Assembly: GCF_900105175.1 (NCBI RefSeq)
Contig: NZ_LT629771.1
Location: forward strand, 4,668,501 to 4,732,500
Source: Jiangella sp. DSM 45060
Lineage (GTDB): Bacteria; Actinomycetota; Actinomycetes; Jiangellales; Jiangellaceae
Length of the DNA: 64,000 nucleotides
Direction of reading: 5' to 3'
Shown here: positions 1 to 64,000 of the stretch, piece by piece
Numbering within the stretch: the first letter of the stretch is position 1
Layout of the letters: each line of letters opens with the position of its first letter
The notes under the pieces: generated by a model
Database searches by the model: none
The model's input: the letters and a program-made list of their open reading frames with translations, nothing else
What the model was told of the DNA's origin: nothing
Made by a program: the position numbers and the translations under genes

Positions 1-837
1 TCACTGCGCCTGGACCAGGGACAGCGCCTTCTCCGGCGTGTAGTCCTCGTGCAGCATCGCCATCAGCGCGCGGGTGATCCCCGCCGGGTGAGGGTGCTGG
101 ATGATGTTGCGGCCGTAGACGATGCCGCGGGCGCCCTGCGCCAGCACGGCCGCCGTGCGTCGCAGCAACTCGTCGTCGGCGACCTTGCCCCCGCCTCGCA
201 CCAGGACCGGCAGGTCACCGGCCGCCTGCACCACGAGATGGTAGTCGTCGAGGTCATCGGTCGGATCGGCCTTGATCAGATCAGCACCCAGCTCGCGCGC
301 CTGCCGCACCAGCGACACGATCTTCCTCGTGTCGCCGTCGACCATGTACCCGCCGGCCGCCGCGTTGTCCTGCATCGCCAGCGGTTCGACCATCAATGGC
401 ATGCCGTAGCGGGTGCACTCCGCCCGCAACGCCATGACGGTCTCGATACACCTCTCCCGGATCTCCGGCCGGCCCGGCAACTGCAGCAGGTTCGCCACCA
501 CGCAGACCGCGTCCAGCCGGACAGCCTGTTCCACCGCGTCCGGGAAGTGCCTGCTGAAGAGGTGGGTGTCCAGCGGGTTCCCGTACACGTTGGCCACGTC
601 GGTGCGCAGCACCAGGGCCGGCTTGGCCCGTCCTGGCCGGGCCTGCAGGAGCGGCGCCTGACCGGGAGTCAGCTGGATCGCGTCGGGCGCAGCCGCGACG
701 AGGGCTTCCACGGCCGTGGTCATGTCCTCGATTCCGGTCAGGAAGCTCGGCTCGCCGAAGAACCCGTGGTCGACGGCCACATCGAGGCAGCGGCCCGAGG
801 AGGGGTTGAAAAGGCGGTTGAGGCGGTAGTGGGACAT
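1..837 (-). CDS. Class I aldolase, DeoC/LacD/DhnA family
   Basis: A 278-residue TIM-barrel aldolase expected to cleave a phosphorylated or keto-deoxy sugar through a lysine Schiff base in the cytoplasm. The likely Schiff-base lysine is in ADLIKADPT near residue 190, and a glycine-rich phosphate-binding strand follows (PVLVRGGGK). I start it at the ATG at 837, which has AAGGAG just upstream; an in-frame TTG at 849 overlaps that ribosome binding site and is less likely. It lies downstream of the GH38-type gene on the same strand but 164 bp away, with its own LacI-type palindrome at 944-957, so it may be separately transcribed and co-regulated. The stop codon is inside the window. The exact substrate (fructose bisphosphate, tagatose bisphosphate or another) cannot be told from sequence. 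Confidence 0.8.
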   Translation of the reverse strand: MSHYRLNRLFNPSSGRCLDVAVDHGFFGEPSFLTGIEDMTTAVEALVAAAPDAIQLTPGQAPLLQARPGRAKPALVLRTDVANVYGNPLDTHLFSRHFPDAVEQAVRLDAVCVVANLLQLPGRPEIRERCIETVMALRAECTRYGMPLMVEPLAMQDNAAAGGYMVDGDTRKIVSLVRQARELGADLIKADPTDDLDDYHLVVQAAGDLPVLVRGGGKVADDELLRRTAAVLAQGARGIVYGRNIIQHPHPAGITRALMAMLHEDYTPEKALSLVQAQ

Positions 838-943
838 GGTCTCCTTCAATCATCTGGCACGTGGCCCGCCCGGCGGGTTCGTGAGCTGGAGGGCGGATGA
901 GGGCGACGCCGTCACGGAACGTGGTCCCGACCCTAACGGCGAA

Positions 944-957
944 AGACAACGTTGTCT
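944..957. promoter_or_regulatory. LacI-type operator, perfect 14-bp palindrome
   Basis: AGACAACGTTGTCT is a perfect palindrome with the central CG typical of LacI-family operators. It lies 107 bp upstream of the aldolase start. A near copy (one mismatch in the 12-bp core) lies upstream of the GH38-type gene at 4669-4680. A second palindrome, GTCTAGAC (954-961), overlaps its right half and resembles the core of GntR/HutC-type (DasR-like) sites. No regulator gene lies next to either site. Confidence 0.65.
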
Positions 958-1001
958 AGACTCGAACGGCCAGCCGGGCGACGCCGGGTGGCCGCAGGTC
1001 G

Positions 1002-4000
1002 TCAGGCGGGCGCCAGCAGGACCGTGACCACCTCGTACGGACCGACCGGCACGATGACCGCGCCGTCGGCGGCGACCGGCAACTCCGTCATCGGGTCCTC
1101 GGCGGCGTTGCATCGGAGCGCGGTCGCGGCGGGCGAGGGCGACGGGTGCCAGACGGTCGCGGACGCCGAGTGCCCGGCGACCTCCCGCAGCCGTACGAGC
1201 ACCCCCTCGCGCACGCGGCCGGCGTAGATCGTGGCGTCGACATGGCCGGGCATCGCTGTACGCAGCAGCGACCCCTCGGCCGGCAGCGGCCGCGGATTCG
1301 CGTCACCTTTGTCCAGCGAGGTGACCTCGCCGGCGAGCGCGGGCGTGCGCAGCTCCCGGCCGAGCCGGGTCGCGCCGGCCGGGTCGAAGTCGGGGAACGG
1401 CCGGAACGCGTAGCGCAGGGTGAGGTCGCCGTCCTGGGATGCGGGCGTGTTGGTGAACCAGTAGTTGTTCATCACCCACGACAACAGCAGCCCGGTCGAC
1501 GCGGGCGGCTGCGAGGACCACCGGCCGCGGACGACGTCGCCGAGCGCGAACAGCGGGGCGTCCGCACTGGTCCAGCCGATCGAGCCGCCGGCGTCGGTGA
1601 GGGTGACCGCCTGGGCGACAGTGAACCACTCGTTGCAGGCGCCCGGCTGGTGATCGCGGGCCGGATCGACCCAGCCCTGCTGCCGGTCGTAGCGGACGGC
1701 CGCCTGGTCCAGCGCGAACGGGAACGCGACGTACACAGACTCCTTCGCCAGCACCGGCTGCTTCGTGAGGTCGACGGTGTACTCGACCCGGTCGTCCGCG
1801 TCGGGGAAGTGCCACCGGCAGCGCAGCGCGGGGATGCTCGGCGCCGTCCCTTCGGTCTCGACGACCCATCCCCACGCCGTGCGGCGGATGCCGACGAGCC
1901 GCAGGTCCGCCGGGGTGACGGTCAGCTCGGGGGCCGGCAGCCCGGCCCCCCACAGGCTGGTCTGTTCGGCGCCGAGCCCGCGACCTTCCTCCGTCCCGCC
2001 GCCGGACACGTAGATCACCTCGCCGAGCGCGTAGTCCGACCCGGCGTCGGCGAGCGCACGTCCCGTCGCACGGTGGACCAGCCGCCGCAGCCGTCCTGAC
2101 TCCGGGTCCAGCTCCACCCGGTAGTGCGCCGTCTCGAAGCTCGGGCCGACGGGCTCGTCCTCCGGCAACGGCGCGGCGCCGTCGTGGCGCGGGACGAAGG
2201 CGCGGTAGCCCAGCGGAGGCAGGTCACTCACCCGCAAGCGGGTGACACGGTAGCCGTCGACCAGCGGGCCGGGATCCGCGGGCACCACCTCCCCCGACGC
2301 CGTCTCCAGCCGGATGCCGTCCTCGAGCTCGATCTCCACCTCGGCGTCACGCGTCCACGGCAGCGCGTTGAACACGATCACCCCCTCGCGGCCCGTCGTG
2401 GACTTCTCCGCGAGCCGGCTCAGCGCCTGCCGGGCGATGTCGGTGGCCAGTCGCAGTCCGTCGTTGATCTGCCCCACCTTCCAGGCCAGCTGGTCGTGCG
2501 CATGGTGCGAATGCGGCCGCTCGGTGGCGTGCGCGGACGTCCAGGTGTGCTCGGAGCCGAGCAGGAGCCGGTCCCAGGCGGTGTCGAGCAGCGACACGTC
2601 CGCCGCCAGCCCCTCGTACACGGTGGCGACCAGGCTGGTGAGCGTCTCCGCGGCGGGAAGGAGAGCCTGCGTGCGGCGATGGGTCGCGGCGGCGCGCGCC
2701 TGGGTGCCGACACCGTCCTCCCAGTAGCTGCCGCCGTCGCCGCGCAGCGTCGGCAGCCGGTCCAGCAGCGGCCGCACGGCGTCGGCGTAGTCGGCGATGG
2801 TGGAGAACCGCAGCCGCGGGTACGTGTACGTGTCGTTCCAGCGCTGCACGAAGTCGGCGTAGCCGTCGGCGAGGTCCTCGTTGTCCACGTGCGTGCCCAC
2901 GATGGGCAGGTGGTCGGGCAGGTAGTCCGGGCGGTCGTAGGGCGCGACGAACCGGGTCAGCCCGTCGGCGCCGCCGGCGACCGTGGGCGGATCGGCGCAG
3001 ATGAAGCGCAGCTGAGTGTAGGAGTCGGCGAAGTAGGCGAGCACCGACGCCCCGTCGGGCCCTTCCCACCGCACGGGCGACAGCAGTTGGAGCGCGTCGC
3101 CGTCGTCGCTTCCGCCGCGGGTGTGGTTGGCGATGCCGAAGAACGTGTCCAGTCCGAGAGCGGCCACGATCGACGGCATGGCCGTGGGATAGCTCGGCAC
3201 GTCGGTCAGGTTCGCGTACGTGATCGGCAACCCGTGGTCTCGGCGCAGACCCGCCGCGAAGTACGCCGCCCGGTAGCACTCCTCCAGGCTCGCCACGCCG
3301 GACAGGAACAGCCAGTAGAACGCGTTGAGGCCGAGTCGCCCGTCACGCACGGCGTTCAACGCCTGTTCGGCCCGTTTGCCGTCACGCGACTGGAGGTAGT
3401 TGCGCAGGACGAAGCTCCCGTCGACCGAGAACGCGTAGCCCTGCGTCTCGTCCGCGGCCGCCAGCGCCCGCTCGATGTTGCGGTTGTGCAGCTCGATCAC
3501 CTTCGCCTGGTTGTCGGTGTAGCCGACGTCCAGGTGCACGTGCGGGATGAGGTGCAGCGTCCACCGCCGGCACGGCGTGACCTGGCCGGCCCACCCGATC
3601 GGGCTGGCATCGTCGCGGACGACGATCCGGCCGGCCACCGGCTCGTCGAACGCCGGCACCGCGACGCGCCAGCGCACGTCGCCGAACGGAACCGGTTCGA
3701 CCGCCAGTGTCTCGGCGTGGTCGCCGATGGTCACGTCGACGTCAGCCGCGAGCCCTGCCGCGTTGCTGATCAGGACGTCGACCAGCTCGTGCAGCCGCCC
3801 GTCACGGGTCACGTACAGCGGCGACGGGGTCAGCGTCGCGGCCGCTGCGGTCTCCCCGTGGAGCCGGCGCAGCGTCAGCCCGGACCAGGTCAGGGCGCTG
3901 CCGAAGAGCCCGGAGAACAGCGGCTGCCGCGGCTCGCGCCGCTCGTCCGGCGCGAGCTCGTCGGCCGTGGTCGTCAGCACGAGCTCGTTGTGCCCGGGGC

Positions 4001-4415
4001 GGACGGTGCCCGGCGGCAACGTCACGGTGCGCTCGAACCGGCCGGCGATCGGCTGCTGCAACGTCGGCGCCCAGGTTCGGTCCAGCCGCTGCGGCGTCAG
4101 CACGACCAGTCCGCTCCGGCCGCCGATGCCGATGGTGAGGTCCGGGCACGGCCCGTTGCTGGCGACGCCCTCCAGCCGCAGCTCGTGCCAGTGCGCGGCC
4201 GCGTCGGCGGCGCCCTCGAACACGATCGTCGCGGCCGCCGGACGGAACCCGTGACCGGCGTCCAGCGGCCCGGGCTGCGTCTGGGGCCAGTCCACCGCGG
4301 GATCGGAACCGCCGACGACGAAGACCGGTTCGGCCCGCTCCGGCGAGTACCAACCACGTGCGAACGTGCCCGCGATCGACCAGACGACGTCGTCAGCGAA
4401 TGCCTCGGTTGCCAT
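1002..4415 (-). CDS. Glycoside hydrolase family 38-type protein (alpha-mannosidase-like)
   Basis: A 1137-residue protein with no signal peptide, so probably cytoplasmic and acting on imported oligosaccharides. Residues 1-280 look like beta-sandwich, carbohydrate-binding-type sequence. Around residues 287-300 comes PHVHLDVGYTD, the HxHxDxGYT metal-binding signature of GH38, followed by the catalytic region with a conserved YWEDG stretch and then long beta-rich C-terminal domains typical of the family. The start is the ATG at 4415, with GGAGG eight bases upstream; an in-frame upstream extension lacks a good ribosome binding site. GH38 enzymes are usually alpha-mannosidases, but this long divergent form may use another sugar. 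Downstream is the aldolase gene. Both genes are preceded by related LacI-type operators, suggesting one regulon. Confidence 0.82.
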   Translation of the reverse strand: MATEAFADDVVWSIAGTFARGWYSPERAEPVFVVGGSDPAVDWPQTQPGPLDAGHGFRPAAATIVFEGAADAAAHWHELRLEGVASNGPCPDLTIGIGGRSGLVVLTPQRLDRTWAPTLQQPIAGRFERTVTLPPGTVRPGHNELVLTTTADELAPDERREPRQPLFSGLFGSALTWSGLTLRRLHGETAAAATLTPSPLYVTRDGRLHELVDVLISNAAGLAADVDVTIGDHAETLAVEPVPFGDVRWRVAVPAFDEPVAGRIVVRDDASPIGWAGQVTPCRRWTLHLIPHVHLDVGYTDNQAKVIELHNRNIERALAAADETQGYAFSVDGSFVLRNYLQSRDGKRAEQALNAVRDGRLGLNAFYWLFLSGVASLEECYRAAYFAAGLRRDHGLPITYANLTDVPSYPTAMPSIVAALGLDTFFGIANHTRGGSDDGDALQLLSPVRWEGPDGASVLAYFADSYTQLRFICADPPTVAGGADGLTRFVAPYDRPDYLPDHLPIVGTHVDNEDLADGYADFVQRWNDTYTYPRLRFSTIADYADAVRPLLDRLPTLRGDGGSYWEDGVGTQARAAATHRRTQALLPAAETLTSLVATVYEGLAADVSLLDTAWDRLLLGSEHTWTSAHATERPHSHHAHDQLAWKVGQINDGLRLATDIARQALSRLAEKSTTGREGVIVFNALPWTRDAEVEIELEDGIRLETASGEVVPADPGPLVDGYRVTRLRVSDLPPLGYRAFVPRHDGAAPLPEDEPVGPSFETAHYRVELDPESGRLRRLVHRATGRALADAGSDYALGEVIYVSGGGTEEGRGLGAEQTSLWGAGLPAPELTVTPADLRLVGIRRTAWGWVVETEGTAPSIPALRCRWHFPDADDRVEYTVDLTKQPVLAKESVYVAFPFALDQAAVRYDRQQGWVDPARDHQPGACNEWFTVAQAVTLTDAGGSIGWTSADAPLFALGDVVRGRWSSQPPASTGLLLSWVMNNYWFTNTPASQDGDLTLRYAFRPFPDFDPAGATRLGRELRTPALAGEVTSLDKGDANPRPLPAEGSLLRTAMPGHVDATIYAGRVREGVLVRLREVAGHSASATVWHPSPSPAATALRCNAAEDPMTELPVAADGAVIVPVGPYEVVTVLLAPA

Positions 4416-4668
4416 CGATGAACCTCCACGTGGAGTCGGCGCCGAGTGGGCGCGCGGAGATGTGTGGATCCTGGCTGGTGATCTCGAGCGACACACAGGC
4501 AGCGCCGGCCCCCGAGCGCTAGGCCGTCAGGCGACAGCGTGCCGGCCACCTCCGTGCCGAAGAGGTCGTTGCCAACTCCTTGTCCAGGTCAGTCGTGGCG
4601 ATTGACGGCGCTCCCCCGGCGTCCATCACGAGGCCATGGCGTCTCGACGGGGGCTGCACAATGCATAC

Positions 4669-4680
4669 GACAACGTTGCC
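4669..4680. promoter_or_regulatory. LacI-type operator, second copy (one mismatch)
   Basis: GACAACGTTGCC on the plus strand differs by one base from the perfect palindrome core at 945-956. It lies about 250 bp upstream of the GH38-type start codon. The match to the aldolase operator suggests both genes answer to the same LacI-family protein. The long distance to the start codon implies a long leader or an unseen upstream promoter. Confidence 0.55.
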
Positions 4681-4953
4681 ATCGGTTGGCCCTGGACGCA
4701 AGAGACGGTGGCCGGCCGGCGACTCCGGCCCATGCATGGCGTCGGCCCGCGGGCGGGAAGCTGAGGTGCCCGCTCCCGGAACCATGATGGCGCTGCTGGC
4801 CGGGCTGACACCGGTCGTCCTACCTCGACGCCCTGGCACCCGCCGTCGACCCCGATGCCGCGGCGGCGGCCTTCGACCAGGTCGTCGCCCCGCTCCGATC
4901 GTCGGCCCTCGTCGTTTCGCTGCCGGTCTCGTCCTCAGCCCGGCCGCCGTCGT

Positions 4954-5061
4954 CGCGAGCACGTCGCCAACCGCGTCGTGTTCAAGCAGCTGCTGCAGGC
5001 CGGCGGGACGCAGATCGTGCAGATCGACGCCACCCGCGTCGCCGGCGTGAACGAGAACCTG
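4954..5061 (+). pseudogene. Fragment of an enolase-superfamily sugar-acid dehydratase (L-fuconate dehydratase-like)
   Basis: One plus frame encodes about 36 residues including [13 protein letters not shown] and [15 protein letters not shown]. This is the order and wording of the late barrel segment of L-fuconate dehydratases, just before the PHAGGVGL region. Neither the upstream barrel nor the downstream C-terminus is present in any frame, so this is a relic left by deletion. It lies in the non-coding region between the GH38-type gene and the response regulator. It suggests that a deoxy-sugar acid pathway gene once stood here. Confidence 0.6.
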
Positions 5062-5105
5062 AAGGCCGGCGCCAGGACGAGCGAGAGCAACCCGCGAACT
5101 CACGG

Positions 5106-5822
5106 CTACGCCACGCCGGCCGGCCTGGAACGCGCGTCCTCGTCCGGGAGATCCGCCAGCTTGTAGCCGACACCGGTCACGGTCAGCAGGTACCGGGGCC
5201 GCGCATGGTTCTGCTCGATCTTGCGGCGCAGGTTCAACACGTGCATGTCGATGCTGCGGGCCGTCACCGCTCGGTCAATCCGGCCCATGCGCTCCAGCAG
5301 CAGCTGCCGCGTGAACACCCGTCCCGGCGCCGAGCTGAGGCATGCCAGCAGCGCGAACTCCGCCCGAGTCGCCGCCACCGGGGCGTCGTCGACCGACACC
5401 TCGTGCCGGTCGGTGTCGATCACGAGCCCGCCGACGTGCCGCCGCCCGAGCCGGCCGGTCGTCGCCCGGCGCAGCACGGCCCGAAGTCGGGCGAGGAGTA
5501 CGGGCGGGCTGAAGGGCTTGGCCACGTAGTCGTCCGCGCCGAGGGAGAACCCGAGCAGCTGATCCTGCTCGCTCGCGCAGGCGGAGACCATGACGATGGG
5601 CAGATCATGGCCGACCCGGACCGCGCGGCACACGTCGAGGCCCGGGAGAACGGTCAGCGCCAGATCGAGGACCAGGAGGTCGGGAGACTGCCGGCGGACC
5701 ACCTCGACCGCCTCTCGGCCGTCGTGCACCACCGTGACCCGATATCCGTCGCGCTCCAGGTACCGGCGCATCAGGTCGGCCTGGCCGCGGTCGTCCTCGG
5801 CGACAAGAATCCGCGCGGTCAT
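5106..5822 (-). CDS. OmpR/PhoB-family response regulator
   Basis: A 238-residue two-component response regulator. The receiver domain (1-120) has the acidic pair EDD near residues 9-11, the phospho-acceptor aspartate in DLLVLDLAL near 53, and the lysine in DDYVAKPF near 104. A winged-helix DNA-binding domain fills 130-225 ([14 protein letters not shown] recognition region, GVGYKL wing). The ATG at 5822 gives the normal family length. No histidine kinase is adjacent, so it is an orphan in this window. It is divergent from two serine hydrolase genes. The shared upstream region holds two CCTGACAC repeats 11 bp apart (5883-5901), the spacing this family binds, so the hydrolases are plausible targets. 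Confidence 0.93.
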
Positions 5823-5882
5823 GCCGACGAGTGTCGGGCACGGATCTAAGAGTTGCCCAAGAAGTTCCGCCGCTGGCCGGGT

Positions 5883-5901
5883 CCTGACACGAACCTGACA
5901 C
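5883..5901 (+). promoter_or_regulatory. Tandem direct repeat, candidate response-regulator box
   Basis: CCTGACAC occurs at 5883-5890 and again at 5894-5901, an exact 11-bp period. OmpR/PhoB-family dimers bind head-to-tail repeats with this period. The pair lies between the divergent response regulator and the first serine hydrolase gene, about 45 bp before the hydrolase start codon. Confidence 0.5.
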
Positions 5902-5944
5902 GCCGCGGCGATCCTCTCGATGTCCCCACCTCGAGGAGGAGAAC

Positions 5945-7144
5945 ATGCCCAACCGTCCACGCACGCCGGGCACCGGCCCGTCCCGCCGCTCCGTCCTGCG
6001 CCTGATCGGCGCGGCCCCGCTCGTGGCCGGCGCCGGGCTGACGGCCACCCGCACGGCCGTCTCCGCCGAGTCCGCCACCTCGAATGCGACGACGGACGGC
6101 CCGATCCCGCGGTCGCTGCGGCCCGGCGGCGAGTTCGACCAGTACGTCGCCGACCTGGCCGGCCGGGAGGAGTTCTCCGGCACCGTGCTGTTGCGCTGGC
6201 GAGGGCACGACGTGCTGTCTCGCTCACACGGCATGGCGGACAAGGAGAAAGAGATCCCCAACGGGCCGGACGTCCTGTACACCCTCGGCTCGGTGCCCAA
6301 GGCCATGACCGCGGTCGCTATCACGCAGCTCGTAGCGGCCGGCAAGGTCGCCTTCCACGAGAAGCTTGGCACCTATCTCGAGGGCTTCCCTGAGGAGGTG
6401 GCCGAGACCGTCACCGTCCACCAGCTGCTCACCCACACGTCCGGCCTGACCGACTTCCATCGGATCGACGGGTTCTGGGCCGAGGCGGCGAACTGGGACA
6501 CCGTGGAGGCGACGTGGGACGGCTGCCTGAGCTACGTCCGGCAGGACACCCTGAGGTTTCCCGCCGAGTACAGCAACTCCGCCTTCTTCGCCCTCGGCGC
6601 GATCGTCGCCGCGGTCTCCGGCAGCGACTCGTACTACGACTACGTCCACGAGCACGTCTTCGAGCCGGCCGGCATGTCGGCCACCGGCTTCTTCACCCTC
6701 GCCGACGCCCGCGAGGACCCGCGGTTCGCGCACCCGTACTACCGGAACGACGCGGGCGAATGGGTCGACGCCGTCATGGAGAGCCCGCAGCTGTACGTCG
6801 GAACGCCGGCGGGCGGCGCCATGGCGACCGCGCACGACCTCGCGAAGTTCGCGGAGGCCGTCATGGACGACACCCTTCTGGGCCGGTCGGCGTGGACGCA
6901 GCTCGCCACCACGCCGAAGGAGCCCATCCCCCAGGCCGGTGGGACGAGCTACGAGGCATACGGGGCGGTGTCGCGGCTCGCCCACGGCCAGTACTCGCTG
7001 ATGAAGAACGGCGGCAGCAAGGGCCTCTCGGCCAATGTCGGCTGGTTCCCGGCCTCCGGCTGGGCTGTCGTGGTCCTGGCCAACTACGACGACATCGCGA
7101 CCACAGTGGCCCGACGGGCGCACCAGCTCATCGCCGAGGCGTGA
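5945..7144 (+). CDS. Tat-exported serine hydrolase, beta-lactamase class C / penicillin-binding-protein-like family
   Basis: A 399-residue protein with a twin-arginine signal (SRRSVLRLIG, residues 13-22), so exported folded. All three active-site motifs of the class C beta-lactamase/D-aminopeptidase/esterase fold are visible: SVPK (116-119, nucleophile Ser116 and Lys119), YSN (209-211), and KNGG near 354-357 replacing the KTG/HxG motif. GAGGAGGAG lies just upstream of the ATG. It is followed after 47 bp by a paralogue of nearly identical layout, so this is a tandem duplication. Function could be peptidase, esterase or beta-lactam hydrolysis; sequence does not decide. The divergent response regulator may control it. 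Confidence 0.88.
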   Translation: MPNRPRTPGTGPSRRSVLRLIGAAPLVAGAGLTATRTAVSAESATSNATTDGPIPRSLRPGGEFDQYVADLAGREEFSGTVLLRWRGHDVLSRSHGMADKEKEIPNGPDVLYTLGSVPKAMTAVAITQLVAAGKVAFHEKLGTYLEGFPEEVAETVTVHQLLTHTSGLTDFHRIDGFWAEAANWDTVEATWDGCLSYVRQDTLRFPAEYSNSAFFALGAIVAAVSGSDSYYDYVHEHVFEPAGMSATGFFTLADAREDPRFAHPYYRNDAGEWVDAVMESPQLYVGTPAGGAMATAHDLAKFAEAVMDDTLLGRSAWTQLATTPKEPIPQAGGTSYEAYGAVSRLAHGQYSLMKNGGSKGLSANVGWFPASGWAVVVLANYDDIATTVARRAHQLIAEA

Positions 7145-7191
7145 CGACGCCGCGACCCCGTTCACCGACCGACACCCGTGAAGGAGCATTC

Positions 7192-8331
7192 ATGGAGCAC
7201 ACCAGCCAGAGCCGTACGACCGTACCGTCCAGGCGCGCGGTCCTCGGCCTGCCGGGCACGGCACCCGCCGGCGCGGCCGGCCACGTTCCCAGGGAACTGC
7301 GGCCCGGCGGCGAGTTCGATCAGTACCTCGCCGACCTCGCCGATCAGGACGCGTTCTCCGGCACCGTCCTGGTGCGCCTGCGCGGGGACGACGTCCTCTC
7401 CCGGTCACACGGCCTGGCCGACAAGGAGCAGCAGATCCCGCACGGCCCGGAGACGATCTACACGCTGGGCTCGGTGACCAAGACGATCACGGCGATCGCC
7501 GTCAGCCAGCTGGCCGCCGGCGGCGCGCTCGCCTACCACGACCCGCTGACGCGTCACGTCGACGGCTTCACAGACCCGCGGGCGGACGAGGTGACGGTGC
7601 ATCACCTGCTCACGCACAGCTCCGGGTTCGGCGCCTTCTACGCGATCCCGGGGTTCTGGGTGGAGGCGGCCGGCTGGGACAGCGTGGCGGAGTTCTGGGA
7701 GGGGATCCTGGACTACGCCCGCCGTGACCAGGTGACGTTCCGGCCCGGAAGCAGCACGACCTACAGCAACACCGGTTTCGTCGCCCTCGGCGCGATCGTG
7801 GCCGCCGCGGGCGCGACCTCGTACTACGACTACGTCCGCGAGCACGTCTTCGACCGCGCCGGCATGACCGACTCAGGTTTCCTCACCCATCCCGAGATCC
7901 TCCAGAACCCCCGGATCGCCCACCCCTACGAGAAGCAGAACGGCGCATGGGTCGACCTCATCGACGGCGACCAGCAACTGTTCGTCGGCACCCCGTCGGG
8001 CGGGTCCTACGCGACCGCGGCCGACCTCGCGGCGTTCGCCGAGGCCGTCATGGACGACACGCTCCTCGGCGACCCCGGCTGGACGCGCCTGGCGACGACG
8101 CCCAAGCTGCCGCTGTACGGCGACCCGGAACCGACCTTCGCCGGTTACGGCCTGACATGCCGGCTACCCGGTGCGGAGTGGTCAGTCGCCAAGAACGGCG
8201 GCACCAAGGGCGTCTCGGCCAACGTGGAGTGGTTCCCCGAGTCCGGCTGGGTCGCGGTGGTGCTCTCCAATTACACCAAGGCCGCGGAGCCCGTCGCCGA
8301 TCGCCTCCACACCATCCTCGGTAAGGGGTGA
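7192..8331 (+). CDS. Second serine hydrolase of the same family (tandem paralogue)
   Basis: A 379-residue paralogue of the preceding gene with the same motifs: SVTK (94-97), YSN (191-193) and KNGG in the C-terminal third. The two proteins are collinear from LRPGGEFDQY onwards. The N-terminal export segment is shortened: it keeps the twin arginines (SRRAVLGL, 13-20) but has a shorter hydrophobic stretch, so Tat export is likely but less certain than for its neighbour. AAGGAG precedes the ATG. It ends 4 bp from the convergent dehydratase gene, with no terminator hairpin between them. Confidence 0.86.
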   Translation: MEHTSQSRTTVPSRRAVLGLPGTAPAGAAGHVPRELRPGGEFDQYLADLADQDAFSGTVLVRLRGDDVLSRSHGLADKEQQIPHGPETIYTLGSVTKTITAIAVSQLAAGGALAYHDPLTRHVDGFTDPRADEVTVHHLLTHSSGFGAFYAIPGFWVEAAGWDSVAEFWEGILDYARRDQVTFRPGSSTTYSNTGFVALGAIVAAAGATSYYDYVREHVFDRAGMTDSGFLTHPEILQNPRIAHPYEKQNGAWVDLIDGDQQLFVGTPSGGSYATAADLAAFAEAVMDDTLLGDPGWTRLATTPKLPLYGDPEPTFAGYGLTCRLPGAEWSVAKNGGTKGVSANVEWFPESGWVAVVLSNYTKAAEPVADRLHTILGKG

Positions 8332-8335
8332 GCGG

Positions 8336-9562
8336 TCACCAGTCGTGGACGGTGCCGTCGGCGAGCCGGTTGTAGGGGAGGTAGGCCTGTTCGTAGGGGT
8401 AGCGGCCCGCTTCGTCGGTGTCGAGGGTGACGCCGAGGCCGGGCTGGTCGCCGGGGTGCAGGTAGCCGTCCTTCCAGGTGAAGGTCTGGTGGAACACCTC
8501 GTTCGTGCGCGACCCGTGTTGCATGTATTCCTGGATGCCGAAGTTGTGGATCGCCAGGCCCAGGTGCAGGGCGGCGGCCATGCCGACGGGGGAGATGTCG
8601 GTGGGGCCGTGGATGCCGGACTTGATCTGGTACTGCGCGGCGAAGTCGAGGATCTTGCGCAGGTGGGTGATGCCGCCGGTGTGGGTGACGGCGGAGCGGA
8701 CGTAGTCGATGAGCTGTTCGGTGATCAGGGTCTGGTAGTCCCACACGGTGTTGAAGATCTCGCCGATGGCCAGTGGGGTGGTGGTGTGCTGGCGCACCAG
8801 GCGCAGGCCCTGCTGGTTCTCGGCGGGGGTGCAGTCCTCGAGCCAGAACAGGTCGTAGGGCTCGAGCGCCTGGCCGAGCTTGGCGGCCTGGATCGGGGTG
8901 AGGCGGTGGTGGGCGTCGTGCAGCAGCGGCAGCTCGGGGCCGAACTCGTTCCGGACGGCGTCGAACACGCCGGGCAGGTGGCGCAGGTAGGCGCGGGTGT
9001 CCCAGTCCTCCTCGGCCGGGCGGGCTCCGCGTTGGGCGGGTTCGTGGTCGTAGCGCACGCCGGTGCTGTTCGAGGCGATGCCGTAGATCGCCTTCAGCCC
9101 GGGGACGCCGGTCTGCACGCGGATCGCGCGGTAGCCCTGGTCGAGGTGGTCGCGGATGCTGTCGAACAGCTCGGGCAGGTCGCGGCCGGAGGCGTGGCCG
9201 TAGGCGAGCAGCCCGTCGCGGGAGGCGCCGCCGAGGAGCTGGTAGAGCGGCATCCCGGCGGCCTGGGCCTTGAGGTCCCACAGCGCGACGTCGACGGCGG
9301 CGACGGCGGCCATGGTGACGGGGCCTCGGCGCCAGTAGGCGCTGCGGTAGAGGAACTGCCAGGTGTCCTCGACGCGGTGCGCGTCGCGGCCGATCAGCAG
9401 CGGCACCACGTGATCGCGCAGGTACGCGACGACGGCCAGCTCGCGCCCGTTCAACGTCGCGTCGCCCAGCCCGACCAGCCCGTCGGCGGTCGTCAGCCGC
9501 AACGTCACGAAGTTCCGGTCCGGGCTCGTGACGACGACCTCGGCGGTCTCGATGCTGGTCAA
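8336..9562 (-). CDS. manD: Enolase-superfamily dehydratase, D-mannonate dehydratase (ManD/RspA) family
   Basis: A 408-residue cytoplasmic enzyme expected to dehydrate D-mannonate (or D-gluconate) to 2-keto-3-deoxy-gluconate with Mg2+. Visible family residues are metal ligands Asp216, Glu242 and Glu268, the catalytic His218 in HDAHHR, the Arg148/Tyr160 pair of the N-terminal barrel half, and His318 in GIHGP. The start is a TTG at 9562 that overlaps the ATPase stop as TTGA, giving translational coupling; no upstream ATG is possible without running into the ATPase. It is the last gene of the RpiR-associated operon and probably handles a hexonate released from the imported glycan. Low-activity ManD homologues exist, so the substrate remains to be shown. 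Confidence 0.88.
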
Positions 9563-11736
9563 CGAACTGGTCCTTCCTCGTCGACGCCGCGCAGCGTCAG
9601 GGTGGCGGCGAAGTGGCAGGCCGAGAGGTGCCCGGCGCCAGCCGGGGCGAGCTCGGGCCGCTCGGTGTCGCAGCGGGCCTCCTGGCGGTGCGGGCAGCGG
9701 GTGTGGAACCGGCACCCGGGCGGCGGCGCGCTGGGGTCGGGCAGCTCGTCGGCGAGCCGGATGCGGCGGCCGGCGCCGCGCTGGTGCGGGTCCGGCACGG
9801 GGACGGCGGACAGCAGCGCCTCGGTGTAGGGGTGGCGGGGCCCGCGGAACAGCTCGTCGGTCGAGGACTGCTCGACGATGCGGCCGAGGTACATGACGGC
9901 GACGCGGTCGCACAGGTGCTCGACGACGGACAGGTCGTGCGAGATGAACAGGTAGGTGAGCTGGTACTCGTCCTGCAGGTCGCGCAGCAGGTTGAGGATC
10001 TGCGCCCGGATCGAAACGTCCAGCGCCGAGACCGCCTCGTCGGCGATGACCAGCCGCGGGCGGGTGATCAGCGCCCGCGCGATGTTGATGCGCTGCCGCT
10101 GCCCGCCGGAGAACGCGTGAGGGTAGCGCCGCAGGAACTCCGGGCGCAGCCCGACCCTCCGCAGCATCGCCGCGACCTGGTCCTCGACCGTGCTGTCCAG
10201 GCTCGCCGAGTGGATACGCCGCAACGGCTCGGCGATCAGCTGTAGCAGCGTCTTGCGCGGGTTCAGCGACCCGAACGGGTCCTGGAAGATCACCCGGACG
10301 TGCTCGCGGTACGGCCGCAGCTCCTTCGGCCCGAGCCGGGCGAGGTCGACGACGGCGCCGGTGGCGGGGTCGCGGTAGTGGACGGTGCCGGCGGTCGGAT
10401 CCACCGCGCGGGCGATGCACCGGCCCAGCGTGGTCTTGCCGCACCCGGACTCCCCCACCAGGCCGAGCGTCTCGCCCGGCAGGATGTCGAGGTCGACGTC
10501 GTCGACGGCCCGGACGTGACCGACGGTGCGGCCGAAGAAGCCCTTCTTGACCGGGAACTCCATCCGCAGGCCGCGCACCGACAGCAGCGGCTGCGCCGGC
10601 GTCGTCGTGACGGCCGGCCGCGGCGCGGCCACCGGGACCGCGACCGGCCGAACCGCGACCGGCGGGCGTTCCACGTCGGGGTCGAGCAGGTGGCAGGCCG
10701 CCGTGTGCCGGTCGTCGACGGCGCGTACCGGCGGCGCCGTCGCGTCGCACAGCCCGGGCAGGGCCGACGGGCACCGGGTGTGGAACGGGCAGCCGGTGGG
10801 CCGGGCCTCCGGCGACGGGACCATGCCGGCGATCGCGGCCAGCCGCTCCGTCCGGGCCTGCCCGAGCGTCGGCACCGACGCCAGCAGCGCCTGCGTGTAC
10901 GGGTGCCGCGGCCGGTCGAAGACGTCGGTGACCGAGCCCTGCTCCGCGACCGTGCCCAGGTACATGACCGTGACGTCGTCGGCGATCTCGGCCACGACGC
11001 CGAGGTCGTGGGTGATGAACAGCACCGACATCCCGGTCTCGTCCTGCAATTGCGCGATCAGGTCGAGGATGCGCGCCTGCGTCGTGACGTCGAGGGCGGT
11101 GGTGGGCTCGTCGGCGATGAGCAGAGCCGGGTCGCAGGACAGCGCGATGGCGATCATCACCCGCTGGCACATGCCGCCGGACAGCTGGAACGAGTAGGCG
11201 TCGAACCGGCGCTCCGGCTGCGGGATGCCGACCCGGCGCAGCTGCGCGATCGCCAGCTCGCGCGCCTCGTCCGGCGTCACCGAGCGGTGCAGCCGGATCG
11301 CCTGGACCAGCTGGTCGCCGACCGTGTACATGGGAGACAGCGAGGCCATCGGTTCCTGGAAGACCATGCCGATCTGCCCGCCGCGGACCTTGCGGATCGC
11401 ATCGCCGCGGGGATCGAGCCGGGCGAGGTCGACGGCGGGCGCGTCCGGGTCCGGGTGCCACCACAGGTGCCCGCCCTCGATCCGCCCGGGCTGGTCGACG
11501 AGGCCGAGCACCGACCGGGCGGTGATCGACTTGCCGCAGCCGGACTCGCCGACGACGCACATGGTGCGCCCGCGTGGGACGTCGAGGCTGACGCCGTCGA
11601 CCGCCTTCACCACCGCCTCGTCGCCGTGGAAGTAGGTCCGCAGCCCGTCGATCCGCAGGATCGTCCCGGCCGCGGCCAGCTCGTGCCCGACGGAGACCGG
11701 GTCGGCCGCCACCGGGGCGTCGCTGTGCACACTCAT
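9559..11736 (-). CDS. Fused double ATPase of a Dpp/Opp-type ABC importer (DppD-DppF fusion)
   Basis: A 725-residue protein carrying two complete ABC ATPase domains that are usually separate proteins in peptide/oligosaccharide importers. The first half has Walker A GESGCGKS, signature LSGGMCQR and Walker B LLIADEP; the second has [16 protein letters not shown] and LVIADEA. Each half ends in the oligopeptide-transporter C-terminal motif with paired cysteines (CPFHTRCP and CRFHTRCP). A proline/valine-rich linker around residues 345-375 joins them. It powers the two permeases encoded immediately upstream and overlaps the downstream dehydratase by 4 nt. In the other two Dpp-type systems in this window the two ATPases are separate genes. 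Confidence 0.93.
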
Positions 11737-11749
11737 TCCGCGTCCCCTG

Positions 11750-12880
11750 TCATCGTCGGTACGGATCGGCGGCGTCGCGCAGCCCGTCGCCCAGGAAGTT
11801 CAGCGACAGCACCGCGATCACCACGGCCAGGCCCGGCAGCAGCAGCCAGGGCGCGGTCGAGATCACCCGGATCTGCTGCGCCTCCTGCAGCAGCACGCCC
11901 CACGACACCACCGGCGGCTGCAGGCCCAGACCCAGGAAGGACAGCGCGGTCTCGGCCAGGATCATCGCCGGGATCGCCAGCGTCAGCGTCGCGATGAGGT
12001 GCGACGTGAACGACGGCAGCATGTGCCCGAAGATGATCGCCCGCCGGCCCGCGCCGTCGAGTCTGGCGGCCATGACGAAGTCCTCCTCGCGCAGCGATAG
12101 GAACCGGCCGCGCACCTCGCGGGCCAGACTCGTCCACGCGACGAACGAGAGCACCACCGTGATCATGAAGTATCTGGTCAGCGGGCTCCAGCTGGTGGGA
12201 ACCGCGGCGGCCAGCCCCAGCCACAACGGCAGCGTCGGCAGCGACATGAAGAACTCGACCATGCGCTGGATGACGGTGTCGACGCGGCCGCCGAAGTAGC
12301 CGGACACCCCGCCCAGCGTGATGCCGAGGACGAACGCGACCGCGACGCCCACCAGGCCCACCGACATCGACACCCGGGTGCCGTGGATGATGCGCGACAG
12401 CTGGTCGCGGCCGAGCCGGTCGGCGCCGAGCAGGTACATCGGCGGCCCGTCCGGGTCAGCCGGGCCGATCAGGTGGATGTTCGTCTCGAACAACCCGAAC
12501 AGCCGGTACGACGGCCCGCGGGCGAACAGCTCGACCGGCACCTTGGTGCTCTCGTCGACCGCGAACCGGATCTCCAGTGTCTCCGGGTCCTGCTCGGCGG
12601 TGTACCCGTGGACGTACAGGCCCCAGTCCCAGCCGTCGCTGGTGTCGACGACGTGCAGCGACTGCGGCGGCGCGTAGGTGTACTCCGGATCCAGCTGCCC
12701 GGAGTCGTACGGCGCCAGGAAATCGGCGAAGACCGCGACGAAATAGAGCAGCGCCGTGACGATCAGCCCGCCCAGAGCCAGCTTGTGCTTGCGGAACCGC
12801 CACCACATGAGCCGCCACTGCGACGCCACCGGCGCTGCGGGCTCCGTGACCTCGGCCTGGGGTGTGACCTGCGCAGACAT
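11750..12880 (-). CDS. ABC importer permease, DppC type with large extracytoplasmic insert
   Basis: A 376-residue membrane permease. The first transmembrane helix (residues about 36-56) is followed by an insert of some 110 residues, rich in Asp/Tyr/Pro, before the conserved LGADRLGRDQLSR segment. Five further helices and the EAA-type loop (EEDFVMAARLDGAGRRAI) that docks on the ATPase follow. The insert is a feature of Dpp-type permeases that work with long (about 600-residue) binding proteins, matching the large binding lipoprotein of this operon. Gene order is permease B, permease C, ATPase, with 9- and 13-bp gaps. Confidence 0.92.
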   Translation of the reverse strand: MSAQVTPQAEVTEPAAPVASQWRLMWWRFRKHKLALGGLIVTALLYFVAVFADFLAPYDSGQLDPEYTYAPPQSLHVVDTSDGWDWGLYVHGYTAEQDPETLEIRFAVDESTKVPVELFARGPSYRLFGLFETNIHLIGPADPDGPPMYLLGADRLGRDQLSRIIHGTRVSMSVGLVGVAVAFVLGITLGGVSGYFGGRVDTVIQRMVEFFMSLPTLPLWLGLAAAVPTSWSPLTRYFMITVVLSFVAWTSLAREVRGRFLSLREEDFVMAARLDGAGRRAIIFGHMLPSFTSHLIATLTLAIPAMILAETALSFLGLGLQPPVVSWGVLLQEAQQIRVISTAPWLLLPGLAVVIAVLSLNFLGDGLRDAADPYRR

Positions 12881-12889
12881 GAGGGCTCC

Positions 12890-13831
12890 CTACCGGTAGC
12901 GCAGCCGGACCCGCGGGTCGAGCCAGGCCAGCGCGATGTCGGAGACGAGGGTGCCGACGACCGTCAGGACACCGAGGATGAGGATGATCGAGCCGGCGAG
13001 GTACATGTCCTGGCTGCGCAGCGCGCCCAGCAGCAGTGGGCCGACGGTGTTGAGGTTCATCACCGTGGCCACGATCACCTCGCCGCCGACCACGCTCGGC
13101 AGCAGCCAGCCGATCGTGGAGAAGAAGGGGTTCATCGCCACCCGCAGCGGATAGCGCACCAGCAAGCGCCGTTCCGGCAGACCCTGGGCCCGCGCGGCGA
13201 CGACGTACGGTTTTCGCAGCTCGTCCAACAGGTTCGCGCGCAGGATCCGGATCAACCCGGCCGTGCCCGCGGTGCCGAGCACCAGGATCGCGATCGCGAA
13301 CGTCACCGGGTTGGCCTCGCCGACCGACAGCCCGAACGTGCTGAACGCGACCCACAACATCACCAGCGCGAGCAGAAAGTTCGGCGTCGCGAGGCCGAGG
13401 AACCCGATGGTCGTGGCGACATAGTCGCCGATCGAGTACTGCTTGACCGCCGAGTACACGCCGATGGGCACCGCGACGACCCACGTCAGCAGGAGCGTAA
13501 GTCCGGCCAACGCCATCGTCAGCGGCAGCCGGTCGGCGAGCAGGCTGGACACCGATCGGCTCCACTCGAACGACTGCCCGAAGTCGAGGTGGAAGAGGAT
13601 CCCCGAGATCCACTTCCAGTACTGGACGTAGAACGGGTCGTCCAGCCCGTAGCGCTGGTTCAGCGCGTTCAGCTGGGTCTGGTCCAGCGACTCGCCCTGC
13701 GCGGCGTACTGCGCGACGAGCGTGGTCAGGTAGTCGCCGGGCGGCAGCTGGATGATGACGAACGCCACAAGCGAGATCAGGAACACGGTGGGCACCATGT
13801 ACAGCAGCCGGCGCGCCAGGAATGCGGCCAT
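12890..13831 (-). CDS. ABC importer permease, DppB type
   Basis: A 313-residue permease with the family N-terminus (ARRLLYMVPTVFLISLVAF), a periplasmic segment at about 30-95, then five helices and the EAA loop PYVVAARAQGLPERRLL near 205-222. It pairs with the DppC-type permease 9 bp downstream. The C-terminus LDPRVRLRYR is typical. It is preceded by the RpiR-family regulator gene after 81 bp that contain no obvious promoter. Confidence 0.93.
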   Translation of the reverse strand: MAAFLARRLLYMVPTVFLISLVAFVIIQLPPGDYLTTLVAQYAAQGESLDQTQLNALNQRYGLDDPFYVQYWKWISGILFHLDFGQSFEWSRSVSSLLADRLPLTMALAGLTLLLTWVVAVPIGVYSAVKQYSIGDYVATTIGFLGLATPNFLLALVMLWVAFSTFGLSVGEANPVTFAIAILVLGTAGTAGLIRILRANLLDELRKPYVVAARAQGLPERRLLVRYPLRVAMNPFFSTIGWLLPSVVGGEVIVATVMNLNTVGPLLLGALRSQDMYLAGSIILILGVLTVVGTLVSDIALAWLDPRVRLRYR

Positions 13832-13912
13832 GGAGAAACGACACCCCCCAAGAGAGGTCGGGTGGACGGCGCCCGCCGGGCGCCGGTGACTGGGCGAGGA
13901 GAAGGGCCCCGG

Positions 13913-14845
13913 TCAGTCGCCGCGCCAGTCCGACGGCAGGTCGTTGAGGCGTTCCTGACCGGCGCCGAGCTCGTCCAGCGCCGCCAGTGACGTGCCGCCC
14001 TTGGCTTCGGCGACGGCGGTCGCGATGGCCTCGAGCAGCGCCAGCCCGGCTACCCGGGCGCTGAACTGGGCGGCCCCGCGCGGCACGGCCGCGCTGAAGA
14101 TCGTCAGGGACGTCTCGACGACGTCGCCGAGCGGGGACTGCGGGTTCGCCGTCAGCGCCGCGGTCTCGACGCCGTGGCTCTTGGCGTAGTGCAGCGCCTG
14201 GACGGTGTCGCGCGACCGGCCCGAGTAGGAGATGCCGAGGACGAGATCGCCGGGACGCAGCCGCGACACCTGCGCGAGCATGACCATGGGGTCCGACGTC
14301 CACGCGACGGCGACGCCGATGCTGGCCAGCCTGTACGACAGCATCTGACACAGCGGAGCGGCCGTCCCGGTACCGACGAGCAGCACCGACGGCGACGTCG
14401 CCAGCCTGTTCACGACGTGCCGCAGCGCCGGCTCGGAGAGGTTGGCGAGCGTGTCCTGCATGCACTCGACCTCGAGCGCCATGACCCGCTGGATGAGGTC
14501 GCTGACGCCGCCGGCGCCGGCCCGGGCCTCCAGCGCGAGGTCGACCGGGTGCGAGTGGGCGAAGCCCAGCGTCTTGCCCAGGTCGAGCGACAGCGCCTGC
14601 GCGAACTCGCGGTAGCCGGAGTAGCCGAGCGCGTGGGTGAACCGGCTGACGGCGTTCTCGGAGACGCCCGCGGCATGCGCGAGGACCTGGATCGCGACGC
14701 CGCGGGCCTTCCACGGGTCGGCCAGGACGGTGTCGGCCACCTGGGCCCGCGCGCCGCTGAGGTTCGGCCGGGCGCGGCGCAGCCGCTCGAGGCAGGACGG
14801 GGTGTCCGCCCCCTCGGGCGTCCCATGCAAAGGCTCGGAGGTCAT
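13913..14845 (-). CDS. MurR/RpiR-family transcriptional regulator
   Basis: A 310-residue regulator with an N-terminal helix-turn-helix domain (about 20-95; VLAHAAGVSENAVSRFTHALG is the recognition region) and a C-terminal SIS sugar-phosphate-binding domain (about 130-265; VLLVGTGTAA and GISYSGRSRDTV). Proteins of this family sense phosphorylated sugars or amino sugars. I chose the ATG at 14845, with GGAG seven bases upstream, over an in-frame TTG at 14857. It sits inside the transporter operon between sulfatase and permease genes, so it most likely controls that operon. The inverted repeat at 18258-18289 in front of the operon promoter is a candidate binding site. Confidence 0.92.
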   Translation of the reverse strand: MTSEPLHGTPEGADTPSCLERLRRARPNLSGARAQVADTVLADPWKARGVAIQVLAHAAGVSENAVSRFTHALGYSGYREFAQALSLDLGKTLGFAHSHPVDLALEARAGAGGVSDLIQRVMALEVECMQDTLANLSEPALRHVVNRLATSPSVLLVGTGTAAPLCQMLSYRLASIGVAVAWTSDPMVMLAQVSRLRPGDLVLGISYSGRSRDTVQALHYAKSHGVETAALTANPQSPLGDVVETSLTIFSAAVPRGAAQFSARVAGLALLEAIATAVAEAKGGTSLAALDELGAGQERLNDLPSDWRGD

Positions 14846-14897
14846 GTCGGGCTCCAATTCCGATCAAACGGTAACCGCAGGGCGGTCGTCTTGGGTG

Positions 14898-16199
14898 TCA
14901 GCCGCGCAGCCGGACGCGGAGGAAGTCGTCGCCGGTGTGTTCGCACCAGTCGGCCAGCCGGGACCGGTGCTCGTCGAGCACCCTCCGGTGCCGAGCGTCC
15001 TGGGCGAGGTTCACCATCTCCCCCGGATCAGTCTCGAGATCGAACAGCTGCTCGCGGTCGCGGCCCCAGGCGTAGACGGCGTACTTGTACCGGCGGGTGC
15101 GCAGCATGCGCCCGTCGGCGTGCGGCAGCGCCGGCGATTCCCACTTGGTCTCGACGACGACCTGGTCCGGCCGGCCGTCGCTGCCGCGTCCCTCGCAGAC
15201 GGCGCGCAGGCTGGACCCGGCCAGGCCGTCCGGGACGTTGATGCCGGCGAAATCGCACAGCGTCGGCAGCACGTCGACGCCGGCTGAGACGAGGTCGTCC
15301 GCCACCACCCCGGGCGTGGTGACACCGGGCCAGGACACGATGAACGGCACCCGCACCGACTCCTCGTGCAGCGTCCACTTCTGGTTCCAGCGGTGCGCGC
15401 CCATGCCGTCGCCGTGGTCGCTGGAGAACAGCACGAGCGTGTCCTCCGCAAGCCCGGCGGCGCGGACGGCGTCGAGCAGCCGGCCGATCTGCGCGTCGAC
15501 CTTCTCGCACAGCCGGTAGTAGGTGTGCCGGTAGTGCCGCCAGTGGTCGTCGGACCAGCCGGTGACCGGGTACCAGCGCGGGAACTGGGCCTGCGCGATG
15601 CGGATCAGCTCCGGCTCGTACGGCGCGATCGGGTAGTTCGCCGGCAGCGTCGGGCAGTCCTCGGTCGCGGCGACGGGGACGTCGCCCCACGGCAGCGGCT
15701 CGTTGCGGGCCCACTCGCAGATGTTGTGCGGGTTGTCGAACGCCGCGACGAGGAAGAACGGCCGGTCGCGCGGCTCCTCGACGAACGCGACGCAGTCATC
15801 GGCGAGGTGGTCGTCGCCGAAGCCGAAGACCCGCTGGAAGCCGTGATCGCCGGTCATGTCGTACTCGGGCAGGTGCCACTTCCCTCCGTACGCGCAGTCG
15901 TAGCCGGCGCCGGCGAACAGGTGGCCGAGCGAGCGCTTGCGCAGGCCGTCGTCCAGCTCCGCCGCGTTGCCGGTGACACCGGTCTGGTGCGGCATCAGGC
16001 CGGTGACCATGCTGGCCCGCGACGGGCTGCACAGCGGCTGCGCGCAGTAGGCGCCGGGGAACCGCACGCCGGCCGCGGCGAGGGAGTCCATGGCCGGCGT
16101 GCTCAGGTCGGGGTTGCCGGCACAGCTCATGGCGCCCGCGAACTGCTGGTCGGTCAGCACGACCAGCACGTTGGGACGCGACGTGGTATCACGAGGCAT
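14898..16199 (-). CDS. Formylglycine-dependent sulfatase (arylsulfatase/S1 family)
   Basis: A 433-residue type I sulfatase, probably removing sulfate esters from glycan. Early metal-binding residues (VLVVLTDQQ, Asp17) are followed by the maturation motif CSPSR at 57-61, in which Cys57 becomes formylglycine. Later conserved elements include GKWHLPEY and the metal-binding SSDHGDG. No signal peptide is seen, so desulfation would take place in the cytoplasm after import. It overlaps the end of the binding-protein gene by 11 nt. A formylglycine-generating enzyme is needed for activity and is not in this window. Confidence 0.93.
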   Translation of the reverse strand: MPRDTTSRPNVLVVLTDQQFAGAMSCAGNPDLSTPAMDSLAAAGVRFPGAYCAQPLCSPSRASMVTGLMPHQTGVTGNAAELDDGLRKRSLGHLFAGAGYDCAYGGKWHLPEYDMTGDHGFQRVFGFGDDHLADDCVAFVEEPRDRPFFLVAAFDNPHNICEWARNEPLPWGDVPVAATEDCPTLPANYPIAPYEPELIRIAQAQFPRWYPVTGWSDDHWRHYRHTYYRLCEKVDAQIGRLLDAVRAAGLAEDTLVLFSSDHGDGMGAHRWNQKWTLHEESVRVPFIVSWPGVTTPGVVADDLVSAGVDVLPTLCDFAGINVPDGLAGSSLRAVCEGRGSDGRPDQVVVETKWESPALPHADGRMLRTRRYKYAVYAWGRDREQLFDLETDPGEMVNLAQDARHRRVLDEHRSRLADWCEHTGDDFLRVRLRG

Positions 16200-18185
16200 G
16201 GAAGTACTGCTCCGGGCGGCTCGGGCCGGGCTCGGGGTACACCGCGGAGACCGGCATCGGTTCGTAGACGTTGCGGAAGGAGTTCTTGACGATCCCGTAG
16301 CCGCCCATGGGCAGCACCGTCCCGATGAGCCAGAACTCCTCCTTCGAGATCGCCAGGATCTGCCGGAAGATCTCCTTGCGCGCCTCGTCCTCCGGCGTCG
16401 CGCGCAGCTGGTCGTACAGCGTCATCTGCTCCGCGATCCGCGGCGGCGGCTGCTCCTTCGGGTCGCCGGCGTTGTTGTACCAGTTCGCCCACGGCACCCC
16501 CCAGTTCGAGCCGGTGTGCGACGGGAAGTAGTAGCGAGGGTCCAGCAGGCCGTCCAGGAGCCCGCCGTCGCCGACCCAGACCGATGCGTCGTGCAGATTG
16601 GCCTCGCGGCGTTCGATGAACAGCGACCGGTCCATGGGGTTCATCCGCGCGTCGACGCCGACCTCGCGCCAGTACCCGGCCACCAGCTCGGTGACGTCGG
16701 GGTGGAACGGGAACAGGCTGGGTGTGGCGACGTCGAGCGCGAAGGCGATGCGGGCGCCGTCGGGACGCAGCCGGAAGCCGTCGCCGTCGCGCTCGGTGTA
16801 GCCGGCGCGGTCGAGGTGCTCGTTGGCGAGGCCGACGTCGTATTCGGTGTACTGCTGAGCGAACTCCTCGTCGTAGAAGTCCGACTCCTCGCGCGGCGCG
16901 ACCTGCCACGGCTGGCCCTGCTGCTGGAAGACCGCGTCGATCAGTTCCTGGCGGTCGATCGCGTGCGACAGCCCGATGCGGAAGTCCTTGTTCTGGAAGA
17001 CCTCGCGCAGCACCGGATCCTGGTGCACGAGGTTGAGCGCCATGACGGCCTGGTTCATCTTGCCGTCGACGATGTCGAAGAAGTCGTAGTCGCCGTCCTC
17101 GCGGCTGTTGGCGAGGACAGGCTTGTTGGACAGCGAGTTGATGTGCCGCATGTGCATGTCCAGCTCGCCGTTGGTGGCCTGCAGCAGCATCAGCTCCTCG
17201 TCGCTGACCACCGTATAGACGACGCGGTCCAGGTAGGGCAGCTGGGAGCCGTCGGGGTCGGTCTTGAAGTAGTACGGGTTGCGCTCCAGCACGACCTGCT
17301 CGCTCTCGCCCAGCGGCCTCGTGACGGTCCAGGCGTTGAGGCGGGGCAGCTCCGGGTTCTGCCAGAAGCCCGCGTCGAGCAGGATCGAGAAGCCGACCTT
17401 CGACGTGAACAGCGCGACCCAGTCGGCGGCGCCCTCGGCGGCGGCCACCGTGGCCACGTCCGAGTTGTACGTCGCATGGAACTGCTCGAGGTAGTGGCGC
17501 GGGTAGCTGGTGAGCAGGCCGCCCTCGTCGGGCATGCAGAGGCTCTGCAGGAACAGGCCCTGCGGCTCGGCGAAGGTGAACCGGACGGTGAGGTCGTCGA
17601 CCCTCTCGATGGCCGCGGGCTGCCCACTGACCGTCGTCAGCCACCGCGGCACACCAGGAGCTGGTCGTTGGCGATGACGTCGGTGTAGGCGAAGACGATG
17701 TCGTCGGCCGTGAACGGTGCGCCGTCGGACCACTTCATGCCCTCGCGCAGGCCGATCGTGTAGGCCCTGCCGCCGTCCTCCTGGGTGACCGACTCGGCGA
17801 TGTTGAGCACCGGCTCGGTGAAGTCGATGCTCCAGTGCATGAGCAGCTCGTAGCCGGCAGTGCGGGCCAGCCAGGCGACGTCGCCGGGCCCGAGCAGCGC
17901 GGTCTTCCAGTCGCCGCCGTACTGCCCGATGGAGCCGACCGGCTCGACGACCAGCGGCGTGACCGGCAGCCGTTCCGCGACGGGCGGCAGCTCGCCGGCC
18001 GCAACCCGTTCGGCCAGCGACGGCGCCTCGGGTCCCTTCTCCGCTCCCCCGCCGGCAGGGCCATCGCCGCCGTCGTCGCCGCCGGAGCAGGCCGAGCCCG
18101 CCACCGTGAGTAGGGCGGCGGCGCCGCCCAGCTGGAGCAGGTGGCGCCTCGTGTATCTCGGTCCGAACCACGGTCCGCGCGTCAT
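16189..18185 (-). pseudogene. Family-5 solute-binding lipoprotein of a Dpp-type importer, frameshifted
   Basis: The reading frame is split. The 5' part (18185 to about 17660) encodes a signal with twin arginines and a lipobox cysteine (YTRRHLLQLG then LLTVAGSACSGG, Cys33), then the start of a family-5 substrate-binding protein, ending VIANDQLL. The 3' part (about 17650 to 16189) continues in another frame from PGVPRWLTTVSGQP through the rest of the binding protein (about 490 residues) to EQYFHAS. Together they make one roughly 660-residue protein of the type that works with DppC permeases carrying long inserts. A one-base loss near 17650-17665 explains the break. It is either a genuine inactivating mutation or a sequencing error; the surrounding operon is intact, which favours an error or a very recent event. 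First gene of its operon. Confidence 0.85.
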
Positions 18186-18227
18186 CGCGCCTTCCCTTCT
18201 GCCTGGCCCTGCCTGCACGTTCCGAGC

Positions 18228-18257
18228 ACCGTATTCGCGCCGCCGAGGCGATGTCAA
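18228..18257 (-). promoter_or_regulatory. Promoter of the RpiR-associated operon
   Basis: On the minus strand TTGACA (plus 18252-18257) and TACGGT (plus 18228-18233) are separated by 18 bp, a good sigma-70-type pair 43 bp or more upstream of the binding-protein start at 18185. It directs the seven-gene operon running down to 8336. Confidence 0.6.
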
Positions 18258-18289
18258 TGGAGAAAACTGATAACTAGCAAAAGTTTCCA
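18258..18289. promoter_or_regulatory. Imperfect inverted repeat, candidate RpiR-family site
   Basis: On the plus strand TGGAGAAAACT (18258-18268) faces AAGTTTCCA (18281-18289). The arms share TGGA...AAACT against AGTTTCCA with an internal length difference. It abuts the -35 box of the minus-strand operon and is also only about 40 bp upstream of the divergent oxidoreductase gene, so one regulator could act in both directions. Assignment to the RpiR protein is by position only. Confidence 0.4.
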
Positions 18290-18324
18290 CCAGTCGCTAG
18301 GGTGCCGCCCATGGAGGCGCAGAG

Positions 18325-19332
18325 ATGACGAGGTTCCGGGTGGCACTCGCCGGTGCGGGCCATTGGCACACAGGCATGCACGTGCGCGGGTTCGCGGCGG
18401 CGTCGGCGCAGGTCACGGCGGTGTGTGAGCCGCACGACCCCGCGGCCGCGGAGCGCTGGGCGCGCGAGTTCGGCTGTACTGTCCACCCCACCGTCGACGA
18501 CCTGCTCGCGGCCGGCGGGTTCGACGTCGTGTGGGCGATGCCCCGGCACGCGGAAGCCGCGGCGCTGGCCGGACGGCTGATGGAGGCGGGCATTCCGTTC
18601 GCCATCGAGAAGCCCTCGGGCCTCAACAGCGCGGAGCTCGAGCCACTGCTGCCGCTCGCCGAGCGGGCCGGCGCGTTCGGAGCGGTCGCGTTCATCAACC
18701 GCTACGGCCCGTTCTGGGAGGAGCTGCAGGCGCTGCGTTCGGCTGGCCACCTGTCCACCGTCGTGCACGGCCATTTCCGGGTGATCAACGGCGCGCCGGT
18801 CCGGTACGTCCAGGAGGGCGTCCCCTGGATGCTGCGGCCCGACGTCTCCGGCGGTGGTGCGCTGCGCAACCTCGGCAGCCACGGCGCCGACGCGATCTGC
18901 CAGCTCGCCGGCGACGACCCCGAGGTGCTAGCCGCAGCGACGTCGTCGGGCCTGTACCGCGGCGCCGTCGAGGACTACGCCACGGCCCTGATCGGCGGCG
19001 CCGACGGCGGCGTCTTCGGGCTCGAGGCCGGGTACACCCACGGTCACCTCGACGCCAGCGACCAGGAGTTCCGCGTCGCCGGACCCGGCGCGTACCTCGT
19101 CGAACGCCGCTCCGACGTGGTCGTGTCGACGTCGTCGGGCGACCGGGTCCGCCGCGGCCTGTCCATCGCCGAACGCTACGTGCGCTTCGTCTCCGACACC
19201 CTCGACCGGCTGCGCACCGGGCGCCCGCCCATCGCGACCCTCGCCGACTGCTGGCGGGCCATGCGACTCATCGACCACATCTATCTGGCCGCAGGGACTC
19301 AGGCTGCGCTCTCCCCCGACTCCGGCCACTGA
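18325..19332 (+). CDS. Gfo/Idh/MocA-family NAD(P)-dependent oxidoreductase
   Basis: A 335-residue sugar or sugar-alcohol oxidoreductase. The N-terminal Rossmann fold has VALAGAGHWHTGMH in place of the usual GxGxxG-A pattern; the conserved EKP motif (IEKPSG, near residue 94) marks the cofactor and active-site hinge; GGGALRNLGSHGAD near 174-187 is the substrate-domain motif with the usual histidine. GGAGG precedes the ATG by a normal distance. It is transcribed away from the RpiR operon and may oxidise or epimerise a sugar from the same glycan. Members of this family also include glycosidase-like and dehydratase-like enzymes, so the reaction is not fixed. Confidence 0.88.
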   Translation: MTRFRVALAGAGHWHTGMHVRGFAAASAQVTAVCEPHDPAAAERWAREFGCTVHPTVDDLLAAGGFDVVWAMPRHAEAAALAGRLMEAGIPFAIEKPSGLNSAELEPLLPLAERAGAFGAVAFINRYGPFWEELQALRSAGHLSTVVHGHFRVINGAPVRYVQEGVPWMLRPDVSGGGALRNLGSHGADAICQLAGDDPEVLAAATSSGLYRGAVEDYATALIGGADGGVFGLEAGYTHGHLDASDQEFRVAGPGAYLVERRSDVVVSTSSGDRVRRGLSIAERYVRFVSDTLDRLRTGRPPIATLADCWRAMRLIDHIYLAAGTQAALSPDSGH

Positions 19333-19459
19333 CCGCGATGCCGCCGTGTGCCCGCGGGCCGCCCGCCTGCCGACGTCCGGACCCATACGTGGACGCCCCA
19401 CCGCGTCCCGGTGATCTCCCTACGCAGGCAACCCCGACCCCAGCGAATCGAGGAGACCC

Positions 19460-22000
19460 ATGTCCGAACGCATCCGCCGGCGCCGCCATCGCGCGGCCGT
19501 TCCGGCCGCCGCCGTGCTGTTGTGCATGGCGGCGCTGTCCGCTCCATCGTCGCCCGCCGCCGCGACCCCGTTTGCCGACGGCGTCACCGCCAGCACCGTC
19601 TTCGAACGCGGTGAGAACGGCTACCACAGCTTCCGCATCCCCGCGATCATCGAGGCCGCCGACGGCAGCCTGCTCGCCTTCGCCGAGGGCCGCGTCAACG
19701 ACGCGACCGACAACGGCGACATCGACATGGTCATGAAGAGATCCCTCGACGGCGGTATGACCTGGATCGACTTCAACGTCATCGCCGACGACGGCGCCAA
19801 CAAGTGGGGCAACCCGGTGCCGATGATCGCCACGGACGGCACCGTCGTGCTGAACATGACCCGCACCGGCGGCACCGTCACCGGCGAGGACGTCCGCTGC
19901 GGCCTGGCCAGCGAGACCGACACCCGCCGCGGCTTCACGATCTTCAGTCCCGACGACGGCGAGACCTGGCAGGGCCTGGAGGAGATCACCGCCTCCGTCC
20001 GGCCGTCCAACTGGGGGCACTTCGTCGGCGGGCCCGGCCACGGCCTCACGCTGACCGACCCGGCGCACCCCGGCCGGCTGGTCATCCCCGGCAACCACTC
20101 GATCGACCCGCCGCCGGGGTCGGGCATCGACTGCCTGGACCCGCGGCTGCTCGGCGCGCACATGCTCTACAGCGACGACGACGGCGACACTTGGGAGCTC
20201 GGCGCCGTCGACCAGCCGCAGACCACCGGCTTCCACCCGCACGAGTCGACCGCGGTGGAGCTCGACGACGGCACCCTCTACATGAACTCGCGCGACCAGC
20301 GCGGCGACAGTCCGGGCCTGCGAGTCGACACGACCAGCAGTGACGGCGGCGAGTCGTTCGACGCGACGTTCGGCGCGATGAGCGACGTCGTCACGTCGGA
20401 GATCGGCGGCTCGGTGGTCAACGCCGCCGACGGCGCCGGCAGCCGGCTGGTGTTCTCCGCGCCGGGTCACCCGACGGCGCGCGAGAACCTGACGCTGTGG
20501 TCCAGCACCGACGACGCGGCCACCTGGACCGAGGGCCTGAAGGTCTACGACGGCCCGTCCGGCTACTCGGACCTGGTCGACCTGGGCGGCGACACCGTCG
20601 GCGTGCTGTTCGAGAACGGCGAGCGGCTCTACGACGAGACCGAGCTGTTCTACAGCCACCGCATCAGCTTTGCCGTCGTGCCGCTGGACCTGCTGGACGG
20701 AACGCCGGACCCCACGCCGGTGACGCCCGATACCTCGGGGAACGGCCACGACGGCCTGGTCAGCGGCGACCCGCGCCTCGTCGACGCCGAGTTCGGCACC
20801 GGCATGGAGCTCGCCGGCGATTACGTCGAGCTGCCCGCGACGAACGACCTCGAGTTCGGCACCGGCGGCTTCACCGCGGCGACTTGGTTCCGCAGCTCGG
20901 ACACGACGTTCCAGCAAGCCCTGTTCTGGGGGTACTCGCGCATCGACGGCGAGCCGAAGTGGTGGGTGCGGCTGGAGCCCGAACAGAACCGCATCAGGGC
21001 GACGCTCGAGAACGGGTCGGCGTCGCAGGCGGTCAGCGCCAGCGGGGCCTTCGCCGACGGGCAGTGGCACCACCTCGCGCTGACCCGCAGTAGCACCGGC
21101 ATCACGATCTATGTCGACGGCGTCGCGGCCGGCAGCGGGCCGGCGATCTCCGGCTCGGTCTCCGGCGATCCGCGCACGGGCATCCGGGTCGGCGCGCGCG
21201 TCGACGGCGTCAACAACCCGCTGCGCGGCGCCGCCGACGAGGTCTGGCTGTTCGACCGCGCACTGACGGCCGGCGAGGTCGCGACGCTGGCGGCGTCCAA
21301 CACTCCCCCGGCCGGCGCCGCCGTGGCACACCTGCCGCTCGACACCGTCGAGTGCGCCGGCAGCGCACAGTCCACACCTGACACGTCCGGGCAGGGCAAC
21401 GCCGTCACCGTCGCCGGCTGCGCCACGCCGGTCGGCGGCGTCGTGGGCGACGCGGCCGAACTGTCGTTCGCCGACCACGTCGAGGTGGCCGACGCCACGA
21501 GCATCCGGGTGGCGAGCCAGCCGTTCACCGCGTCGGCCTGGTTCCGCAGTTCGGAGACCTCCGACCAGGCGATCCTCTGGGCACACGACTTCGGCGCGAC
21601 CATGCCGCAGTGGTGGGTCCGGCTTGAGCCCGGCCAGAACCGGATCCGGGCCAGCCTCAACGACGGGACGACGGCGGCGTCGCTGGAGGCGCCGGGCGCG
21701 TACGCCGACGGCGAGTGGCACCACGTCGCGCTGACCCGGTCGAGCAGCGGGACCGCCCTGTACGTCGACGGCGCGCTGGCCGACTCCGCGGGCGCCATCA
21801 CCGGCTCACTGTCCTTCGGCGCGGCCTACGGCATCCACGTCGGGCAGCGGCCGGACGGGCAGAGCCCGCTCAGCGGCTCCGTCGACGAGGTGTGGCTGCT
21901 GAACCAGGCGCTGACGGCGACGCAGGTGAGCACGCTGATGCAGCAGAACACCGTGCCGTCTGGCTCGGCCCGGTTGCACCTGCCGCTCGACGACCTGTGA
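19460..22000 (+). CDS. Secreted exo-alpha-sialidase-type (GH33) enzyme with two LamG domains
   Basis: An 846-residue secreted protein. Signal peptide about 1-36 (arginine-rich N-region, hydrophobic core, cut near PAAATP). Residues 45-410 form a six-bladed beta-propeller with the FRIP motif (58-61, first arginine of the catalytic triad) and several Asp boxes (SLDGGMTW, SPDDGETW, SDDDGDTW). Two laminin-G/concanavalin-like domains follow (about 425-620 and 620-846) that repeat each other closely (WWVRLEP, NRIRA, ADG.WHH.ALTRSS, LYVDG), an internal duplication for carbohydrate binding. GAGGAG precedes the ATG. It ends at the strong hairpin at 22003-22051. The substrate may be sialic acid or another nonulosonic acid. 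Confidence 0.9.
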   Translation: MSERIRRRRHRAAVPAAAVLLCMAALSAPSSPAAATPFADGVTASTVFERGENGYHSFRIPAIIEAADGSLLAFAEGRVNDATDNGDIDMVMKRSLDGGMTWIDFNVIADDGANKWGNPVPMIATDGTVVLNMTRTGGTVTGEDVRCGLASETDTRRGFTIFSPDDGETWQGLEEITASVRPSNWGHFVGGPGHGLTLTDPAHPGRLVIPGNHSIDPPPGSGIDCLDPRLLGAHMLYSDDDGDTWELGAVDQPQTTGFHPHESTAVELDDGTLYMNSRDQRGDSPGLRVDTTSSDGGESFDATFGAMSDVVTSEIGGSVVNAADGAGSRLVFSAPGHPTARENLTLWSSTDDAATWTEGLKVYDGPSGYSDLVDLGGDTVGVLFENGERLYDETELFYSHRISFAVVPLDLLDGTPDPTPVTPDTSGNGHDGLVSGDPRLVDAEFGTGMELAGDYVELPATNDLEFGTGGFTAATWFRSSDTTFQQALFWGYSRIDGEPKWWVRLEPEQNRIRATLENGSASQAVSASGAFADGQWHHLALTRSSTGITIYVDGVAAGSGPAISGSVSGDPRTGIRVGARVDGVNNPLRGAADEVWLFDRALTAGEVATLAASNTPPAGAAVAHLPLDTVECAGSAQSTPDTSGQGNAVTVAGCATPVGGVVGDAAELSFADHVEVADATSIRVASQPFTASAWFRSSETSDQAILWAHDFGATMPQWWVRLEPGQNRIRASLNDGTTAASLEAPGAYADGEWHHVALTRSSSGTALYVDGALADSAGAITGSLSFGAAYGIHVGQRPDGQSPLSGSVDEVWLLNQALTATQVSTLMQQNTVPSGSARLHLPLDDL

Positions 22001-22002
22001 GT

Positions 22003-22051
22003 CCTCGGCGTGAGGGCGGGCGCCGTCGTCGGGCCCGCCCTCACGCCGAGG
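22003..22051. terminator. 19-bp perfect hairpin between convergent genes
   Basis: Positions 22003-22021 and 22033-22051 are exact reverse complements (19 bp, GC-rich) separated by an 11-nt loop. The hairpin sits between the sialidase stop and the dehydrogenase stop and includes the last codons and stop of the dehydrogenase gene. There is no T-run, as is common in high-GC actinobacteria. It can serve transcripts from both sides. Confidence 0.85.
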
Positions 22052-23018
22052 TGTCGTAGGCCGCGCGGGTGATCTCGTGCACGAGCGGCCGGCCGTCCAG
22101 GAACCGCAGCACCTCGTCGACGGTCACGGCGCCCTGCTCGCGCAGGGTCTCGGCGGTCAGCGCGGCGATGTGCGGGGTGGCGACGACGCCGCCGGCGCGC
22201 CGCCACGGGTCGTCGACGGGCAGCGGCTCGGTGTCGAACACGTCGGTGACCACGCGGATCCGCCCGGCCGCGGCGGCGGCCAGCAACGCGGCGCCGTCTG
22301 CCAGGGCGGCACGGGCGGTGTTGACGACGAGCGCGCCCGGCCGCAGCGCCGCGATCTCGGCGGCGCCGATCATCCCGCGGGTCGACGGCAGCACCGGGGC
22401 GTGCAGCGACACCACGTCCGACTCGCGCAGCAGCCGCGGCAGGCCGGCCGGCTCGGCGCCGAGCGCGGCCGCGTCCTCGGCGGACAGGTACGGGTCGTAC
22501 ATGAGGCAGCGGCAGCCGAACGGACGCAGCCGGTGCAGCGTCGCCCGGCCGGTGCGGCTGGCGCCGACGATGCCGACGGTCTGGTCGCGCAGCAGCCGGC
22601 CCGGCGGGCGGGCGGCGAGGTCCGCCCACGGCGCACCGGAGCGCAGCGCCGTCGCGAACCCGGCGGCGTCGCGCAGCCCGGCGATGATCGACATCACCGC
22701 GAACTCGGCCACCGCCTCGGCCAGCACCGCGGCGACCTGGGTGACCCGCACGCCGCGGTCCAGCGCGACGGCCGGCACCAGGTGCCGCACCGATCCCCCG
22801 GTGTGCGCGACCAGCCGCAGCCGGGCGCCGTCCGCGTACGACGACGGCGGCAGCGGCGGGGTGTCCCAGCCGGTGACGCAGGCGTCGGCCGTCGCGAACA
22901 GGGCGGGGTCCAGGGACAGCACGACGTCGGCGGCCGCGGCCAGCCGGTCCAGGTCACGCTCGGCGAGGATCCGCCGGCGCAGGTCGTCGCCCAGCGCGAC
23001 GACGACGCGGGCGCTCAC
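22041..23018 (-). CDS. D-isomer-specific 2-hydroxyacid dehydrogenase
   Basis: A 325-residue NAD-dependent dehydrogenase. The catalytic triad of the family is present: Arg in NTARAAL, Glu in VFDTEPL and His in TPHIAAL. The nucleotide-binding loop reads VGIVGASRTGR, slightly divergent from GxGxxG. The GTG start at 23018 overlaps the FAH-family stop (GTGA). It is the last gene of the 16-gene operon A and probably reduces a 2-keto acid produced by the upstream aldolase or hydrolase. Its 3' end lies inside the hairpin at 22003-22051. Confidence 0.88.
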   Translation of the reverse strand: MSARVVVALGDDLRRRILAERDLDRLAAAADVVLSLDPALFATADACVTGWDTPPLPPSSYADGARLRLVAHTGGSVRHLVPAVALDRGVRVTQVAAVLAEAVAEFAVMSIIAGLRDAAGFATALRSGAPWADLAARPPGRLLRDQTVGIVGASRTGRATLHRLRPFGCRCLMYDPYLSAEDAAALGAEPAGLPRLLRESDVVSLHAPVLPSTRGMIGAAEIAALRPGALVVNTARAALADGAALLAAAAAGRIRVVTDVFDTEPLPVDDPWRRAGGVVATPHIAALTAETLREQGAVTVDEVLRFLDGRPLVHEITRAAYDTSA

Positions 23019-23926
23019 CGGGCACCGTCGACGATGGTCGTGGCCAGCGCGCCGATCCCCTCGACGTGCGCCACCACCTCGTCGCCGGGCACCAGGTACT
23101 CCGGTGGCGTGCGGGCGTCGCCGACGCCGGACGGTGTGCCGGTGAGCAGCACGTCACCCGGCTGCAGCGTCACGTAGCGGGACAGCTCGGCCAGCAGCGC
23201 GGGCACGTCGAAGACCATGTCCGCGGTCGTGGAGTCCTGCTTCACGACGCCGTTGACGGTGAGGGTGAGCCGCAGCGCGTGCGGGTCGGGCAGCTCGTCC
23301 TTCGTCACCAGCCACGGGCCGAGCGGGCAGAACCCGTCCAGGCTCTTGCCGAGGAACCACTGGCCCTCGGGACGGCCGTGCTGCTGGTCACGGGCGGAGA
23401 TGTCGTTGGCGACGGTGTACCCGAAGACCGCGTCGGCGGCCGCCTCCCGCGAGAGGTGCCGCCCTCCTCCGCCGAGCACCACCGCCAGCTCGACCTCCCA
23501 GTCGGCCCGCTCCGTCAGCGCCGGGTCGACCGCGACCCGGCCGGGACCGGTCACCGTCGTCGTCGCCTTGCTGAAGAAGATCGGTCGCTCCGGTACCGCG
23601 GTCGAGTGCTCCGACTCCGCGACGTGCCCGCGGTAGTTCGCACCGACGGCGAAGACATTGCGGCGCGGCCGCGGGATCGGCGCCAGCAACTCGGCATCAC
23701 GGAGCGGGACGAACGCCTCGCCGGGCCCGGCGGAAGCCGCCACCCGAACGTCGGCGAGGACGGCGTCGCGGATGTCGGCGGGCAGCTCCAGCAGCGTCAT
23801 GACCTCCGCCGGGACGTGCGGCCCCGCGCACGTGGCGTCGTAGATCACCGCTTCGTCCGGGACGACGACACCCCAGCCCACGGCCGCATCTGGGCCGGCC
23901 GGACGGCGGAAGCTGACGATGTTCAT
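23015..23926 (-). CDS. Fumarylacetoacetate hydrolase (FAH)-family protein
   Basis: A 303-residue cytoplasmic enzyme of the FAH superfamily, which hydrolyses or isomerises 1,3-diketo acids. Motifs: NYRGH (98-102), the metal-binding acidic set E-x-E in WEVELAVVLGG, GYTVANDISARD and the C-terminal LLTGTPSGVG. Relatives include 2,4-diketo-3-deoxy-L-fuconate hydrolase, the last enzyme of the non-phosphorylative fucose route, and that role would suit this sugar-acid context. It overlaps its neighbours by 4 nt on both sides. Other FAH-family reactions cannot be excluded. Confidence 0.88.
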   Translation of the reverse strand: MNIVSFRRPAGPDAAVGWGVVVPDEAVIYDATCAGPHVPAEVMTLLELPADIRDAVLADVRVAASAGPGEAFVPLRDAELLAPIPRPRRNVFAVGANYRGHVAESEHSTAVPERPIFFSKATTTVTGPGRVAVDPALTERADWEVELAVVLGGGGRHLSREAAADAVFGYTVANDISARDQQHGRPEGQWFLGKSLDGFCPLGPWLVTKDELPDPHALRLTLTVNGVVKQDSTTADMVFDVPALLAELSRYVTLQPGDVLLTGTPSGVGDARTPPEYLVPGDEVVAHVEGIGALATTIVDGAR

Positions 23927-24795
23927 ACGGGCCTCTCCTCATGGGTCGGTTCGGGCGACAAGGCGCCGACGCGGCGGACGAAGTCGATGTCCGCCGGCAG
24001 TCCGAGCTCGGCCGGCGGCAGGTGTCGCGGATACCAGCGCCGCTCGTACTCGAGCGTCATGGCGCCGGTGTAGCCGGCCAGCAGGGGTAGTACGGCCGTC
24101 CACTCGACGACACCGGCGGCGAGTCCGACGGGACGCCGGTCCGCCGCCGGCGGCAGGAAGTTCTTGAGATGGACGTGGCGGATGAGCGGCTCTTGCACCC
24201 GAACCGCAGCCGCGGCGTCCTCGGCACCCATGATGGCCAGGTTCGCCTGGTCGTAGAGCACGCCCACGCACGGCGCCGCGGCGGCCTCGACCAGCTCACG
24301 GGTGGCGCGGGCGCTGGTGGCCAAGGTGTCCATGTGGTTCTCGACGTTCAGGCTGACCCCGGCCGCATCGGCGTGCCGGGACGCCTCCGCGAGCGACTGT
24401 GCCGCACGACGCGCGGCCGCCGGTCGCGCCGCTCCGTCGTGGTCGTGACCGGCGAGAACACGCACGTGGCCGGCGCCCACCGCCGCGGCGAGCTCGACCG
24501 TGCGGCGCAGCTCGTCGACCGCCGTCCGTCGCCGGTGCTCGGAGTCCGCGTCGATGTCGCGCACGTACGAGCACAGCGCGCCGATCCGCAGACCCAGCTT
24601 CGCGGCCGCCCCCACCACTCGTGTCACCTCGTCGCGGCGGGCGCGCAGCCGCAGCGCCGCCGGATACTCCTCATCGACGATCAGCTCGACCCCGTCGAGT
24701 CCGAGCCGGTGGGCGATCCGCAGGCAGCCGACCGCATCGGTCTCCGGGGTCGCCATCGAGTGCAGCCACAGCGGCCGGTCCGCCGGCCCGTTCAC
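23923..24795 (-). CDS. Sugar phosphate isomerase/epimerase-like TIM barrel (xylose isomerase-like, AP endonuclease 2 fold)
   Basis: A 290-residue barrel with the metal-binding residues of the family at the strand ends: VELIVDEE, NVENHMD, YDQANLA, HVHLKNF and LEYERR. The start is a GTG at 24795. Just upstream (24832-24854) is a strong inverted repeat, so this gene and the two after it may have their own regulation within operon A. It overlaps the FAH-family gene by 4 nt. Family members act as hexulose epimerases, inosose dehydratases or keto-acid isomerases, so the exact reaction is open. Confidence 0.83.
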   Translation of the reverse strand: MNGPADRPLWLHSMATPETDAVGCLRIAHRLGLDGVELIVDEEYPAALRLRARRDEVTRVVGAAAKLGLRIGALCSYVRDIDADSEHRRRTAVDELRRTVELAAAVGAGHVRVLAGHDHDGAARPAAARRAAQSLAEASRHADAAGVSLNVENHMDTLATSARATRELVEAAAAPCVGVLYDQANLAIMGAEDAAAAVRVQEPLIRHVHLKNFLPPAADRRPVGLAAGVVEWTAVLPLLAGYTGAMTLEYERRWYPRHLPPAELGLPADIDFVRRVGALSPEPTHEERPV

Positions 24796-24831
24796 GGATG
24801 CGAGGCGGATCGGAGACGGGGCATGCGCGCC

Positions 24832-24854
24832 AGTCTAGAGAAAAATTCTAGACT
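24832..24854. promoter_or_regulatory. Inverted repeat AGTCTAGA-N7-TCTAGACT
   Basis: Perfect 8-bp arms at 24832-24839 and 24847-24854 flank an A-rich 7-nt spacer. It occupies most of the 58-bp gap between the aldolase stop and the isomerase start. GTCTAGAC-type cores are typical of GntR/HutC (DasR-like) operators. It could also form a short RNA hairpin that attenuates the operon. Confidence 0.55.
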
Positions 24855-25786
24855 CAACAAGACTCTGGAGGAAACTTCTGACGTCGGCTCGAGGGCGCTG
24901 GGAGGCCGGCCGCCGTCAGGATCCGGTGCACCTCGCTCAGCCCATCGGCGTCAGGTGGGGCGAGCGCCTGGCCGGCGGTCGAGCCGACGATCCCGAGCTC
25001 GGCCAGGGCGGCCTTGAGAGACGTCAGCCAGAACGCGGGCCGATACACCGCACACACCTCGTCGAGCTGGGCTTGGAGCGCCGCCGCGCGCGTCGTGTGG
25101 CCACTCAGCCCGGCCTGGACGAGCTCGGCGGCGAGGCCCGGAACCACGTTGGCGATCCCCGGTACGGCGCCGTGCGCCCCTGCGGCGAGACTACGGGCGA
25201 TGAGTGCCTCGGCGCCCTGGAACACTCGAAGTCCCGCGGCGCCGGCGACTTCGGCCAGAGCGGCATAGGTCTCCCAGTCGCCTGACGATTCCTTGAGCGC
25301 GATCACGGAATCGATCGCGGCGATCTCCCGAAGCGCCCGGGGCGTGATCGGATGGTGCGTCAGGTGCGGGATGTTGTAGACGACAAGAGGGAGGCTGGTC
25401 GTCTCCGCGATGGCGGTGACGTGCCGGAGGACCGCGCTGTCGGTGTCGGTGTCGAAGTACATGGGCGCCATCACCACCAGGGCGTCGACACCGATCTGCT
25501 CGAAGTCCCGGCCGGCCCGCAGAGCGCGCTCCGTACTCGTCTCGCCGATGCCGGCCAGCACCGGAACGGATCCGGCGACGGCGCCGACGTAGGCTCTCGC
25601 GATCTCGCTCGCGACCCCTGGCTCGAGAGTGGGCCCTTCACCGCAGGACCCGAGGATGAACAGCGCTGCGGCGCCTCCGTCCTGGACGTGCGCCGTGAGC
25701 CGCTCCACGGCACCGATATCGGGACGGCGATCGGGGGTCAGTGGCGAGACGACTGGTGGGATCATTCCGGACAGTTGCAGATTCAT
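24854..25786 (-). CDS. DapA/NanA-family keto-acid aldolase (dihydrodipicolinate synthase superfamily)
   Basis: A 310-residue class I aldolase/lyase. Visible active-site residues are Schiff-base Lys165 in ALKESSGD, Tyr137 in YNIP and the GSCGEGP pyruvate-binding loop (46-52). The family includes N-acetylneuraminate lyase and 2-keto-3-deoxy sugar acid aldolases. Presence in a sialidase-containing operon allows a neuraminate lyase role, but no nanE/nanK-type genes follow; an FAH-family hydrolase and a dehydrogenase do, so a keto-deoxy acid aldolase is at least as likely. The aldolase follows the sulfatase after 58 bp. Confidence 0.88.
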   Translation of the reverse strand: MNLQLSGMIPPVVSPLTPDRRPDIGAVERLTAHVQDGGAAALFILGSCGEGPTLEPGVASEIARAYVGAVAGSVPVLAGIGETSTERALRAGRDFEQIGVDALVVMAPMYFDTDTDSAVLRHVTAIAETTSLPLVVYNIPHLTHHPITPRALREIAAIDSVIALKESSGDWETYAALAEVAGAAGLRVFQGAEALIARSLAAGAHGAVPGIANVVPGLAAELVQAGLSGHTTRAAALQAQLDEVCAVYRPAFWLTSLKAALAELGIVGSTAGQALAPPDADGLSEVHRILTAAGLPAPSSRRQKFPPESC

Positions 25787-25844
25787 GATGCCCTTTCGGG
25801 TTCGAGGCCGAAGTCGAGTGCGCAGGATCGTGTCGGCCGGTCGC

Positions 25845-27137
25845 TCATGGCGCCCCCGGCCCCTCGTCGAGGGAGCCGCTCGGAGGCACCACGACTCCGG
25901 CCAGAACCGGATCGTTCGTCTCGAACATCCATGCCTCGAGACGCGCCGCGAGATCGGCTTTCACCTGCGTGTACGACGGATCCTGCGCGAGATCGCGCCG
26001 CTGCCACGGGTCGTGATCGAGGTCGTAGAGCTCCTCGGCCGGCCGGGGCCGCAGCCGATCCTCCCCCAGGCCCGGCCGCATCGGGCTGCGCTCGATGTCG
26101 CCCGACAGCCTCGGCGGCGTGCCCGGTTCGAGGTTGCGGATGTACGCGAACCAGTCGGTGCGGATGCTCCGGATCGGGTCGTACTCGTCGTGGTAGTTCT
26201 TCTCCGCGAAGACCTCGCGGCGCCGCGGCCCCGGCTCGCCGCGCAGGACCGCGGCGAAGCTCTTCCCCTGGACGAACCGCGGCACCTCCCCACCGGCCAG
26301 CTCGAGTAGGGTCGGCAGCACGTCGAGGTGGCTGAGCAGCCCGTCCGGAGCTCCCGGCGCGACGTTCCACGATCGCGGCGGCCTGGCGAGGAACGCCACC
26401 CGGATGCCGGGGTCGTACAGCGTGCCCTTCGCCCGCGGGTACGCGATCCCGTGGTCGGTGGTGAAGAGGACCAGGGTGGACTCGGCCAGGCCGGCCCGGT
26501 CGATGGCGTCGAGGACCCGGCCGGTGGCGGCGTCGGCGACCCGGATCGAGCCGAGGAACGCGGCCAGGTCCGCCCGCGTGTGGTGGTTGTCCGGCAGGTA
26601 CGGCGGAACCTCGACCGTCGCAGGGTCGACCGGCGGGTACTCCTCCACCGGATACGGGCGATGCGTCTCGAAGAACCCGACGGTGAGGAAGAACGGTTCC
26701 GCCGGTGCCGCGTCGAGCCATTCCACCGCCTTCTCCGACACCGGACCGCACCGGGCCGGGCCGTCCAGCCAGGGATGGACCTCGTCGAAGCCGAGCCGGT
26801 ACGAGTCGCGGCTCTCGTGCTGCTGGCCGATGAGAGCGGTCCGGTAGCCGAGCTCGGACAGCAACGACGGCGCGGTTCGTTCGCCCGGCCGGTACTCCCA
26901 GCCCCGGTTGACCAGGCCCATCAGTCCGTTCGTGTGCGGGTAGCGGCCGGTGAACAGCGAACCGCGGGCCGGGCTGCACAGCGGTGTCGTACAGAACGCC
27001 TGGTCGAATCGGAGCCCCTCGGCGGCCAGCCGGTCGACGGCGGGGCTCGTCACGTCGCCGTGGCCGTACGCACCCAAGTGGGTGCCGACGTCGTGCCAGT
27101 GGATCAGCACGACGTTGGGGCGCTCGGACGTGGTCAT
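25845..27137 (-). CDS. Formylglycine-dependent sulfatase of operon A
   Basis: A 430-residue type I sulfatase with the maturation motif CSPAR at 54-58 (Cys54 to formylglycine), followed by GSLFTGRYP. The N-terminal metal site is altered (VVLIHWHDVG rather than DD), with the conserved TTDHG later in the chain. No signal peptide, so it should act on imported oligosaccharides. It overlaps the GH13 gene by 4 nt, implying that desulfation and glycosidic cleavage are coupled. Confidence 0.92.
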   Translation of the reverse strand: MTTSERPNVVLIHWHDVGTHLGAYGHGDVTSPAVDRLAAEGLRFDQAFCTTPLCSPARGSLFTGRYPHTNGLMGLVNRGWEYRPGERTAPSLLSELGYRTALIGQQHESRDSYRLGFDEVHPWLDGPARCGPVSEKAVEWLDAAPAEPFFLTVGFFETHRPYPVEEYPPVDPATVEVPPYLPDNHHTRADLAAFLGSIRVADAATGRVLDAIDRAGLAESTLVLFTTDHGIAYPRAKGTLYDPGIRVAFLARPPRSWNVAPGAPDGLLSHLDVLPTLLELAGGEVPRFVQGKSFAAVLRGEPGPRRREVFAEKNYHDEYDPIRSIRTDWFAYIRNLEPGTPPRLSGDIERSPMRPGLGEDRLRPRPAEELYDLDHDPWQRRDLAQDPSYTQVKADLAARLEAWMFETNDPVLAGVVVPPSGSLDEGPGAP

Positions 27138-28801
27138 ACGCGGCTCCTCGGGTGGAGATCCAACCAGACCGCGCCGTGGGCAGGGACCTCGCCCTCGGCG
27201 GCTCCGTCGTCGCTGGACAGGACGACGCGGCCGTCCAGGGCGATCGGCGCCGGGGTCGAACCGAAGTTGACGACGCAGCCGAAGCCCGGGTCGCGGGTGA
27301 ACACGAGGACGTCGTCACGCGGCGCCTCGCACCAGTGCACCTCGCCCGTTCCGCCCAGAGCCGGATGTGACCGCCGCAGACGCAAGGCGCGGCGGTACAG
27401 CTCGAGGAACGACGAGTCGTCGCCCGCCTGGGCCGACACCGCGTGCGTTCCCCACCCTGAGGGCTGCGGAAGCCAGGCGCCGTCGTCGCCGAACCCGAAC
27501 GAGCTGCCCTCCGGCGTCCACGGCAACGGGACCCGGGCGCCGTCGCGACCCCAGCGCCGCCCGCCGGACCGGATCCAGATCGGGTCCTGCCGAGCGTGCT
27601 CCGGCACGTGCGCATCGGCCAGCCCCAGCTCGTCACCCTGATAGAGGTACACGCTCCCGGGGAGCGCCAGGGTCAGCAGCGCCGCCGCACGGGCCCGGCG
27701 CCGGCCCAGCGCCTCGTCGACCAGGCCCAGCTCCGGCCCGGACACACCCGGGCGCCGGCGGGTGTCGGCGCGGCCGTAGCGGGTGACGACGCGTTCGACG
27801 TCATGGTTCGACAGCGCCCAGGTGGTCGGCGCCCCGACAGCCGACGTGGCCGTGATCGAGGCGTCGATGGCGCGGCGCATGCCGTCCGCCGTCCACGCCG
27901 ACTTCAGGTAGTGCAGGTTCAACGTGGTGTGCAGCTCGTCGGGCCGGACGTACCGCGACAGCCGGTCCGGGTCGTCGAGCCACGCCTCGGCCGCGAACAT
28001 CCGCGGCGGGTCGTAGGAGTCGGCCAGCTTCCGCCAGCTGCGATAGATGTCGTGGACCTCGTCGCGGTCGCGGTGCGGGTGGTCGGCGAGGGTCAGGTCG
28101 GCGAGGAACGCGCCGTCGGGATATCCCAGGTCCGGTAGCCCGGGCGCCTTGACCAGCGCGGTGGCGACGTCGATGCGGAACCCGTCGACCCCGAGGTCGA
28201 ACCAGAACCGCAGGATGTCCTCGAACTCCGACCGGACGTCGCCGCTGTCCCAGTTCAGGTCGGGCTGGGAGGCGTCGAACAGGTGCAGGTACCACTCGCC
28301 CGGGTGGCCGGAGGCGTCGTCGACACGGGTCCAGGCGGGACCGCCGAACACGCTCAGCCAGTCGTTGGGCGGCAGCTGCCCGCCCTCGCGCCCGGCGCGG
28401 AAGTGATAGCGGGCACGTTCCGCGGAACCGGGCGGCGAGTGCAGCGCATCGACGAACCAGGGGTGGTCCGAGGACGTGTGGTTGGGGACGATGTCGAGGA
28501 TGACCTTGATCCCGGCCGCGTGGCACTCGTCGATCAGCTCCCGGCCCTCGTCCACGGACCCGTACCGAGGATGGATGGCGCGATAGTCGGAGACGTCGTA
28601 GCCGGCGTCGCGCAGCGGTGAGCGGAACCACGGCGTGATCCAGACGGCGTCGACGCCGAGATCGGACAGGTAGCCGATCCTGCTGCGCAGCCCGGCGATG
28701 TCGCCGATGCCGTCGGCGTTGCCATCGGCGAACGACTGGAGGTAGAGCTGATAGATCACCGCGTCGCGCCACCACGGTGCCGGGGTCACATCGTCATCCA
28801 T
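27134..28801 (-). CDS. GH13 alpha-glucosidase/oligo-1,6-glucosidase-like enzyme
   Basis: A 555-residue cytoplasmic alpha-amylase-family enzyme. The four conserved regions are present: DIVPNH (103-108), GFRIDVA with nucleophile Asp211, AEAW with acid/base Glu272, and SNHDVE with Asp334. The N-terminus (WWRDAVIYQLYLQSFAD) and length match alpha-glucosidases that trim oligosaccharides from the non-reducing end. The ATG at 28801 lies 5 bp after the beta-helix gene stop. It probably attacks alpha-glucosidic linkages of the imported oligomer. Confidence 0.93.
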   Translation of the reverse strand: MDDDVTPAPWWRDAVIYQLYLQSFADGNADGIGDIAGLRSRIGYLSDLGVDAVWITPWFRSPLRDAGYDVSDYRAIHPRYGSVDEGRELIDECHAAGIKVILDIVPNHTSSDHPWFVDALHSPPGSAERARYHFRAGREGGQLPPNDWLSVFGGPAWTRVDDASGHPGEWYLHLFDASQPDLNWDSGDVRSEFEDILRFWFDLGVDGFRIDVATALVKAPGLPDLGYPDGAFLADLTLADHPHRDRDEVHDIYRSWRKLADSYDPPRMFAAEAWLDDPDRLSRYVRPDELHTTLNLHYLKSAWTADGMRRAIDASITATSAVGAPTTWALSNHDVERVVTRYGRADTRRRPGVSGPELGLVDEALGRRRARAAALLTLALPGSVYLYQGDELGLADAHVPEHARQDPIWIRSGGRRWGRDGARVPLPWTPEGSSFGFGDDGAWLPQPSGWGTHAVSAQAGDDSSFLELYRRALRLRRSHPALGGTGEVHWCEAPRDDVLVFTRDPGFGCVVNFGSTPAPIALDGRVVLSSDDGAAEGEVPAHGAVWLDLHPRSRV

Positions 28802-28806
28802 GGTCG

Positions 28807-30660
28807 CTACCTGACCGCGTTGCCCAGCGGCACGGTGCGCCACGCGGTGCCGTCGGACATCGCCAGGCAGGGTCCGCCGGCGCGGCCGTCGACGACCTGG
28901 ATGAGCGCGCCCGCCGCGTCGGCGGCCGACGGCATGGTGGCGACGGTGTACGGATGCAGCCGGGTGGCGTAGGTGTACACCGTCCGGATACTCGCGTCGG
29001 GGCTGCCGATGTCGCGGGCGTTGTCCGTGGGCGGGATCAGGCCCGCGACACTGGCCTGGAACGCGACCACCTCGTTCGTGGAGTTCGTCGAACACAGCAG
29101 GTTGGTGGCCGCCGAGCCGGACGCGTTCACCGCCACGACCTCGACGCCGCCCTTGACGCCGGGCCCCGCGCCCTCCGTCAGCGCGCTCTCCACCAGATAG
29201 CCGCCGTAGCCGTCGCCCGCGGCGATGCCGTCGGTCGCCGTGCTGTGCACGCGTGCGGCGGCGTCCTTCGCGGCGGCCACCTCGAGCCTCGTGAACCTGC
29301 CCGGCGCGGATTCGACGAACGAGTCGGCGCTGATCGAGCCGGCGGCGACCAGAGCACCCTGCTCGAACACGTTGCCGACGACGTTGGACGCACTCAACGT
29401 GCCGTCGACCCGGATCGGTAGCCCGGCCGCGTTCCGGTTGGCCGAGAAGGCGTTGCCGACGATCGCGAACCGGGTGGCGTCGCCCTGCACGCGCACGGCG
29501 CCGTGAACGGCGGTGTTGGCCAGGTTGTAGTGGTCGAAGGAGTTGTCGGTGATGCTGACCTTGTCGGCGGAGCCGGCGAACCCGATGGGAGAGCCGCGGA
29601 GCCAGTTGAACGTGTTCGCCGAGATCGTGACGTTCGTCGCCGCCACGCCCGCGAGGAAGCTGATCGCGTAGATGGGCGGTTCGTGTGCGCCCGGTGTGGT
29701 GTCGAAGCCGCCGATCACGTTGCCGGTGATGGTGAGGTTGTGGCCACCGGAGCCGATCTCGATGATGGCGTTGCCGTTGCCGTTCTCGACCACGTTGCCG
29801 CTGATGGTCGAGTTGGTCAGGCTGCCCTTGAACAGCCGGCGGCCGATGTCGAGCAGGTTGTTGCTGATCACCGCGCCGCGGAACTCGCCGTCCGGGGCGC
29901 CGTTGAAGATGATCGCGTCGAAGTTCGAGTGGAAGTGGTTGTCGGTGATCAGCCACTTGCGCAGGCCGTACGGCAGCTTGTGGACCTCGCCGCCCGGGAT
30001 CTCACCCGCCGGCCACGAGATGGTGATGCCCGTGGTGCAGACGGCGATCTTGTTCTTCGTGAAGAGGAAGCCGCGGCCGACGCTCTCGATGGCGCGCTGG
30101 AAGCGGAGGAACGAGCACTCGACGATGGTGACGTCGGTGTCGTCGGTGTTCGCCGAGTTGCGGGCGACGTGGAGGGCGACGTTGTTCGCCGTCTTCACCG
30201 GGGCGTCGAACGCGATGCCGTGGATGCCGCCGAGCGACGCCTCCCACCGGATGCCGACGCCGTCGTGGTGGAAGGTGATCTTCGACGACTCCTCGCCGAA
30301 CATGCCGTACCCGCGCAGGACGAAGCGGTTCAGGTGCTCGCCGGGTGTTTCGTACTCGTGGTCGCCGACGACGATGGTCGACGTGACCTTGTACTGCCCG
30401 GGCGGGAGGACGACGATCTTGTTCAGCTGCGACCGGGCGGCGTCGATCGCGGCCTGGATCGCGGCGGTGTCGTCGGCCACGCCGTCGCCGAGGGCGCCGA
30501 ACTGCTGCGGCGTCAGGACCGGGGTGCCGTCGGCCTCGACGAGGCTCGGCGGCGCGGTCTCGGCGTGGGCGGTGCCGCCCAGCGCGAGCCCGCCGACGCC
30601 CACGACGCCTGCGCCGGCGGCGGAACGGATCATCATGCGTCGGTTGATGCGATCGGTCAT
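28807..30660 (-). CDS. Tat-exported right-handed beta-helix protein (pectate lyase 3 fold) with phage-tail-like C-terminus, operon A
   Basis: A 617-residue exported protein: Tat signal (INRRMMIRSAAG), then the pectate-lyase-3 entry motif FGALGDGVADDTAAI near residues 54-68 and a long parallel beta-helix with many short N-rich turns (ISNNLLDIG, ITGNVIGG, ISANTFNW). The last 110 residues read DNARDIGS...IRTVYTYATRL, then VDGRAGGPCLAMSDGTAWR, a pattern I know from the C-termini of phage tail fibres and tailspikes. It is clearly paralogous to 47521-49359. Likely a cell-surface polysaccharide depolymerase or binding protein feeding the ABC importer encoded just upstream; catalytic residues are not identifiable. 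Confidence 0.85.
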   Translation of the reverse strand: MTDRINRRMMIRSAAGAGVVGVGGLALGGTAHAETAPPSLVEADGTPVLTPQQFGALGDGVADDTAAIQAAIDAARSQLNKIVVLPPGQYKVTSTIVVGDHEYETPGEHLNRFVLRGYGMFGEESSKITFHHDGVGIRWEASLGGIHGIAFDAPVKTANNVALHVARNSANTDDTDVTIVECSFLRFQRAIESVGRGFLFTKNKIAVCTTGITISWPAGEIPGGEVHKLPYGLRKWLITDNHFHSNFDAIIFNGAPDGEFRGAVISNNLLDIGRRLFKGSLTNSTISGNVVENGNGNAIIEIGSGGHNLTITGNVIGGFDTTPGAHEPPIYAISFLAGVAATNVTISANTFNWLRGSPIGFAGSADKVSITDNSFDHYNLANTAVHGAVRVQGDATRFAIVGNAFSANRNAAGLPIRVDGTLSASNVVGNVFEQGALVAAGSISADSFVESAPGRFTRLEVAAAKDAAARVHSTATDGIAAGDGYGGYLVESALTEGAGPGVKGGVEVVAVNASGSAATNLLCSTNSTNEVVAFQASVAGLIPPTDNARDIGSPDASIRTVYTYATRLHPYTVATMPSAADAAGALIQVVDGRAGGPCLAMSDGTAWRTVPLGNAVR

Positions 30661-30714
30661 CTGTCCTTCTCCTTGGGTGGTCTCACTGCGGACGAGGACG
30701 TGCCGTGCGGGTGG

Positions 30715-31536
30715 TCAGCTCCTGACGTCGAGGTCGACGGCGGCGGCGAGGAGCTCCCGGGTGTAGTCGTGCTGCGGTGCGGCGAACAACGTGTGGACGT
30801 CGGCGCTCTCGACCAGCTCGCCCCGGCGCATCACCGCGACGCGGTCGGCGACCTGACGCACCACCCCGAGGTCGTGGGTGATGAACAGCATCGACAGCGA
30901 GCGCGCCGCCCGGACGCTGACGAGGAGCTGCAGCACCTGCGCCTGGACCGAGACGTCGAGGGCCGACACCGCCTCGTCGCAGATGAGCAGCTTCGGGCTG
31001 AGCGCCAGTGCGCGGGCGATGCTCACGCGCTGGCACTGCCCGCCGGACAGCGCGGTCGGGCGCTTCCCCGCGACGTCCGGATCGAGCCCGACCTGGGCCA
31101 GCAGGTCGACGACGGCCTCCCGCCGCCGTCGCGCGTCACGGCGCACGCCCTCGGGAGCGACGTCGGGGTGCGCCTCCCAGGCCTCGCTGATCGAGGCCGC
31201 CGCAGGCAGGCGCGGGTTCAGCGCGGACCGGGGATCCTGGAAGATCATCGCGATGTTCCGCCGCGCCCACTGGTCCCGGGGGCGCAGCTCCAGCAGCGAC
31301 GCCCCGTCGAACTCGATGGAGCCGGCCGACGCGGCGACGAGCCCGACGACCGCACGGGCGATCGTGGACTTCCCGGACCCCGACTCACCGACGAGGGCCA
31401 GGGTCTCGTCCGGCGCGACGGCGAGGCTGACGGCGTCGACCGCGGTGACGGGCGTCCGCCGGCCGATCAGGCCGGCGGCGCGAGGCCCGGGGTAGGTCAC
31501 CGTGAGGTCCGTGATCCGCAGGCCGGCCGCCGTCAT
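30715..31536 (-). CDS. Dpp/Opp-type ABC importer ATPase, DppF type, operon A
   Basis: A 273-residue ATPase: Walker A GESGSGKST, Q-loop IFQDPRSALNPR, signature LSGGQCQRVSIARAL, Walker [13 protein letters not shown] and the switch histidine in ITHDLGV. It lacks the cysteine-containing C-terminal extension found in its partner. The ATG at 31536 overlaps the partner ATPase stop (ATGA). It works with the DppD-type ATPase, the two permeases and the binding lipoprotein of the same operon. Confidence 0.93.
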   Translation of the reverse strand: MTAAGLRITDLTVTYPGPRAAGLIGRRTPVTAVDAVSLAVAPDETLALVGESGSGKSTIARAVVGLVAASAGSIEFDGASLLELRPRDQWARRNIAMIFQDPRSALNPRLPAAASISEAWEAHPDVAPEGVRRDARRRREAVVDLLAQVGLDPDVAGKRPTALSGGQCQRVSIARALALSPKLLICDEAVSALDVSVQAQVLQLLVSVRAARSLSMLFITHDLGVVRQVADRVAVMRRGELVESADVHTLFAAPQHDYTRELLAAAVDLDVRS

Positions 31537-32501
31537 CGGAGGTCCTCCGCGAAGTGACAGGCGCTGAGCCGGCCCGGGGCGATCTCGCGCAGCGCCGGCG
31601 CCTCGGTCCGGCACCGGTCCTGCGCGCGCGGGCAGCGCGGGTTGAACGGGCAGCCTGCCGGCCGGTCGAACGGGTTGGCCGGGCTGCCGGGCAGCGGATC
31701 GGCGATCGTCGATCTGACGTGCACCGAGGGAACACTGCGCACCAACGCGTCGGTGTAGGGATGCAGCGGCCGGTTGAGCACCGCCTTGGCACCACCGCGC
31801 TCGCAGACCCGGCCCGCGTACATGACGACGAGGTCGTCGGCGACGTGCGACATCACGCGCAGGTCGTGGCTGACCAGCAGCATCGACAGGTGGTCCTCGT
31901 CACGGAGGCGGCCGAGCAGCGCGAGGATCCGGGCCTGGACGGTGACGTCGAGCGCCGTCGTCGGCTCGTCGGCCAGGATGAACCTCGGCCGACCGGCGAG
32001 CGCCAGGGCGATCATCGCCCGCTGACGCATGCCGCCGGAGAACTCGTGCGGGTACGCGCCCACACGGGTCGCCGCGTCCGGGATGCCGACGTGGTCCAGG
32101 AGCTCCGCCGCCCGCACCCGCGCCTGGCTCCGCGACACTCCCCGGCCCCGCAGGATCTCGCCGACCTGGTCCCCGATGGTCATGGTCGGGTTGAGCGCGG
32201 TCGACGGGTCCTGGAACACGACCGAGATCTCGGTCCCTCGGACCTGCCGCATCCGCGCCCGGCCGGCCTCGAGCAGGTTCTCCTCGCCCAGGAGCACCTG
32301 CCCGCCGGCCGCTCCGGTCTCCGGGATCAGTCCGACCAGGGCCATCGCCGTCAACGACTTCCCACTGCCGGACTCACCGATGAGTCCGGTCGTGCGGCCC
32401 TCGACCATGTCGAAGGAGACGCCGTCGACGACGTCGGCCATGCCGCGCGGGCCGGGCAGCCTGATCGTCAGATCCCGGACCCGGAGGCGTCCGTCACTCA
32501 T
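31533..32501 (-). CDS. Dpp/Opp-type ABC importer ATPase, DppD type, operon A
   Basis: A 322-residue ATPase: Walker A GESGSGKS, signature FSGGMRQRAMIALAL, Walker [14 protein letters not shown]-loop VSHDLRV, and the oligopeptide-transporter C-terminal cysteine motif CPFNPRCPRAQDRC. The ATG at 32501 lies inside the end of the binding-protein gene (8-nt overlap); a TTG one codon upstream is possible but weaker. The same 8-nt overlap recurs at the matching place in operon B. Confidence 0.93.
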   Translation of the reverse strand: MSDGRLRVRDLTIRLPGPRGMADVVDGVSFDMVEGRTTGLIGESGSGKSLTAMALVGLIPETGAAGGQVLLGEENLLEAGRARMRQVRGTEISVVFQDPSTALNPTMTIGDQVGEILRGRGVSRSQARVRAAELLDHVGIPDAATRVGAYPHEFSGGMRQRAMIALALAGRPRFILADEPTTALDVTVQARILALLGRLRDEDHLSMLLVSHDLRVMSHVADDLVVMYAGRVCERGGAKAVLNRPLHPYTDALVRSVPSVHVRSTIADPLPGSPANPFDRPAGCPFNPRCPRAQDRCRTEAPALREIAPGRLSACHFAEDLR

Positions 32502-34005
32502 CAACCGAGACCGTGTCGAATCGCGGCAGTCCCTCTCCGTCGGGCTCGAAGCCGGACACCGACGTCCGAGCGGCGAAGAGGTTCTTCACGAACATGGGGT
32601 ACATGCCCACGGCCTCGGTCCAGATGAGCTCCGTCGCCTCGGCGTAGGCCGCTTCCCGCTCGGCGGGATCGACGGAGGTTCCGGCCCGGCGCAGCATCTC
32701 GTCCAGCTCCGGGTTGCAGTAGCCGGTCCGCTCCGCCGCGCAGGTGTAGAGCCGGCCGAGGTTGTACGAGGCGTCCAGCCCGAGCGTGCCGACCTGCTGG
32801 ATGTTGATGTCCCAGTTCAGGGCCAGCAGGTCTTCGGTGTAGACGGCCTGTTCCTTCTCCAACGCTTCCGCGTGGACACCGATGGCGGCGAGATCGGCCA
32901 CGACGGAGTCCACCCACTGCCGGAACTGCGCCTGGGAGAAGTGGAAGCGCAGCGTCGTGTCGAAGTCGAAGCCCGCGTCGATCAGCGCCTGCTTCGCCGC
33001 CTCGGGGTCGTAGACCACCGGCTCCTGCGGCGCGTAGCCGAACACCGTGGGGGCGACGACGGAGTCCGCGGGCTCGCCGCTCTCCGGATAGAGCGCGTCG
33101 ATCTTCTTGTCGAAGTCGACCGCCTGCCAGAGTGCCCGCCGCACCTCCGCCTTCGCCAGGGCGGGGGTGGAGGCGTTCATCCACATGGTCGTCACATTGG
33201 AGCCGACCGCGGACAGGACCTCGACCTCGGTGTTGCCGCCGAGCTGCTTGACCTGGTCGTCGGAGATGCCCCAGATCACATCGAGCTCGCCCGTCTCCAG
33301 TGCGGTGACCCTCGCCGCGACCTCGGGGATGGACCGGATGGTGAGCTTGTCGATCTGCGGCTGGTCGCCCCAGTAGTTCTCGTTGGGGACCATGACGAGT
33401 TCTCCGCCGGGGGTGAACGACTCCACCTGGAACGGGCCCGAGGTGACCGGCGTGTCCAGGTAGCTGTCCTCGGTGGCGCTGGCCGGGGTGATCATGAGCC
33501 CCGTCAGCTTGGCCGGAAGCGCCGGGTCGGGGGCAGCAGTCGTGAAGGTCACCGTGGTGTCGGTCGCCGCGACGGCGACATCGACGAAGTTCGCGGAGAA
33601 GGGGCTGTCGGATGCCACCGTGCGCTCGAACGAGGCGGCCACGTCCTGCCCCGTGATCGGCGAGCCGTCGGAGAAGGTGATCCCGTCACGCAGCGTGAAG
33701 GTGAACTCCGTCGCGGTGTCGTTGATCTCCCAGCTCTCCGCGACGATGGGGTCGAACTCGCCCGGTCCGATCGTTTGCAGCAGCGGGCTGTACAGCTGAA
33801 TCGACGCGACCCGGGTGCCACCGTCGATGGCCAGGGGTCCGTTCGGGTCGATGGACTCGGTAGGGAACTGACCGGCGACGGCGATCTCGCCACCACCTGC
33901 TTCACCACCACTCTCGGTGGAATCGTCGCCGGCGCCACATGCCGTGACTCCGAGCAGGCCGAGCAGTGCGGTCGCCGTGATGGCGGAGTGTCGTAGGGAT
34001 CTCAT
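32494..34005 (-). CDS. Family-5 extracellular solute-binding lipoprotein, operon A
   Basis: A 503-residue lipoprotein that captures the substrate outside the membrane. The signal peptide has a lipobox ending at Cys23 (GLLGVTAC), followed by a Gly/Ser/Glu linker and the family-5 fold (ESWEINDTATEFTFTLRDG, VRRALWQAVD, PVVYDPEAAKQAL). GAGGAG lies 7 bases before the ATG at 34005. It is clearly paralogous to 52889-54418. Family-5 proteins bind peptides or oligosaccharides; the surrounding glycosidases argue for sugars here. Confidence 0.93.
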   Translation of the reverse strand: MRSLRHSAITATALLGLLGVTACGAGDDSTESGGEAGGGEIAVAGQFPTESIDPNGPLAIDGGTRVASIQLYSPLLQTIGPGEFDPIVAESWEINDTATEFTFTLRDGITFSDGSPITGQDVAASFERTVASDSPFSANFVDVAVAATDTTVTFTTAAPDPALPAKLTGLMITPASATEDSYLDTPVTSGPFQVESFTPGGELVMVPNENYWGDQPQIDKLTIRSIPEVAARVTALETGELDVIWGISDDQVKQLGGNTEVEVLSAVGSNVTTMWMNASTPALAKAEVRRALWQAVDFDKKIDALYPESGEPADSVVAPTVFGYAPQEPVVYDPEAAKQALIDAGFDFDTTLRFHFSQAQFRQWVDSVVADLAAIGVHAEALEKEQAVYTEDLLALNWDINIQQVGTLGLDASYNLGRLYTCAAERTGYCNPELDEMLRRAGTSVDPAEREAAYAEATELIWTEAVGMYPMFVKNLFAARTSVSGFEPDGEGLPRFDTVSVDE

Positions 34006-34067
34006 GGCGTTGCTCCTCACTGAGCTGCGTTCGACTGTGTGGGGTGGTGCGCCCTGCTGACGTCTCG

Positions 34068-34961
34068 TCATTGCCTTCGGCCGAAGTAGCGGGTGAGCCG
34101 ATCTCCGGTGAAGCCCACGCAGATGACGAGCAGCGCGAGCGCGATGCCGGGAATGGCGGAGATCCACCAGGCGCTGGCGAGGTATTCCTTTCCGGCCGCG
34201 ATGGTCTGACCCCAGGAGACCGACGCCGAGGGCAGGCCGAGCCCGAGGAAGCTCAGCGAAGCTTCAGCCAGAATGGCGCCGGCGAACTCGGTGGTCGCCA
34301 GCGCGAGCGTGGGCCCGGCGATGAACGGCAGGATGTGCCGCGCGATGATGCGCCGGCGCCGCACGCCCATCACCGTCGCCGACTTGACCCAGTCGCGCTC
34401 CCGCAACGTCATGGCCATCGAACGCGAGAGGCGGGCGAAGCCGATCCAGTTGGTCACGCTCAGCGCGATGACGACGATGGCGAGACTTCGATCGAACACC
34501 CCGGCGATGACGATGGCCAGCAGAATGCCGGGGAAGGCGAGCAGGACGTCGATGACGCGCGACGCCACGAGATCGGTCTTGCCGCCCCGGTACCCGGCGA
34601 CGGTACCGACCGCGAGCCCGATCAGGGCGCTGATCAGGACGACGAGGGTGCCGATGAACACCGACGTCCGAGCCCCGTAGACGACCTGACCGAACACGTC
34701 CCGGCCGAGTGCGTCGGTGCCGAACACGGCCGTGCCGCCGTCGCTGAGCACCGAGCCGGGCGGAAGGAGGCGGTCGTCGAGCTCCCCGCCCACCGGGGAG
34801 TAGTCGATGAGCAGCGGGCCGATGATCGCCGCGACGATGTACAGGCCGAAGATCATGATCGGGATCGCGGCGACCACGCGGCGCACCGTGGCGCGCCGGG
34901 TCCGCGCCGGCGCCAGCGGCGCCGGCGGCGCCGGGTTCTGCACCAGTCCCATCGTCGTCAC
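34068..34961 (-). CDS. Dpp-type ABC importer permease C, operon A
   Basis: A 297-residue permease: first helix at about 30-50, the conserved FGTDALGRDVFGQVVYGARTS block, four to five more helices, and the EAA loop RDWVKSATVMGVRRRRI that contacts the ATPase. I use the GTG at 34961, whose GTGA overlaps the stop of permease B; an ATG three codons later (34952) is an alternative. Its paralogue in operon B is 54462-55349. Confidence 0.92.
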   Translation of the reverse strand: MTTMGLVQNPAPPAPLAPARTRRATVRRVVAAIPIMIFGLYIVAAIIGPLLIDYSPVGGELDDRLLPPGSVLSDGGTAVFGTDALGRDVFGQVVYGARTSVFIGTLVVLISALIGLAVGTVAGYRGGKTDLVASRVIDVLLAFPGILLAIVIAGVFDRSLAIVVIALSVTNWIGFARLSRSMAMTLRERDWVKSATVMGVRRRRIIARHILPFIAGPTLALATTEFAGAILAEASLSFLGLGLPSASVSWGQTIAAGKEYLASAWWISAIPGIALALLVICVGFTGDRLTRYFGRRQ

Positions 34962-35887
34962 GACGCCACCCCCGCCCGGATGCGTGGATCCAGCCGCGCG
35001 TTGAGAACGTCGGCCAGCAGGTTCATCGTCACCACGACGATCGCCAGGAGGACGGTCGCGCCCTGGACGATGGCGTAGTCGCGGTTGCCGACCGCGCCGA
35101 CGAGGAGCGATCCGACCCCTTCCCACGCGAAGACCTGCTCGACGATCACCGCGCCACCCATCAAGGTGCCGATGTGCAGGGACACGATGGTCACCACCGG
35201 GATCACCGAGTTGCGCACGGCGTGGCGGCTCAGCACGAGCCGCTCCGGCAACCCCTTCGACCGTGCCGTCATGATGTACGGCTCGGCGGTCACCTCCGCG
35301 ACGCTGCTGCGGGTGATCCGGGCGACCAGCGCCGTGAACGGGATCGCGAGGGTGATCGCCGGCAGCACGAGGTGCTGCAGATCGCCCGACCCCGCGCTCG
35401 GCAGGAGCCGCAGCGTCAGCGCCATCAGCAGGATCAGCATGATGCCCGACCAGAACGACGGGATGGCCTGCATGACCAGCGTGATGCCGGAGATCGCGCG
35501 GTCGAGGAGCTTTCCCGGCGCACGACCGGCCAGGACCCCCAGGAGCAGGCCGATCGTCAGCGCCAGCGCGGTCGCCGTCCCCGCGAGCAGGACGGTCGCC
35601 GGGAACCGTTCGAGGATGACCGCCGTCGCCGAGTCCCGGAAGCGGTACGACTCACCGAAGTCACCGGTGAGCGCCGAGCCCAGATAGTCCAGGTACTGCA
35701 CCAGCATCGGCCGGTTGAGCCCGAGCTCCTCGCGTAACGCGGACACGTCGGCCGCGGTCGCATCCGGCCCGAGCTGCACGGTGGCCTGGTCACCGGGTGC
35801 CAGCCGGAGGATCACGAACGTGAGGCTCACGGCTCCCCACACGGTGAAGATCATGAGGCCGAGTCGGCGGATGAGTTGGGGAAGCAT
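34958..35887 (-). CDS. Dpp-type ABC importer permease B, operon A
   Basis: A 309-residue permease with the typical N-terminal helix (IRRLGLMIFTVWGAVSLTFVI), the periplasmic LAPGDQATVQLGPDAT segment, and EAA loop PYIMTARSKGLPERLVL. It has exactly the same length as its operon B paralogue (55346-56275) and many identical stretches (APGDQATV, GPDATAA, GAVGNRDYA). It follows the 108-residue uncharacterised gene by 44 bp. Confidence 0.93.
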   Translation of the reverse strand: MLPQLIRRLGLMIFTVWGAVSLTFVILRLAPGDQATVQLGPDATAADVSALREELGLNRPMLVQYLDYLGSALTGDFGESYRFRDSATAVILERFPATVLLAGTATALALTIGLLLGVLAGRAPGKLLDRAISGITLVMQAIPSFWSGIMLILLMALTLRLLPSAGSGDLQHLVLPAITLAIPFTALVARITRSSVAEVTAEPYIMTARSKGLPERLVLSRHAVRNSVIPVVTIVSLHIGTLMGGAVIVEQVFAWEGVGSLLVGAVGNRDYAIVQGATVLLAIVVVTMNLLADVLNARLDPRIRAGVAS

Positions 35888-35931
35888 CAGTGCTGTCCTC
35901 CTCTCGATCGAGGCGATCCCTCGGGTGGTCG

Positions 35932-36258
35932 TCAGCCCTTGAGGGCGAGATGGACCAGCACGGTGGCGGGCCGCTGCGCCGTCGCGCCGGTGAAGGCCAG
36001 CCGGAGCCAGCCGCCGAAGTTCGCCAACTCGATGGCGAGGATCTGCTCGTCTGCCGCCACCACGTGGGGACGGCCGCGATCGACCCAGTTCAGCCCGTCG
36101 GGCGAGATCTGTGCCTGGACGGTCAGCTCCGGGTGGTCTCCTTCGATCTGGACGAAGAAGACCGCCTCCTCAGCCCAGCCCGCCTCGTACGGGTGGGTGG
36201 TGTGGGTGGCTGTGATCTCGAGACGACGTTCGATGACGGAGGTGGCGAAAGTGCGCAC
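35932..36258 (-). CDS. Uncharacterised 108-residue protein, operon A
   Basis: A small protein of unknown function starting at a GTG (36258). No signal peptide, membrane helix or catalytic motif. The alternating hydrophobic pattern (TVQAQISPDGLNWVDRG, AIELANFGGWLRLAF, ATVLVHLALKG) suggests an all-beta sandwich, and the end resembles the discoidin-like or accessory beta domains seen in glycan proteins. It lies between the 310-residue uncharacterised gene and the permease genes in a collinear operon, so expression with the importer is likely. No counterpart exists in operon B. Confidence 0.7.
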   Translation of the reverse strand: MRTFATSVIERRLEITATHTTHPYEAGWAEEAVFFVQIEGDHPELTVQAQISPDGLNWVDRGRPHVVAADEQILAIELANFGGWLRLAFTGATAQRPATVLVHLALKG

Positions 36259-36297
36259 TGAGCAGGGCCTTCCGGGTCGCTCTACGGTGGGCTGTGG

Positions 36298-37230
36298 TCA
36301 TTCCGTGGAGTACACGACGGAATCGAGGAAGAGATTCACGCTGCGATTCGTGTCGGTCTCGACGAAGAAGATCGGGTTGATCAAGTTCGTGATGCTCTTG
36401 TAGGGCGTGACGAGCGTCGGCGTCAGACCGCGCAGGTCGAAGGTCCGGTCCATGCTCTGCAGCTCGACGTACTCGCGTCGCTGGAAGTCGATGAGCAGGC
36501 GGAAGTACAGCCAGTTGAGCTTGTCGGGGCTCTCGTTGTAGAGGAGGTCCTGGTCGCCATCGGGTACCCACTGGAAGGCGTCGGCCGAGCCGTCGGCACG
36601 GCGGCGGCCGTACCAGAGGTTGTCGACCCCGGGACGCTGCCAGCCGTCCTCGCGCCCGTAGCACCAGTCCTTCTTGGTCACTCCGTCGGCGACCTTCCAG
36701 TACTGCCACTTCTTGGTGAGCTCGCCGTTGACGGAGTTCACGTAGCGCACGCCGGGCATCCAGCGGTACTCGTGGTCCTGCAGGTCGAAGTAGAACCCGA
36801 ACGCCCGCAGGTCCTCCTCGCCGAACCCCAGCCGGTCCTGCTGCGGCGTGTAGGCGTAGAAGGCCTCGATCTGGATGTAGCGCATGTTCGGGTCGAAGTT
36901 CGAGAGCCGCTTGAGAGCGACGCCCATGCTCCCGTTCGCCGGCTGCTCCTCGTAGCGGTTCGCGACCGCCTTGGTGTTCAGCTTCAGCGAGTAGGTGCCC
37001 TCCATCGACCCGTGGGTGGCGGCGAAGCGCATAGGCGCCGCACTGATCATCGAGGGCGCCCAGCTGGCGAGGTCCACCTCGGACGGGTAGTGCCGGTAGT
37101 CGTCGTTGACGAAGTTCGGCGTCAGGTCGAGCCAGCCGTTGAAGCCACGATCGAAGTCGTCGTAGGTGACGATGTTGCGCAACGGCGTGAACTTCTCCAG
37201 GCCGCGCTCGTAGTGGATGACCTTCTGCAC
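36298..37230 (-). CDS. Uncharacterised 310-residue protein, operon A (possibly a glycan-binding or glycan-cleaving beta protein)
   Basis: A protein I do not recognise with confidence; it may belong to one of the DUF families annotated near glycoside hydrolases. The GTG start at 37230 has GGAGG five bases upstream. It has no signal peptide and is rich in aromatic and acidic residues (DDFDRGFNGWLDL, YWKVADGV, NLWYGRRRADG), and its repeated FYFDLQDHEYRWMPG-like strands look like a concanavalin-type beta-sandwich. It follows the sialidase-like gene by 35 bp and precedes the 108-residue gene by 39 bp, suggesting the three form one functional unit. Absent from operon B. Confidence 0.72.
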   Translation of the reverse strand: MQKVIHYERGLEKFTPLRNIVTYDDFDRGFNGWLDLTPNFVNDDYRHYPSEVDLASWAPSMISAAPMRFAATHGSMEGTYSLKLNTKAVANRYEEQPANGSMGVALKRLSNFDPNMRYIQIEAFYAYTPQQDRLGFGEEDLRAFGFYFDLQDHEYRWMPGVRYVNSVNGELTKKWQYWKVADGVTKKDWCYGREDGWQRPGVDNLWYGRRRADGSADAFQWVPDGDQDLLYNESPDKLNWLYFRLLIDFQRREYVELQSMDRTFDLRGLTPTLVTPYKSITNLINPIFFVETDTNRSVNLFLDSVVYSTE

Positions 37231-37265
37231 CGTGCCTCCGTGGCGATAGTGATGGGCGGGCTGTT

Positions 37266-38906
37266 CTAGGCGTCGGCCCGCGGGACGAGCGAGATCTCGT
37301 CGATCTGGAACGCGTGCGAGTCGCCGTCGGGACCCGGGCCGGCCGCGACGAATTCGACGCGGATCGGCCGGCCCGCGCGGACCGGGACGATCCCGAGGTC
37401 GACGTCGAGGAACGGGTCGGCGCCCGACGCGGCCACGACTCCCCCGCGCGGCCGTCCGTCGACCACGACCGCGACGTCGGCGCCGCCGGATGTCCCGTCC
37501 GGCGCGCGGAAGCGGCAGCGCAGGTGGTGCGGACGCGAGACGGCCGGGACGATCGTCACGGCATGGGCGTCGCCCGGGGCGCCGGCGGGCACTTGCGTCA
37601 CCGCCGAGCCCTCCGCGGCCGGATCGAGGGCCATCGGCGCTCGTGGAACCGTGGACTTCGCACGGAGACCTTCCACCTGATACGTATGAAGGAAGCCGAT
37701 GGGTCCCCGCTCCACGCCATCGCGATCTTGGGTGAGCCATGCGAGGTCGAACCGGGCCGCGACCACGTCGAGCGTCTCGACCCCGGAACCGCCGAGTCTG
37801 CTGTAGAGGACGAGGGGCGTGCCGTCGTCGAGCCAGACGACGTCGGAGTAGCCGGCCCGGGCGTTGTCGATCACGCGACCCCACGACCACGACTCGGCCC
37901 CGTCGTGGCTGAGCCGCGCGTACAACGTGTCCCTCCCGGTGCCCTTGACCGGGCTCGTGTACACGACCCGCTCGACGCCGTTCCGGTCCACCCGGGCAGC
38001 CAGGCCGGCGGCGATGCCCGCGTGCGGCGCGATGTTCGTCTCGACGACGGCATCGGTGAACGTGAGGCCGCCGTCGCGGCTCCGGGCGACGGCGCGGCTG
38101 GTGTTGCTGACACCACCCGCGAGCCTGGCGTTGACGATCACCTCGCCCGTGGCGAGCTGGGCGATGCGCGCCTCGTCCAGGCCGAGGCCCGCGGGGTCAG
38201 GGACGATTCCGCCCCAGGCCCACGTCCGGCCCCCGTCGTCGCTGTAGACGACACTCACGCTGTAGTCGCGGCCGGCGGCGGGCACGTCGATCGACCGTCG
38301 ATGCCAGACCTCGACCAGGAGGCGGCCGCCGGCGAGCTGGATGCCGCGGCCCGGGCCGGGCAGGTGGAACGTCCACCCGTGCTCGTTGCCCACGAACAGG
38401 TCCGTGACCTCGATCGGGTCGCCCCAGCTGACGCCGTCGTCGATCGAGGCGCGCTGGAACACCCTCGACGAGAGACCCGCCGCATTGAGCGCGTAGAAGA
38501 CGGTGATCCGGCCGGTACGCAGGTCGACCACGGGCGTGGGATTCGCCCACGCTCCCCCGTGGTGGTCCTCGATGAACGCCGTCGGCCCCCAGGTCCGGCC
38601 GCCGTCGGTGCTGCGCCGCAGGACCAGGTCCTTCGGACCGTCGTCCGCGCTCGTCGCGACCCGAGCCTCGCTGAAGGCAAGCACCGTGCCCGCGGACGTC
38701 ACGTCCACGGCGTGCACGCGGAAGTCGACCCAGCCGTTCTCACCGCGCGACCACAGCGTCGTCAGCTCGAGTCCGCCGCCGGTGCCGGCCGCACGGACCG
38801 GGCGGGCGGCGGCGAGCGGGGTCGCCGTCATCAGGGCGACGACCGTGCCGAACCCGGCGCCGATCGCGTGGCGCCTGGTGATCGGTGTGGCGGAGTGCCC
38901 GGTCAT
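37266..38906 (-). CDS. Tat-exported sialidase-like beta-propeller protein, operon A
   Basis: A 546-residue exported protein. Tat signal (ITRRHAIGAGF), then a six-bladed propeller with clear Asp boxes (STDGGRTWG, SDDGGRTWA, SRDGGLTF, SHDGAESWSW). The catalytic FRIP motif is replaced by FRVH (62-65), which keeps the arginine but not the proline. The C-terminal 140 residues form a further beta domain ending ISLVPRADA. Its ATG overlaps the LacI stop (ATGA), making it the first structural gene of operon A. An ATACGTAT box lies inside it at 37680-37687. It may cleave a nonulosonic acid or another acidic sugar. Confidence 0.87.
   Translation of the reverse strand: MTGHSATPITRRHAIGAGFGTVVALMTATPLAAARPVRAAGTGGGLELTTLWSRGENGWVDFRVHAVDVTSAGTVLAFSEARVATSADDGPKDLVLRRSTDGGRTWGPTAFIEDHHGGAWANPTPVVDLRTGRITVFYALNAAGLSSRVFQRASIDDGVSWGDPIEVTDLFVGNEHGWTFHLPGPGRGIQLAGGRLLVEVWHRRSIDVPAAGRDYSVSVVYSDDGGRTWAWGGIVPDPAGLGLDEARIAQLATGEVIVNARLAGGVSNTSRAVARSRDGGLTFTDAVVETNIAPHAGIAAGLAARVDRNGVERVVYTSPVKGTGRDTLYARLSHDGAESWSWGRVIDNARAGYSDVVWLDDGTPLVLYSRLGGSGVETLDVVAARFDLAWLTQDRDGVERGPIGFLHTYQVEGLRAKSTVPRAPMALDPAAEGSAVTQVPAGAPGDAHAVTIVPAVSRPHHLRCRFRAPDGTSGGADVAVVVDGRPRGGVVAASGADPFLDVDLGIVPVRAGRPIRVEFVAAGPGPDGDSHAFQIDEISLVPRADA
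37680..37687. promoter_or_regulatory. Intragenic ATACGTAT box (candidate LacI operator)
   Basis: The octamer ATACGTAT, identical to the core of both LacI-promoter palindromes (39998-40005 and 57339-57346), lies inside the sialidase-like coding region, about 2.3 kb downstream of the operon A promoter operator. In a GC-rich sequence this AT-rich octamer should be rare. It could act as an auxiliary operator. Confidence 0.45.
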
Positions 38907-39976
38907 GTCGCCCCTCCCGCGTCAGGGCGAGGCGCTGCCACCGAGTCGCCCGGGACCGGAATGCAGTCGAGGTACAGATGCCGCTTGGCGCCGTCCTCGT
39001 CGTCGAGCAGTTCCAGCAGCAGGCGGACGGCCTCCCGGCCCATCTGCTCGCGCGGGATGGTGAACCTCGTCCAGTCGCGCTCCGTGGCGTGAACCAAGGG
39101 CGGGTCCCCCAGCAACACCACCGAGAGATCTCCAGGGATCTCGATGCCCGCCTCCGTGGACGCGAGCTGCACGGCGGAGATCGCGCTGTCGTCCTGGCTG
39201 GGCTCCACCAGCACGGCGGTCACGCCCGCCGCCCGCCATCGCCGGAGCTCGGCTGCGGTCAGGGTGGTGTCCTCGCCCATCACGTGGAAGAGAACCTGCT
39301 CGTCCGGGATGCCGGCCTCGCCGAGGCCCCGCCGGAAGCCGGTCTCGCGGTCCTGGGTCCACTCCTTGTCGTCGGCCGCTTTCAGATAGGCGATCCAGCG
39401 GTGCCCGAGGGCCGCCAGCGACAGCACCACATCGCGGGTCGCGCCCACGTAATCGGCCGCGACGTAGGAGAACTCCTCGCCGGGCACATCACGTCGTCCG
39501 ATGAACACGAACGGGAAGTCCTCGCGGAGCAGCGCCGCCAGGTCGTCCTCGCGGAGATGACGTCCGAGAAGGACGCAGCCGTCGGCCAGCTTGAGCTGGT
39601 TGACGCCATCGGCGAAGACGCGACGCTCGGCGCCGGCCGTGACGGCACTGAACAGCAGCAGGTTGTAGCCGCGCTCAGCGGTCGACTCCTCGATGCCGAG
39701 AAGGAAGGGGAAGTAGAAGTCGCGCTGATTCACGGGGAAGACCGGCTCGAAGGTGAAGACGCCGAGCATCCGGTTGCGCCCGCCTTTGAGATTGCGCGCC
39801 GAGGCGTTCACCGAGTAGCCGAGCTCGGCAGCCGCCTCCAGCACCGCCCGGCGCTTCTCCTCGGCGACGTCAGCGATCGCCGGTGCGCCATTGATGACCA
39901 CCGACACCGTCGACTGCGAGACACCGGCCCGACGGGCGATGTCCATCTGGGTCGGTCGCCGCCGCTGCGCTGCCAT
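38903..39976 (-). CDS. LacI-family transcriptional regulator of operon A
   Basis: A 357-residue regulator: N-terminal helix-turn-helix (residues 9-30, MDIARRAGVSQSTVSVVING), hinge helix near 55-65, then a periplasmic-binding-protein-like effector domain. The ATG at 39976 with GGAGGG upstream is chosen because the paralogue at 57327 begins with the same MAAQRRRPTQ. It is the first gene of operon A, overlaps the sialidase-like gene by 4 nt, and has a GATACGTATC palindrome just downstream of its promoter, so it most likely represses its own operon until a sugar inducer binds. Confidence 0.94.
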   Translation of the reverse strand: MAAQRRRPTQMDIARRAGVSQSTVSVVINGAPAIADVAEEKRRAVLEAAAELGYSVNASARNLKGGRNRMLGVFTFEPVFPVNQRDFYFPFLLGIEESTAERGYNLLLFSAVTAGAERRVFADGVNQLKLADGCVLLGRHLREDDLAALLREDFPFVFIGRRDVPGEEFSYVAADYVGATRDVVLSLAALGHRWIAYLKAADDKEWTQDRETGFRRGLGEAGIPDEQVLFHVMGEDTTLTAAELRRWRAAGVTAVLVEPSQDDSAISAVQLASTEAGIEIPGDLSVVLLGDPPLVHATERDWTRFTIPREQMGREAVRLLLELLDDEDGAKRHLYLDCIPVPGDSVAAPRPDAGGAT

Positions 39977-39996
39977 GGCCCTCCATCGTCGACCCC

Positions 39997-40006
39997 GATA
40001 CGTATC
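39997..40006. promoter_or_regulatory. LacI operator at the operon A promoter
   Basis: GATACGTATC is a perfect 10-bp palindrome lying 20 bp upstream of the LacI start codon and 17 bp downstream of the -10 box. Operon B has AATACGTATT at the same place. The site is also about 245 bp upstream of the divergent GH31 gene and may control it. Confidence 0.7.
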
Positions 40007-40023
40007 TACCAGGTTAGACGAGG

Positions 40024-40053
40024 ATGTTACGCACACGTGTCTCAGCTCGTCAA
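40024..40053 (-). promoter_or_regulatory. Promoter of operon A
   Basis: On the minus strand TTGACG (plus 40048-40053) and TAACAT (plus 40024-40029) are separated by 18 bp. The spacer contains ACACGTGT, a perfect 8-bp palindrome (40033-40040). Operon B has an almost identical pair with the same spacing, which strongly supports both. Confidence 0.7.
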
Positions 40054-40143
40054 GAGCTCCCTGGCAGCACTCGGCACGCTCGGGACGCGGGACCTGCGGC
40101 GCTCGATACACCAGACGTCGAATCACCTGTCACCGTGATGAGC

Positions 40144-40180
40144 CTCTAATATTGACTAATACATCTGATACCTAGATGAA
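40144..40180 (+). promoter_or_regulatory. AT-rich promoter-like segment before the GH31 gene
   Basis: In an otherwise GC-rich intergenic region this stretch holds TAATAT (40147-40152), TTGACT (40152-40157) and TAATAC (40157-40162). Any of these could serve as a -10 or -35 box for the GH31 gene at 40252, but no pair has good spacing, so the exact promoter is not fixed. Confidence 0.35.
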
Positions 40181-40251
40181 CCTTGCGTACAGCAGATCTG
40201 CTGTGCAAATCTCGCCGTGTTCGGTCAATCATTCGAGGCGAGGGAGTCGTC

Positions 40252-43200
40252 GTGGACCGAGGGATCGTCAAACGGTCGACCGCCGGAATTCTGGCCCTTC
40301 CGCTGGCAGTCGCCGCACTGGTCGCACCGGCCGCCGCCGAACCCGAGGCCGTCGCGCCGGCCGCGGTCGTCGACTCCGAGGACGCCATCGTCGTGCGCGG
40401 CCAGACCTACGAGCTGCGCATTCTCAAGGACGGCTTCCGGTACTCGTTCACCGACGCCACGGACACCCAGATCGTTCCGCCCCATGCCGAGTCGGGAGTA
40501 CGGCTGCGCCCTGAGGGCGAGACGGAGTTCGCCGACGCGGTCGAGGCCGATCTGATCTCTCGCCCGAACGCCCGCACCGCGATCGTCGCGGTGACACTCG
40601 AGGACGGGTCGCGGCTGACGGTGAACCTGCGTCCCTTCGACAGCTATGTGCGCATCTCGGTGGGCAATCTGCCCGGCGACGGCGGCACCGTCGACTTCCG
40701 CACCGGCTCGGTCGCGCCCGCCTACGGACTCGGCGACCAAGGCTCGTGGGCCGACGGCTCGACCGAGCAGGGCGAGTCGTGCAACAGCCGGGTCCGCGCA
40801 CGGCCCACCACCGAGTTGACCGGGCTGGAACTGGACGATGTCACCAACGGCGGCAGCTGCCAGCGCTTCATCAGCAACTTCACCGTCTTCCCGAAGCAGC
40901 GATTCGCGCAGGTGTGGTTCGAGGACGGCCAGAAGCGGGTCGCCCTCACACAGTCGGAGAACCGTCTCGGCGCCCAGGGCGTCGACCGGGTCGACGCGCT
41001 CTACTACTTCGCCGGCCGCGACCTCGAGCAGGTCTACGCCGACTATCGGCACGTTCGCGAAGAGCACGGCTACTACGACGGCCGTCCCAACCCGGAGTTC
41101 TTCGGGCTGGGCTGGGAGGCGTTCGGCGCCCTGCGCTGGGACACCTACCAGACCTCGGTGACCGAGACGGTGCAGAGGTTCCTCGACGAGGGCTACCCGC
41201 TGTCCTGGGGCGTCGTCGGATCCGGCTTCTGGCCGGGCGCTCGGAGCACGCCGGAGGAGGGCACGACGAACAGCTTCGGCATGTGGGACGACACCGCCGA
41301 ACCGGGGCGCGACGACGGCCTGCCCAACCCGCGCTACCCCGATCCCGACGCGCTCAAGCGGTTCTTCGCGGACAACGACGTGAAACTGCTGCTCGGCGCC
41401 CGCAACAACTTCAAGGCGCTGCCGGAGGACGGCGGCAACCTCGTCGAGGCGTACGACGGCCCGTTCGTCCACGAGGCGATCGACCGCGGCTTTCTGGTCA
41501 GCAACCCCGACGGCACACCCACGGTCATCACCGGCGCGGTGTTCCCCGACGGCCACAGTTATGTGCTCGACGGCTCGAACGACGACGCGGTGGACTGGTT
41601 CGTCGAGCGGCTGCGGGCGTGGGGCGTGGACGGGTGGAAGGAGGACGCCATGCTCTACACGCCCCGACTGCACCGCGACGCGAACTGGAATCCGGTCCTG
41701 CAGGCCTTGCACGAGTCCGGCGATCTGGTGATGGCGAGGAATGCCGCGTACTCACTGCCCGGAGACATTCTCCGGATCAACGACACGATCTACGGGACCG
41801 GCGAGAATTACCACACCGACCCGGACCGCATGCCGGTCAATCTCCTGAACTTCGCCGCCAGCGGAGTCTCCAGTCTGTACGGCGACTACGTGGGCGGAAC
41901 ACCGGAAGTCCCCATGAGTGATCCGTCGTACCAGAAGTACTACGTCCGCAATGCTCAGTTCGACGCGCTACAACCGGTGCTGGCGTTCGGACGTGGCCCC
42001 TGGGAGATGGGACGCGACGATCTCGCCGCCGCGGTGAAGCACGTGGCGCTGTGGCACGAGTCGATGCGGCCGTACATCTACGACGCGGCCCTGGACGGGC
42101 ACGAGACAGGCTTCCCCTACGCCATGACGCCCCTGCCCATCGCCTATCCCGACGACGAGTCGACGTACGGGCTCGCCAATGACACGACCCGCCAGTACGA
42201 ATGGATGCTCGGCGAGTCCGTGCTCGCGACGCCGGTGTTCGGCGCCGACTTCGAGACGGCGCAGTCGCGTGACGTGTACCTCCCGGCCGGCAAATGGATC
42301 GACATCGCGACGGGCTCGGTCTTCCAGGGGCCGGTCACCCTCGACGACTACGCGATGGGCTACGACCGGGTGCCTGCGTTCGTCGGCGGCAAGGGCGTCA
42401 CCGTCACCGGCGCCGCCGACGACCTGCGCGCCCAGGTCTATCCGATCCGCACCGGCTCGACCTACGAGTTCAGCGACGGCGACGACACCTCCCGCATCCG
42501 CAACGACAACACGGGCTGGGATCCGGCGTCCCTCACGGTCACCGACACGTCCACGCGCACGGTGGTGGACTTCGACGTCGACCCGGTCACCGGAGCCCTG
42601 TCCTTCCCCCTCACGCCCGGCCACGACTACCGGCTCACCGGCGGCGGCACGGCGGAGCACAGCGTGCCGGTCGACACCACGACGCCGGGGCAGGTCACCG
42701 GCCTGTCGCACACCGACACCGACGGCACGACGACGCTGCGGTGGGACGCGACGGCGGGTGCCCGTGGCTATGTGGTCTCGGTCAGTGGTCACGGCGCCTG
42801 TCCCACCGGCGACGAGGTCGTCTTCGGCGCCACGAGCGGCGCGGCCGAGCTCACGCTCGGCGCGGCCGAGACGGCCGGCGGGACCTACCGGGTGCAGGCC
42901 GTCAACAACATCGGTGCCGGACCGTTCTCCGAGGGCCACACCGTCGTTCCGCCCGCCGACGACGATCCCGGCCCCGTCATCGTGACCAACGAGGGCGAAC
43001 CGCCCACCTGTGACCCGGTGCGTCCCGCGTACGAGGAGACGGGGGTCTGGTCGCCCAGCGCCGTGAGCGGGTTCGACGAGTCCAGGACCCGGTTCAGCCG
43101 TGAGATCGGCGCGACGGCGACCTGGCGGACGTCGCTGCCAGCCGGCGCCTACGACGTCGCCGTCTGGTTTCCGGCCAACAGCATCTGCAGCTCGGACACG

Positions 43201-43380
43201 ACCTACGCCGTCCACCACGCCGGCGGGTCGGCGGACGTCGCGGTGGACCAGTGCACGACCGGAGGCCAGTGGCACTCACTCGGCAGCTACGAGTTCGCCG
43301 ACGGGTTCGCAGCGGTCACCCTCACCGTGGGCGGCGGGACCGTGCGAGCCGATGCCGTGCGCTTCAGTCCCAGCCCATGA
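40252..43380 (+). CDS. Secreted GH31-type glycosidase with FnIII and golvesin-type C-terminal domains
   Basis: A 1042-residue secreted enzyme, started at the GTG at 40252 (GGGAG five bases upstream), which opens directly into a signal peptide (ILALPLAVAALVAPAAAE). The N-terminal beta-sandwich (40-240) leads into the GH31 barrel (about 250-600) with the nucleophile motif DGWKED (Asp465) and RNAAYS/NLLNF elements. After a GH31 beta domain comes a fibronectin type III domain (about 807-900) and a golvesin/Xly-type domain (about 920-1042; WFPANSICSSDTTYAVHHAG). GH31 includes alpha-glucosidases, alpha-xylosidases and sulfoquinovosidases. It is divergent from the operon A regulator and probably acts outside the cell on the same polymer. 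Confidence 0.88.
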   Translation: MDRGIVKRSTAGILALPLAVAALVAPAAAEPEAVAPAAVVDSEDAIVVRGQTYELRILKDGFRYSFTDATDTQIVPPHAESGVRLRPEGETEFADAVEADLISRPNARTAIVAVTLEDGSRLTVNLRPFDSYVRISVGNLPGDGGTVDFRTGSVAPAYGLGDQGSWADGSTEQGESCNSRVRARPTTELTGLELDDVTNGGSCQRFISNFTVFPKQRFAQVWFEDGQKRVALTQSENRLGAQGVDRVDALYYFAGRDLEQVYADYRHVREEHGYYDGRPNPEFFGLGWEAFGALRWDTYQTSVTETVQRFLDEGYPLSWGVVGSGFWPGARSTPEEGTTNSFGMWDDTAEPGRDDGLPNPRYPDPDALKRFFADNDVKLLLGARNNFKALPEDGGNLVEAYDGPFVHEAIDRGFLVSNPDGTPTVITGAVFPDGHSYVLDGSNDDAVDWFVERLRAWGVDGWKEDAMLYTPRLHRDANWNPVLQALHESGDLVMARNAAYSLPGDILRINDTIYGTGENYHTDPDRMPVNLLNFAASGVSSLYGDYVGGTPEVPMSDPSYQKYYVRNAQFDALQPVLAFGRGPWEMGRDDLAAAVKHVALWHESMRPYIYDAALDGHETGFPYAMTPLPIAYPDDESTYGLANDTTRQYEWMLGESVLATPVFGADFETAQSRDVYLPAGKWIDIATGSVFQGPVTLDDYAMGYDRVPAFVGGKGVTVTGAADDLRAQVYPIRTGSTYEFSDGDDTSRIRNDNTGWDPASLTVTDTSTRTVVDFDVDPVTGALSFPLTPGHDYRLTGGGTAEHSVPVDTTTPGQVTGLSHTDTDGTTTLRWDATAGARGYVVSVSGHGACPTGDEVVFGATSGAAELTLGAAETAGGTYRVQAVNNIGAGPFSEGHTVVPPADDDPGPVIVTNEGEPPTCDPVRPAYEETGVWSPSAVSGFDESRTRFSREIGATATWRTSLPAGAYDVAVWFPANSICSSDTTYAVHHAGGSADVAVDQCTTGGQWHSLGSYEFADGFAAVTLTVGGGTVRADAVRFSPSP

Positions 43381-43501
43381 CGAGGACGGCCCCTGAGGAA
43401 GATGTGACCATGAGCGGACTCGGGAAGTGGAGCCTCGGTATCGGTACGGGGCTCCTGGCGGTAGCCGTGCTGTTCCGGGCCATGGACATGATCTCTACTC
43501 T

Positions 43502-44278
43502 CTACTTCTCGAACAGCCGGGCGCCGAACCAGTCGCGACGCGGGCGCCAGCCGTTGTTCCGCAGGACCGTGAACACCGGCACCTTCGCGTCGGCCGGCTT
43601 GATCACGACGGCCCCCTCCCACGAGGTGCGGGGCCCGCCCGGACCGGTCACACTGACCTGGCCATCGGCGCCCTCGACGAACGTCGCCGACATGCCGCCG
43701 GCGGACCTGCCCTTCTTCCACGTCCAGGTGCCGTAGGCCACCGCGCCCGAAGGGCCGGCCGCGGCTCGGACCGCCGCCGTCCCGGAATGCTCGACGAACT
43801 CGTAGGTCGCCTTGGACGGGTCGAGATCGACCTCCATGCGCCACGCGTAGGCCTGCGACCCACGCACGAAGAGGGTCTGCCAGCGCATCTCCTCGTGCTT
43901 CCACTTCACCTCGACGCGCACGCCGTCGGCGCTCGGCGAGGCATCGATCGTGTAGGGCAGCTCGTCGCTGTTCATCCCCACCAGTGCGACGACCACGTCG
44001 TCCACCGGCGCCGGCGCGTCGGCACCGCGGACCGGTCCGTCGGGCACCTGGGCGCGATCGCGGCCGGCCGGCGCACGACGTCCGCGCCGCACCGTCCAGA
44101 GGCCACGCCCCAGCACGGCGAGTGCCGCCGCGACGACGAGTGCGACTCCGAGCAGCACCTGGTCGACGAGGATCGCGAAGACGCCGGCGAGGAACAGGAC
44201 GGATCCCACGACGAAGACGACGCGACGACTGACCACTGCGAACCGCTGGTCCCTCGAGGGGTCCGGCCCTCCGCTCAC
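43502..44278 (-). CDS. Uncharacterised membrane-anchored protein with two N-terminal helices
   Basis: A 258-residue protein starting at a GTG (44278) with GAGG upstream. Two adjacent hydrophobic helices (about 16-36 and 40-60; VVFVVGSVLFLAGVFAILV then LLGVALVVAAALAVLG) are followed by a basic stretch, a flexible linker and a soluble domain of about 170 residues rich in tryptophan and charged residues (VEVKWKHEEMRWQTLFVRG, GTWTWKKGRS). I do not recognise the family. It sits alone between operon B and the convergent GH31 gene, 153 bp after the last operon B gene. Confidence 0.75.
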   Translation of the reverse strand: MSGGPDPSRDQRFAVVSRRVVFVVGSVLFLAGVFAILVDQVLLGVALVVAAALAVLGRGLWTVRRGRRAPAGRDRAQVPDGPVRGADAPAPVDDVVVALVGMNSDELPYTIDASPSADGVRVEVKWKHEEMRWQTLFVRGSQAYAWRMEVDLDPSKATYEFVEHSGTAAVRAAAGPSGAVAYGTWTWKKGRSAGGMSATFVEGADGQVSVTGPGGPRTSWEGAVVIKPADAKVPVFTVLRNNGWRPRRDWFGARLFEK

Positions 44279-44431
44279 TGGCTCGCCACCTCGAGAGAGG
44301 TCGTGCGCGGGCAGCTGATGGTGTTCATGGTCAGATCCAGTCAGTCGTCGTCATCAGTCCGGTCGGCGGCGCCCATGTAAGGAGCTCTCCGGAGTCCTGT
44401 CCACACCGAAAACAGTATCCAGGACGTCGCC

Positions 44432-45694
44432 TCATCGCGGCGCGCCTCCGGTGGCTCGGCCGGCCGCGCGGGCTTCGGCGGCCTCGCGCTGGCCGTCGAT
44501 CTCGGCCTCGAAGGTCGTCGCCAGCTCGGTGAGGTGCTCGACGACGCCTGGGTTCCCGTGGCGCAGGTCGTAGGTCTCCGCCGGGTCGAGCTCGAGGTCG
44601 AACAGCTGGGGCAGTTCCCGGCCCTGGGCCCGGTTCGGGTCACGCGGAAAGCGGTCCAGGTGCAGCTTCCACCGGCCCCACCGCACGGCGTTGAGCGTCC
44701 ACCAGTGGAAGAAGAACAACGGGCGCGGCTCGGGCTGCGATCCGCCCGTCAGCACGTCGGTGATGTCGGCCCCGTCGATCGGCCGGTCCCCCGGCACCGC
44801 TCCCCCGGCCAGCCCGGCCAGCGTCGGCACCAGGTCGAACAGGCACACCACCTCGTCGGACTCCGCACCCGCCGGGATCCGTCCCGGCCAGCGGGCGACG
44901 AACGGGACCCGGATGCCACCCTCGTAGGTGTGCAGCTTGGTGCCGCGCAATCCCCCGGTGCTGCCCTCGAACCACGGCCCGTTGTCACTGGTCACCATCA
45001 CCAGCGTGTCGTCGGCCAGGCCGAGGTCGTCGAGCCGGTCGAGCAGGCGGCCGATGTGGTGGTCCAGGCTCTCGACGACGTCGCCGTACCTCCCCCCAGC
45101 CGACCGCCCACTGAACTCGTCCTCCACATGCAGCGGGATGTGCGGCATGGTGTGCGCGAGGTACACGAAGAACGGCTCCTCGGCGTGCCGTTCGATGAAG
45201 GCGATCGCCTGGTCGGTGTAGGCACGGGTGAGCGCCGCCTGGTCGACGTCGGCGGTGGTGATCTCGTCCCCCTCGAACAACTCGACCGGGTGCATGTCGT
45301 TGCTGTAGAGCAGCCCGGCGTACTCGTCGAAGCCGTGCCGGGTCGGGTAGTGCTCCGGCCGGCAACCCAGATGCCACTTGCCGAACATCGCCGTCCGGTA
45401 GCCGGCGTCGCGCAGCAGCTCCGGCATCGTGCGCTCCCATGACGACAGGCCGGTGCCGTCGCGCGGGTTCAGCACCTTCGGCAGACCGACCCGCTGCGGA
45501 TACCGGCCGGTCAGCAACGCCGCCCGCGACGGCGTGCACACCGCCGAGGCCGCGTACATGTGGCGCAGCGTGATCCCCTCCGCGGCGACCGAGTCGATCC
45601 GCGGCGTGCGCAGGATCGTGTTCCCCATGCAGCTCAGGTCGCCGTAGCCGAGGTCGTCCATCACGATCAGGACGATGTTGGGCCGGCCGCTCAT
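44432..45694 (-). CDS. Formylglycine-dependent sulfatase of operon B
   Basis: A 420-residue type I sulfatase. Metal-binding DDLGYGD (13-19), maturation motif CTPSR at 53-57 followed by AALLTGRYP, GKWHLG, and the metal-binding TSDNGPW. No signal peptide. The ATG at 45694 overlaps the double FAH gene stop by 4 nt. It is closer to classical arylsulfatases/GalNAc-sulfatases than the operon A sulfatase, which has a divergent first metal site. Last gene of operon B. Confidence 0.94.
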   Translation of the reverse strand: MSGRPNIVLIVMDDLGYGDLSCMGNTILRTPRIDSVAAEGITLRHMYAASAVCTPSRAALLTGRYPQRVGLPKVLNPRDGTGLSSWERTMPELLRDAGYRTAMFGKWHLGCRPEHYPTRHGFDEYAGLLYSNDMHPVELFEGDEITTADVDQAALTRAYTDQAIAFIERHAEEPFFVYLAHTMPHIPLHVEDEFSGRSAGGRYGDVVESLDHHIGRLLDRLDDLGLADDTLVMVTSDNGPWFEGSTGGLRGTKLHTYEGGIRVPFVARWPGRIPAGAESDEVVCLFDLVPTLAGLAGGAVPGDRPIDGADITDVLTGGSQPEPRPLFFFHWWTLNAVRWGRWKLHLDRFPRDPNRAQGRELPQLFDLELDPAETYDLRHGNPGVVEHLTELATTFEAEIDGQREAAEARAAGRATGGAPR

Positions 45695-47502
45695 CGGGTC
45701 GCCGGGATGCTCGGCGCGATCTCGGCGTACACCTCGCCGAGGCCCTCGATGCCGCCGCGGACGACGACGCCGGCCTCGTACTCGTCCCGGGTGAGCACGA
45801 GCCGTGCCGCCGTCGACCCGAGCGTGATGACGTCGCCGGGGAACAGCGTGATCATCGCGGAGATGGTCCTGATCAGCTCGTCGGGGCCGGCGAGGTACTC
45901 CGACGTCGGGCCGGCCGCGGCCCGCGAACCGGCCGTCAGCGACATGGCCCGGCCGCGCCAGTCGTGGTCGGGCAGCGGCGCCAACGACCCCACCACGTTG
46001 AATCCGTCCGCCCACCGGCCGTACATCGCGGGGATACCGCGTTCACCGGTCCGCGCCGGCTCCACGACCGCGTCGGCGAACGAGCGGTCGCACACCGAGA
46101 TCAGTGGCGCGTACCCGAGCACGAACTCCCGCCCGTCCTGCGCCTCGGCCGCGAGAGCACGGATGACGACGGCGAGCTCGATGCCCACGACGAGGTGCGT
46201 GGCGCGCGGCGGGATCTCGACCGGCCCGCTGATGCCCAGGGAGCTCGCGGGACCGTTGAGGAACCGCGGCACCTCGAGCCGGGCGAGCCCTTCGACCTCG
46301 GCCGCGGTCTCGTGGTTGCCGAACGACGTGTAGAAGTGCCGGGCCGACCCGGGCGTCCATGCCTGCGGCGACTCGAGTGACGAGGCGCCGGAGGCCGCGA
46401 CCTGCCGCACCGCATAGGACGGGTGCGACTCCAGCGGCACCGGGCCTTCCGCGACCGCCACCGGGTTCACCAGCGTGCCGACGTCCTCGATCTCGACCTC
46501 CAGCAGTGTCCGCGGGTCGGCGACGTCGCCCGGCGACACCGGCAGGCCGTCGACCCCCATGGTCGCGAAGTGGAGGACGTCGCCCGGGTACAACGAGGCG
46601 AACGACGAGTACCAGGAGATGACCCGCTCGATCCCCAGCAGGGTCGCCCCGCTGTGCGCCCGGTCCCGCGTCCGCCCCGTCTGCCGGGTGTACATCAGCA
46701 GGTCGTAGGGATCGCCGACCTCGTCCTTCGTCACGAGGAACGGGCCCATGGGGGCCAGCGTGTCGGCCTTCTTCCCGCCCCACGACGCGGTCACCTGGTA
46801 GAGCCAGTCGCTGTAGCCCTCCGGCAGCGAATAGCCGCGGCCGGCGTTGCCCGGGACGATGTCGTAGTAGTAGGTGCCCGACACGTCGTTCACCACGGTG
46901 TAGCCGGCGACGTGCTCCATGGCCCGCTCCAGCGGGATGTACCGGCCGGCCCGGCCGATCACCACGGCCAGCTCGACGTTGTAGGCCATGAGGGGCAGGT
47001 GGTGACCGTTCCGGAACGTGACCGGCGCGCCCGGGCCGATCGCCGCCCCCTGCGGGCGTTGGTGCCCGAGCGGGAAGAGGTTGACGATGGGGATGCCCGG
47101 CTTGTTCCGCACGAACGACGGAGCGTTCGCGACCAGCCCCCAGTAGAGCCGCGGCCGGGGAACGGGCGCCAGCAGCTCGACGTCGTCGACCGGGGAACCG
47201 GCGCGCGGCAGGAGCGTCGCGTCCGACTGCCCCACGAACCGCTCGACGTACGTGACCAGCCGCGACAGCGCCGCCATGCCCTCGTCCTCGAGGGCGAGGA
47301 ACTCCACGAGCGTGGCCGGCCAGTCGTCCCCGCGGAACCGGGGACGACTGGCGACCAGGCCGGACGACGGGATCGACGCGTACCGGGCGAGGAAGGCCTC
47401 GGCCCGCGCGGGTTCGACCACCCACGCCTGACCCGTTGTCGGCTCGTCGACGACGAATCCCCACCGTTCGACGCCGTCGGCGAGATAGCTGGCGAGCCTC
47501 AC
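45691..47502 (-). CDS. Double-length FAH-family protein, operon B
   Basis: A 603-residue protein containing two FAH-type units in tandem. The first (about 110-340) has YWGLVANAPSF, the acidic metal pair in YNVELAVVIG, GYTVVNDVSG and GPFLVTKDEVG. The second (about 380-600) keeps IELAVVIRALA, LGYAPLISVCDRSF and FPGDVITLGS but is more degenerate, so it may be structural. The GTG start at 47502 follows the beta-helix gene by 18 bp. Ordinary FAH-family enzymes have one unit of about 280 residues. It presumably cleaves a diketo or keto-deoxy acid, the role played in operon A by the 303-residue FAH protein. Confidence 0.82.
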   Translation of the reverse strand: MRLASYLADGVERWGFVVDEPTTGQAWVVEPARAEAFLARYASIPSSGLVASRPRFRGDDWPATLVEFLALEDEGMAALSRLVTYVERFVGQSDATLLPRAGSPVDDVELLAPVPRPRLYWGLVANAPSFVRNKPGIPIVNLFPLGHQRPQGAAIGPGAPVTFRNGHHLPLMAYNVELAVVIGRAGRYIPLERAMEHVAGYTVVNDVSGTYYYDIVPGNAGRGYSLPEGYSDWLYQVTASWGGKKADTLAPMGPFLVTKDEVGDPYDLLMYTRQTGRTRDRAHSGATLLGIERVISWYSSFASLYPGDVLHFATMGVDGLPVSPGDVADPRTLLEVEIEDVGTLVNPVAVAEGPVPLESHPSYAVRQVAASGASSLESPQAWTPGSARHFYTSFGNHETAAEVEGLARLEVPRFLNGPASSLGISGPVEIPPRATHLVVGIELAVVIRALAAEAQDGREFVLGYAPLISVCDRSFADAVVEPARTGERGIPAMYGRWADGFNVVGSLAPLPDHDWRGRAMSLTAGSRAAAGPTSEYLAGPDELIRTISAMITLFPGDVITLGSTAARLVLTRDEYEAGVVVRGGIEGLGEVYAEIAPSIPATR

Positions 47503-47520
47503 GTGTCGATCCCTTCGGGC

Positions 47521-49359
47521 TCAGGAGTTCCGGACCGGTCCGCCCAGCGGCAGGCGCCGCCAGGTCGTGCCGTCGCCGACGGCGAGCACACCCGCGCCGG
47601 TCGACGCGTCCTGTACCAGCGCCACCGCTCCCGCGGCCGGTTCCGGCAGATCCGCGGAAGAGACGACCGTGAGCCGCAGGTTGTGCGCGAAGACGGTCCG
47701 GATCTTCCGGTCCGCCGAGCCGATGTCGCGGGCGTTGTCGACGGTGGGAACCAGCCCGTTGATGTCCACGCGCATGGCCGCGACGCCGTTGGTGTCGTTC
47801 GTCGAGCAGAGCAGTTCGACGGCGGCCGCGCCGGACGCGTTGGCCGGCACGACCCGCACGCCGCCCTTCACACCGGGTCCCGCGCCGGTCGCCTGCTCCG
47901 ACGCGGCGACGAAGCTGCCGTACGCATCGGTACCGGGAACGGGCGCGGTGGTCGACCGGACCACCAGCGCACCGTTCTTCGCCGCGCTGAGCTCGTGCTG
48001 GTGGGGGCCGGCGCTGCGGCGCTCGATGTAGTTGTCCGGCCCGAACGCGTCGGCGTACACGGCACCGCCGGCGCCGTCGACGATGTTGCCCACGATCGTC
48101 GAGCCGGCCAGGGTCCCGATCACCCGCACCGGAGGCGCCCCGGCGACGGTGTTCGCCCCGAACGCGTTGCCCATGACCGACAGTCCGGTGGCGGCACCAT
48201 TGACGCGGACCGCGCTCCAGCGCTCCTCCGCGAGGAGGTTCCAGTTGTCGAACGAGTTCGCCGAGATCGTGATCTCCGCTGCCGCCGCGGCGAAGTAGAC
48301 CGGCGACCCCTCGACCCAGTTGAAGCTGTTCCCCGTGATCGTCACGTTGCGAGCCGTCGCCTCGGGACGGAACTCGATCGAATGCCGGGGCCGCCCGCCG
48401 CCACCGGGCTCCCCGCCGCCGAAGACGTTCCCGGTGAAGGTCAGGTTGGTCCCGCCGGACGTGATCGCGACGATCGAGCCGTTCGACCCGTTCTCCACCA
48501 CGTTGCCGGAGAACGTCGAGTTGACGATCCCGCCCGCGAACAGGCGCCGGCCGATGTCGAGCAGGTTGTTCGCGATGATCGCGCCGCGGAAGTTGTGCGC
48601 GTCGGCGCCGGTGGTCAGGATCGCCGTGCCCATGCTGTGGAAGTGATTGCCCTCGATCAGCCACTTGCGCATGCCGTACGGCAGCAGGTGCACGCCGCTG
48701 CCCGAGACGCCCGCCGTCGGCCAGGAGATGTCCAGACCGTAGTCGCCGACCGCGACGAGGTTGTTGGTGAACACCAGGCCACGGCCGACGTGCTTCACCG
48801 CCGTGTAGAACTCGACGAACGTGCACTCCGTGATCGTGGGGTCCATGTCGTCGGTGTTCGCCTTCACGGCGCCCGGATCACGGGCGATGTGGATGGCGAC
48901 GCTGTTCGCCAGGCTCGCCTGCACGACGAAGCAGAGGCCCTTGACCGCCGCCAGCGGCGCACGCAGCATCAGGGCCGTCCCGTCGAAGTCCGGGCGGATG
49001 ATCGACGTGCGGACACCCATCGTCCCGGCGCCGGCCAGCACGATCCGGTTGAAGTTCCCCCCGCCCTCGCCTTCGATGTCGGGAACGACCAGGGTCCGGG
49101 TGGTGCGGTAGGTGCCGGGCGGGAAGTAGACGATCTTGTTGGCGTGCTGGAGCTGCGCGTCGATGGCCTGCTGGATGGCGTCGGTGTCGTCGGCCACGCC
49201 GTCGCCGACGGCGCCGAAGTCCTGCGGGGTCGTGGCGCCGGACACGTCGACGGCGGGTGCTGCCTGCGCTGACGCGCCGGCCGCGCCGAGCGTCGCGGTG
49301 GCGACCCCCGCGATGCCCGCGGTGCGGAGGAGCTGACGCCTGTTCACGGGTGTGACCAT
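47521..49359 (-). CDS. Tat-exported right-handed beta-helix protein with phage-tail-like C-terminus, operon B
   Basis: A 612-residue paralogue of 28807-30660: Tat signal (VNRRQLLRTAGI), entry motif FGAVGDGVADDTDAI, beta-helix with shared landmarks (SWP.AG, LPYG.RKWLI..NHFHS, NNLLDIGRRLF, SGNVVENG), and the same C-terminal block (CSTN.TN, DNARDIGSA...IRTVF, then DGTTWRRLPLGG). The start is the ATG at 49359. It lies between the FAD enzyme and the double FAH gene. The conserved core across both operons suggests a shared scaffold, with variable loops adapting each to a different glycan. Confidence 0.85.
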   Translation of the reverse strand: MVTPVNRRQLLRTAGIAGVATATLGAAGASAQAAPAVDVSGATTPQDFGAVGDGVADDTDAIQQAIDAQLQHANKIVYFPPGTYRTTRTLVVPDIEGEGGGNFNRIVLAGAGTMGVRTSIIRPDFDGTALMLRAPLAAVKGLCFVVQASLANSVAIHIARDPGAVKANTDDMDPTITECTFVEFYTAVKHVGRGLVFTNNLVAVGDYGLDISWPTAGVSGSGVHLLPYGMRKWLIEGNHFHSMGTAILTTGADAHNFRGAIIANNLLDIGRRLFAGGIVNSTFSGNVVENGSNGSIVAITSGGTNLTFTGNVFGGGEPGGGGRPRHSIEFRPEATARNVTITGNSFNWVEGSPVYFAAAAAEITISANSFDNWNLLAEERWSAVRVNGAATGLSVMGNAFGANTVAGAPPVRVIGTLAGSTIVGNIVDGAGGAVYADAFGPDNYIERRSAGPHQHELSAAKNGALVVRSTTAPVPGTDAYGSFVAASEQATGAGPGVKGGVRVVPANASGAAAVELLCSTNDTNGVAAMRVDINGLVPTVDNARDIGSADRKIRTVFAHNLRLTVVSSADLPEPAAGAVALVQDASTGAGVLAVGDGTTWRRLPLGGPVRNS

Positions 49360-49424
49360 GCTGCTTGTCCCTTCGTCGGGTGGAGTAGCTGGTTCTCGTG
49401 CAGTGGTCTGGATCGCGCCGGCCG

Positions 49425-51038
49425 TCAGTAGCCCTTGACCTCGGGCCAGGCGAGCTCGAACCCGTCGGCGACGAGCTCGCGCCGGAAGTCCTCGAGCCGG
49501 CCGGAGTCGCCGCGCACCTGCTCGGGGGTGAGGGAGTTGACCATGCAGTGCGCGGCCAGGGCGCCCGCGGCCTCGCCGATGTTCCACTCGACGGGGTGAA
49601 GGCGATAGCAGCCGTTGGTGATGTGCGTCGTGCCGAGGTTCTTCCCGGCGGCCAGCAGGTTGCGCAGGCGGATCGGCAGCAACGCGCCGAGCGGGATCTG
49701 GAAGGGGCTGCTGGGGACGTCGATGTAGTTGTCGCCGCCGGTGGACGGGTGCAGGTCGATGCGGTACATCCCGATGCCGACGGAGTCCGGGTACCGCACG
49801 GCGCCGGCGTCACCGCGGACGGTCATCGACAGGTCCTGTTCGACGACGGTCGTGTGTGCCTTGATGCGGCGGGATTCGCGGATGTACGGCGCCATGGCGA
49901 GTCCGTCGTCGGTGCCCATGAGGTCGGGGCGCAGCCGCAGGCCCGGCCAGCCGGTGCCGCCGTCGGGCCGCGGCGCCTCGGTCTGCAGCCAGAAGAGCAT
50001 GCTCAGCGACAGCTGCCGCGAACCCTCGAGGTGCTTGACGCGCTCGTCGTCGGAGACGCCGACCAGCGGGCCGGGCAGGTAGTCGATCATCGGCCAGTTG
50101 ACGACGGTGACGTCGCTCGCCGCGAAGCCCGGCTCGTACTGCTCCCGGGCGAGGATCCGGCGGAACAGCCACAGGTCGCGGTCCCCGGGGTCCTTGCTCT
50201 GGTCGGCCACCACCGGGCCGGCAGGAGCGTGCGGCAGGAACGTCCGGGTGAGTGGCTCCAGCGTCCGCGGGTCGGGCGCGGTGAGGCTGAGCAGCCGATC
50301 CGGCCAGACGTCCGGCTGGTAGTCGCGCCAGAAGCCGTACTGGTCGGGTCGGTCGATCGTGTGGTCCTCGCCCTCGAGGTGCTCGACCGCGAACACCCAC
50401 GAGAACGCCTGCTGGTTGAGCGGCTGCGCCTCACTCGGCGCGCTCGGCTCGCCGGTCTCGGACCGCGCCTCGAAGCCGATGCCGTGCTCGACCCCCGCCA
50501 GCGGCAGCAGGTCGCCGAGCTCGGTGGCGTCGAGCACGTACGACGCCTCGATGGTCAGCTCCACGCCGTCGCGGCCGGCGACGGTGACGGCGGTGACGCG
50601 GTCGCCGTCGGTCTGGGCTGCGACGGGGCGCCGGCCGGTCAGGACCCGCAGCGTGCCGGCCGAGCGGTACGGGGCGAGCATGCCCTCGATCACGGCCAGG
50701 GCGGCTCGCGGCTCGTGGCACAGCCGGCTCACCCGGCCCAGGCCCGGGTTCAGGTCGGGCTGGCGGCGCGCGGCCGCCGTCAGCGGGTACCAGGTCCGGT
50801 AGTGGTCGCGCACGCCCTCACGGAACGCGCGGTACGAGCGGGTGCAGCCGAACTGCTCGATCCACGGGTGCTCGTCCGGCGGGACGGCCTGGCTGGTGAG
50901 CTGACCGCCGAGCCACTCGTACTCCTCGGTCACCATCACCGACCGGCCGCGTCGCAGCGCCGCCAGGGCGGCCGCCACCCCACCCACGCCTCCGCCGACG
51001 ACCAGGATGTCGGTGCGCAGGTTCGCGTCTGTCGTCAC
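49425..51038 (-). CDS. FAD-dependent oxidoreductase (FAD_oxidored family)
   Basis: A 537-residue flavoenzyme. The N-terminal dinucleotide-binding motif is ILVVGGGVGGVAAALAALRRG, followed by the acidic strand end in VTEEYEWLGGQ; DATELGDLLPLAGVEHG and AAGKNLGTTHITNGCYR near the C-terminus are typical of this family, found in polysaccharide gene clusters. The GTG start at 51038 overlaps the ATPase stop (GTGA), with AGGAG upstream. No signal peptide, so it should oxidise an imported sugar or its derivative. Operon A has no counterpart. Confidence 0.87.
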   Translation of the reverse strand: MTTDANLRTDILVVGGGVGGVAAALAALRRGRSVMVTEEYEWLGGQLTSQAVPPDEHPWIEQFGCTRSYRAFREGVRDHYRTWYPLTAAARRQPDLNPGLGRVSRLCHEPRAALAVIEGMLAPYRSAGTLRVLTGRRPVAAQTDGDRVTAVTVAGRDGVELTIEASYVLDATELGDLLPLAGVEHGIGFEARSETGEPSAPSEAQPLNQQAFSWVFAVEHLEGEDHTIDRPDQYGFWRDYQPDVWPDRLLSLTAPDPRTLEPLTRTFLPHAPAGPVVADQSKDPGDRDLWLFRRILAREQYEPGFAASDVTVVNWPMIDYLPGPLVGVSDDERVKHLEGSRQLSLSMLFWLQTEAPRPDGGTGWPGLRLRPDLMGTDDGLAMAPYIRESRRIKAHTTVVEQDLSMTVRGDAGAVRYPDSVGIGMYRIDLHPSTGGDNYIDVPSSPFQIPLGALLPIRLRNLLAAGKNLGTTHITNGCYRLHPVEWNIGEAAGALAAHCMVNSLTPEQVRGDSGRLEDFRRELVADGFELAWPEVKGY

Positions 51039-51868
51039 CTGATCTGCTCCTGTGGGTGCTCGAACCCGGCCCGGGTGCCCTCCAGGTCGTGGGCGGCGCT
51101 CAACAGGCCTCGGGTGTAGGGATGGGCGGGCGCCGTGAACAGCTCCTCCGCCGTCGTGCATTCGACCAGCTCGCCGCTCTTCATCACCGCGACCCGATCG
51201 GCGATCTGCCGCACCACCGCGAGGTCGTGCGTGATGAACAGGATCGACAGGTCGTGCGTGCGCTGCAGGTCGACGAGCAGGCGCAGGATCTGCGACTGGA
51301 CCGACACGTCCAGAGCCGACACCGCCTCGTCGCACACCAGCAGCCGGGGACGCAGCGCCAGTGCCCGGGCGATGCTCACCCGCTGGCGCTGCCCGCCGGA
51401 GAGCGCCGACGGGCGACGAGCGGCGACCCCCGCGTCGAGGCCGACGGCGGCGAGGGCGTCCGACAGCGCCTGCCGGCGATCCCCCGCCGGCGCGACCGCG
51501 GGATGAACCTTCCACGCCTCGCGGATGATCGCGCCCACGGTCATCCGCGGGTTGAGCGACGAGCCGGGGTCCTGGAACACCATCTGGATGGCGCGCTGCA
51601 GCTCCGCGGGTCTGGTGTCGACCGGCCCGAGCGCACGACCTTCGTAGGCGATGGTGCCGCCCTGCGGGCGGACGAGCCCGAGGACACAGCGTGCGACGGT
51701 CGACTTCCCCGATCCGGACTCGCCGACCAGGGCCAGCGTCTCCCGGGCCTCGATGTCCAGGTCGACGCCGCTGACGGCCCGGACGATCGTCCGGGCGCCG
51801 CGCAGCGACCGGCGGGGACCGGTGAACGTCACCTTCAGGTCGCGGATCTCCAGTACGTGCGACGTCAC
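51035..51868 (-). CDS. Dpp/Opp-type ABC importer ATPase, DppF type, operon B
   Basis: A 277-residue ATPase with Walker A GESGSGKST, Q-loop VFQDPGSSLNPR, signature LSGGQRQRVSIARAL, Walker [13 protein letters not shown] and switch histidine ITHDLAV. The GTG start at 51868 overlaps the partner ATPase stop (GTGA). It is the counterpart of 30715-31536 in operon A and shares its position and lack of a cysteine tail. Confidence 0.93.
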   Translation of the reverse strand: MTSHVLEIRDLKVTFTGPRRSLRGARTIVRAVSGVDLDIEARETLALVGESGSGKSTVARCVLGLVRPQGGTIAYEGRALGPVDTRPAELQRAIQMVFQDPGSSLNPRMTVGAIIREAWKVHPAVAPAGDRRQALSDALAAVGLDAGVAARRPSALSGGQRQRVSIARALALRPRLLVCDEAVSALDVSVQSQILRLLVDLQRTHDLSILFITHDLAVVRQIADRVAVMKSGELVECTTAEELFTAPAHPYTRGLLSAAHDLEGTRAGFEHPQEQIR

Positions 51869-52896
51869 GACTCCACCTTCTCGGCGAGATGACACGCGCT
51901 GAACCGGCCGGACTCGACCTCCCGCAGCACAGGCACCTCGGTGCGGCAGCGGTCCTGAGCCATCGGGCAGCGCGGATGGAAGGCACACCCCGCGGGCCGG
52001 GCGAACGGGTTGGCCGGGGCGCCCTGCAAGGGCTCGGCGATCGCCGACCTCGTGCTGACCGCCGGCACGTTGTTGGCCAGGGCCCGGGTGTACGGATGCC
52101 GCGGCCGCTCCAGCACGTCCCGCGCCGGGCCGCGCTCGGCGATCCGGCCCGCGTACATGACCACCACGTCGTCGGCGACGTGCGCCATGACCCGCAGGTC
52201 ATGACTCACCAGCAGCATCGCCAGGTGTTCCTGATCGCGCAGGTCCGCCAGCAGTTGGAGGATGCGCGCCTGGGTCGTGACGTCGAGGGCGGTGGTCGGC
52301 TCGTCCGCGATGATCAGCCGCGGCTCGCCGGCCAGCGCCATCGCGATCATGACCCGCTGGCGCATGCCGCCGGACATCTCGTGCGGGTAGACGTCGATCC
52401 GCTGGTCCGGGTCCGGGATCCCGACCCGGTCCAGAAGCTCCAGGACCCGGCTGCGGACCTGCTGGCGCGCCATGCCGCCGCGCCGCAGGATCTCGCCGAC
52501 CTGCCGGCCGACCGTCTGGATCGGGTTGAGGGCGGCCAGCGGGTCCTGGAAGATCACGCCGATCTCCCGGCCGCGGACCTGCCGGAGCCGGCGTGCGGCC
52601 GCGGTGAGGAGATCCTCCGACCTCCAGGCGACGCGACCCGCGGTCTCCGCGTCCGGCGGCAGCAAGCCGACGATCGACATGGCGCTCATCGTCTTGCCGC
52701 TGCCGGACTCCCCGATGAGGCCGGTCGTGCGGCCGGCGTCCACGTCGAAGGACACCTTGTCGATCACGGTCCCCGTCGTGCCGCCCGACGGCAGTACGAC
52801 CTCGAGGTCCTCCACCCGGAGGAGCGGCGCTCCGGGAGCGAGGTGCGGGTCGCCTGCCGCGGGCGCCGCGACGGCGGACGAGTGCTGATCAGTCAC
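51865..52896 (-). CDS. Dpp/Opp-type ABC importer ATPase, DppD type, operon B
   Basis: A 343-residue ATPase: Walker A GESGSGKT, signature [15 protein letters not shown], Walker [14 protein letters not shown]-loop VSHDLRV, and the C-terminal cysteine motif [14 protein letters not shown]. The GTG start at 52896 is inside the end of the binding-protein gene (8-nt overlap), exactly as in operon A. It carries about 20 extra residues at the N-terminus (Ala/Pro-rich) compared with its paralogue. Confidence 0.92.
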
Positions 52897-54418
52897 CCGA
52901 GACCGTGACCTCGTCGAAGTAGGGCACGCCGTCCGAGACGGGCTCGAAGCCCTCGACGCCGGTCCGCCATGCGTAGGGCTGCTCGACGAACATCGGGTAC
53001 ATGCCGACCCCGTCGTTCCAGATGATCTCGATCGCCTGCGCGTACAGCTCCTCACGCTGCGCGGTGTCGCTGGTCGAGCCGGCTTCGGCGAGGATCCGGT
53101 CGAGCTCCTCGTTGCAGTAGCCCATGCGGTTCGCCGCGCACGTGTAGAGACGGCCCAGGTTGGTCGCCGCGTCGTAGCCCTGCGACCCGAGCTGCTGCAG
53201 GTTCATGTCCCAGTTCAGTGCCAGCAGGTCCTCGAGGAAGACCGCCTGTTCCTTCTCCTGCGGCTCGACGGTCACGCCGATGTCGGCCAGGTCCGAGACC
53301 ACCGCGTCGACGAAGTTGCGGAAGTTGGCCTGCGAGAACTGCCAGCGGATCACGGTGTTGTAGTCGAACCCGGCCGCGTCCAGCGCCGCCTTGGCCGCGT
53401 CCGGGTCGTACTCCACCGGCTCCTGCGGTGCGTAGCCGAGCACGGACGGGCTGATCGGCGAGTCCGCCGGCGTCCCGGTCTCCGGGTACAGCGAGCCGAT
53501 GATCGCCTCGAAGTCGACCGCCTGCCACAGCGCCCGCCGGACGGCTGGGTCCTGCAGGGCCGGGATCGAGCTGTTCATCCACATCGTGAGGACGCCCGGG
53601 CTCGGGACGGTCTCGACCGTGAGGTTGGAGTCGGACTTGAGCTGGGCGATCTGGTCGTCGGGCATGCTCCACGTGATGTCGACCTCGCCGGTCTGCAGCG
53701 CCGTCATCCTGGCCGCGACCTCGGGGATCGACTGGAACTCCAGCGAGTCCAGGGCCGGTTCGCCGTCCCAGTAGCCAGGGTTGGGCGCGAGCTGGAGCGT
53801 CGCCCCGGCCTCGAACGACTCCACGACGAACGGGCCGGACCCGACCGGAGCCTGGAAGAAGCCGTCCTCGGCGGCGGCCTGCGGCGTCACGAAGAACGAC
53901 GAGATCTTGCCGAGGAACGCCGCGTCCGGCGTCGCGGAGGTGAACACGACCGTCGACTCGTCCGCGGCGGCCACGGTGTACCCGCCGAAGTTGCCGGCCA
54001 GCGGGCCCTCCCCCGCCAGCACGCGTTCGAACGACGCCACGACGTCGGCCGCCGTGACGGGGGTGCCGTCGGAGAACTCGACGCCCTGGCGCAATGTGAA
54101 CGTCCATACGCTGGCGTCGGCGTTGGGCTCCCACGACTCCGCGAGCTCGCCGTCGAACTCCCCGGAGCCGGTGCTGACGACGAGCTGGCTGAAGATCGCC
54201 CGGGCCGCGAGCTGGGTGCCGGCGTCCATGCTCGCCGGCCCGTGCGGGTCGAGGTTCTCGATCGGGATCGGCCCGGCGACGGTCAGGTCGCCGCCGGCCG
54301 CGACGGAGTCACCGGTCTCCTGAGCCGGGTCGTCGGAGGAGGAGCAGGCAGCGGCCGCGATGAGCAGTGCAAGGGCGCCTGCCGCCGAGGCGAGTGGTCG
54401 CCGGGTACGGATGGTCAT
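52889..54418 (-). CDS. Family-5 extracellular solute-binding lipoprotein, operon B
   Basis: A 509-residue lipoprotein with signal peptide and lipobox Cys25 (LLIAAAAC), a short acidic linker and the family-5 fold. It matches its operon A paralogue across its length (IPEVAARMTALQTGE, VRRALWQAVDF, GYAPQEPVEYDP, EKEQAVFLEDLLALNWD, LGRLYTCAANR). It captures the substrate of the operon B importer. The shared framework with altered pocket regions would fit recognition of related but different oligosaccharides. Confidence 0.93.
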   Translation of the reverse strand: MTIRTRRPLASAAGALALLIAAAACSSSDDPAQETGDSVAAGGDLTVAGPIPIENLDPHGPASMDAGTQLAARAIFSQLVVSTGSGEFDGELAESWEPNADASVWTFTLRQGVEFSDGTPVTAADVVASFERVLAGEGPLAGNFGGYTVAAADESTVVFTSATPDAAFLGKISSFFVTPQAAAEDGFFQAPVGSGPFVVESFEAGATLQLAPNPGYWDGEPALDSLEFQSIPEVAARMTALQTGEVDITWSMPDDQIAQLKSDSNLTVETVPSPGVLTMWMNSSIPALQDPAVRRALWQAVDFEAIIGSLYPETGTPADSPISPSVLGYAPQEPVEYDPDAAKAALDAAGFDYNTVIRWQFSQANFRNFVDAVVSDLADIGVTVEPQEKEQAVFLEDLLALNWDMNLQQLGSQGYDAATNLGRLYTCAANRMGYCNEELDRILAEAGSTSDTAQREELYAQAIEIIWNDGVGMYPMFVEQPYAWRTGVEGFEPVSDGVPYFDEVTVSGD

Positions 54419-54461
54419 GCGGGAGTCCTTTCGTCGTTGGAAGAAGAGCGGGGCGGGCGCC

Positions 54462-55349
54462 TCAGTCCCGCTTGCGTGTGAACCGCCGGGTGAGCCTGTC
54501 GCCGACCAGCCCGATGCAGATGACCAGGACGGTGAGCGCGATACCGGGGAAGACCGTGATCCACCAGGCGGTGGCCAGGTGCTCCCGGCCGCCCGCGATG
54601 GCCTGGCCCCACGACACGATGTGCGGGGGAAGACCCAGACCGAGGAAGCTGAGTGCTGCCTCGGACAGCACCGCCGAGGCGAGTTCGATGGTGGCCAGGG
54701 CGACGACCGATCCGGTCAGGAACGGCACGATGTGGCGGGTGAGGGTCGCCGATTTGGACAGGCCCATGATCCGGGCGGCGTCCACCCAGTCGCGCTCCCG
54801 GGTCGACATCGTGATGCTGCGCGACAGCCGGGCGAAGCCGACCCAGCCGCCGACGGACAAGGCGATGATCACGACGTGCATGCCGCGCTCGAGCAGACCG
54901 GCGATGACGATCGCGAGCAGGATGCCGGGGAAGGCCATCAGGATGTCGACCGTCCGCGAGACGACGGCGTCGGACAGCCCGCCCGAATACCCCGCGATCG
55001 CACCGAGCGCGACTCCGATCAGGCCGCACAGCGCGACGACGGAGATGCCGATGATGAACGACGTCCGCGCGCCATACACGACCTGCGCCAGGACGTCGCG
55101 GCCCACGGCGTCGGTGCCCAGCCAGGCGGTGCCCGACTCCGTCGCCGAACCCGGGGGCAGGAGGCGCTCGGTGACCTCGGTGGCCACCGGGTGGTAGTCG
55201 ATCAGGAACGGGCCGATCGCGGCCGCGAGCACGTAGATGCCGATGATCACATACGGGATCGCGGCGAGCGGCCGACGCCGCCGGCGCGGGGCGGGCGGCG
55301 CCGCCGGACCGGGCGCGGACTCGGTGAGCAGGATGTCCGACTGGGTCAT
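54462..55349 (-). CDS. Dpp-type ABC importer permease C, operon B
   Basis: A 295-residue permease: first helix at about 31-52, LGTDAVGRDVLAQVVYGARTS, further helices and EAA loop RDWVDAARIMGLSKSATL. The ATG at 55349 overlaps the permease B stop (ATGA). Counterpart of 34068-34961, with nearly the same length and many shared segments (LLPPGS, MAFPGILLAIVIAG, SFLGLGLP). Confidence 0.93.
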   Translation of the reverse strand: MTQSDILLTESAPGPAAPPAPRRRRRPLAAIPYVIIGIYVLAAAIGPFLIDYHPVATEVTERLLPPGSATESGTAWLGTDAVGRDVLAQVVYGARTSFIIGISVVALCGLIGVALGAIAGYSGGLSDAVVSRTVDILMAFPGILLAIVIAGLLERGMHVVIIALSVGGWVGFARLSRSITMSTRERDWVDAARIMGLSKSATLTRHIVPFLTGSVVALATIELASAVLSEAALSFLGLGLPPHIVSWGQAIAGGREHLATAWWITVFPGIALTVLVICIGLVGDRLTRRFTRKRD

Positions 55350-56275
55350 CGGCGCGCCTCCAGTCGGATCCGGGGGTCGAGCTTGGCGTTGACGATGTCG
55401 GCGGCCAGGTTGAGGACGATCACGCACAGCGCGATCAGGACGGTGGCCGCCTGGACGACCGCGTAGTCACGGTTCCCGACCGCGCCGACCAGCAGCGATC
55501 CGAGGCCCGGCCACGCGAACACGGTCTCGATGATCACCGCGCCGCCGAGCAGCGTCCCGACCTGCAGGCCGACGACTGTCACCACGGGGATGAGCGAGTT
55601 CTTCACGACGTGGCCGGTCAGCACCTGCGTCTCGGTGAGGCCCTTCGAGCGGGCGGTCTGGACGAAGGCCTCCGACATCGTCTCGGCCACCCCGCTGCGG
55701 GTCATGCGGGCGACCAGTGCGGTGAACGGAATCGACAGCGTGACCGCCGGCAGGACGAGGTTGGCGAGGCTGCCACCGCCGGCGCTGGGCAGCACCTGGA
55801 GCTGCAGCGCGAAGATCAGGATGAACATGATGCCGACCCAGAACGGCGGCAGCGCCTGCAGACCGAGGGTGACCGTGGAGACCGCCCGGTCCAGCGCGCT
55901 CCCCGGCTTCTTGCCGGCGACGACTCCCAGGATCAGGCCGAGGACGATCGCCACGGCGGTCGCGGCCAGGGTGAGCTGAATGGTCGCCGGGAAGCGCTCG
56001 AGCACCTGGTCCATGGCCGGTCGGCCGAAGCGGTACGACTCGCCGAAGTCGAGGCGCAGGACGTCGCCGAGGTAGGAGAAGTACTGGAGCAGGAGCGGCC
56101 GGTCGAGGCCGAGGCTGTGCCTCAGCGCCTCGATCTCCGCGGCGGTCGCGTCCGGGCCGAGCGCCACCGTCGCCTGGTCACCGGGGGCGAGCCGCACGAC
56201 GACGAAGACGGCGGTGACGACGCCCCAGATGGTGAGCAGGCCGATCGCCAGTCGCTTGATGACGAAGTAGCTCAC
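55346..56275 (-). CDS. Dpp-type ABC importer permease B, operon B
   Basis: A 309-residue permease with N-terminal helix (FVIKRLAIGLLTIWGVVTAVFVV), APGDQATVALGPDATAA and EAA loop AFVQTARSKGLTETQVL. The GTG start at 56275 overlaps the LacI stop (GTGA), so in operon B the importer follows the regulator directly, whereas in operon A three genes are inserted at that point. Confidence 0.93.
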   Translation of the reverse strand: MSYFVIKRLAIGLLTIWGVVTAVFVVVRLAPGDQATVALGPDATAAEIEALRHSLGLDRPLLLQYFSYLGDVLRLDFGESYRFGRPAMDQVLERFPATIQLTLAATAVAIVLGLILGVVAGKKPGSALDRAVSTVTLGLQALPPFWVGIMFILIFALQLQVLPSAGGGSLANLVLPAVTLSIPFTALVARMTRSGVAETMSEAFVQTARSKGLTETQVLTGHVVKNSLIPVVTVVGLQVGTLLGGAVIIETVFAWPGLGSLLVGAVGNRDYAVVQAATVLIALCVIVLNLAADIVNAKLDPRIRLEARR

Positions 56276-57327
56276 CGCTGCGGTCCCTTCGGCGCCGCGG
56301 CGATCGAGTCGCCGGCGATCGGAGTACAGGCGACGTTGAGCTGCCGGTGCCCCCCGTCCTCGTCGTCCAGCAGATCGAGGAGCAGCCGGACGGCTTCTCG
56401 TCCCATCTGCTCGCGGTGCAGCGAGAACCGGGTCCAGTCGCGAGCGTCCTCGCCGAGCGCCGGGTCGCCGAGGAGGACCACCGAGCAGTCCTCGGGGATG
56501 CGGGCGCCGGCCTCCTCGGCGGCACGTTCGACGGCGACGATGGTGGTGTCGTCCTCGCTGGGTTCCACCAGCAGCGCGGTGATGCCCGCGGACAGCCAGC
56601 CGCGCACCTGGTCGCCGGTCACGGAGCCGACGTCGTCGACCACGCACTCGTCATCCGTGATCCCGGCTTCGCCGAGGCCCTGCCGGAAGCCGGACTCGCG
56701 GTCCCGGGTCGGTTCCTGCCCGTCGCTCAGCTTCAGGTAGGCCAGCCGGCGGTGTCCGAGCCGCGCCAACTCGCGGACCACACCACTGGTGGCGCCGACG
56801 TAGTCCGCCGCGACGTAGGAGAGTTCGGCGCCGGGAACCTCACGCCGGCCGATGAACACGAACGGGAAGTCCTCCTGGACCAATGCGGCGAGATCGTCGC
56901 GATGTAAATGGCGTCCGAGGAGCACACAACCGTCGGCCACTTTCAGCCGGTTGACGCCTCCCGCATAGATGCGGCGATCGCCTCCGGAACTCGCCGAGCT
57001 GAACAACAGCAGATCGTAGCCATACTCGGCGGTCGCCTCTTCCACGCCGAGGAGAAACGGGAAATAGAAGTCCCTCTGACCGACCGGAAATACGGGTTCG
57101 AACGTATAGAGCCCCAGCATGCGATTGCGCCCGCCCTTGAGCCGGCGCGCCGCCGCGTTGACCGTGTAGCCGAGCTCGGCGGCCGCCCGCAGTACCGCGC
57201 GGCGGGTGCCTTCGGCGACCTGCTCGCTCGCCGCGCCACCACTGATCACCAGTGACACCGTCGCCTGCGACACGCCGACGCGACGGGCTATGTCCACCTG
57301 GGTGGGTCGCCGTCGTTGCGCTGCCAT
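56272..57327 (-). CDS. LacI-family transcriptional regulator of operon B
   Basis: A 351-residue regulator highly similar to 38903-39976. Helix-turn-helix at residues 9-30 (VDIARRVGVSQATVSLVISG), hinge GYTVNAAARRLKGGR, effector domain opening RMLGLYTFEPVFPVGQRDFYFPFLLG, which is nearly shared with the paralogue. It is first in operon B and has AATACGTATT 11 bp upstream of its start codon. Because the recognition helices and operators of the two regulators are so alike, cross-regulation of the two operons is plausible. Confidence 0.94.
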   Translation of the reverse strand: MAAQRRRPTQVDIARRVGVSQATVSLVISGGAASEQVAEGTRRAVLRAAAELGYTVNAAARRLKGGRNRMLGLYTFEPVFPVGQRDFYFPFLLGVEEATAEYGYDLLLFSSASSGGDRRIYAGGVNRLKVADGCVLLGRHLHRDDLAALVQEDFPFVFIGRREVPGAELSYVAADYVGATSGVVRELARLGHRRLAYLKLSDGQEPTRDRESGFRQGLGEAGITDDECVVDDVGSVTGDQVRGWLSAGITALLVEPSEDDTTIVAVERAAEEAGARIPEDCSVVLLGDPALGEDARDWTRFSLHREQMGREAVRLLLDLLDDEDGGHRQLNVACTPIAGDSIAAAPKGPQR

Positions 57328-57337
57328 CTGAGTCCTT

Positions 57338-57347
57338 AATACGTATT
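57338..57347. promoter_or_regulatory. LacI operator at the operon B promoter
   Basis: AATACGTATT is a perfect 10-bp palindrome sharing the ATACGTAT core with the operon A operator. It lies 18 bp downstream of the -10 box and 11 bp upstream of the regulator start codon, where a bound repressor would block initiation or early elongation. Confidence 0.7.
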
Positions 57348-57365
57348 GGGTCTTGATGCGCGCTC

Positions 57366-57395
57366 ACGTTACGGATCGACGGCACCTGACGTCAA
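57366..57395 (-). promoter_or_regulatory. Promoter of operon B
   Basis: On the minus strand TTGACG (plus 57390-57395) and TAACGT (plus 57366-57371) are separated by 18 bp, the same boxes and spacing as in operon A apart from one base of the -10. Confidence 0.7.
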
Positions 57396-57422
57396 GGGCT
57401 TGATTCGAAATGTGATGACGCC

Positions 57423-57452
57423 CTACGTAACGTGGATGGCACCGTCACGTAG
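57423..57452. repeat. Imperfect inverted repeat upstream of operon B promoter
   Basis: CTACGTAACG (57423-57432) pairs with CGTCACGTAG (57443-57452) with one mismatch in ten, around a 10-nt loop. It lies 28 bp upstream of the -35 box. It may be a regulator site or the remains of a terminator. Confidence 0.4.
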
Positions 57453-58175
57453 CCCCCGGGCGCTGGACCGCGCCCGGACCGCGGCCCGGCCAGCGTGCGC
57501 CGCCGACGACCGTGCGGCGGAGGAACCCATCATTCGCCGATCGTGGCCTCGAGATCCGCACTGGCGTGTTCACCGGCTCCGCGAATTCCCACGCCCGCGG
57601 AAGTCGAAGAACCGTCCCGCCGACCGGCAGAGAGTGCGATCTCGGGTCGGCCGACGTGGCGCCTCACCCCGTCGACCAGCGCTGTCGAGTTCTGGTGATG
57701 AACGGCGGAATCGGCCGCTCCGCGTCTGAAAATCAGCGGTGAATCCACTCGCGGAGACGATGCGCCGGCGAATGGTGACGGGCATTCTCGGCATTCTCGA
57801 AATGCCGCCTGCCGAAGCGGAACTCGACCAGGATCGAGACCATACCCAGCGCGCAGTGAGTCGAGCCGGCTGCGGCTGGAACCGCGTCCAGTTCCCTCGC
57901 GCCCAGCCACCGACGGTCCGGTGCGGCATCGCGCACGACGTTCGATGATGCGGCGTCACCGCAAGACGCCGGCGCAGCGCTGACCGGACGTCGCACTTAT
58001 CGATCCAGGCCAAGCGTCGTTCGCACGGTGAGTCCAGGTGGGCAAGTCGCCCCTCCGATACCGCCTCCTCCGATTCGCGGACACCGCATAACGCGCGGCC
58101 CAGCAACAGGACCTCTGAGCACCGGCGCACGTTCCACTACGCTGCGAGGTTCATGCCGCGTCGGTCATGTCAGTC
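57453..58175. other. Region without recognisable genes
   Basis: About 720 bp between the operon B promoter region and the recombinase relic. Short open frames exist on both strands, but none has a ribosome binding site, family motif or convincing codon pattern. The stretch is probably decayed sequence belonging to the recombinase-bearing element. Confidence 0.5.
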
Positions 58176-58815
58176 TCAACAGGGTCGAGATGGTCGAGCA
58201 TTTGCTCCTCGGCGTCGGTCTCGGGTTTCGACAGCAGGGTCGCCTGGCCGGAGGGTTGTCTCAAGCACCTGCGCTGCCGTGAAGTCGACCGATTGATCCG
58301 GCTCGACGTAGTGACCCTCGGTGACCGCCTTTGAGGTATACCCCAGACGGGTGGCCGCGGCGTCCAGACCCAAGCCGCGTGCCAGAAGTGCGGGAGTGGT
58401 TGGCCCGCGAGTACGAGATCGCCTGCTCGGCCTTGAGGAACGCCTCGCCCCGGCCGGTGGTGATCTCGCCCAGGATGAAGTGCTCGAAGAACGGCCGGGC
58501 GTGCAGCCGCAGATCGTCGCGGTAGTTGTTCTTGGTGTTCTCCGCGATGTCGCGCTGCTCGAGATCGGCGAGCCAGAGTTCCACCAGATCGCCGAACGGC
58601 CTGGACAGACTCAACAGCCCACCCGTGCCGTAGCCGGGCCGGCAGACCAAGCGCTCCTTGAGCTCGGCCTGCGCGGCCGTCCGCGAACCCGCGGTCGCCG
58701 TCACCTCACGCAACTGGCCGTCCAGATCGCGGTACCGGGTGCGGGCGACGTAGCGGCGGTAGCCGCACTGCTTGATGTTGACCGCGCCGTAGGTACCGAT
58801 CGCCGTGCGCGGCCG
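58176..58815 (-). pseudogene. Tyrosine recombinase (phage-type integrase) relic with internal deletion
   Basis: The 5' part (58815 down to about 58395) encodes the arm- and core-binding N-terminal domain (KQCGYRRYVARTRYRDLDG, RPFGDLVELWLADLEQRDI, NTKNNYRDDL, AFLKAEQAISYSRANHSRT). It is then joined out of frame to the C-terminal end (about 58390 down to 58176; LARGLGLDAAATRLGYTSKAV, EGHYVEPDQ), which carries the catalytic-tyrosine segment. The middle of the catalytic domain, with the two arginines and the HxxR box, is gone, so the enzyme is dead. No good start codon remains. It lies directly beyond the 3' end of tRNA-Ala, the usual place for an integrase of a tRNA-targeted element. Confidence 0.85.
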
Positions 58816-58900
58816 TCATGCAGGTGCACCAGACGCGCCGAGCGGCCATGTCGCCGGTCCTCGATGAGGACCCGACATGACCGCTGACCTGCGAATCGGG

Positions 58901-58973
58901 TGGAGCTGAGGGGACTCGAACCCCTGACCCCCTCCATGCCATGGAGGTGCGCTACCAGCTGCGCCACAGCCCC
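58901..58973 (-). tRNA. tRNA-Ala (anticodon GGC)
   Basis: A 73-nt cloverleaf on the minus strand. The acceptor stem GGGGCTG pairs with CAGCTCC and contains the G3-U70 pair that identifies alanine tRNAs. The anticodon stem CCTCC/GGAGG encloses loop ATGGCAT with anticodon GGC; the T-arm has GGTTCGAGTCC. CCA is not encoded. The integrase relic lies 85 bp beyond its 3' end. Confidence 0.96.
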
Positions 58974-59087
58974 GTGCCGAACGGCTTCGTAAGCTTAGCC
59001 GACGGCTGGGTGAACCTCATAATCGGACCCATCCCTGCGGCGACCGGCCCGGTGGAGCGGCCGATCGACCTCGGAGAGAGTACCAGG

Positions 59088-59723
59088 TCACCCCTCTTCG
59101 ATCACCACCGGAGTGGGCAGGGTGCCGGCGTTGTGCTCGACCAGGATCCAGCCGTCGTCGCCTTCGCGGAGCATGGACCACGAGCAGTTGGAGAGCCCGC
59201 CGACGTTGGTGAAAAGGTGCAGCGGCATGCCGATGAGCGCGGCGATGCCGAGCCGGGCCGCGCCGCCGTGGGAGGTGAGGACGGCGAGGCCGTTCTCGGG
59301 CAGCCGGGCGGCGGCGTCGTTGACGGCGGCGAACATCCGCTCGGCCACCTCCTGACGGGTCTCGCCGCCGCCGACGCGGAGTAGCGGGTCGCCGCCGCGC
59401 CAGGCCTTGTACTGGTCGGGCCAGCGGGCGGCGATCTCGGCGGACGTGCAGCCCTGCCAGTCGCCGGCGAAGGTCTCGCGCAGGCGCGGGTCCAGGACGA
59501 CGTCCAGGCCGACGAGGGCGGCGAGGGCCGCCGTGGTGTCCTGGGCGCGCTGAAGGTCCGACGACACCAGCAGGTCCGGCGCGAGCGCGGCCAGCCGGGC
59601 CGCGGCGTCGCGCGCCTGCTCCCGGCCGAGCTCGTCGAGGTCGACGTCGGTCTGGCCCTGGAACCGCCCGGCGGCGTTCCACTCCGTGCGTCCGTGCCGC
59701 CAGAGGACGACGCGACGGCTCAC
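59088..59723 (-). CDS. Histidine phosphatase family protein (phosphoglycerate mutase-like)
   Basis: A 211-residue phosphatase. The catalytic RHG motif is in LWRHGRTEWN (residues 7-16, phospho-histidine His10), with the second arginine in SSDLQRAQDT, acid residue in RLRETFAGDWQG and the late histidine in LTSHGGAAR. The GTG start at 59723 overlaps the rsfS stop (GTGA). Conserved in actinobacteria after rsfS; often annotated as phosphoglycerate mutase, but a glucosyl-3-phosphoglycerate phosphatase-like role is equally possible. Confidence 0.92.
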   Translation of the reverse strand: MSRRVVLWRHGRTEWNAAGRFQGQTDVDLDELGREQARDAAARLAALAPDLLVSSDLQRAQDTTAALAALVGLDVVLDPRLRETFAGDWQGCTSAEIAARWPDQYKAWRGGDPLLRVGGGETRQEVAERMFAAVNDAAARLPENGLAVLTSHGGAARLGIAALIGMPLHLFTNVGGLSNCSWSMLREGDDGWILVEHNAGTLPTPVVIEEG

Positions 59724-60118
59724 TCCTCGTCCCCGGAGCGCGGGCCCCGTCCGGCGTTCACCTCGGCCGGCAGTTCGATGGTCGGGCAGTCCTTCCACAG
59801 CCGCTCGAGGGCGTAGAACACCCGCTCCTCGGCATGCTGCACGTGCACGACGATCTCGACGTAGTCGAGCAGCACCCAGCGGCCCTCACGCTCGCCCTCA
59901 CGGCTGACGGGACGGGCGCCGAGGTCGCGCAGCCGCTCCTCGACGGCGTCGACGACGGAGCGCACCTGGCGGTCGTTGGAGGCCGAGCACACCAGGAAGA
60001 CGTCGGTGATCGCCATGCGCTCGGACACGTCGAAGGCGACGATGTCGTCGGCCAGCTTGTCGGACGCGGCCTCCGCGGCGGCGACCGCCAACTGGATGGC
60101 GCGATCGGTTGCGGTCAA
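59720..60118 (-). CDS. rsfS: Ribosome silencing factor RsfS
   Basis: A 132-residue protein that binds ribosomal protein uL14 and blocks joining of the ribosomal subunits under starvation. The family core is clear: ADDIVAFDVSERMAITDVFLVCSASNDRQV and the C-terminal WVLLDYVEIVVHVQHAEERVFYALERLW. It starts at a TTG (60118) with AAGGAA upstream. Placed between nadD and the phosphatase, as is usual in actinobacteria. Confidence 0.95.
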   Translation of the reverse strand: MTATDRAIQLAVAAAEAASDKLADDIVAFDVSERMAITDVFLVCSASNDRQVRSVVDAVEERLRDLGARPVSREGEREGRWVLLDYVEIVVHVQHAEERVFYALERLWKDCPTIELPAEVNAGRGPRSGDEE

Positions 60119-60167
60119 GCGGCGTTCCTTTCTGTGTGGGTACCGGTGAGTCGACCGGTCCAGAGTC

Positions 60168-60773
60168 TCATGCCTCGACGTAGAGGCCGCGTTTGTTGAT
60201 GTACTGGACGATGCCGTCGGGCACGAGGTACCAGATGGGCTCGTCGCCGGCGACGCGCTGGCGGCACTCGCTGGACGAGATCGCCAGCGCGGGCACCTCG
60301 ACCAGCGTCACCTTGCCCTCGGGCAGCCCCACGGCGGAGAGGTCGTGCCCCGGCCGGGTGCAGCCGACGAAGTGCGCGAGGTCGAACAGCTCGTCGTGGT
60401 CGCGCCAGGACAGGATCTGCCCGAGCGCGTCGGCGCCGGTGATGAAGAACAGCTCGGTGTCGTCGCCGTACTGCGCGCGCAGGTCGCGAAGGGTATCGAC
60501 GGTGTATGTGGGACCGGCGCGGTTGATGTCGACCCGGCTGACGGAGAACACCGGGTTCGACGCGGTGGCGATGACCGTCATCAGGTAGCGGTCCTCGGCC
60601 GGGGTGACGTCGCGGCCGGTCTTCTGCCACGGCTGCCCGGTGGGCACGAACACCACCTCGTCGAGGTGGAACCAGTGTTGTACCTCGCTGGCCGCCACCA
60701 GGTGGCCGTGATGGATGGGGTCGAACGTCCCACCCATGACGCCGAGCCGTTTCGGGTTGCTCACCGACGACAC
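60168..60773 (-). CDS. nadD: Nicotinate-nucleotide adenylyltransferase
   Basis: A 201-residue enzyme that makes deamido-NAD from nicotinate mononucleotide and ATP. The nucleotidyltransferase motif [11 protein letters not shown] is at residues 14-24, and AISSSECR near 167 replaces the usual ISSTxIR. The GTG at 60773 is used; a GTG three codons later is possible. Followed by rsfS after 49 bp. Confidence 0.96.
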
Positions 60774-60792
60774 CGTAGCGGCCGCAGCCTGG

Positions 60793-60942
60793 TCAGGCGT
60801 GCGCGCGGCCCTTGCCGAAGCTCAGCACGATCAGCAGCAGCACGAGGAGAATGCCGAACGCGGAGACCCCCCACGCCCACGCGGGGAACCCCTCCGACGA
60901 CGAGGAGTGCGCCTCCTCGGCCAGCAGCACGACTGTGTCCAT
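60793..60942 (-). CDS. Small single-pass membrane protein between proA and nadD
   Basis: A 49-residue protein: short acidic N-terminus with [15 protein letters not shown], one transmembrane helix (about 23-41, [17 protein letters not shown]) and a basic tail GKGRAHA. The positive-inside rule places the C-terminus in the cytoplasm. It sits 17 bp after proA and 19 bp before nadD. I know similar small helices at this position in other actinobacteria, so I consider it real despite its size and weak ribosome binding site. Function unknown. Confidence 0.75.
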
Positions 60943-60959
60943 GGGGCAGAAGCCTACCG

Positions 60960-62207
60960 TCAGCCCCGCACGTGTCCGTCACCGGTGACGACGTACGTGG
61001 TGGTGGTCAGCTCCGGCAGCCCCATCGGGCCCCTGGCGTGCAGCTTCTGCGTGGAGATGCCGATCTCGGCGCCGAAGCCCAGCTGCTCGCCGTCGGTGAA
61101 CCGGGTGGAGGCGTTGACCATGACGGCCGCGGAGTCGGTGGTGGCCGCGAACCGCCGCGACGCCGCCAGCGACCGCGTCACGATGGCCTCGGTGTGCCCG
61201 CTCCCCCAGCGCCGGATGTGCGCGACGGCGTCGTCGAGGGTGTCGACGACGGCGGCGGCGAGGTCGAGCGAGAGGTACTCGGCGGCCCAGTCGTCGTCGG
61301 TGGCCGGCACGACGGCGGCGTCGTAGCCCTGGACGCGCGCGTCGCCGTGGACGGTGACCCCGGCCTCGCGCAGCGCGGCCAGCGCCGACGGCAGGAACTC
61401 GGCGGCGACGCCGGCGTGCACGAGCAGCGTCTCGGCGGCGTTGCACACGCTGGGCCGCTGCGTCTTGGCGTTGAGCAGGATCTGCAGCGCCATGGCGAGG
61501 TCGGCGTCGGCGTCGACGTACACGTGGCAGTTGCCGACCCCGGTCTCGATGACGGGGACGGTGGACTCCTCGACGACGCTGCGGATGAGCCCGGCGCCGC
61601 CGCGCGGGATGAGGACGTCGACCAGGCCGCGCGCCCGCATGAGCTCCTTCGCCTGGTCGCGACCGCCCGGGACCAGTTGGACGGCGGCGCGCGGCAGCCC
61701 GGCGCCCTCGGCCGCCGCGGCCAGGACGGCGACGATGGCCTCGTTGGACGCGGCCGCGCTGGACGAGCCCTTGAGCAGGACGGCGTTGCCGCTCTTCAGC
61801 GCGAGCCCGGCGGCGTCGGCGGTGACGTTGGGGCGGGCCTCGTAGATGATGCCGACGACGCCCAGCGGCACCCGGCGCTGCGTGACCTGCAGGCCGTTGG
61901 GCAGCGTGTAGCCGCGCACGATCTCGCCGACGGGGTCGGGCAGCCCGGCGACCTGCCGCAGCCCGCCCGCCATGCCGGCGATGCGCGAGTCGTCGAGCCG
62001 GAGGCGGTCGATCATGGCGTCGGGGGTGCCGGTCTCGCGGGCCCGCTCGACGTCGGCGGCGTTGCGCTCGATGATCGCCGCCGCGTTGGCCTCGAGCGCG
62101 TCGGCCATGGCGTGCAGGGCGGCGTCCTTCTCGGCGCGGGTGCGGACGGCGAGGTCGGCGGCGGCGCCGCGGGCGGCCCGGCCGAGGTCGGCGACGGTGG
62201 TGGTCAC
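60960..62207 (-). CDS. proA: Gamma-glutamyl phosphate reductase
   Basis: A 415-residue enzyme reducing gamma-glutamyl phosphate to glutamate semialdehyde with NADPH, second step of proline synthesis. The catalytic cysteine is in [46 protein letters not shown] is the family nucleotide-binding stretch. It starts at a GTG (62207), 74 bp after proB. Confidence 0.97.
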
Positions 62208-62281
62208 GCGGCCAGTCTAGGCGGTGTACGCCGCCGGCCGGTCGGCCCGCTCACCCGGCCGGCCGAGCGGGGACGTCGCCA

Positions 62282-63424
62282 TCAGCGGCGCGGCCGGCCG
62301 AGCAGCACGAGGTCGTCGCGGTGGACGACCTCGCGCTCGTACTCAGGGCCGAGGTCGCGGGCCAGCTCCTTGGTCGAGTGGCCGAGCAGCGCCGGCAGCT
62401 CCGCCGCGTCGTAGTTGACGACGCCGCGGGCGACGGCGCGGCCGGACTCGTCCAGCAGGTCGACCGGGTCGCCGGCCGTGAACGTGCCGGTGACGGCGGT
62501 GATGCCGGCCGGGAGCAGCGACGCGCCGCGCTCGACCAGCGCCCGCACGGCGCCCGCGTCGAGCGTGAGCGACCCGCGGCCGTCGGTGGCGTGCTCCAGC
62601 CACAGCAGCCGCGTGGCTCGGCGGCCGGCCCGGCGGTGGAACCAGGTGCCGGCGGCGTCGCCGGCCAGCACCGCGGACACCTCGGGCGCCGACGCCAGCA
62701 CGACGTCGGCGCCGGAGCCGGTGGCGATGGAGGCCGCCTCGACCTTCGTCACCATGCCGCCGCTGCCCAGCCCGGACCGGCCGGCCGAGCCGACGTCGAT
62801 GCCGTCGAGGTCGCTCAGGCTGTGCACGTCGGTGAGCCGCGTGGCGCCCGGCTTGTGCGGGTTGCCGTCGTACAGGCCGTCGACGTCGGAGAGCAGGACC
62901 AGCAGGTCGGCGTGGACCAGCTGCGCCACCAGGGCGGCCAGCCGGTCGTTGTCGCCGAAGCGGATCTCGTGGGTGGCGACGGTGTCGTTCTCGTTGACGA
63001 CCGGGACGACGCCGAGGTTCAGCAGCTGGTGCAGCGTCCGGTAGGCGTTGCGGTAGTGCGAGCGACGGGTGACGTCGTCGACCGTCAGCAGCACCTGGCC
63101 CACCCGCAGGCCGTGACCGGCGAACGCGGACGTGTACGTGGCCATCAGCAGGCCCTGCCCGACGCTGGCGGCGGCCTGCTGCCGGGCGAGGTCGCGCGGC
63201 CGCGTGGCCAGGCCCAGCGGCGCCAGCCCGGCCGCGATGGCCCCGGACGACACCAGCACGACCTCGCGGCCCGACGCGCGCGCCTTCGCCAGCGCGTCGA
63301 CCACGGTGGCGACCCGGGCGTCATCGATGCCGCCCTGCGTGGTGGTGAGCGACGACGACCCGACCTTCACGACCACGCGCTGCGCGGCCGCGACGGCCCC
63401 GCGGGCGGTGACGTGACCGGTCAT
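62282..63424 (-). CDS. proB: Glutamate 5-kinase
   Basis: A 380-residue enzyme phosphorylating glutamate, first step of proline synthesis and the usual target of proline feedback. The amino-acid kinase domain (15-255) has [45 protein letters not shown] and the [14 protein letters not shown] loop; a C-terminal PUA domain (about 275-370) is present. The ATG at 63424 overlaps the obg stop by 4 nt. Confidence 0.97.
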
Positions 63425-64000
63425 GACAGCCGGGAGTCCGTACCGCGGGGGCCGAGGTGCTCGCCGCCCGCGCTGACGCTGGGCTCCCAGTCGAACACGA
63501 CCGCGTCCTCGCCGCCGATGACGACCTCGTCGCCGGCCCGGGCGCCCGCCGCGATGAGCGCCTCCTCGACGCCCAGCCGGGCCAGCCGGTCGGCGAGGTA
63601 GCCGACGGCTTCGTCGTTGGTGAAGTCGGTCTGGCGGATCCACCGCTCCGGCTTCGCGCCGCGGATGCGGTAGCGCTCGCCCTCGTCGGTGACGGTGAAC
63701 CCGGAGTCGTCGACGGCGGCCGGACGCAGCACCAGGCGGGTCGGCTCGGCCGCGGGCGCTGCCGCCCGGGCGGCGGCCACCAGCGAGCCCATGGCGTACG
63801 TGAGCTCGCGCAGCCCCTCGTGGGTGGCGGCGGAGACCGGGAAGACCTCCCAGCCGCGCTCCTCGATGTCGGCGCGGACCAGTTCGGCCAGCTCGCGCGC
63901 CTCGGGGACGTCGATCTTGTTCAACGCCACCATGCGCGGGCGCTTGTCGAGGCCGCCGTACTTCTGCAGCTCCGCCTCGATGAGGTCGATGTCGGTGAGC
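63421..64000 (-). CDS. obg: GTPase Obg/CgtA, C-terminal part (5' end beyond window)
   Basis: The last 190 or so residues of the ribosome-assembly GTPase. The G4 motif NKID is in [11 protein letters not shown] and the G5-type SAAT in [10 protein letters not shown]. The C-terminal OCT domain follows ([26 protein letters not shown], then [18 protein letters not shown]). The gene continues past position 64000. It heads the obg-proB-proA cluster. Confidence 0.95.

Follow-up and report, generated by a model that had tools for sequence, protein, structure and literature searches.

Beta-helix proteins related to a phage tailspike in two putative sulfated-glycan operons of Jiangella

Gene content and conservation of operons A and B

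The window analysed here (the whole stretch of 64,000 nucleotides from the soil bacterium Jiangella sp. DSM 45060, a genome whose nearest named relatives are Jiangella endophytica at 94% and J. anatolica at 91%) carries two minus-strand operons, A and B, each encoding a beta-helix protein that is referred to below by the letter of its operon. Operon A begins with a LacI-family regulator (38903-40126; Pfam; conserved in Microlunatus, Actinophytocola, and Prauserella), followed by a BNR/sialidase-like beta-propeller protein (37266-38906; Pfam), a DUF6772 protein (36298-37281, with an approximate start since the reading frame is open to 37890; Pfam), two Opp/Dpp-type permeases (34068-35887; Pfam BPD_transp_1), an SBP_bac_5 solute-binding protein (32494-34167; Pfam), two Opp/Dpp-type ATPases (30715-32504; Pfam), protein A, a GH13 alpha-glucosidase-like enzyme (27134-28765; Pfam/NCBIfam), and a sulfatase (25845-27137; Pfam PF00884). 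The operon continues with genes for sugar-acid catabolism (22041-25786; Pfam/NCBIfam), which encode a DHDPS-type aldolase/dehydratase, an epimerase/isomerase, an FAA hydrolase, and a 2-hydroxyacid dehydrogenase. Operon B (44432-54418; Pfam) has its own importer and comprises at least one sulfatase, FAA hydrolase, protein B, FAD oxidoreductase, two Opp ATPases, and SBP_bac_5, in an order that is conserved in other Jiangellaceae. Both loci are thus of the polysaccharide-utilisation type, and the presence of sulfatases in both suggests that the putative substrate is probably a sulfated glycan; no literature linking Jiangella to polysaccharide sulfatases was found. The ABC importer to which an earlier reading made from the sequence alone (the sequence-only reading) had tied protein A can be specified as an Opp/Dpp-type (SBP_bac_5) system, and it belongs to a conserved locus with sulfatase and GH13 genes.

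Actinophytocola and Prauserella retain the order of the genes from LacI to GH13, minus the BNR gene, and Microlunatus retains the LacI, BNR, DUF6772, SBP, and protein A genes; the beta-helix gene and its operon are conserved together in Jiangella, Actinophytocola, and Prauserella, and partly in Microlunatus. At 70-71%, genes A and B match the window (71%) in G+C content, and a recent transfer is therefore not indicated by base composition. If A and B were tail fibres or spikes belonging to a cryptic prophage or a tailocin, the tailspike homology described below would be accounted for, but this reading is hardly credible, given that no tail, capsid, integrase, or lysis genes were found among the scanned neighbours of A and B, that a Tat-like signal stands in place of a virion-binding domain, and that gene and operon are conserved together across several families. 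Such an origin of the locus was rejected because of the gene content of the scanned neighbourhood.

Several further features of these loci were observed. The DUF6772 protein (36298-37281 (-); loci L004-L010) is among the most conserved of the locus (88-95% across genera) and stays with the LacI, SBP, and beta-helix proteins even in Microlunatus; no literature naming this family was found. In two Jiangella genomes, A genes lie in tandem within one operon (L004:8070-11848 and L005:8103-11851), with 84% and 91-94% identity to the window copy. The Microlunatus loci (L006 and L007) yielded neither a permease nor an ATPase gene for an importer, and in them the SBP gene directly adjoins the beta-helix gene. 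In the window, the two operons are adjoined on the opposite strand by genes for a BNR/Laminin-G protein (19460-22000 (+)) and a GH31-like protein with a Golvesin C-terminal domain (40183-43380 (+)).

Four-part architecture of proteins A and B

Protein A (28807-30660 (-), ATG start) has 617 amino acids, and its paralogue, protein B (47521-49359 (-)), has 612 and is 49% identical to it from end to end. Each consists of a Tat-like signal, a right-handed beta-helix, a stalk with the motif DNARDIGS...RTVYx, and a C-terminal tip of ~50 residues ending in SDGTxWRR; in protein B these parts are encoded at 49258-49359, ~48025-49245, ~47674-48012, and ~47524-47673 of the minus strand, respectively. The sequence-only reading had described a Tat start, a beta-helix, and phage-fibre-like C-terminal motifs in protein A, and the motifs were located at residues 546-563 (DNARDIGSPDASIRTVYT) and 602-608 (SDGTAWR). 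Its further observation, that the paralogue keeps the same ends, agrees with the Tat-like start, DNARDIGSADRKIRTVFA, and GDGTTWRR of protein B.

The N-terminus of protein A (residues 1-34; 30559-30660) reads MTDRINRRMMIRSAAGAG... and contains, by direct reading, a twin-arginine segment (NRRMMIRS), a hydrophobic stretch, and AHA; this start is conserved in all orthologues and is modelled with a pLDDT of <50. The arrangement of twin arginines, hydrophobic stretch, and AxA is likewise conserved between A and B by inspection, and just this ~34-residue Tat-like signal and ~15 further residues precede the beta-helix. A P22-like head domain or other virion attachment domain is absent from both proteins, neither matches PF13884 (the S74/ICA chaperone), and no anchor motif was seen at their C-termini.

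An AlphaFold2 model of protein A, built on 23 orthologues, predicts a confident right-handed parallel beta-helix at residues ~45-450 (29311-30528, mostly pLDDT 80-95). The body matches Pfam PF12708, Pect-lyase_RHGA_epim (42.9 bits for A and 54.5 bits for B against a gathering cut-off of 27), as well as Pfam Beta_helix. The nearest solved structures are the AlgE6 and AlgE4 mannuronan epimerases, the lyase RbmB, and phage tailspikes, with the adhesin PfbA among similar folds; query TM-scores to the closest of these are just 0.3-0.4, and such comparisons of a predicted model assign no catalytic mechanism to the body. Full-protein matches to PHROG tailspikes were set aside as phage-specific evidence, since most of them cover an N-terminal cap that is generic to all Pect-lyase_RHGA_epim proteins.

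The sequence-only reading had treated the C-terminus as a single phage-like segment. Its phage-like character stands, but the model resolves it into two separate modules, because residues 452-569 are unfolded in the monomer (pLDDT ~30) and residues ~570-617 form a small folded domain. The first module, the stalk (residues 456-566; 28963-29295), ends in GLIPPTDNARDIGS...IRTVYT (motif at 28972-29025), and its low pLDDT would fit an intertwined trimer and equally well disorder. The second, the fibre-tip module (residues 567-617; 28810-28962), reads YTVATMPSA...SDGTAWRTVPLG. Their separateness is supported by a third paralogue (L026 / L159, G010:C5:84260-85771; 41-42% identity), which has body and tip without the stalk and does not adjoin an importer like that of operon A or B.

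The tip is a phage module in its own right. In tblastn (6e-4 in 2.3 Gb), the last ~45 residues of protein A match phage fibres, and in every case the match lies at the very C-terminal end of the fibre; the matched proteins are the fibres of Alteromonas phages R8W, R9Y1-3, R7M, and H4/4, Burkholderia phage AH2, and Acidovorax phage ACP17. The comparison of the C-terminus with phage tail domains had been set beforehand as a refutation test; the terminal 60 residues, which fold confidently in AlphaFold2 (pLDDT 86), retrieved the fibre C-termini of AH2 (E 6.5e-5), ACP17, and R8W from BFVD, a viral-only library in which bacterial matches are impossible, and the sequence-only reading withstood the test. 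No solved homologue of the tip was found, a tip-only profile gave no match on viral contigs, and when the entire C-terminus was used as a profile, 394 genomes of the class gave no match beyond the A/B family. The tip-bearing fibre-like protein of Alteromonas phage R7M (L048:3281-4102) is annotated in GenBank as ribonuclease III, which is probably a misannotation.

Homology to a phage tailspike and distribution of relatives

In support of the tailspike-like beta-helix proposed in the sequence-only reading, a homologous phage tailspike was found, and the relationship extends over body and stalk. It is encoded on the IMG/VR phage contig IMGVR_UViG_3300042197_000124 (L055; tailspike ORF L055:3602-5890, 763 aa), where adjoining reading frames match an ejected phage protein, an endolysin, and a tail protein. 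The alignment spans ~520 residues from the beta-helix through the stalk, with 35% identity for protein A (residues 52-562, E 2e-78) and 36% for protein B (E 9e-87), and with 39% (A) and 41% (B) identity over the body alone. The stalk by itself matches L055 in blastp (7e-8 for A and 9e-10 for B), and a stalk HMM finds the L055 protein at E 7e-9, compared with 0.018 for the best shuffled phage protein. The stalk of A and B is therefore homologous to the stretch directly before the S74 chaperone in phage tailspikes; it also matches phrog_7121 and, weakly, the phage tail fibre 7y5s. Its GLxPxxDNARDIG segment shows no strict fit to the Bdellovibrio capping-loop motif (V-G-G/N-aromatic-X-X-P-X-X-X-L), which was left aside as evidence.

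Both limits of the homology fall about where the phage-specific domains of the L055 protein lie. At its N-terminus, residues 6-91 correspond to residues 5-95 of a P22-type head-binding domain (1lkt; E 0.0023, which is weak but nearly full length), and at its C-terminus, the homology ends where the protein enters its S74/ICA chaperone (PF13884; 7y5s, 4e-21; endosialidase chaperone 3gw6). At the level of sequence, body and stalk of A and B are thus homologous to a tailspike with a P22-like head-binding N-terminus and an S74 C-terminus, and in the bacterial proteins a Tat-type signal stands in place of the former domain and the tip in place of the latter. L055 is the one close phage relative found: as a query in IMG/VR it retrieved itself alone, and the family-specific profile A2 gave no match on viral contigs.

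Among bacteria the family is rare, being present in 11 of the 375-394 class genomes, all in one family, and no relative of A or B was found outside that family in the sampled actinobacterial genomes; no S74 domain was found in 22 genomes of the order. The body also has more distant relatives, which comprise tail proteins from Vibrio phages 1.174.O, 120E34-1, and D181, Pseudoalteromonas phage PY3, phage T5S1, and viral contig L061, and one plasmid protein of Sinorhizobium americanum. Phage proteins account for seven of the eight non-actinobacterial relatives found, other bacterial phyla having been sampled to a limited extent. Most matches of a broader scan (A6) were rejected as body relatives because they share the cap alone; L061 is the only one of these that shares the body. 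In a tree with long outer branches and no secure root, most sequences are from phages, and those from actinobacteria group together in a single clade (support 92/96). The Sinorhizobium protein (L052:7347-9278 (+), plasmid C) is a Tat-type distant body relative without the phage stalk, and its neighbours are RTX, ABC-2 transporter, and pyruvyl transferase genes of exopolysaccharide type.

These data bear on the direction of transfer, which could in principle have run the other way: A and B may be ordinary bacterial enzymes of the pectate-lyase fold, from which phages took their tailspike body, and C-terminal modules may have been exchanged freely among secreted proteins and fibres. The Pfam matches to Pect-lyase_RHGA_epim and Beta_helix, the presence of bacterial AlgE and RbmB among the best solved matches, the stalkless Tat-type protein of Sinorhizobium, and the unsettled root of the tree are all in keeping with this account, but stalk and tip were otherwise found here in phage fibres only, and both the phage share of the non-actinobacterial relatives and the confinement to one family among the sampled actinobacterial genomes count against it, so that it is considered unlikely. 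As the tree lacks a secure root, no direction was read from it. Transfer from phage to bacterium is instead inferred because the bacterial proteins carry two phage modules and because the family is rare in sampled bacteria.

Proposed function and comparison with known systems

Six polar residues of the body (D174, D176, R196, R234, H244, and D271) are invariant in an alignment of 11 diverse sequences, which includes phage tail proteins and the Sinorhizobium protein at 22-28% identity. When the coil register is set by the asparagine ladder (C182, N203, N241, N268, N289, and N314), R196, R234, and R261 fall at one equivalent site of consecutive coils, and H244, D271, and E292 fall at another. 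This layout is compatible with an anion-binding arginine ladder and a His/Asp catalytic pair, and structural salt bridges would fit it too. A non-catalytic trimeric adhesin or capture protein, which binds glycan and passes polysaccharide to the importer, would be in line with the PfbA-like fold, with stalk and tip modules typical of binding fibres, and with the Bdellovibrio MAT fibres, which are adhesins of such a kind (PMC10769870). This reading is nevertheless improbable, since the invariance of these charged residues in very distant members points to a retained active site, the operons are rich in sulfatases and hydrolases, and the C-terminus is without a visible anchor motif.

Proteins A and B are therefore likely to be secreted polysaccharide depolymerases that share an ancestor with a phage tailspike, in agreement with the lyases, epimerases, and tailspikes among solved relatives of the body. 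In the proposed mechanism, the ancestral gene would have come from a phage, and its product would fold in the cytoplasm, probably as a trimer held together by the intertwined stalk and tip, before being exported in the folded state by the Tat system. Outside the cell, the beta-helix would cleave an anionic, probably sulfated polysaccharide, the oligosaccharides would be taken up through the adjoining Opp-type importer, and the LacI-controlled sulfatase, GH13, and sugar-acid enzymes may then process them. The fullest form of this account is that of nutritional tailspikes: actinobacteria would have captured phage depolymerases and duplicated them into two operons, perhaps for different substrates. 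A Tat signal would have taken over from the head-binding domain and a fibre-tip module from the self-cleaving chaperone, and the resulting trimer would fold within the cell, leave it intact through Tat, and serve to harvest sulfated polysaccharides; the chances for and against this complete scenario are judged to be evenly balanced.

The relationship offers a clear case at the sequence level, with swap points at both ends, in which a receptor-cleaving spike of a phage is related to a feeding enzyme of a cell, and here the bacteria are Gram-positive and the genetic setting is catabolic, not one of EPS synthesis. It makes trimer maturation without an S74 chaperone and Tat export of an assembled beta-helix trimer testable, indicates a likely new sulfated-glycan locus, and suggests that the contribution of phage tailspikes to the polysaccharide-degrading enzymes of bacteria has been under-recognised.

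Comparison with virion tailspikes such as L055 and the S74 tailspikes (phrog_7121 and phrog_1171) shows a homologous body (39-41%), the pre-chaperone stalk, and the same invariant polar residues in A and B; the head-binding domain, the S74 chaperone, and a neighbourhood of virion genes are lacking, and in their place are found a Tat-type signal, a small non-S74 tip, and a catabolic operon. The best solved fold matches of the protein A beta-helix, the AlgE epimerases and the RbmB lyase (5lw3, 2pyg, and 9ozl), resemble it in fold alone, with identities of <=18%, and have neither stalk nor tip. The reuse of a tailspike segment in a cellular protein has a precedent in MYRF, which retains the S74/ICA protease and not the beta-helix, the reverse of the situation in A and B (PMC3742443). 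Similarly, the MAT proteins of Bdellovibrio are cell-encoded proteins with signal peptides and phage-fibre beta-helix stalks, whose S74 tip is replaceable by other tips; they are prey-recognition adhesins, for which the consulted parts of the source report no pectate-lyase-type catalytic body such as that of A and B (PMC10769870). A further precedent is WceF of Pantoea stewartii, a Tat-exported, trimeric, tailspike-like enzyme encoded in an EPS synthesis cluster and suggested to have been acquired from a phage (PMC7949094). Like A and B, WceF is a bacterial protein with a Tat signal and a tailspike-like right-handed beta-helix, and it acts on polysaccharide, but it alone has retained a P22-like head domain, its C-terminal part is a jelly roll, its gene belongs to a Gram-negative EPS cluster, and it hydrolyses the stewartan of its own host (PMC7949094), whereas A and B lie in importer/sulfatase loci and have no P22-like head domain; the WceF chain was not among the PDB sequence matches of protein A at E<=1. 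The Sinorhizobium protein may, by analogy with WceF, be an independent counterpart in an EPS locus. WceF is thus a precedent for the domestication of tailspike-like enzymes, and what sets the present case apart is the host, the type of operon, the exact domain swaps, and a directly homologous phage spike.
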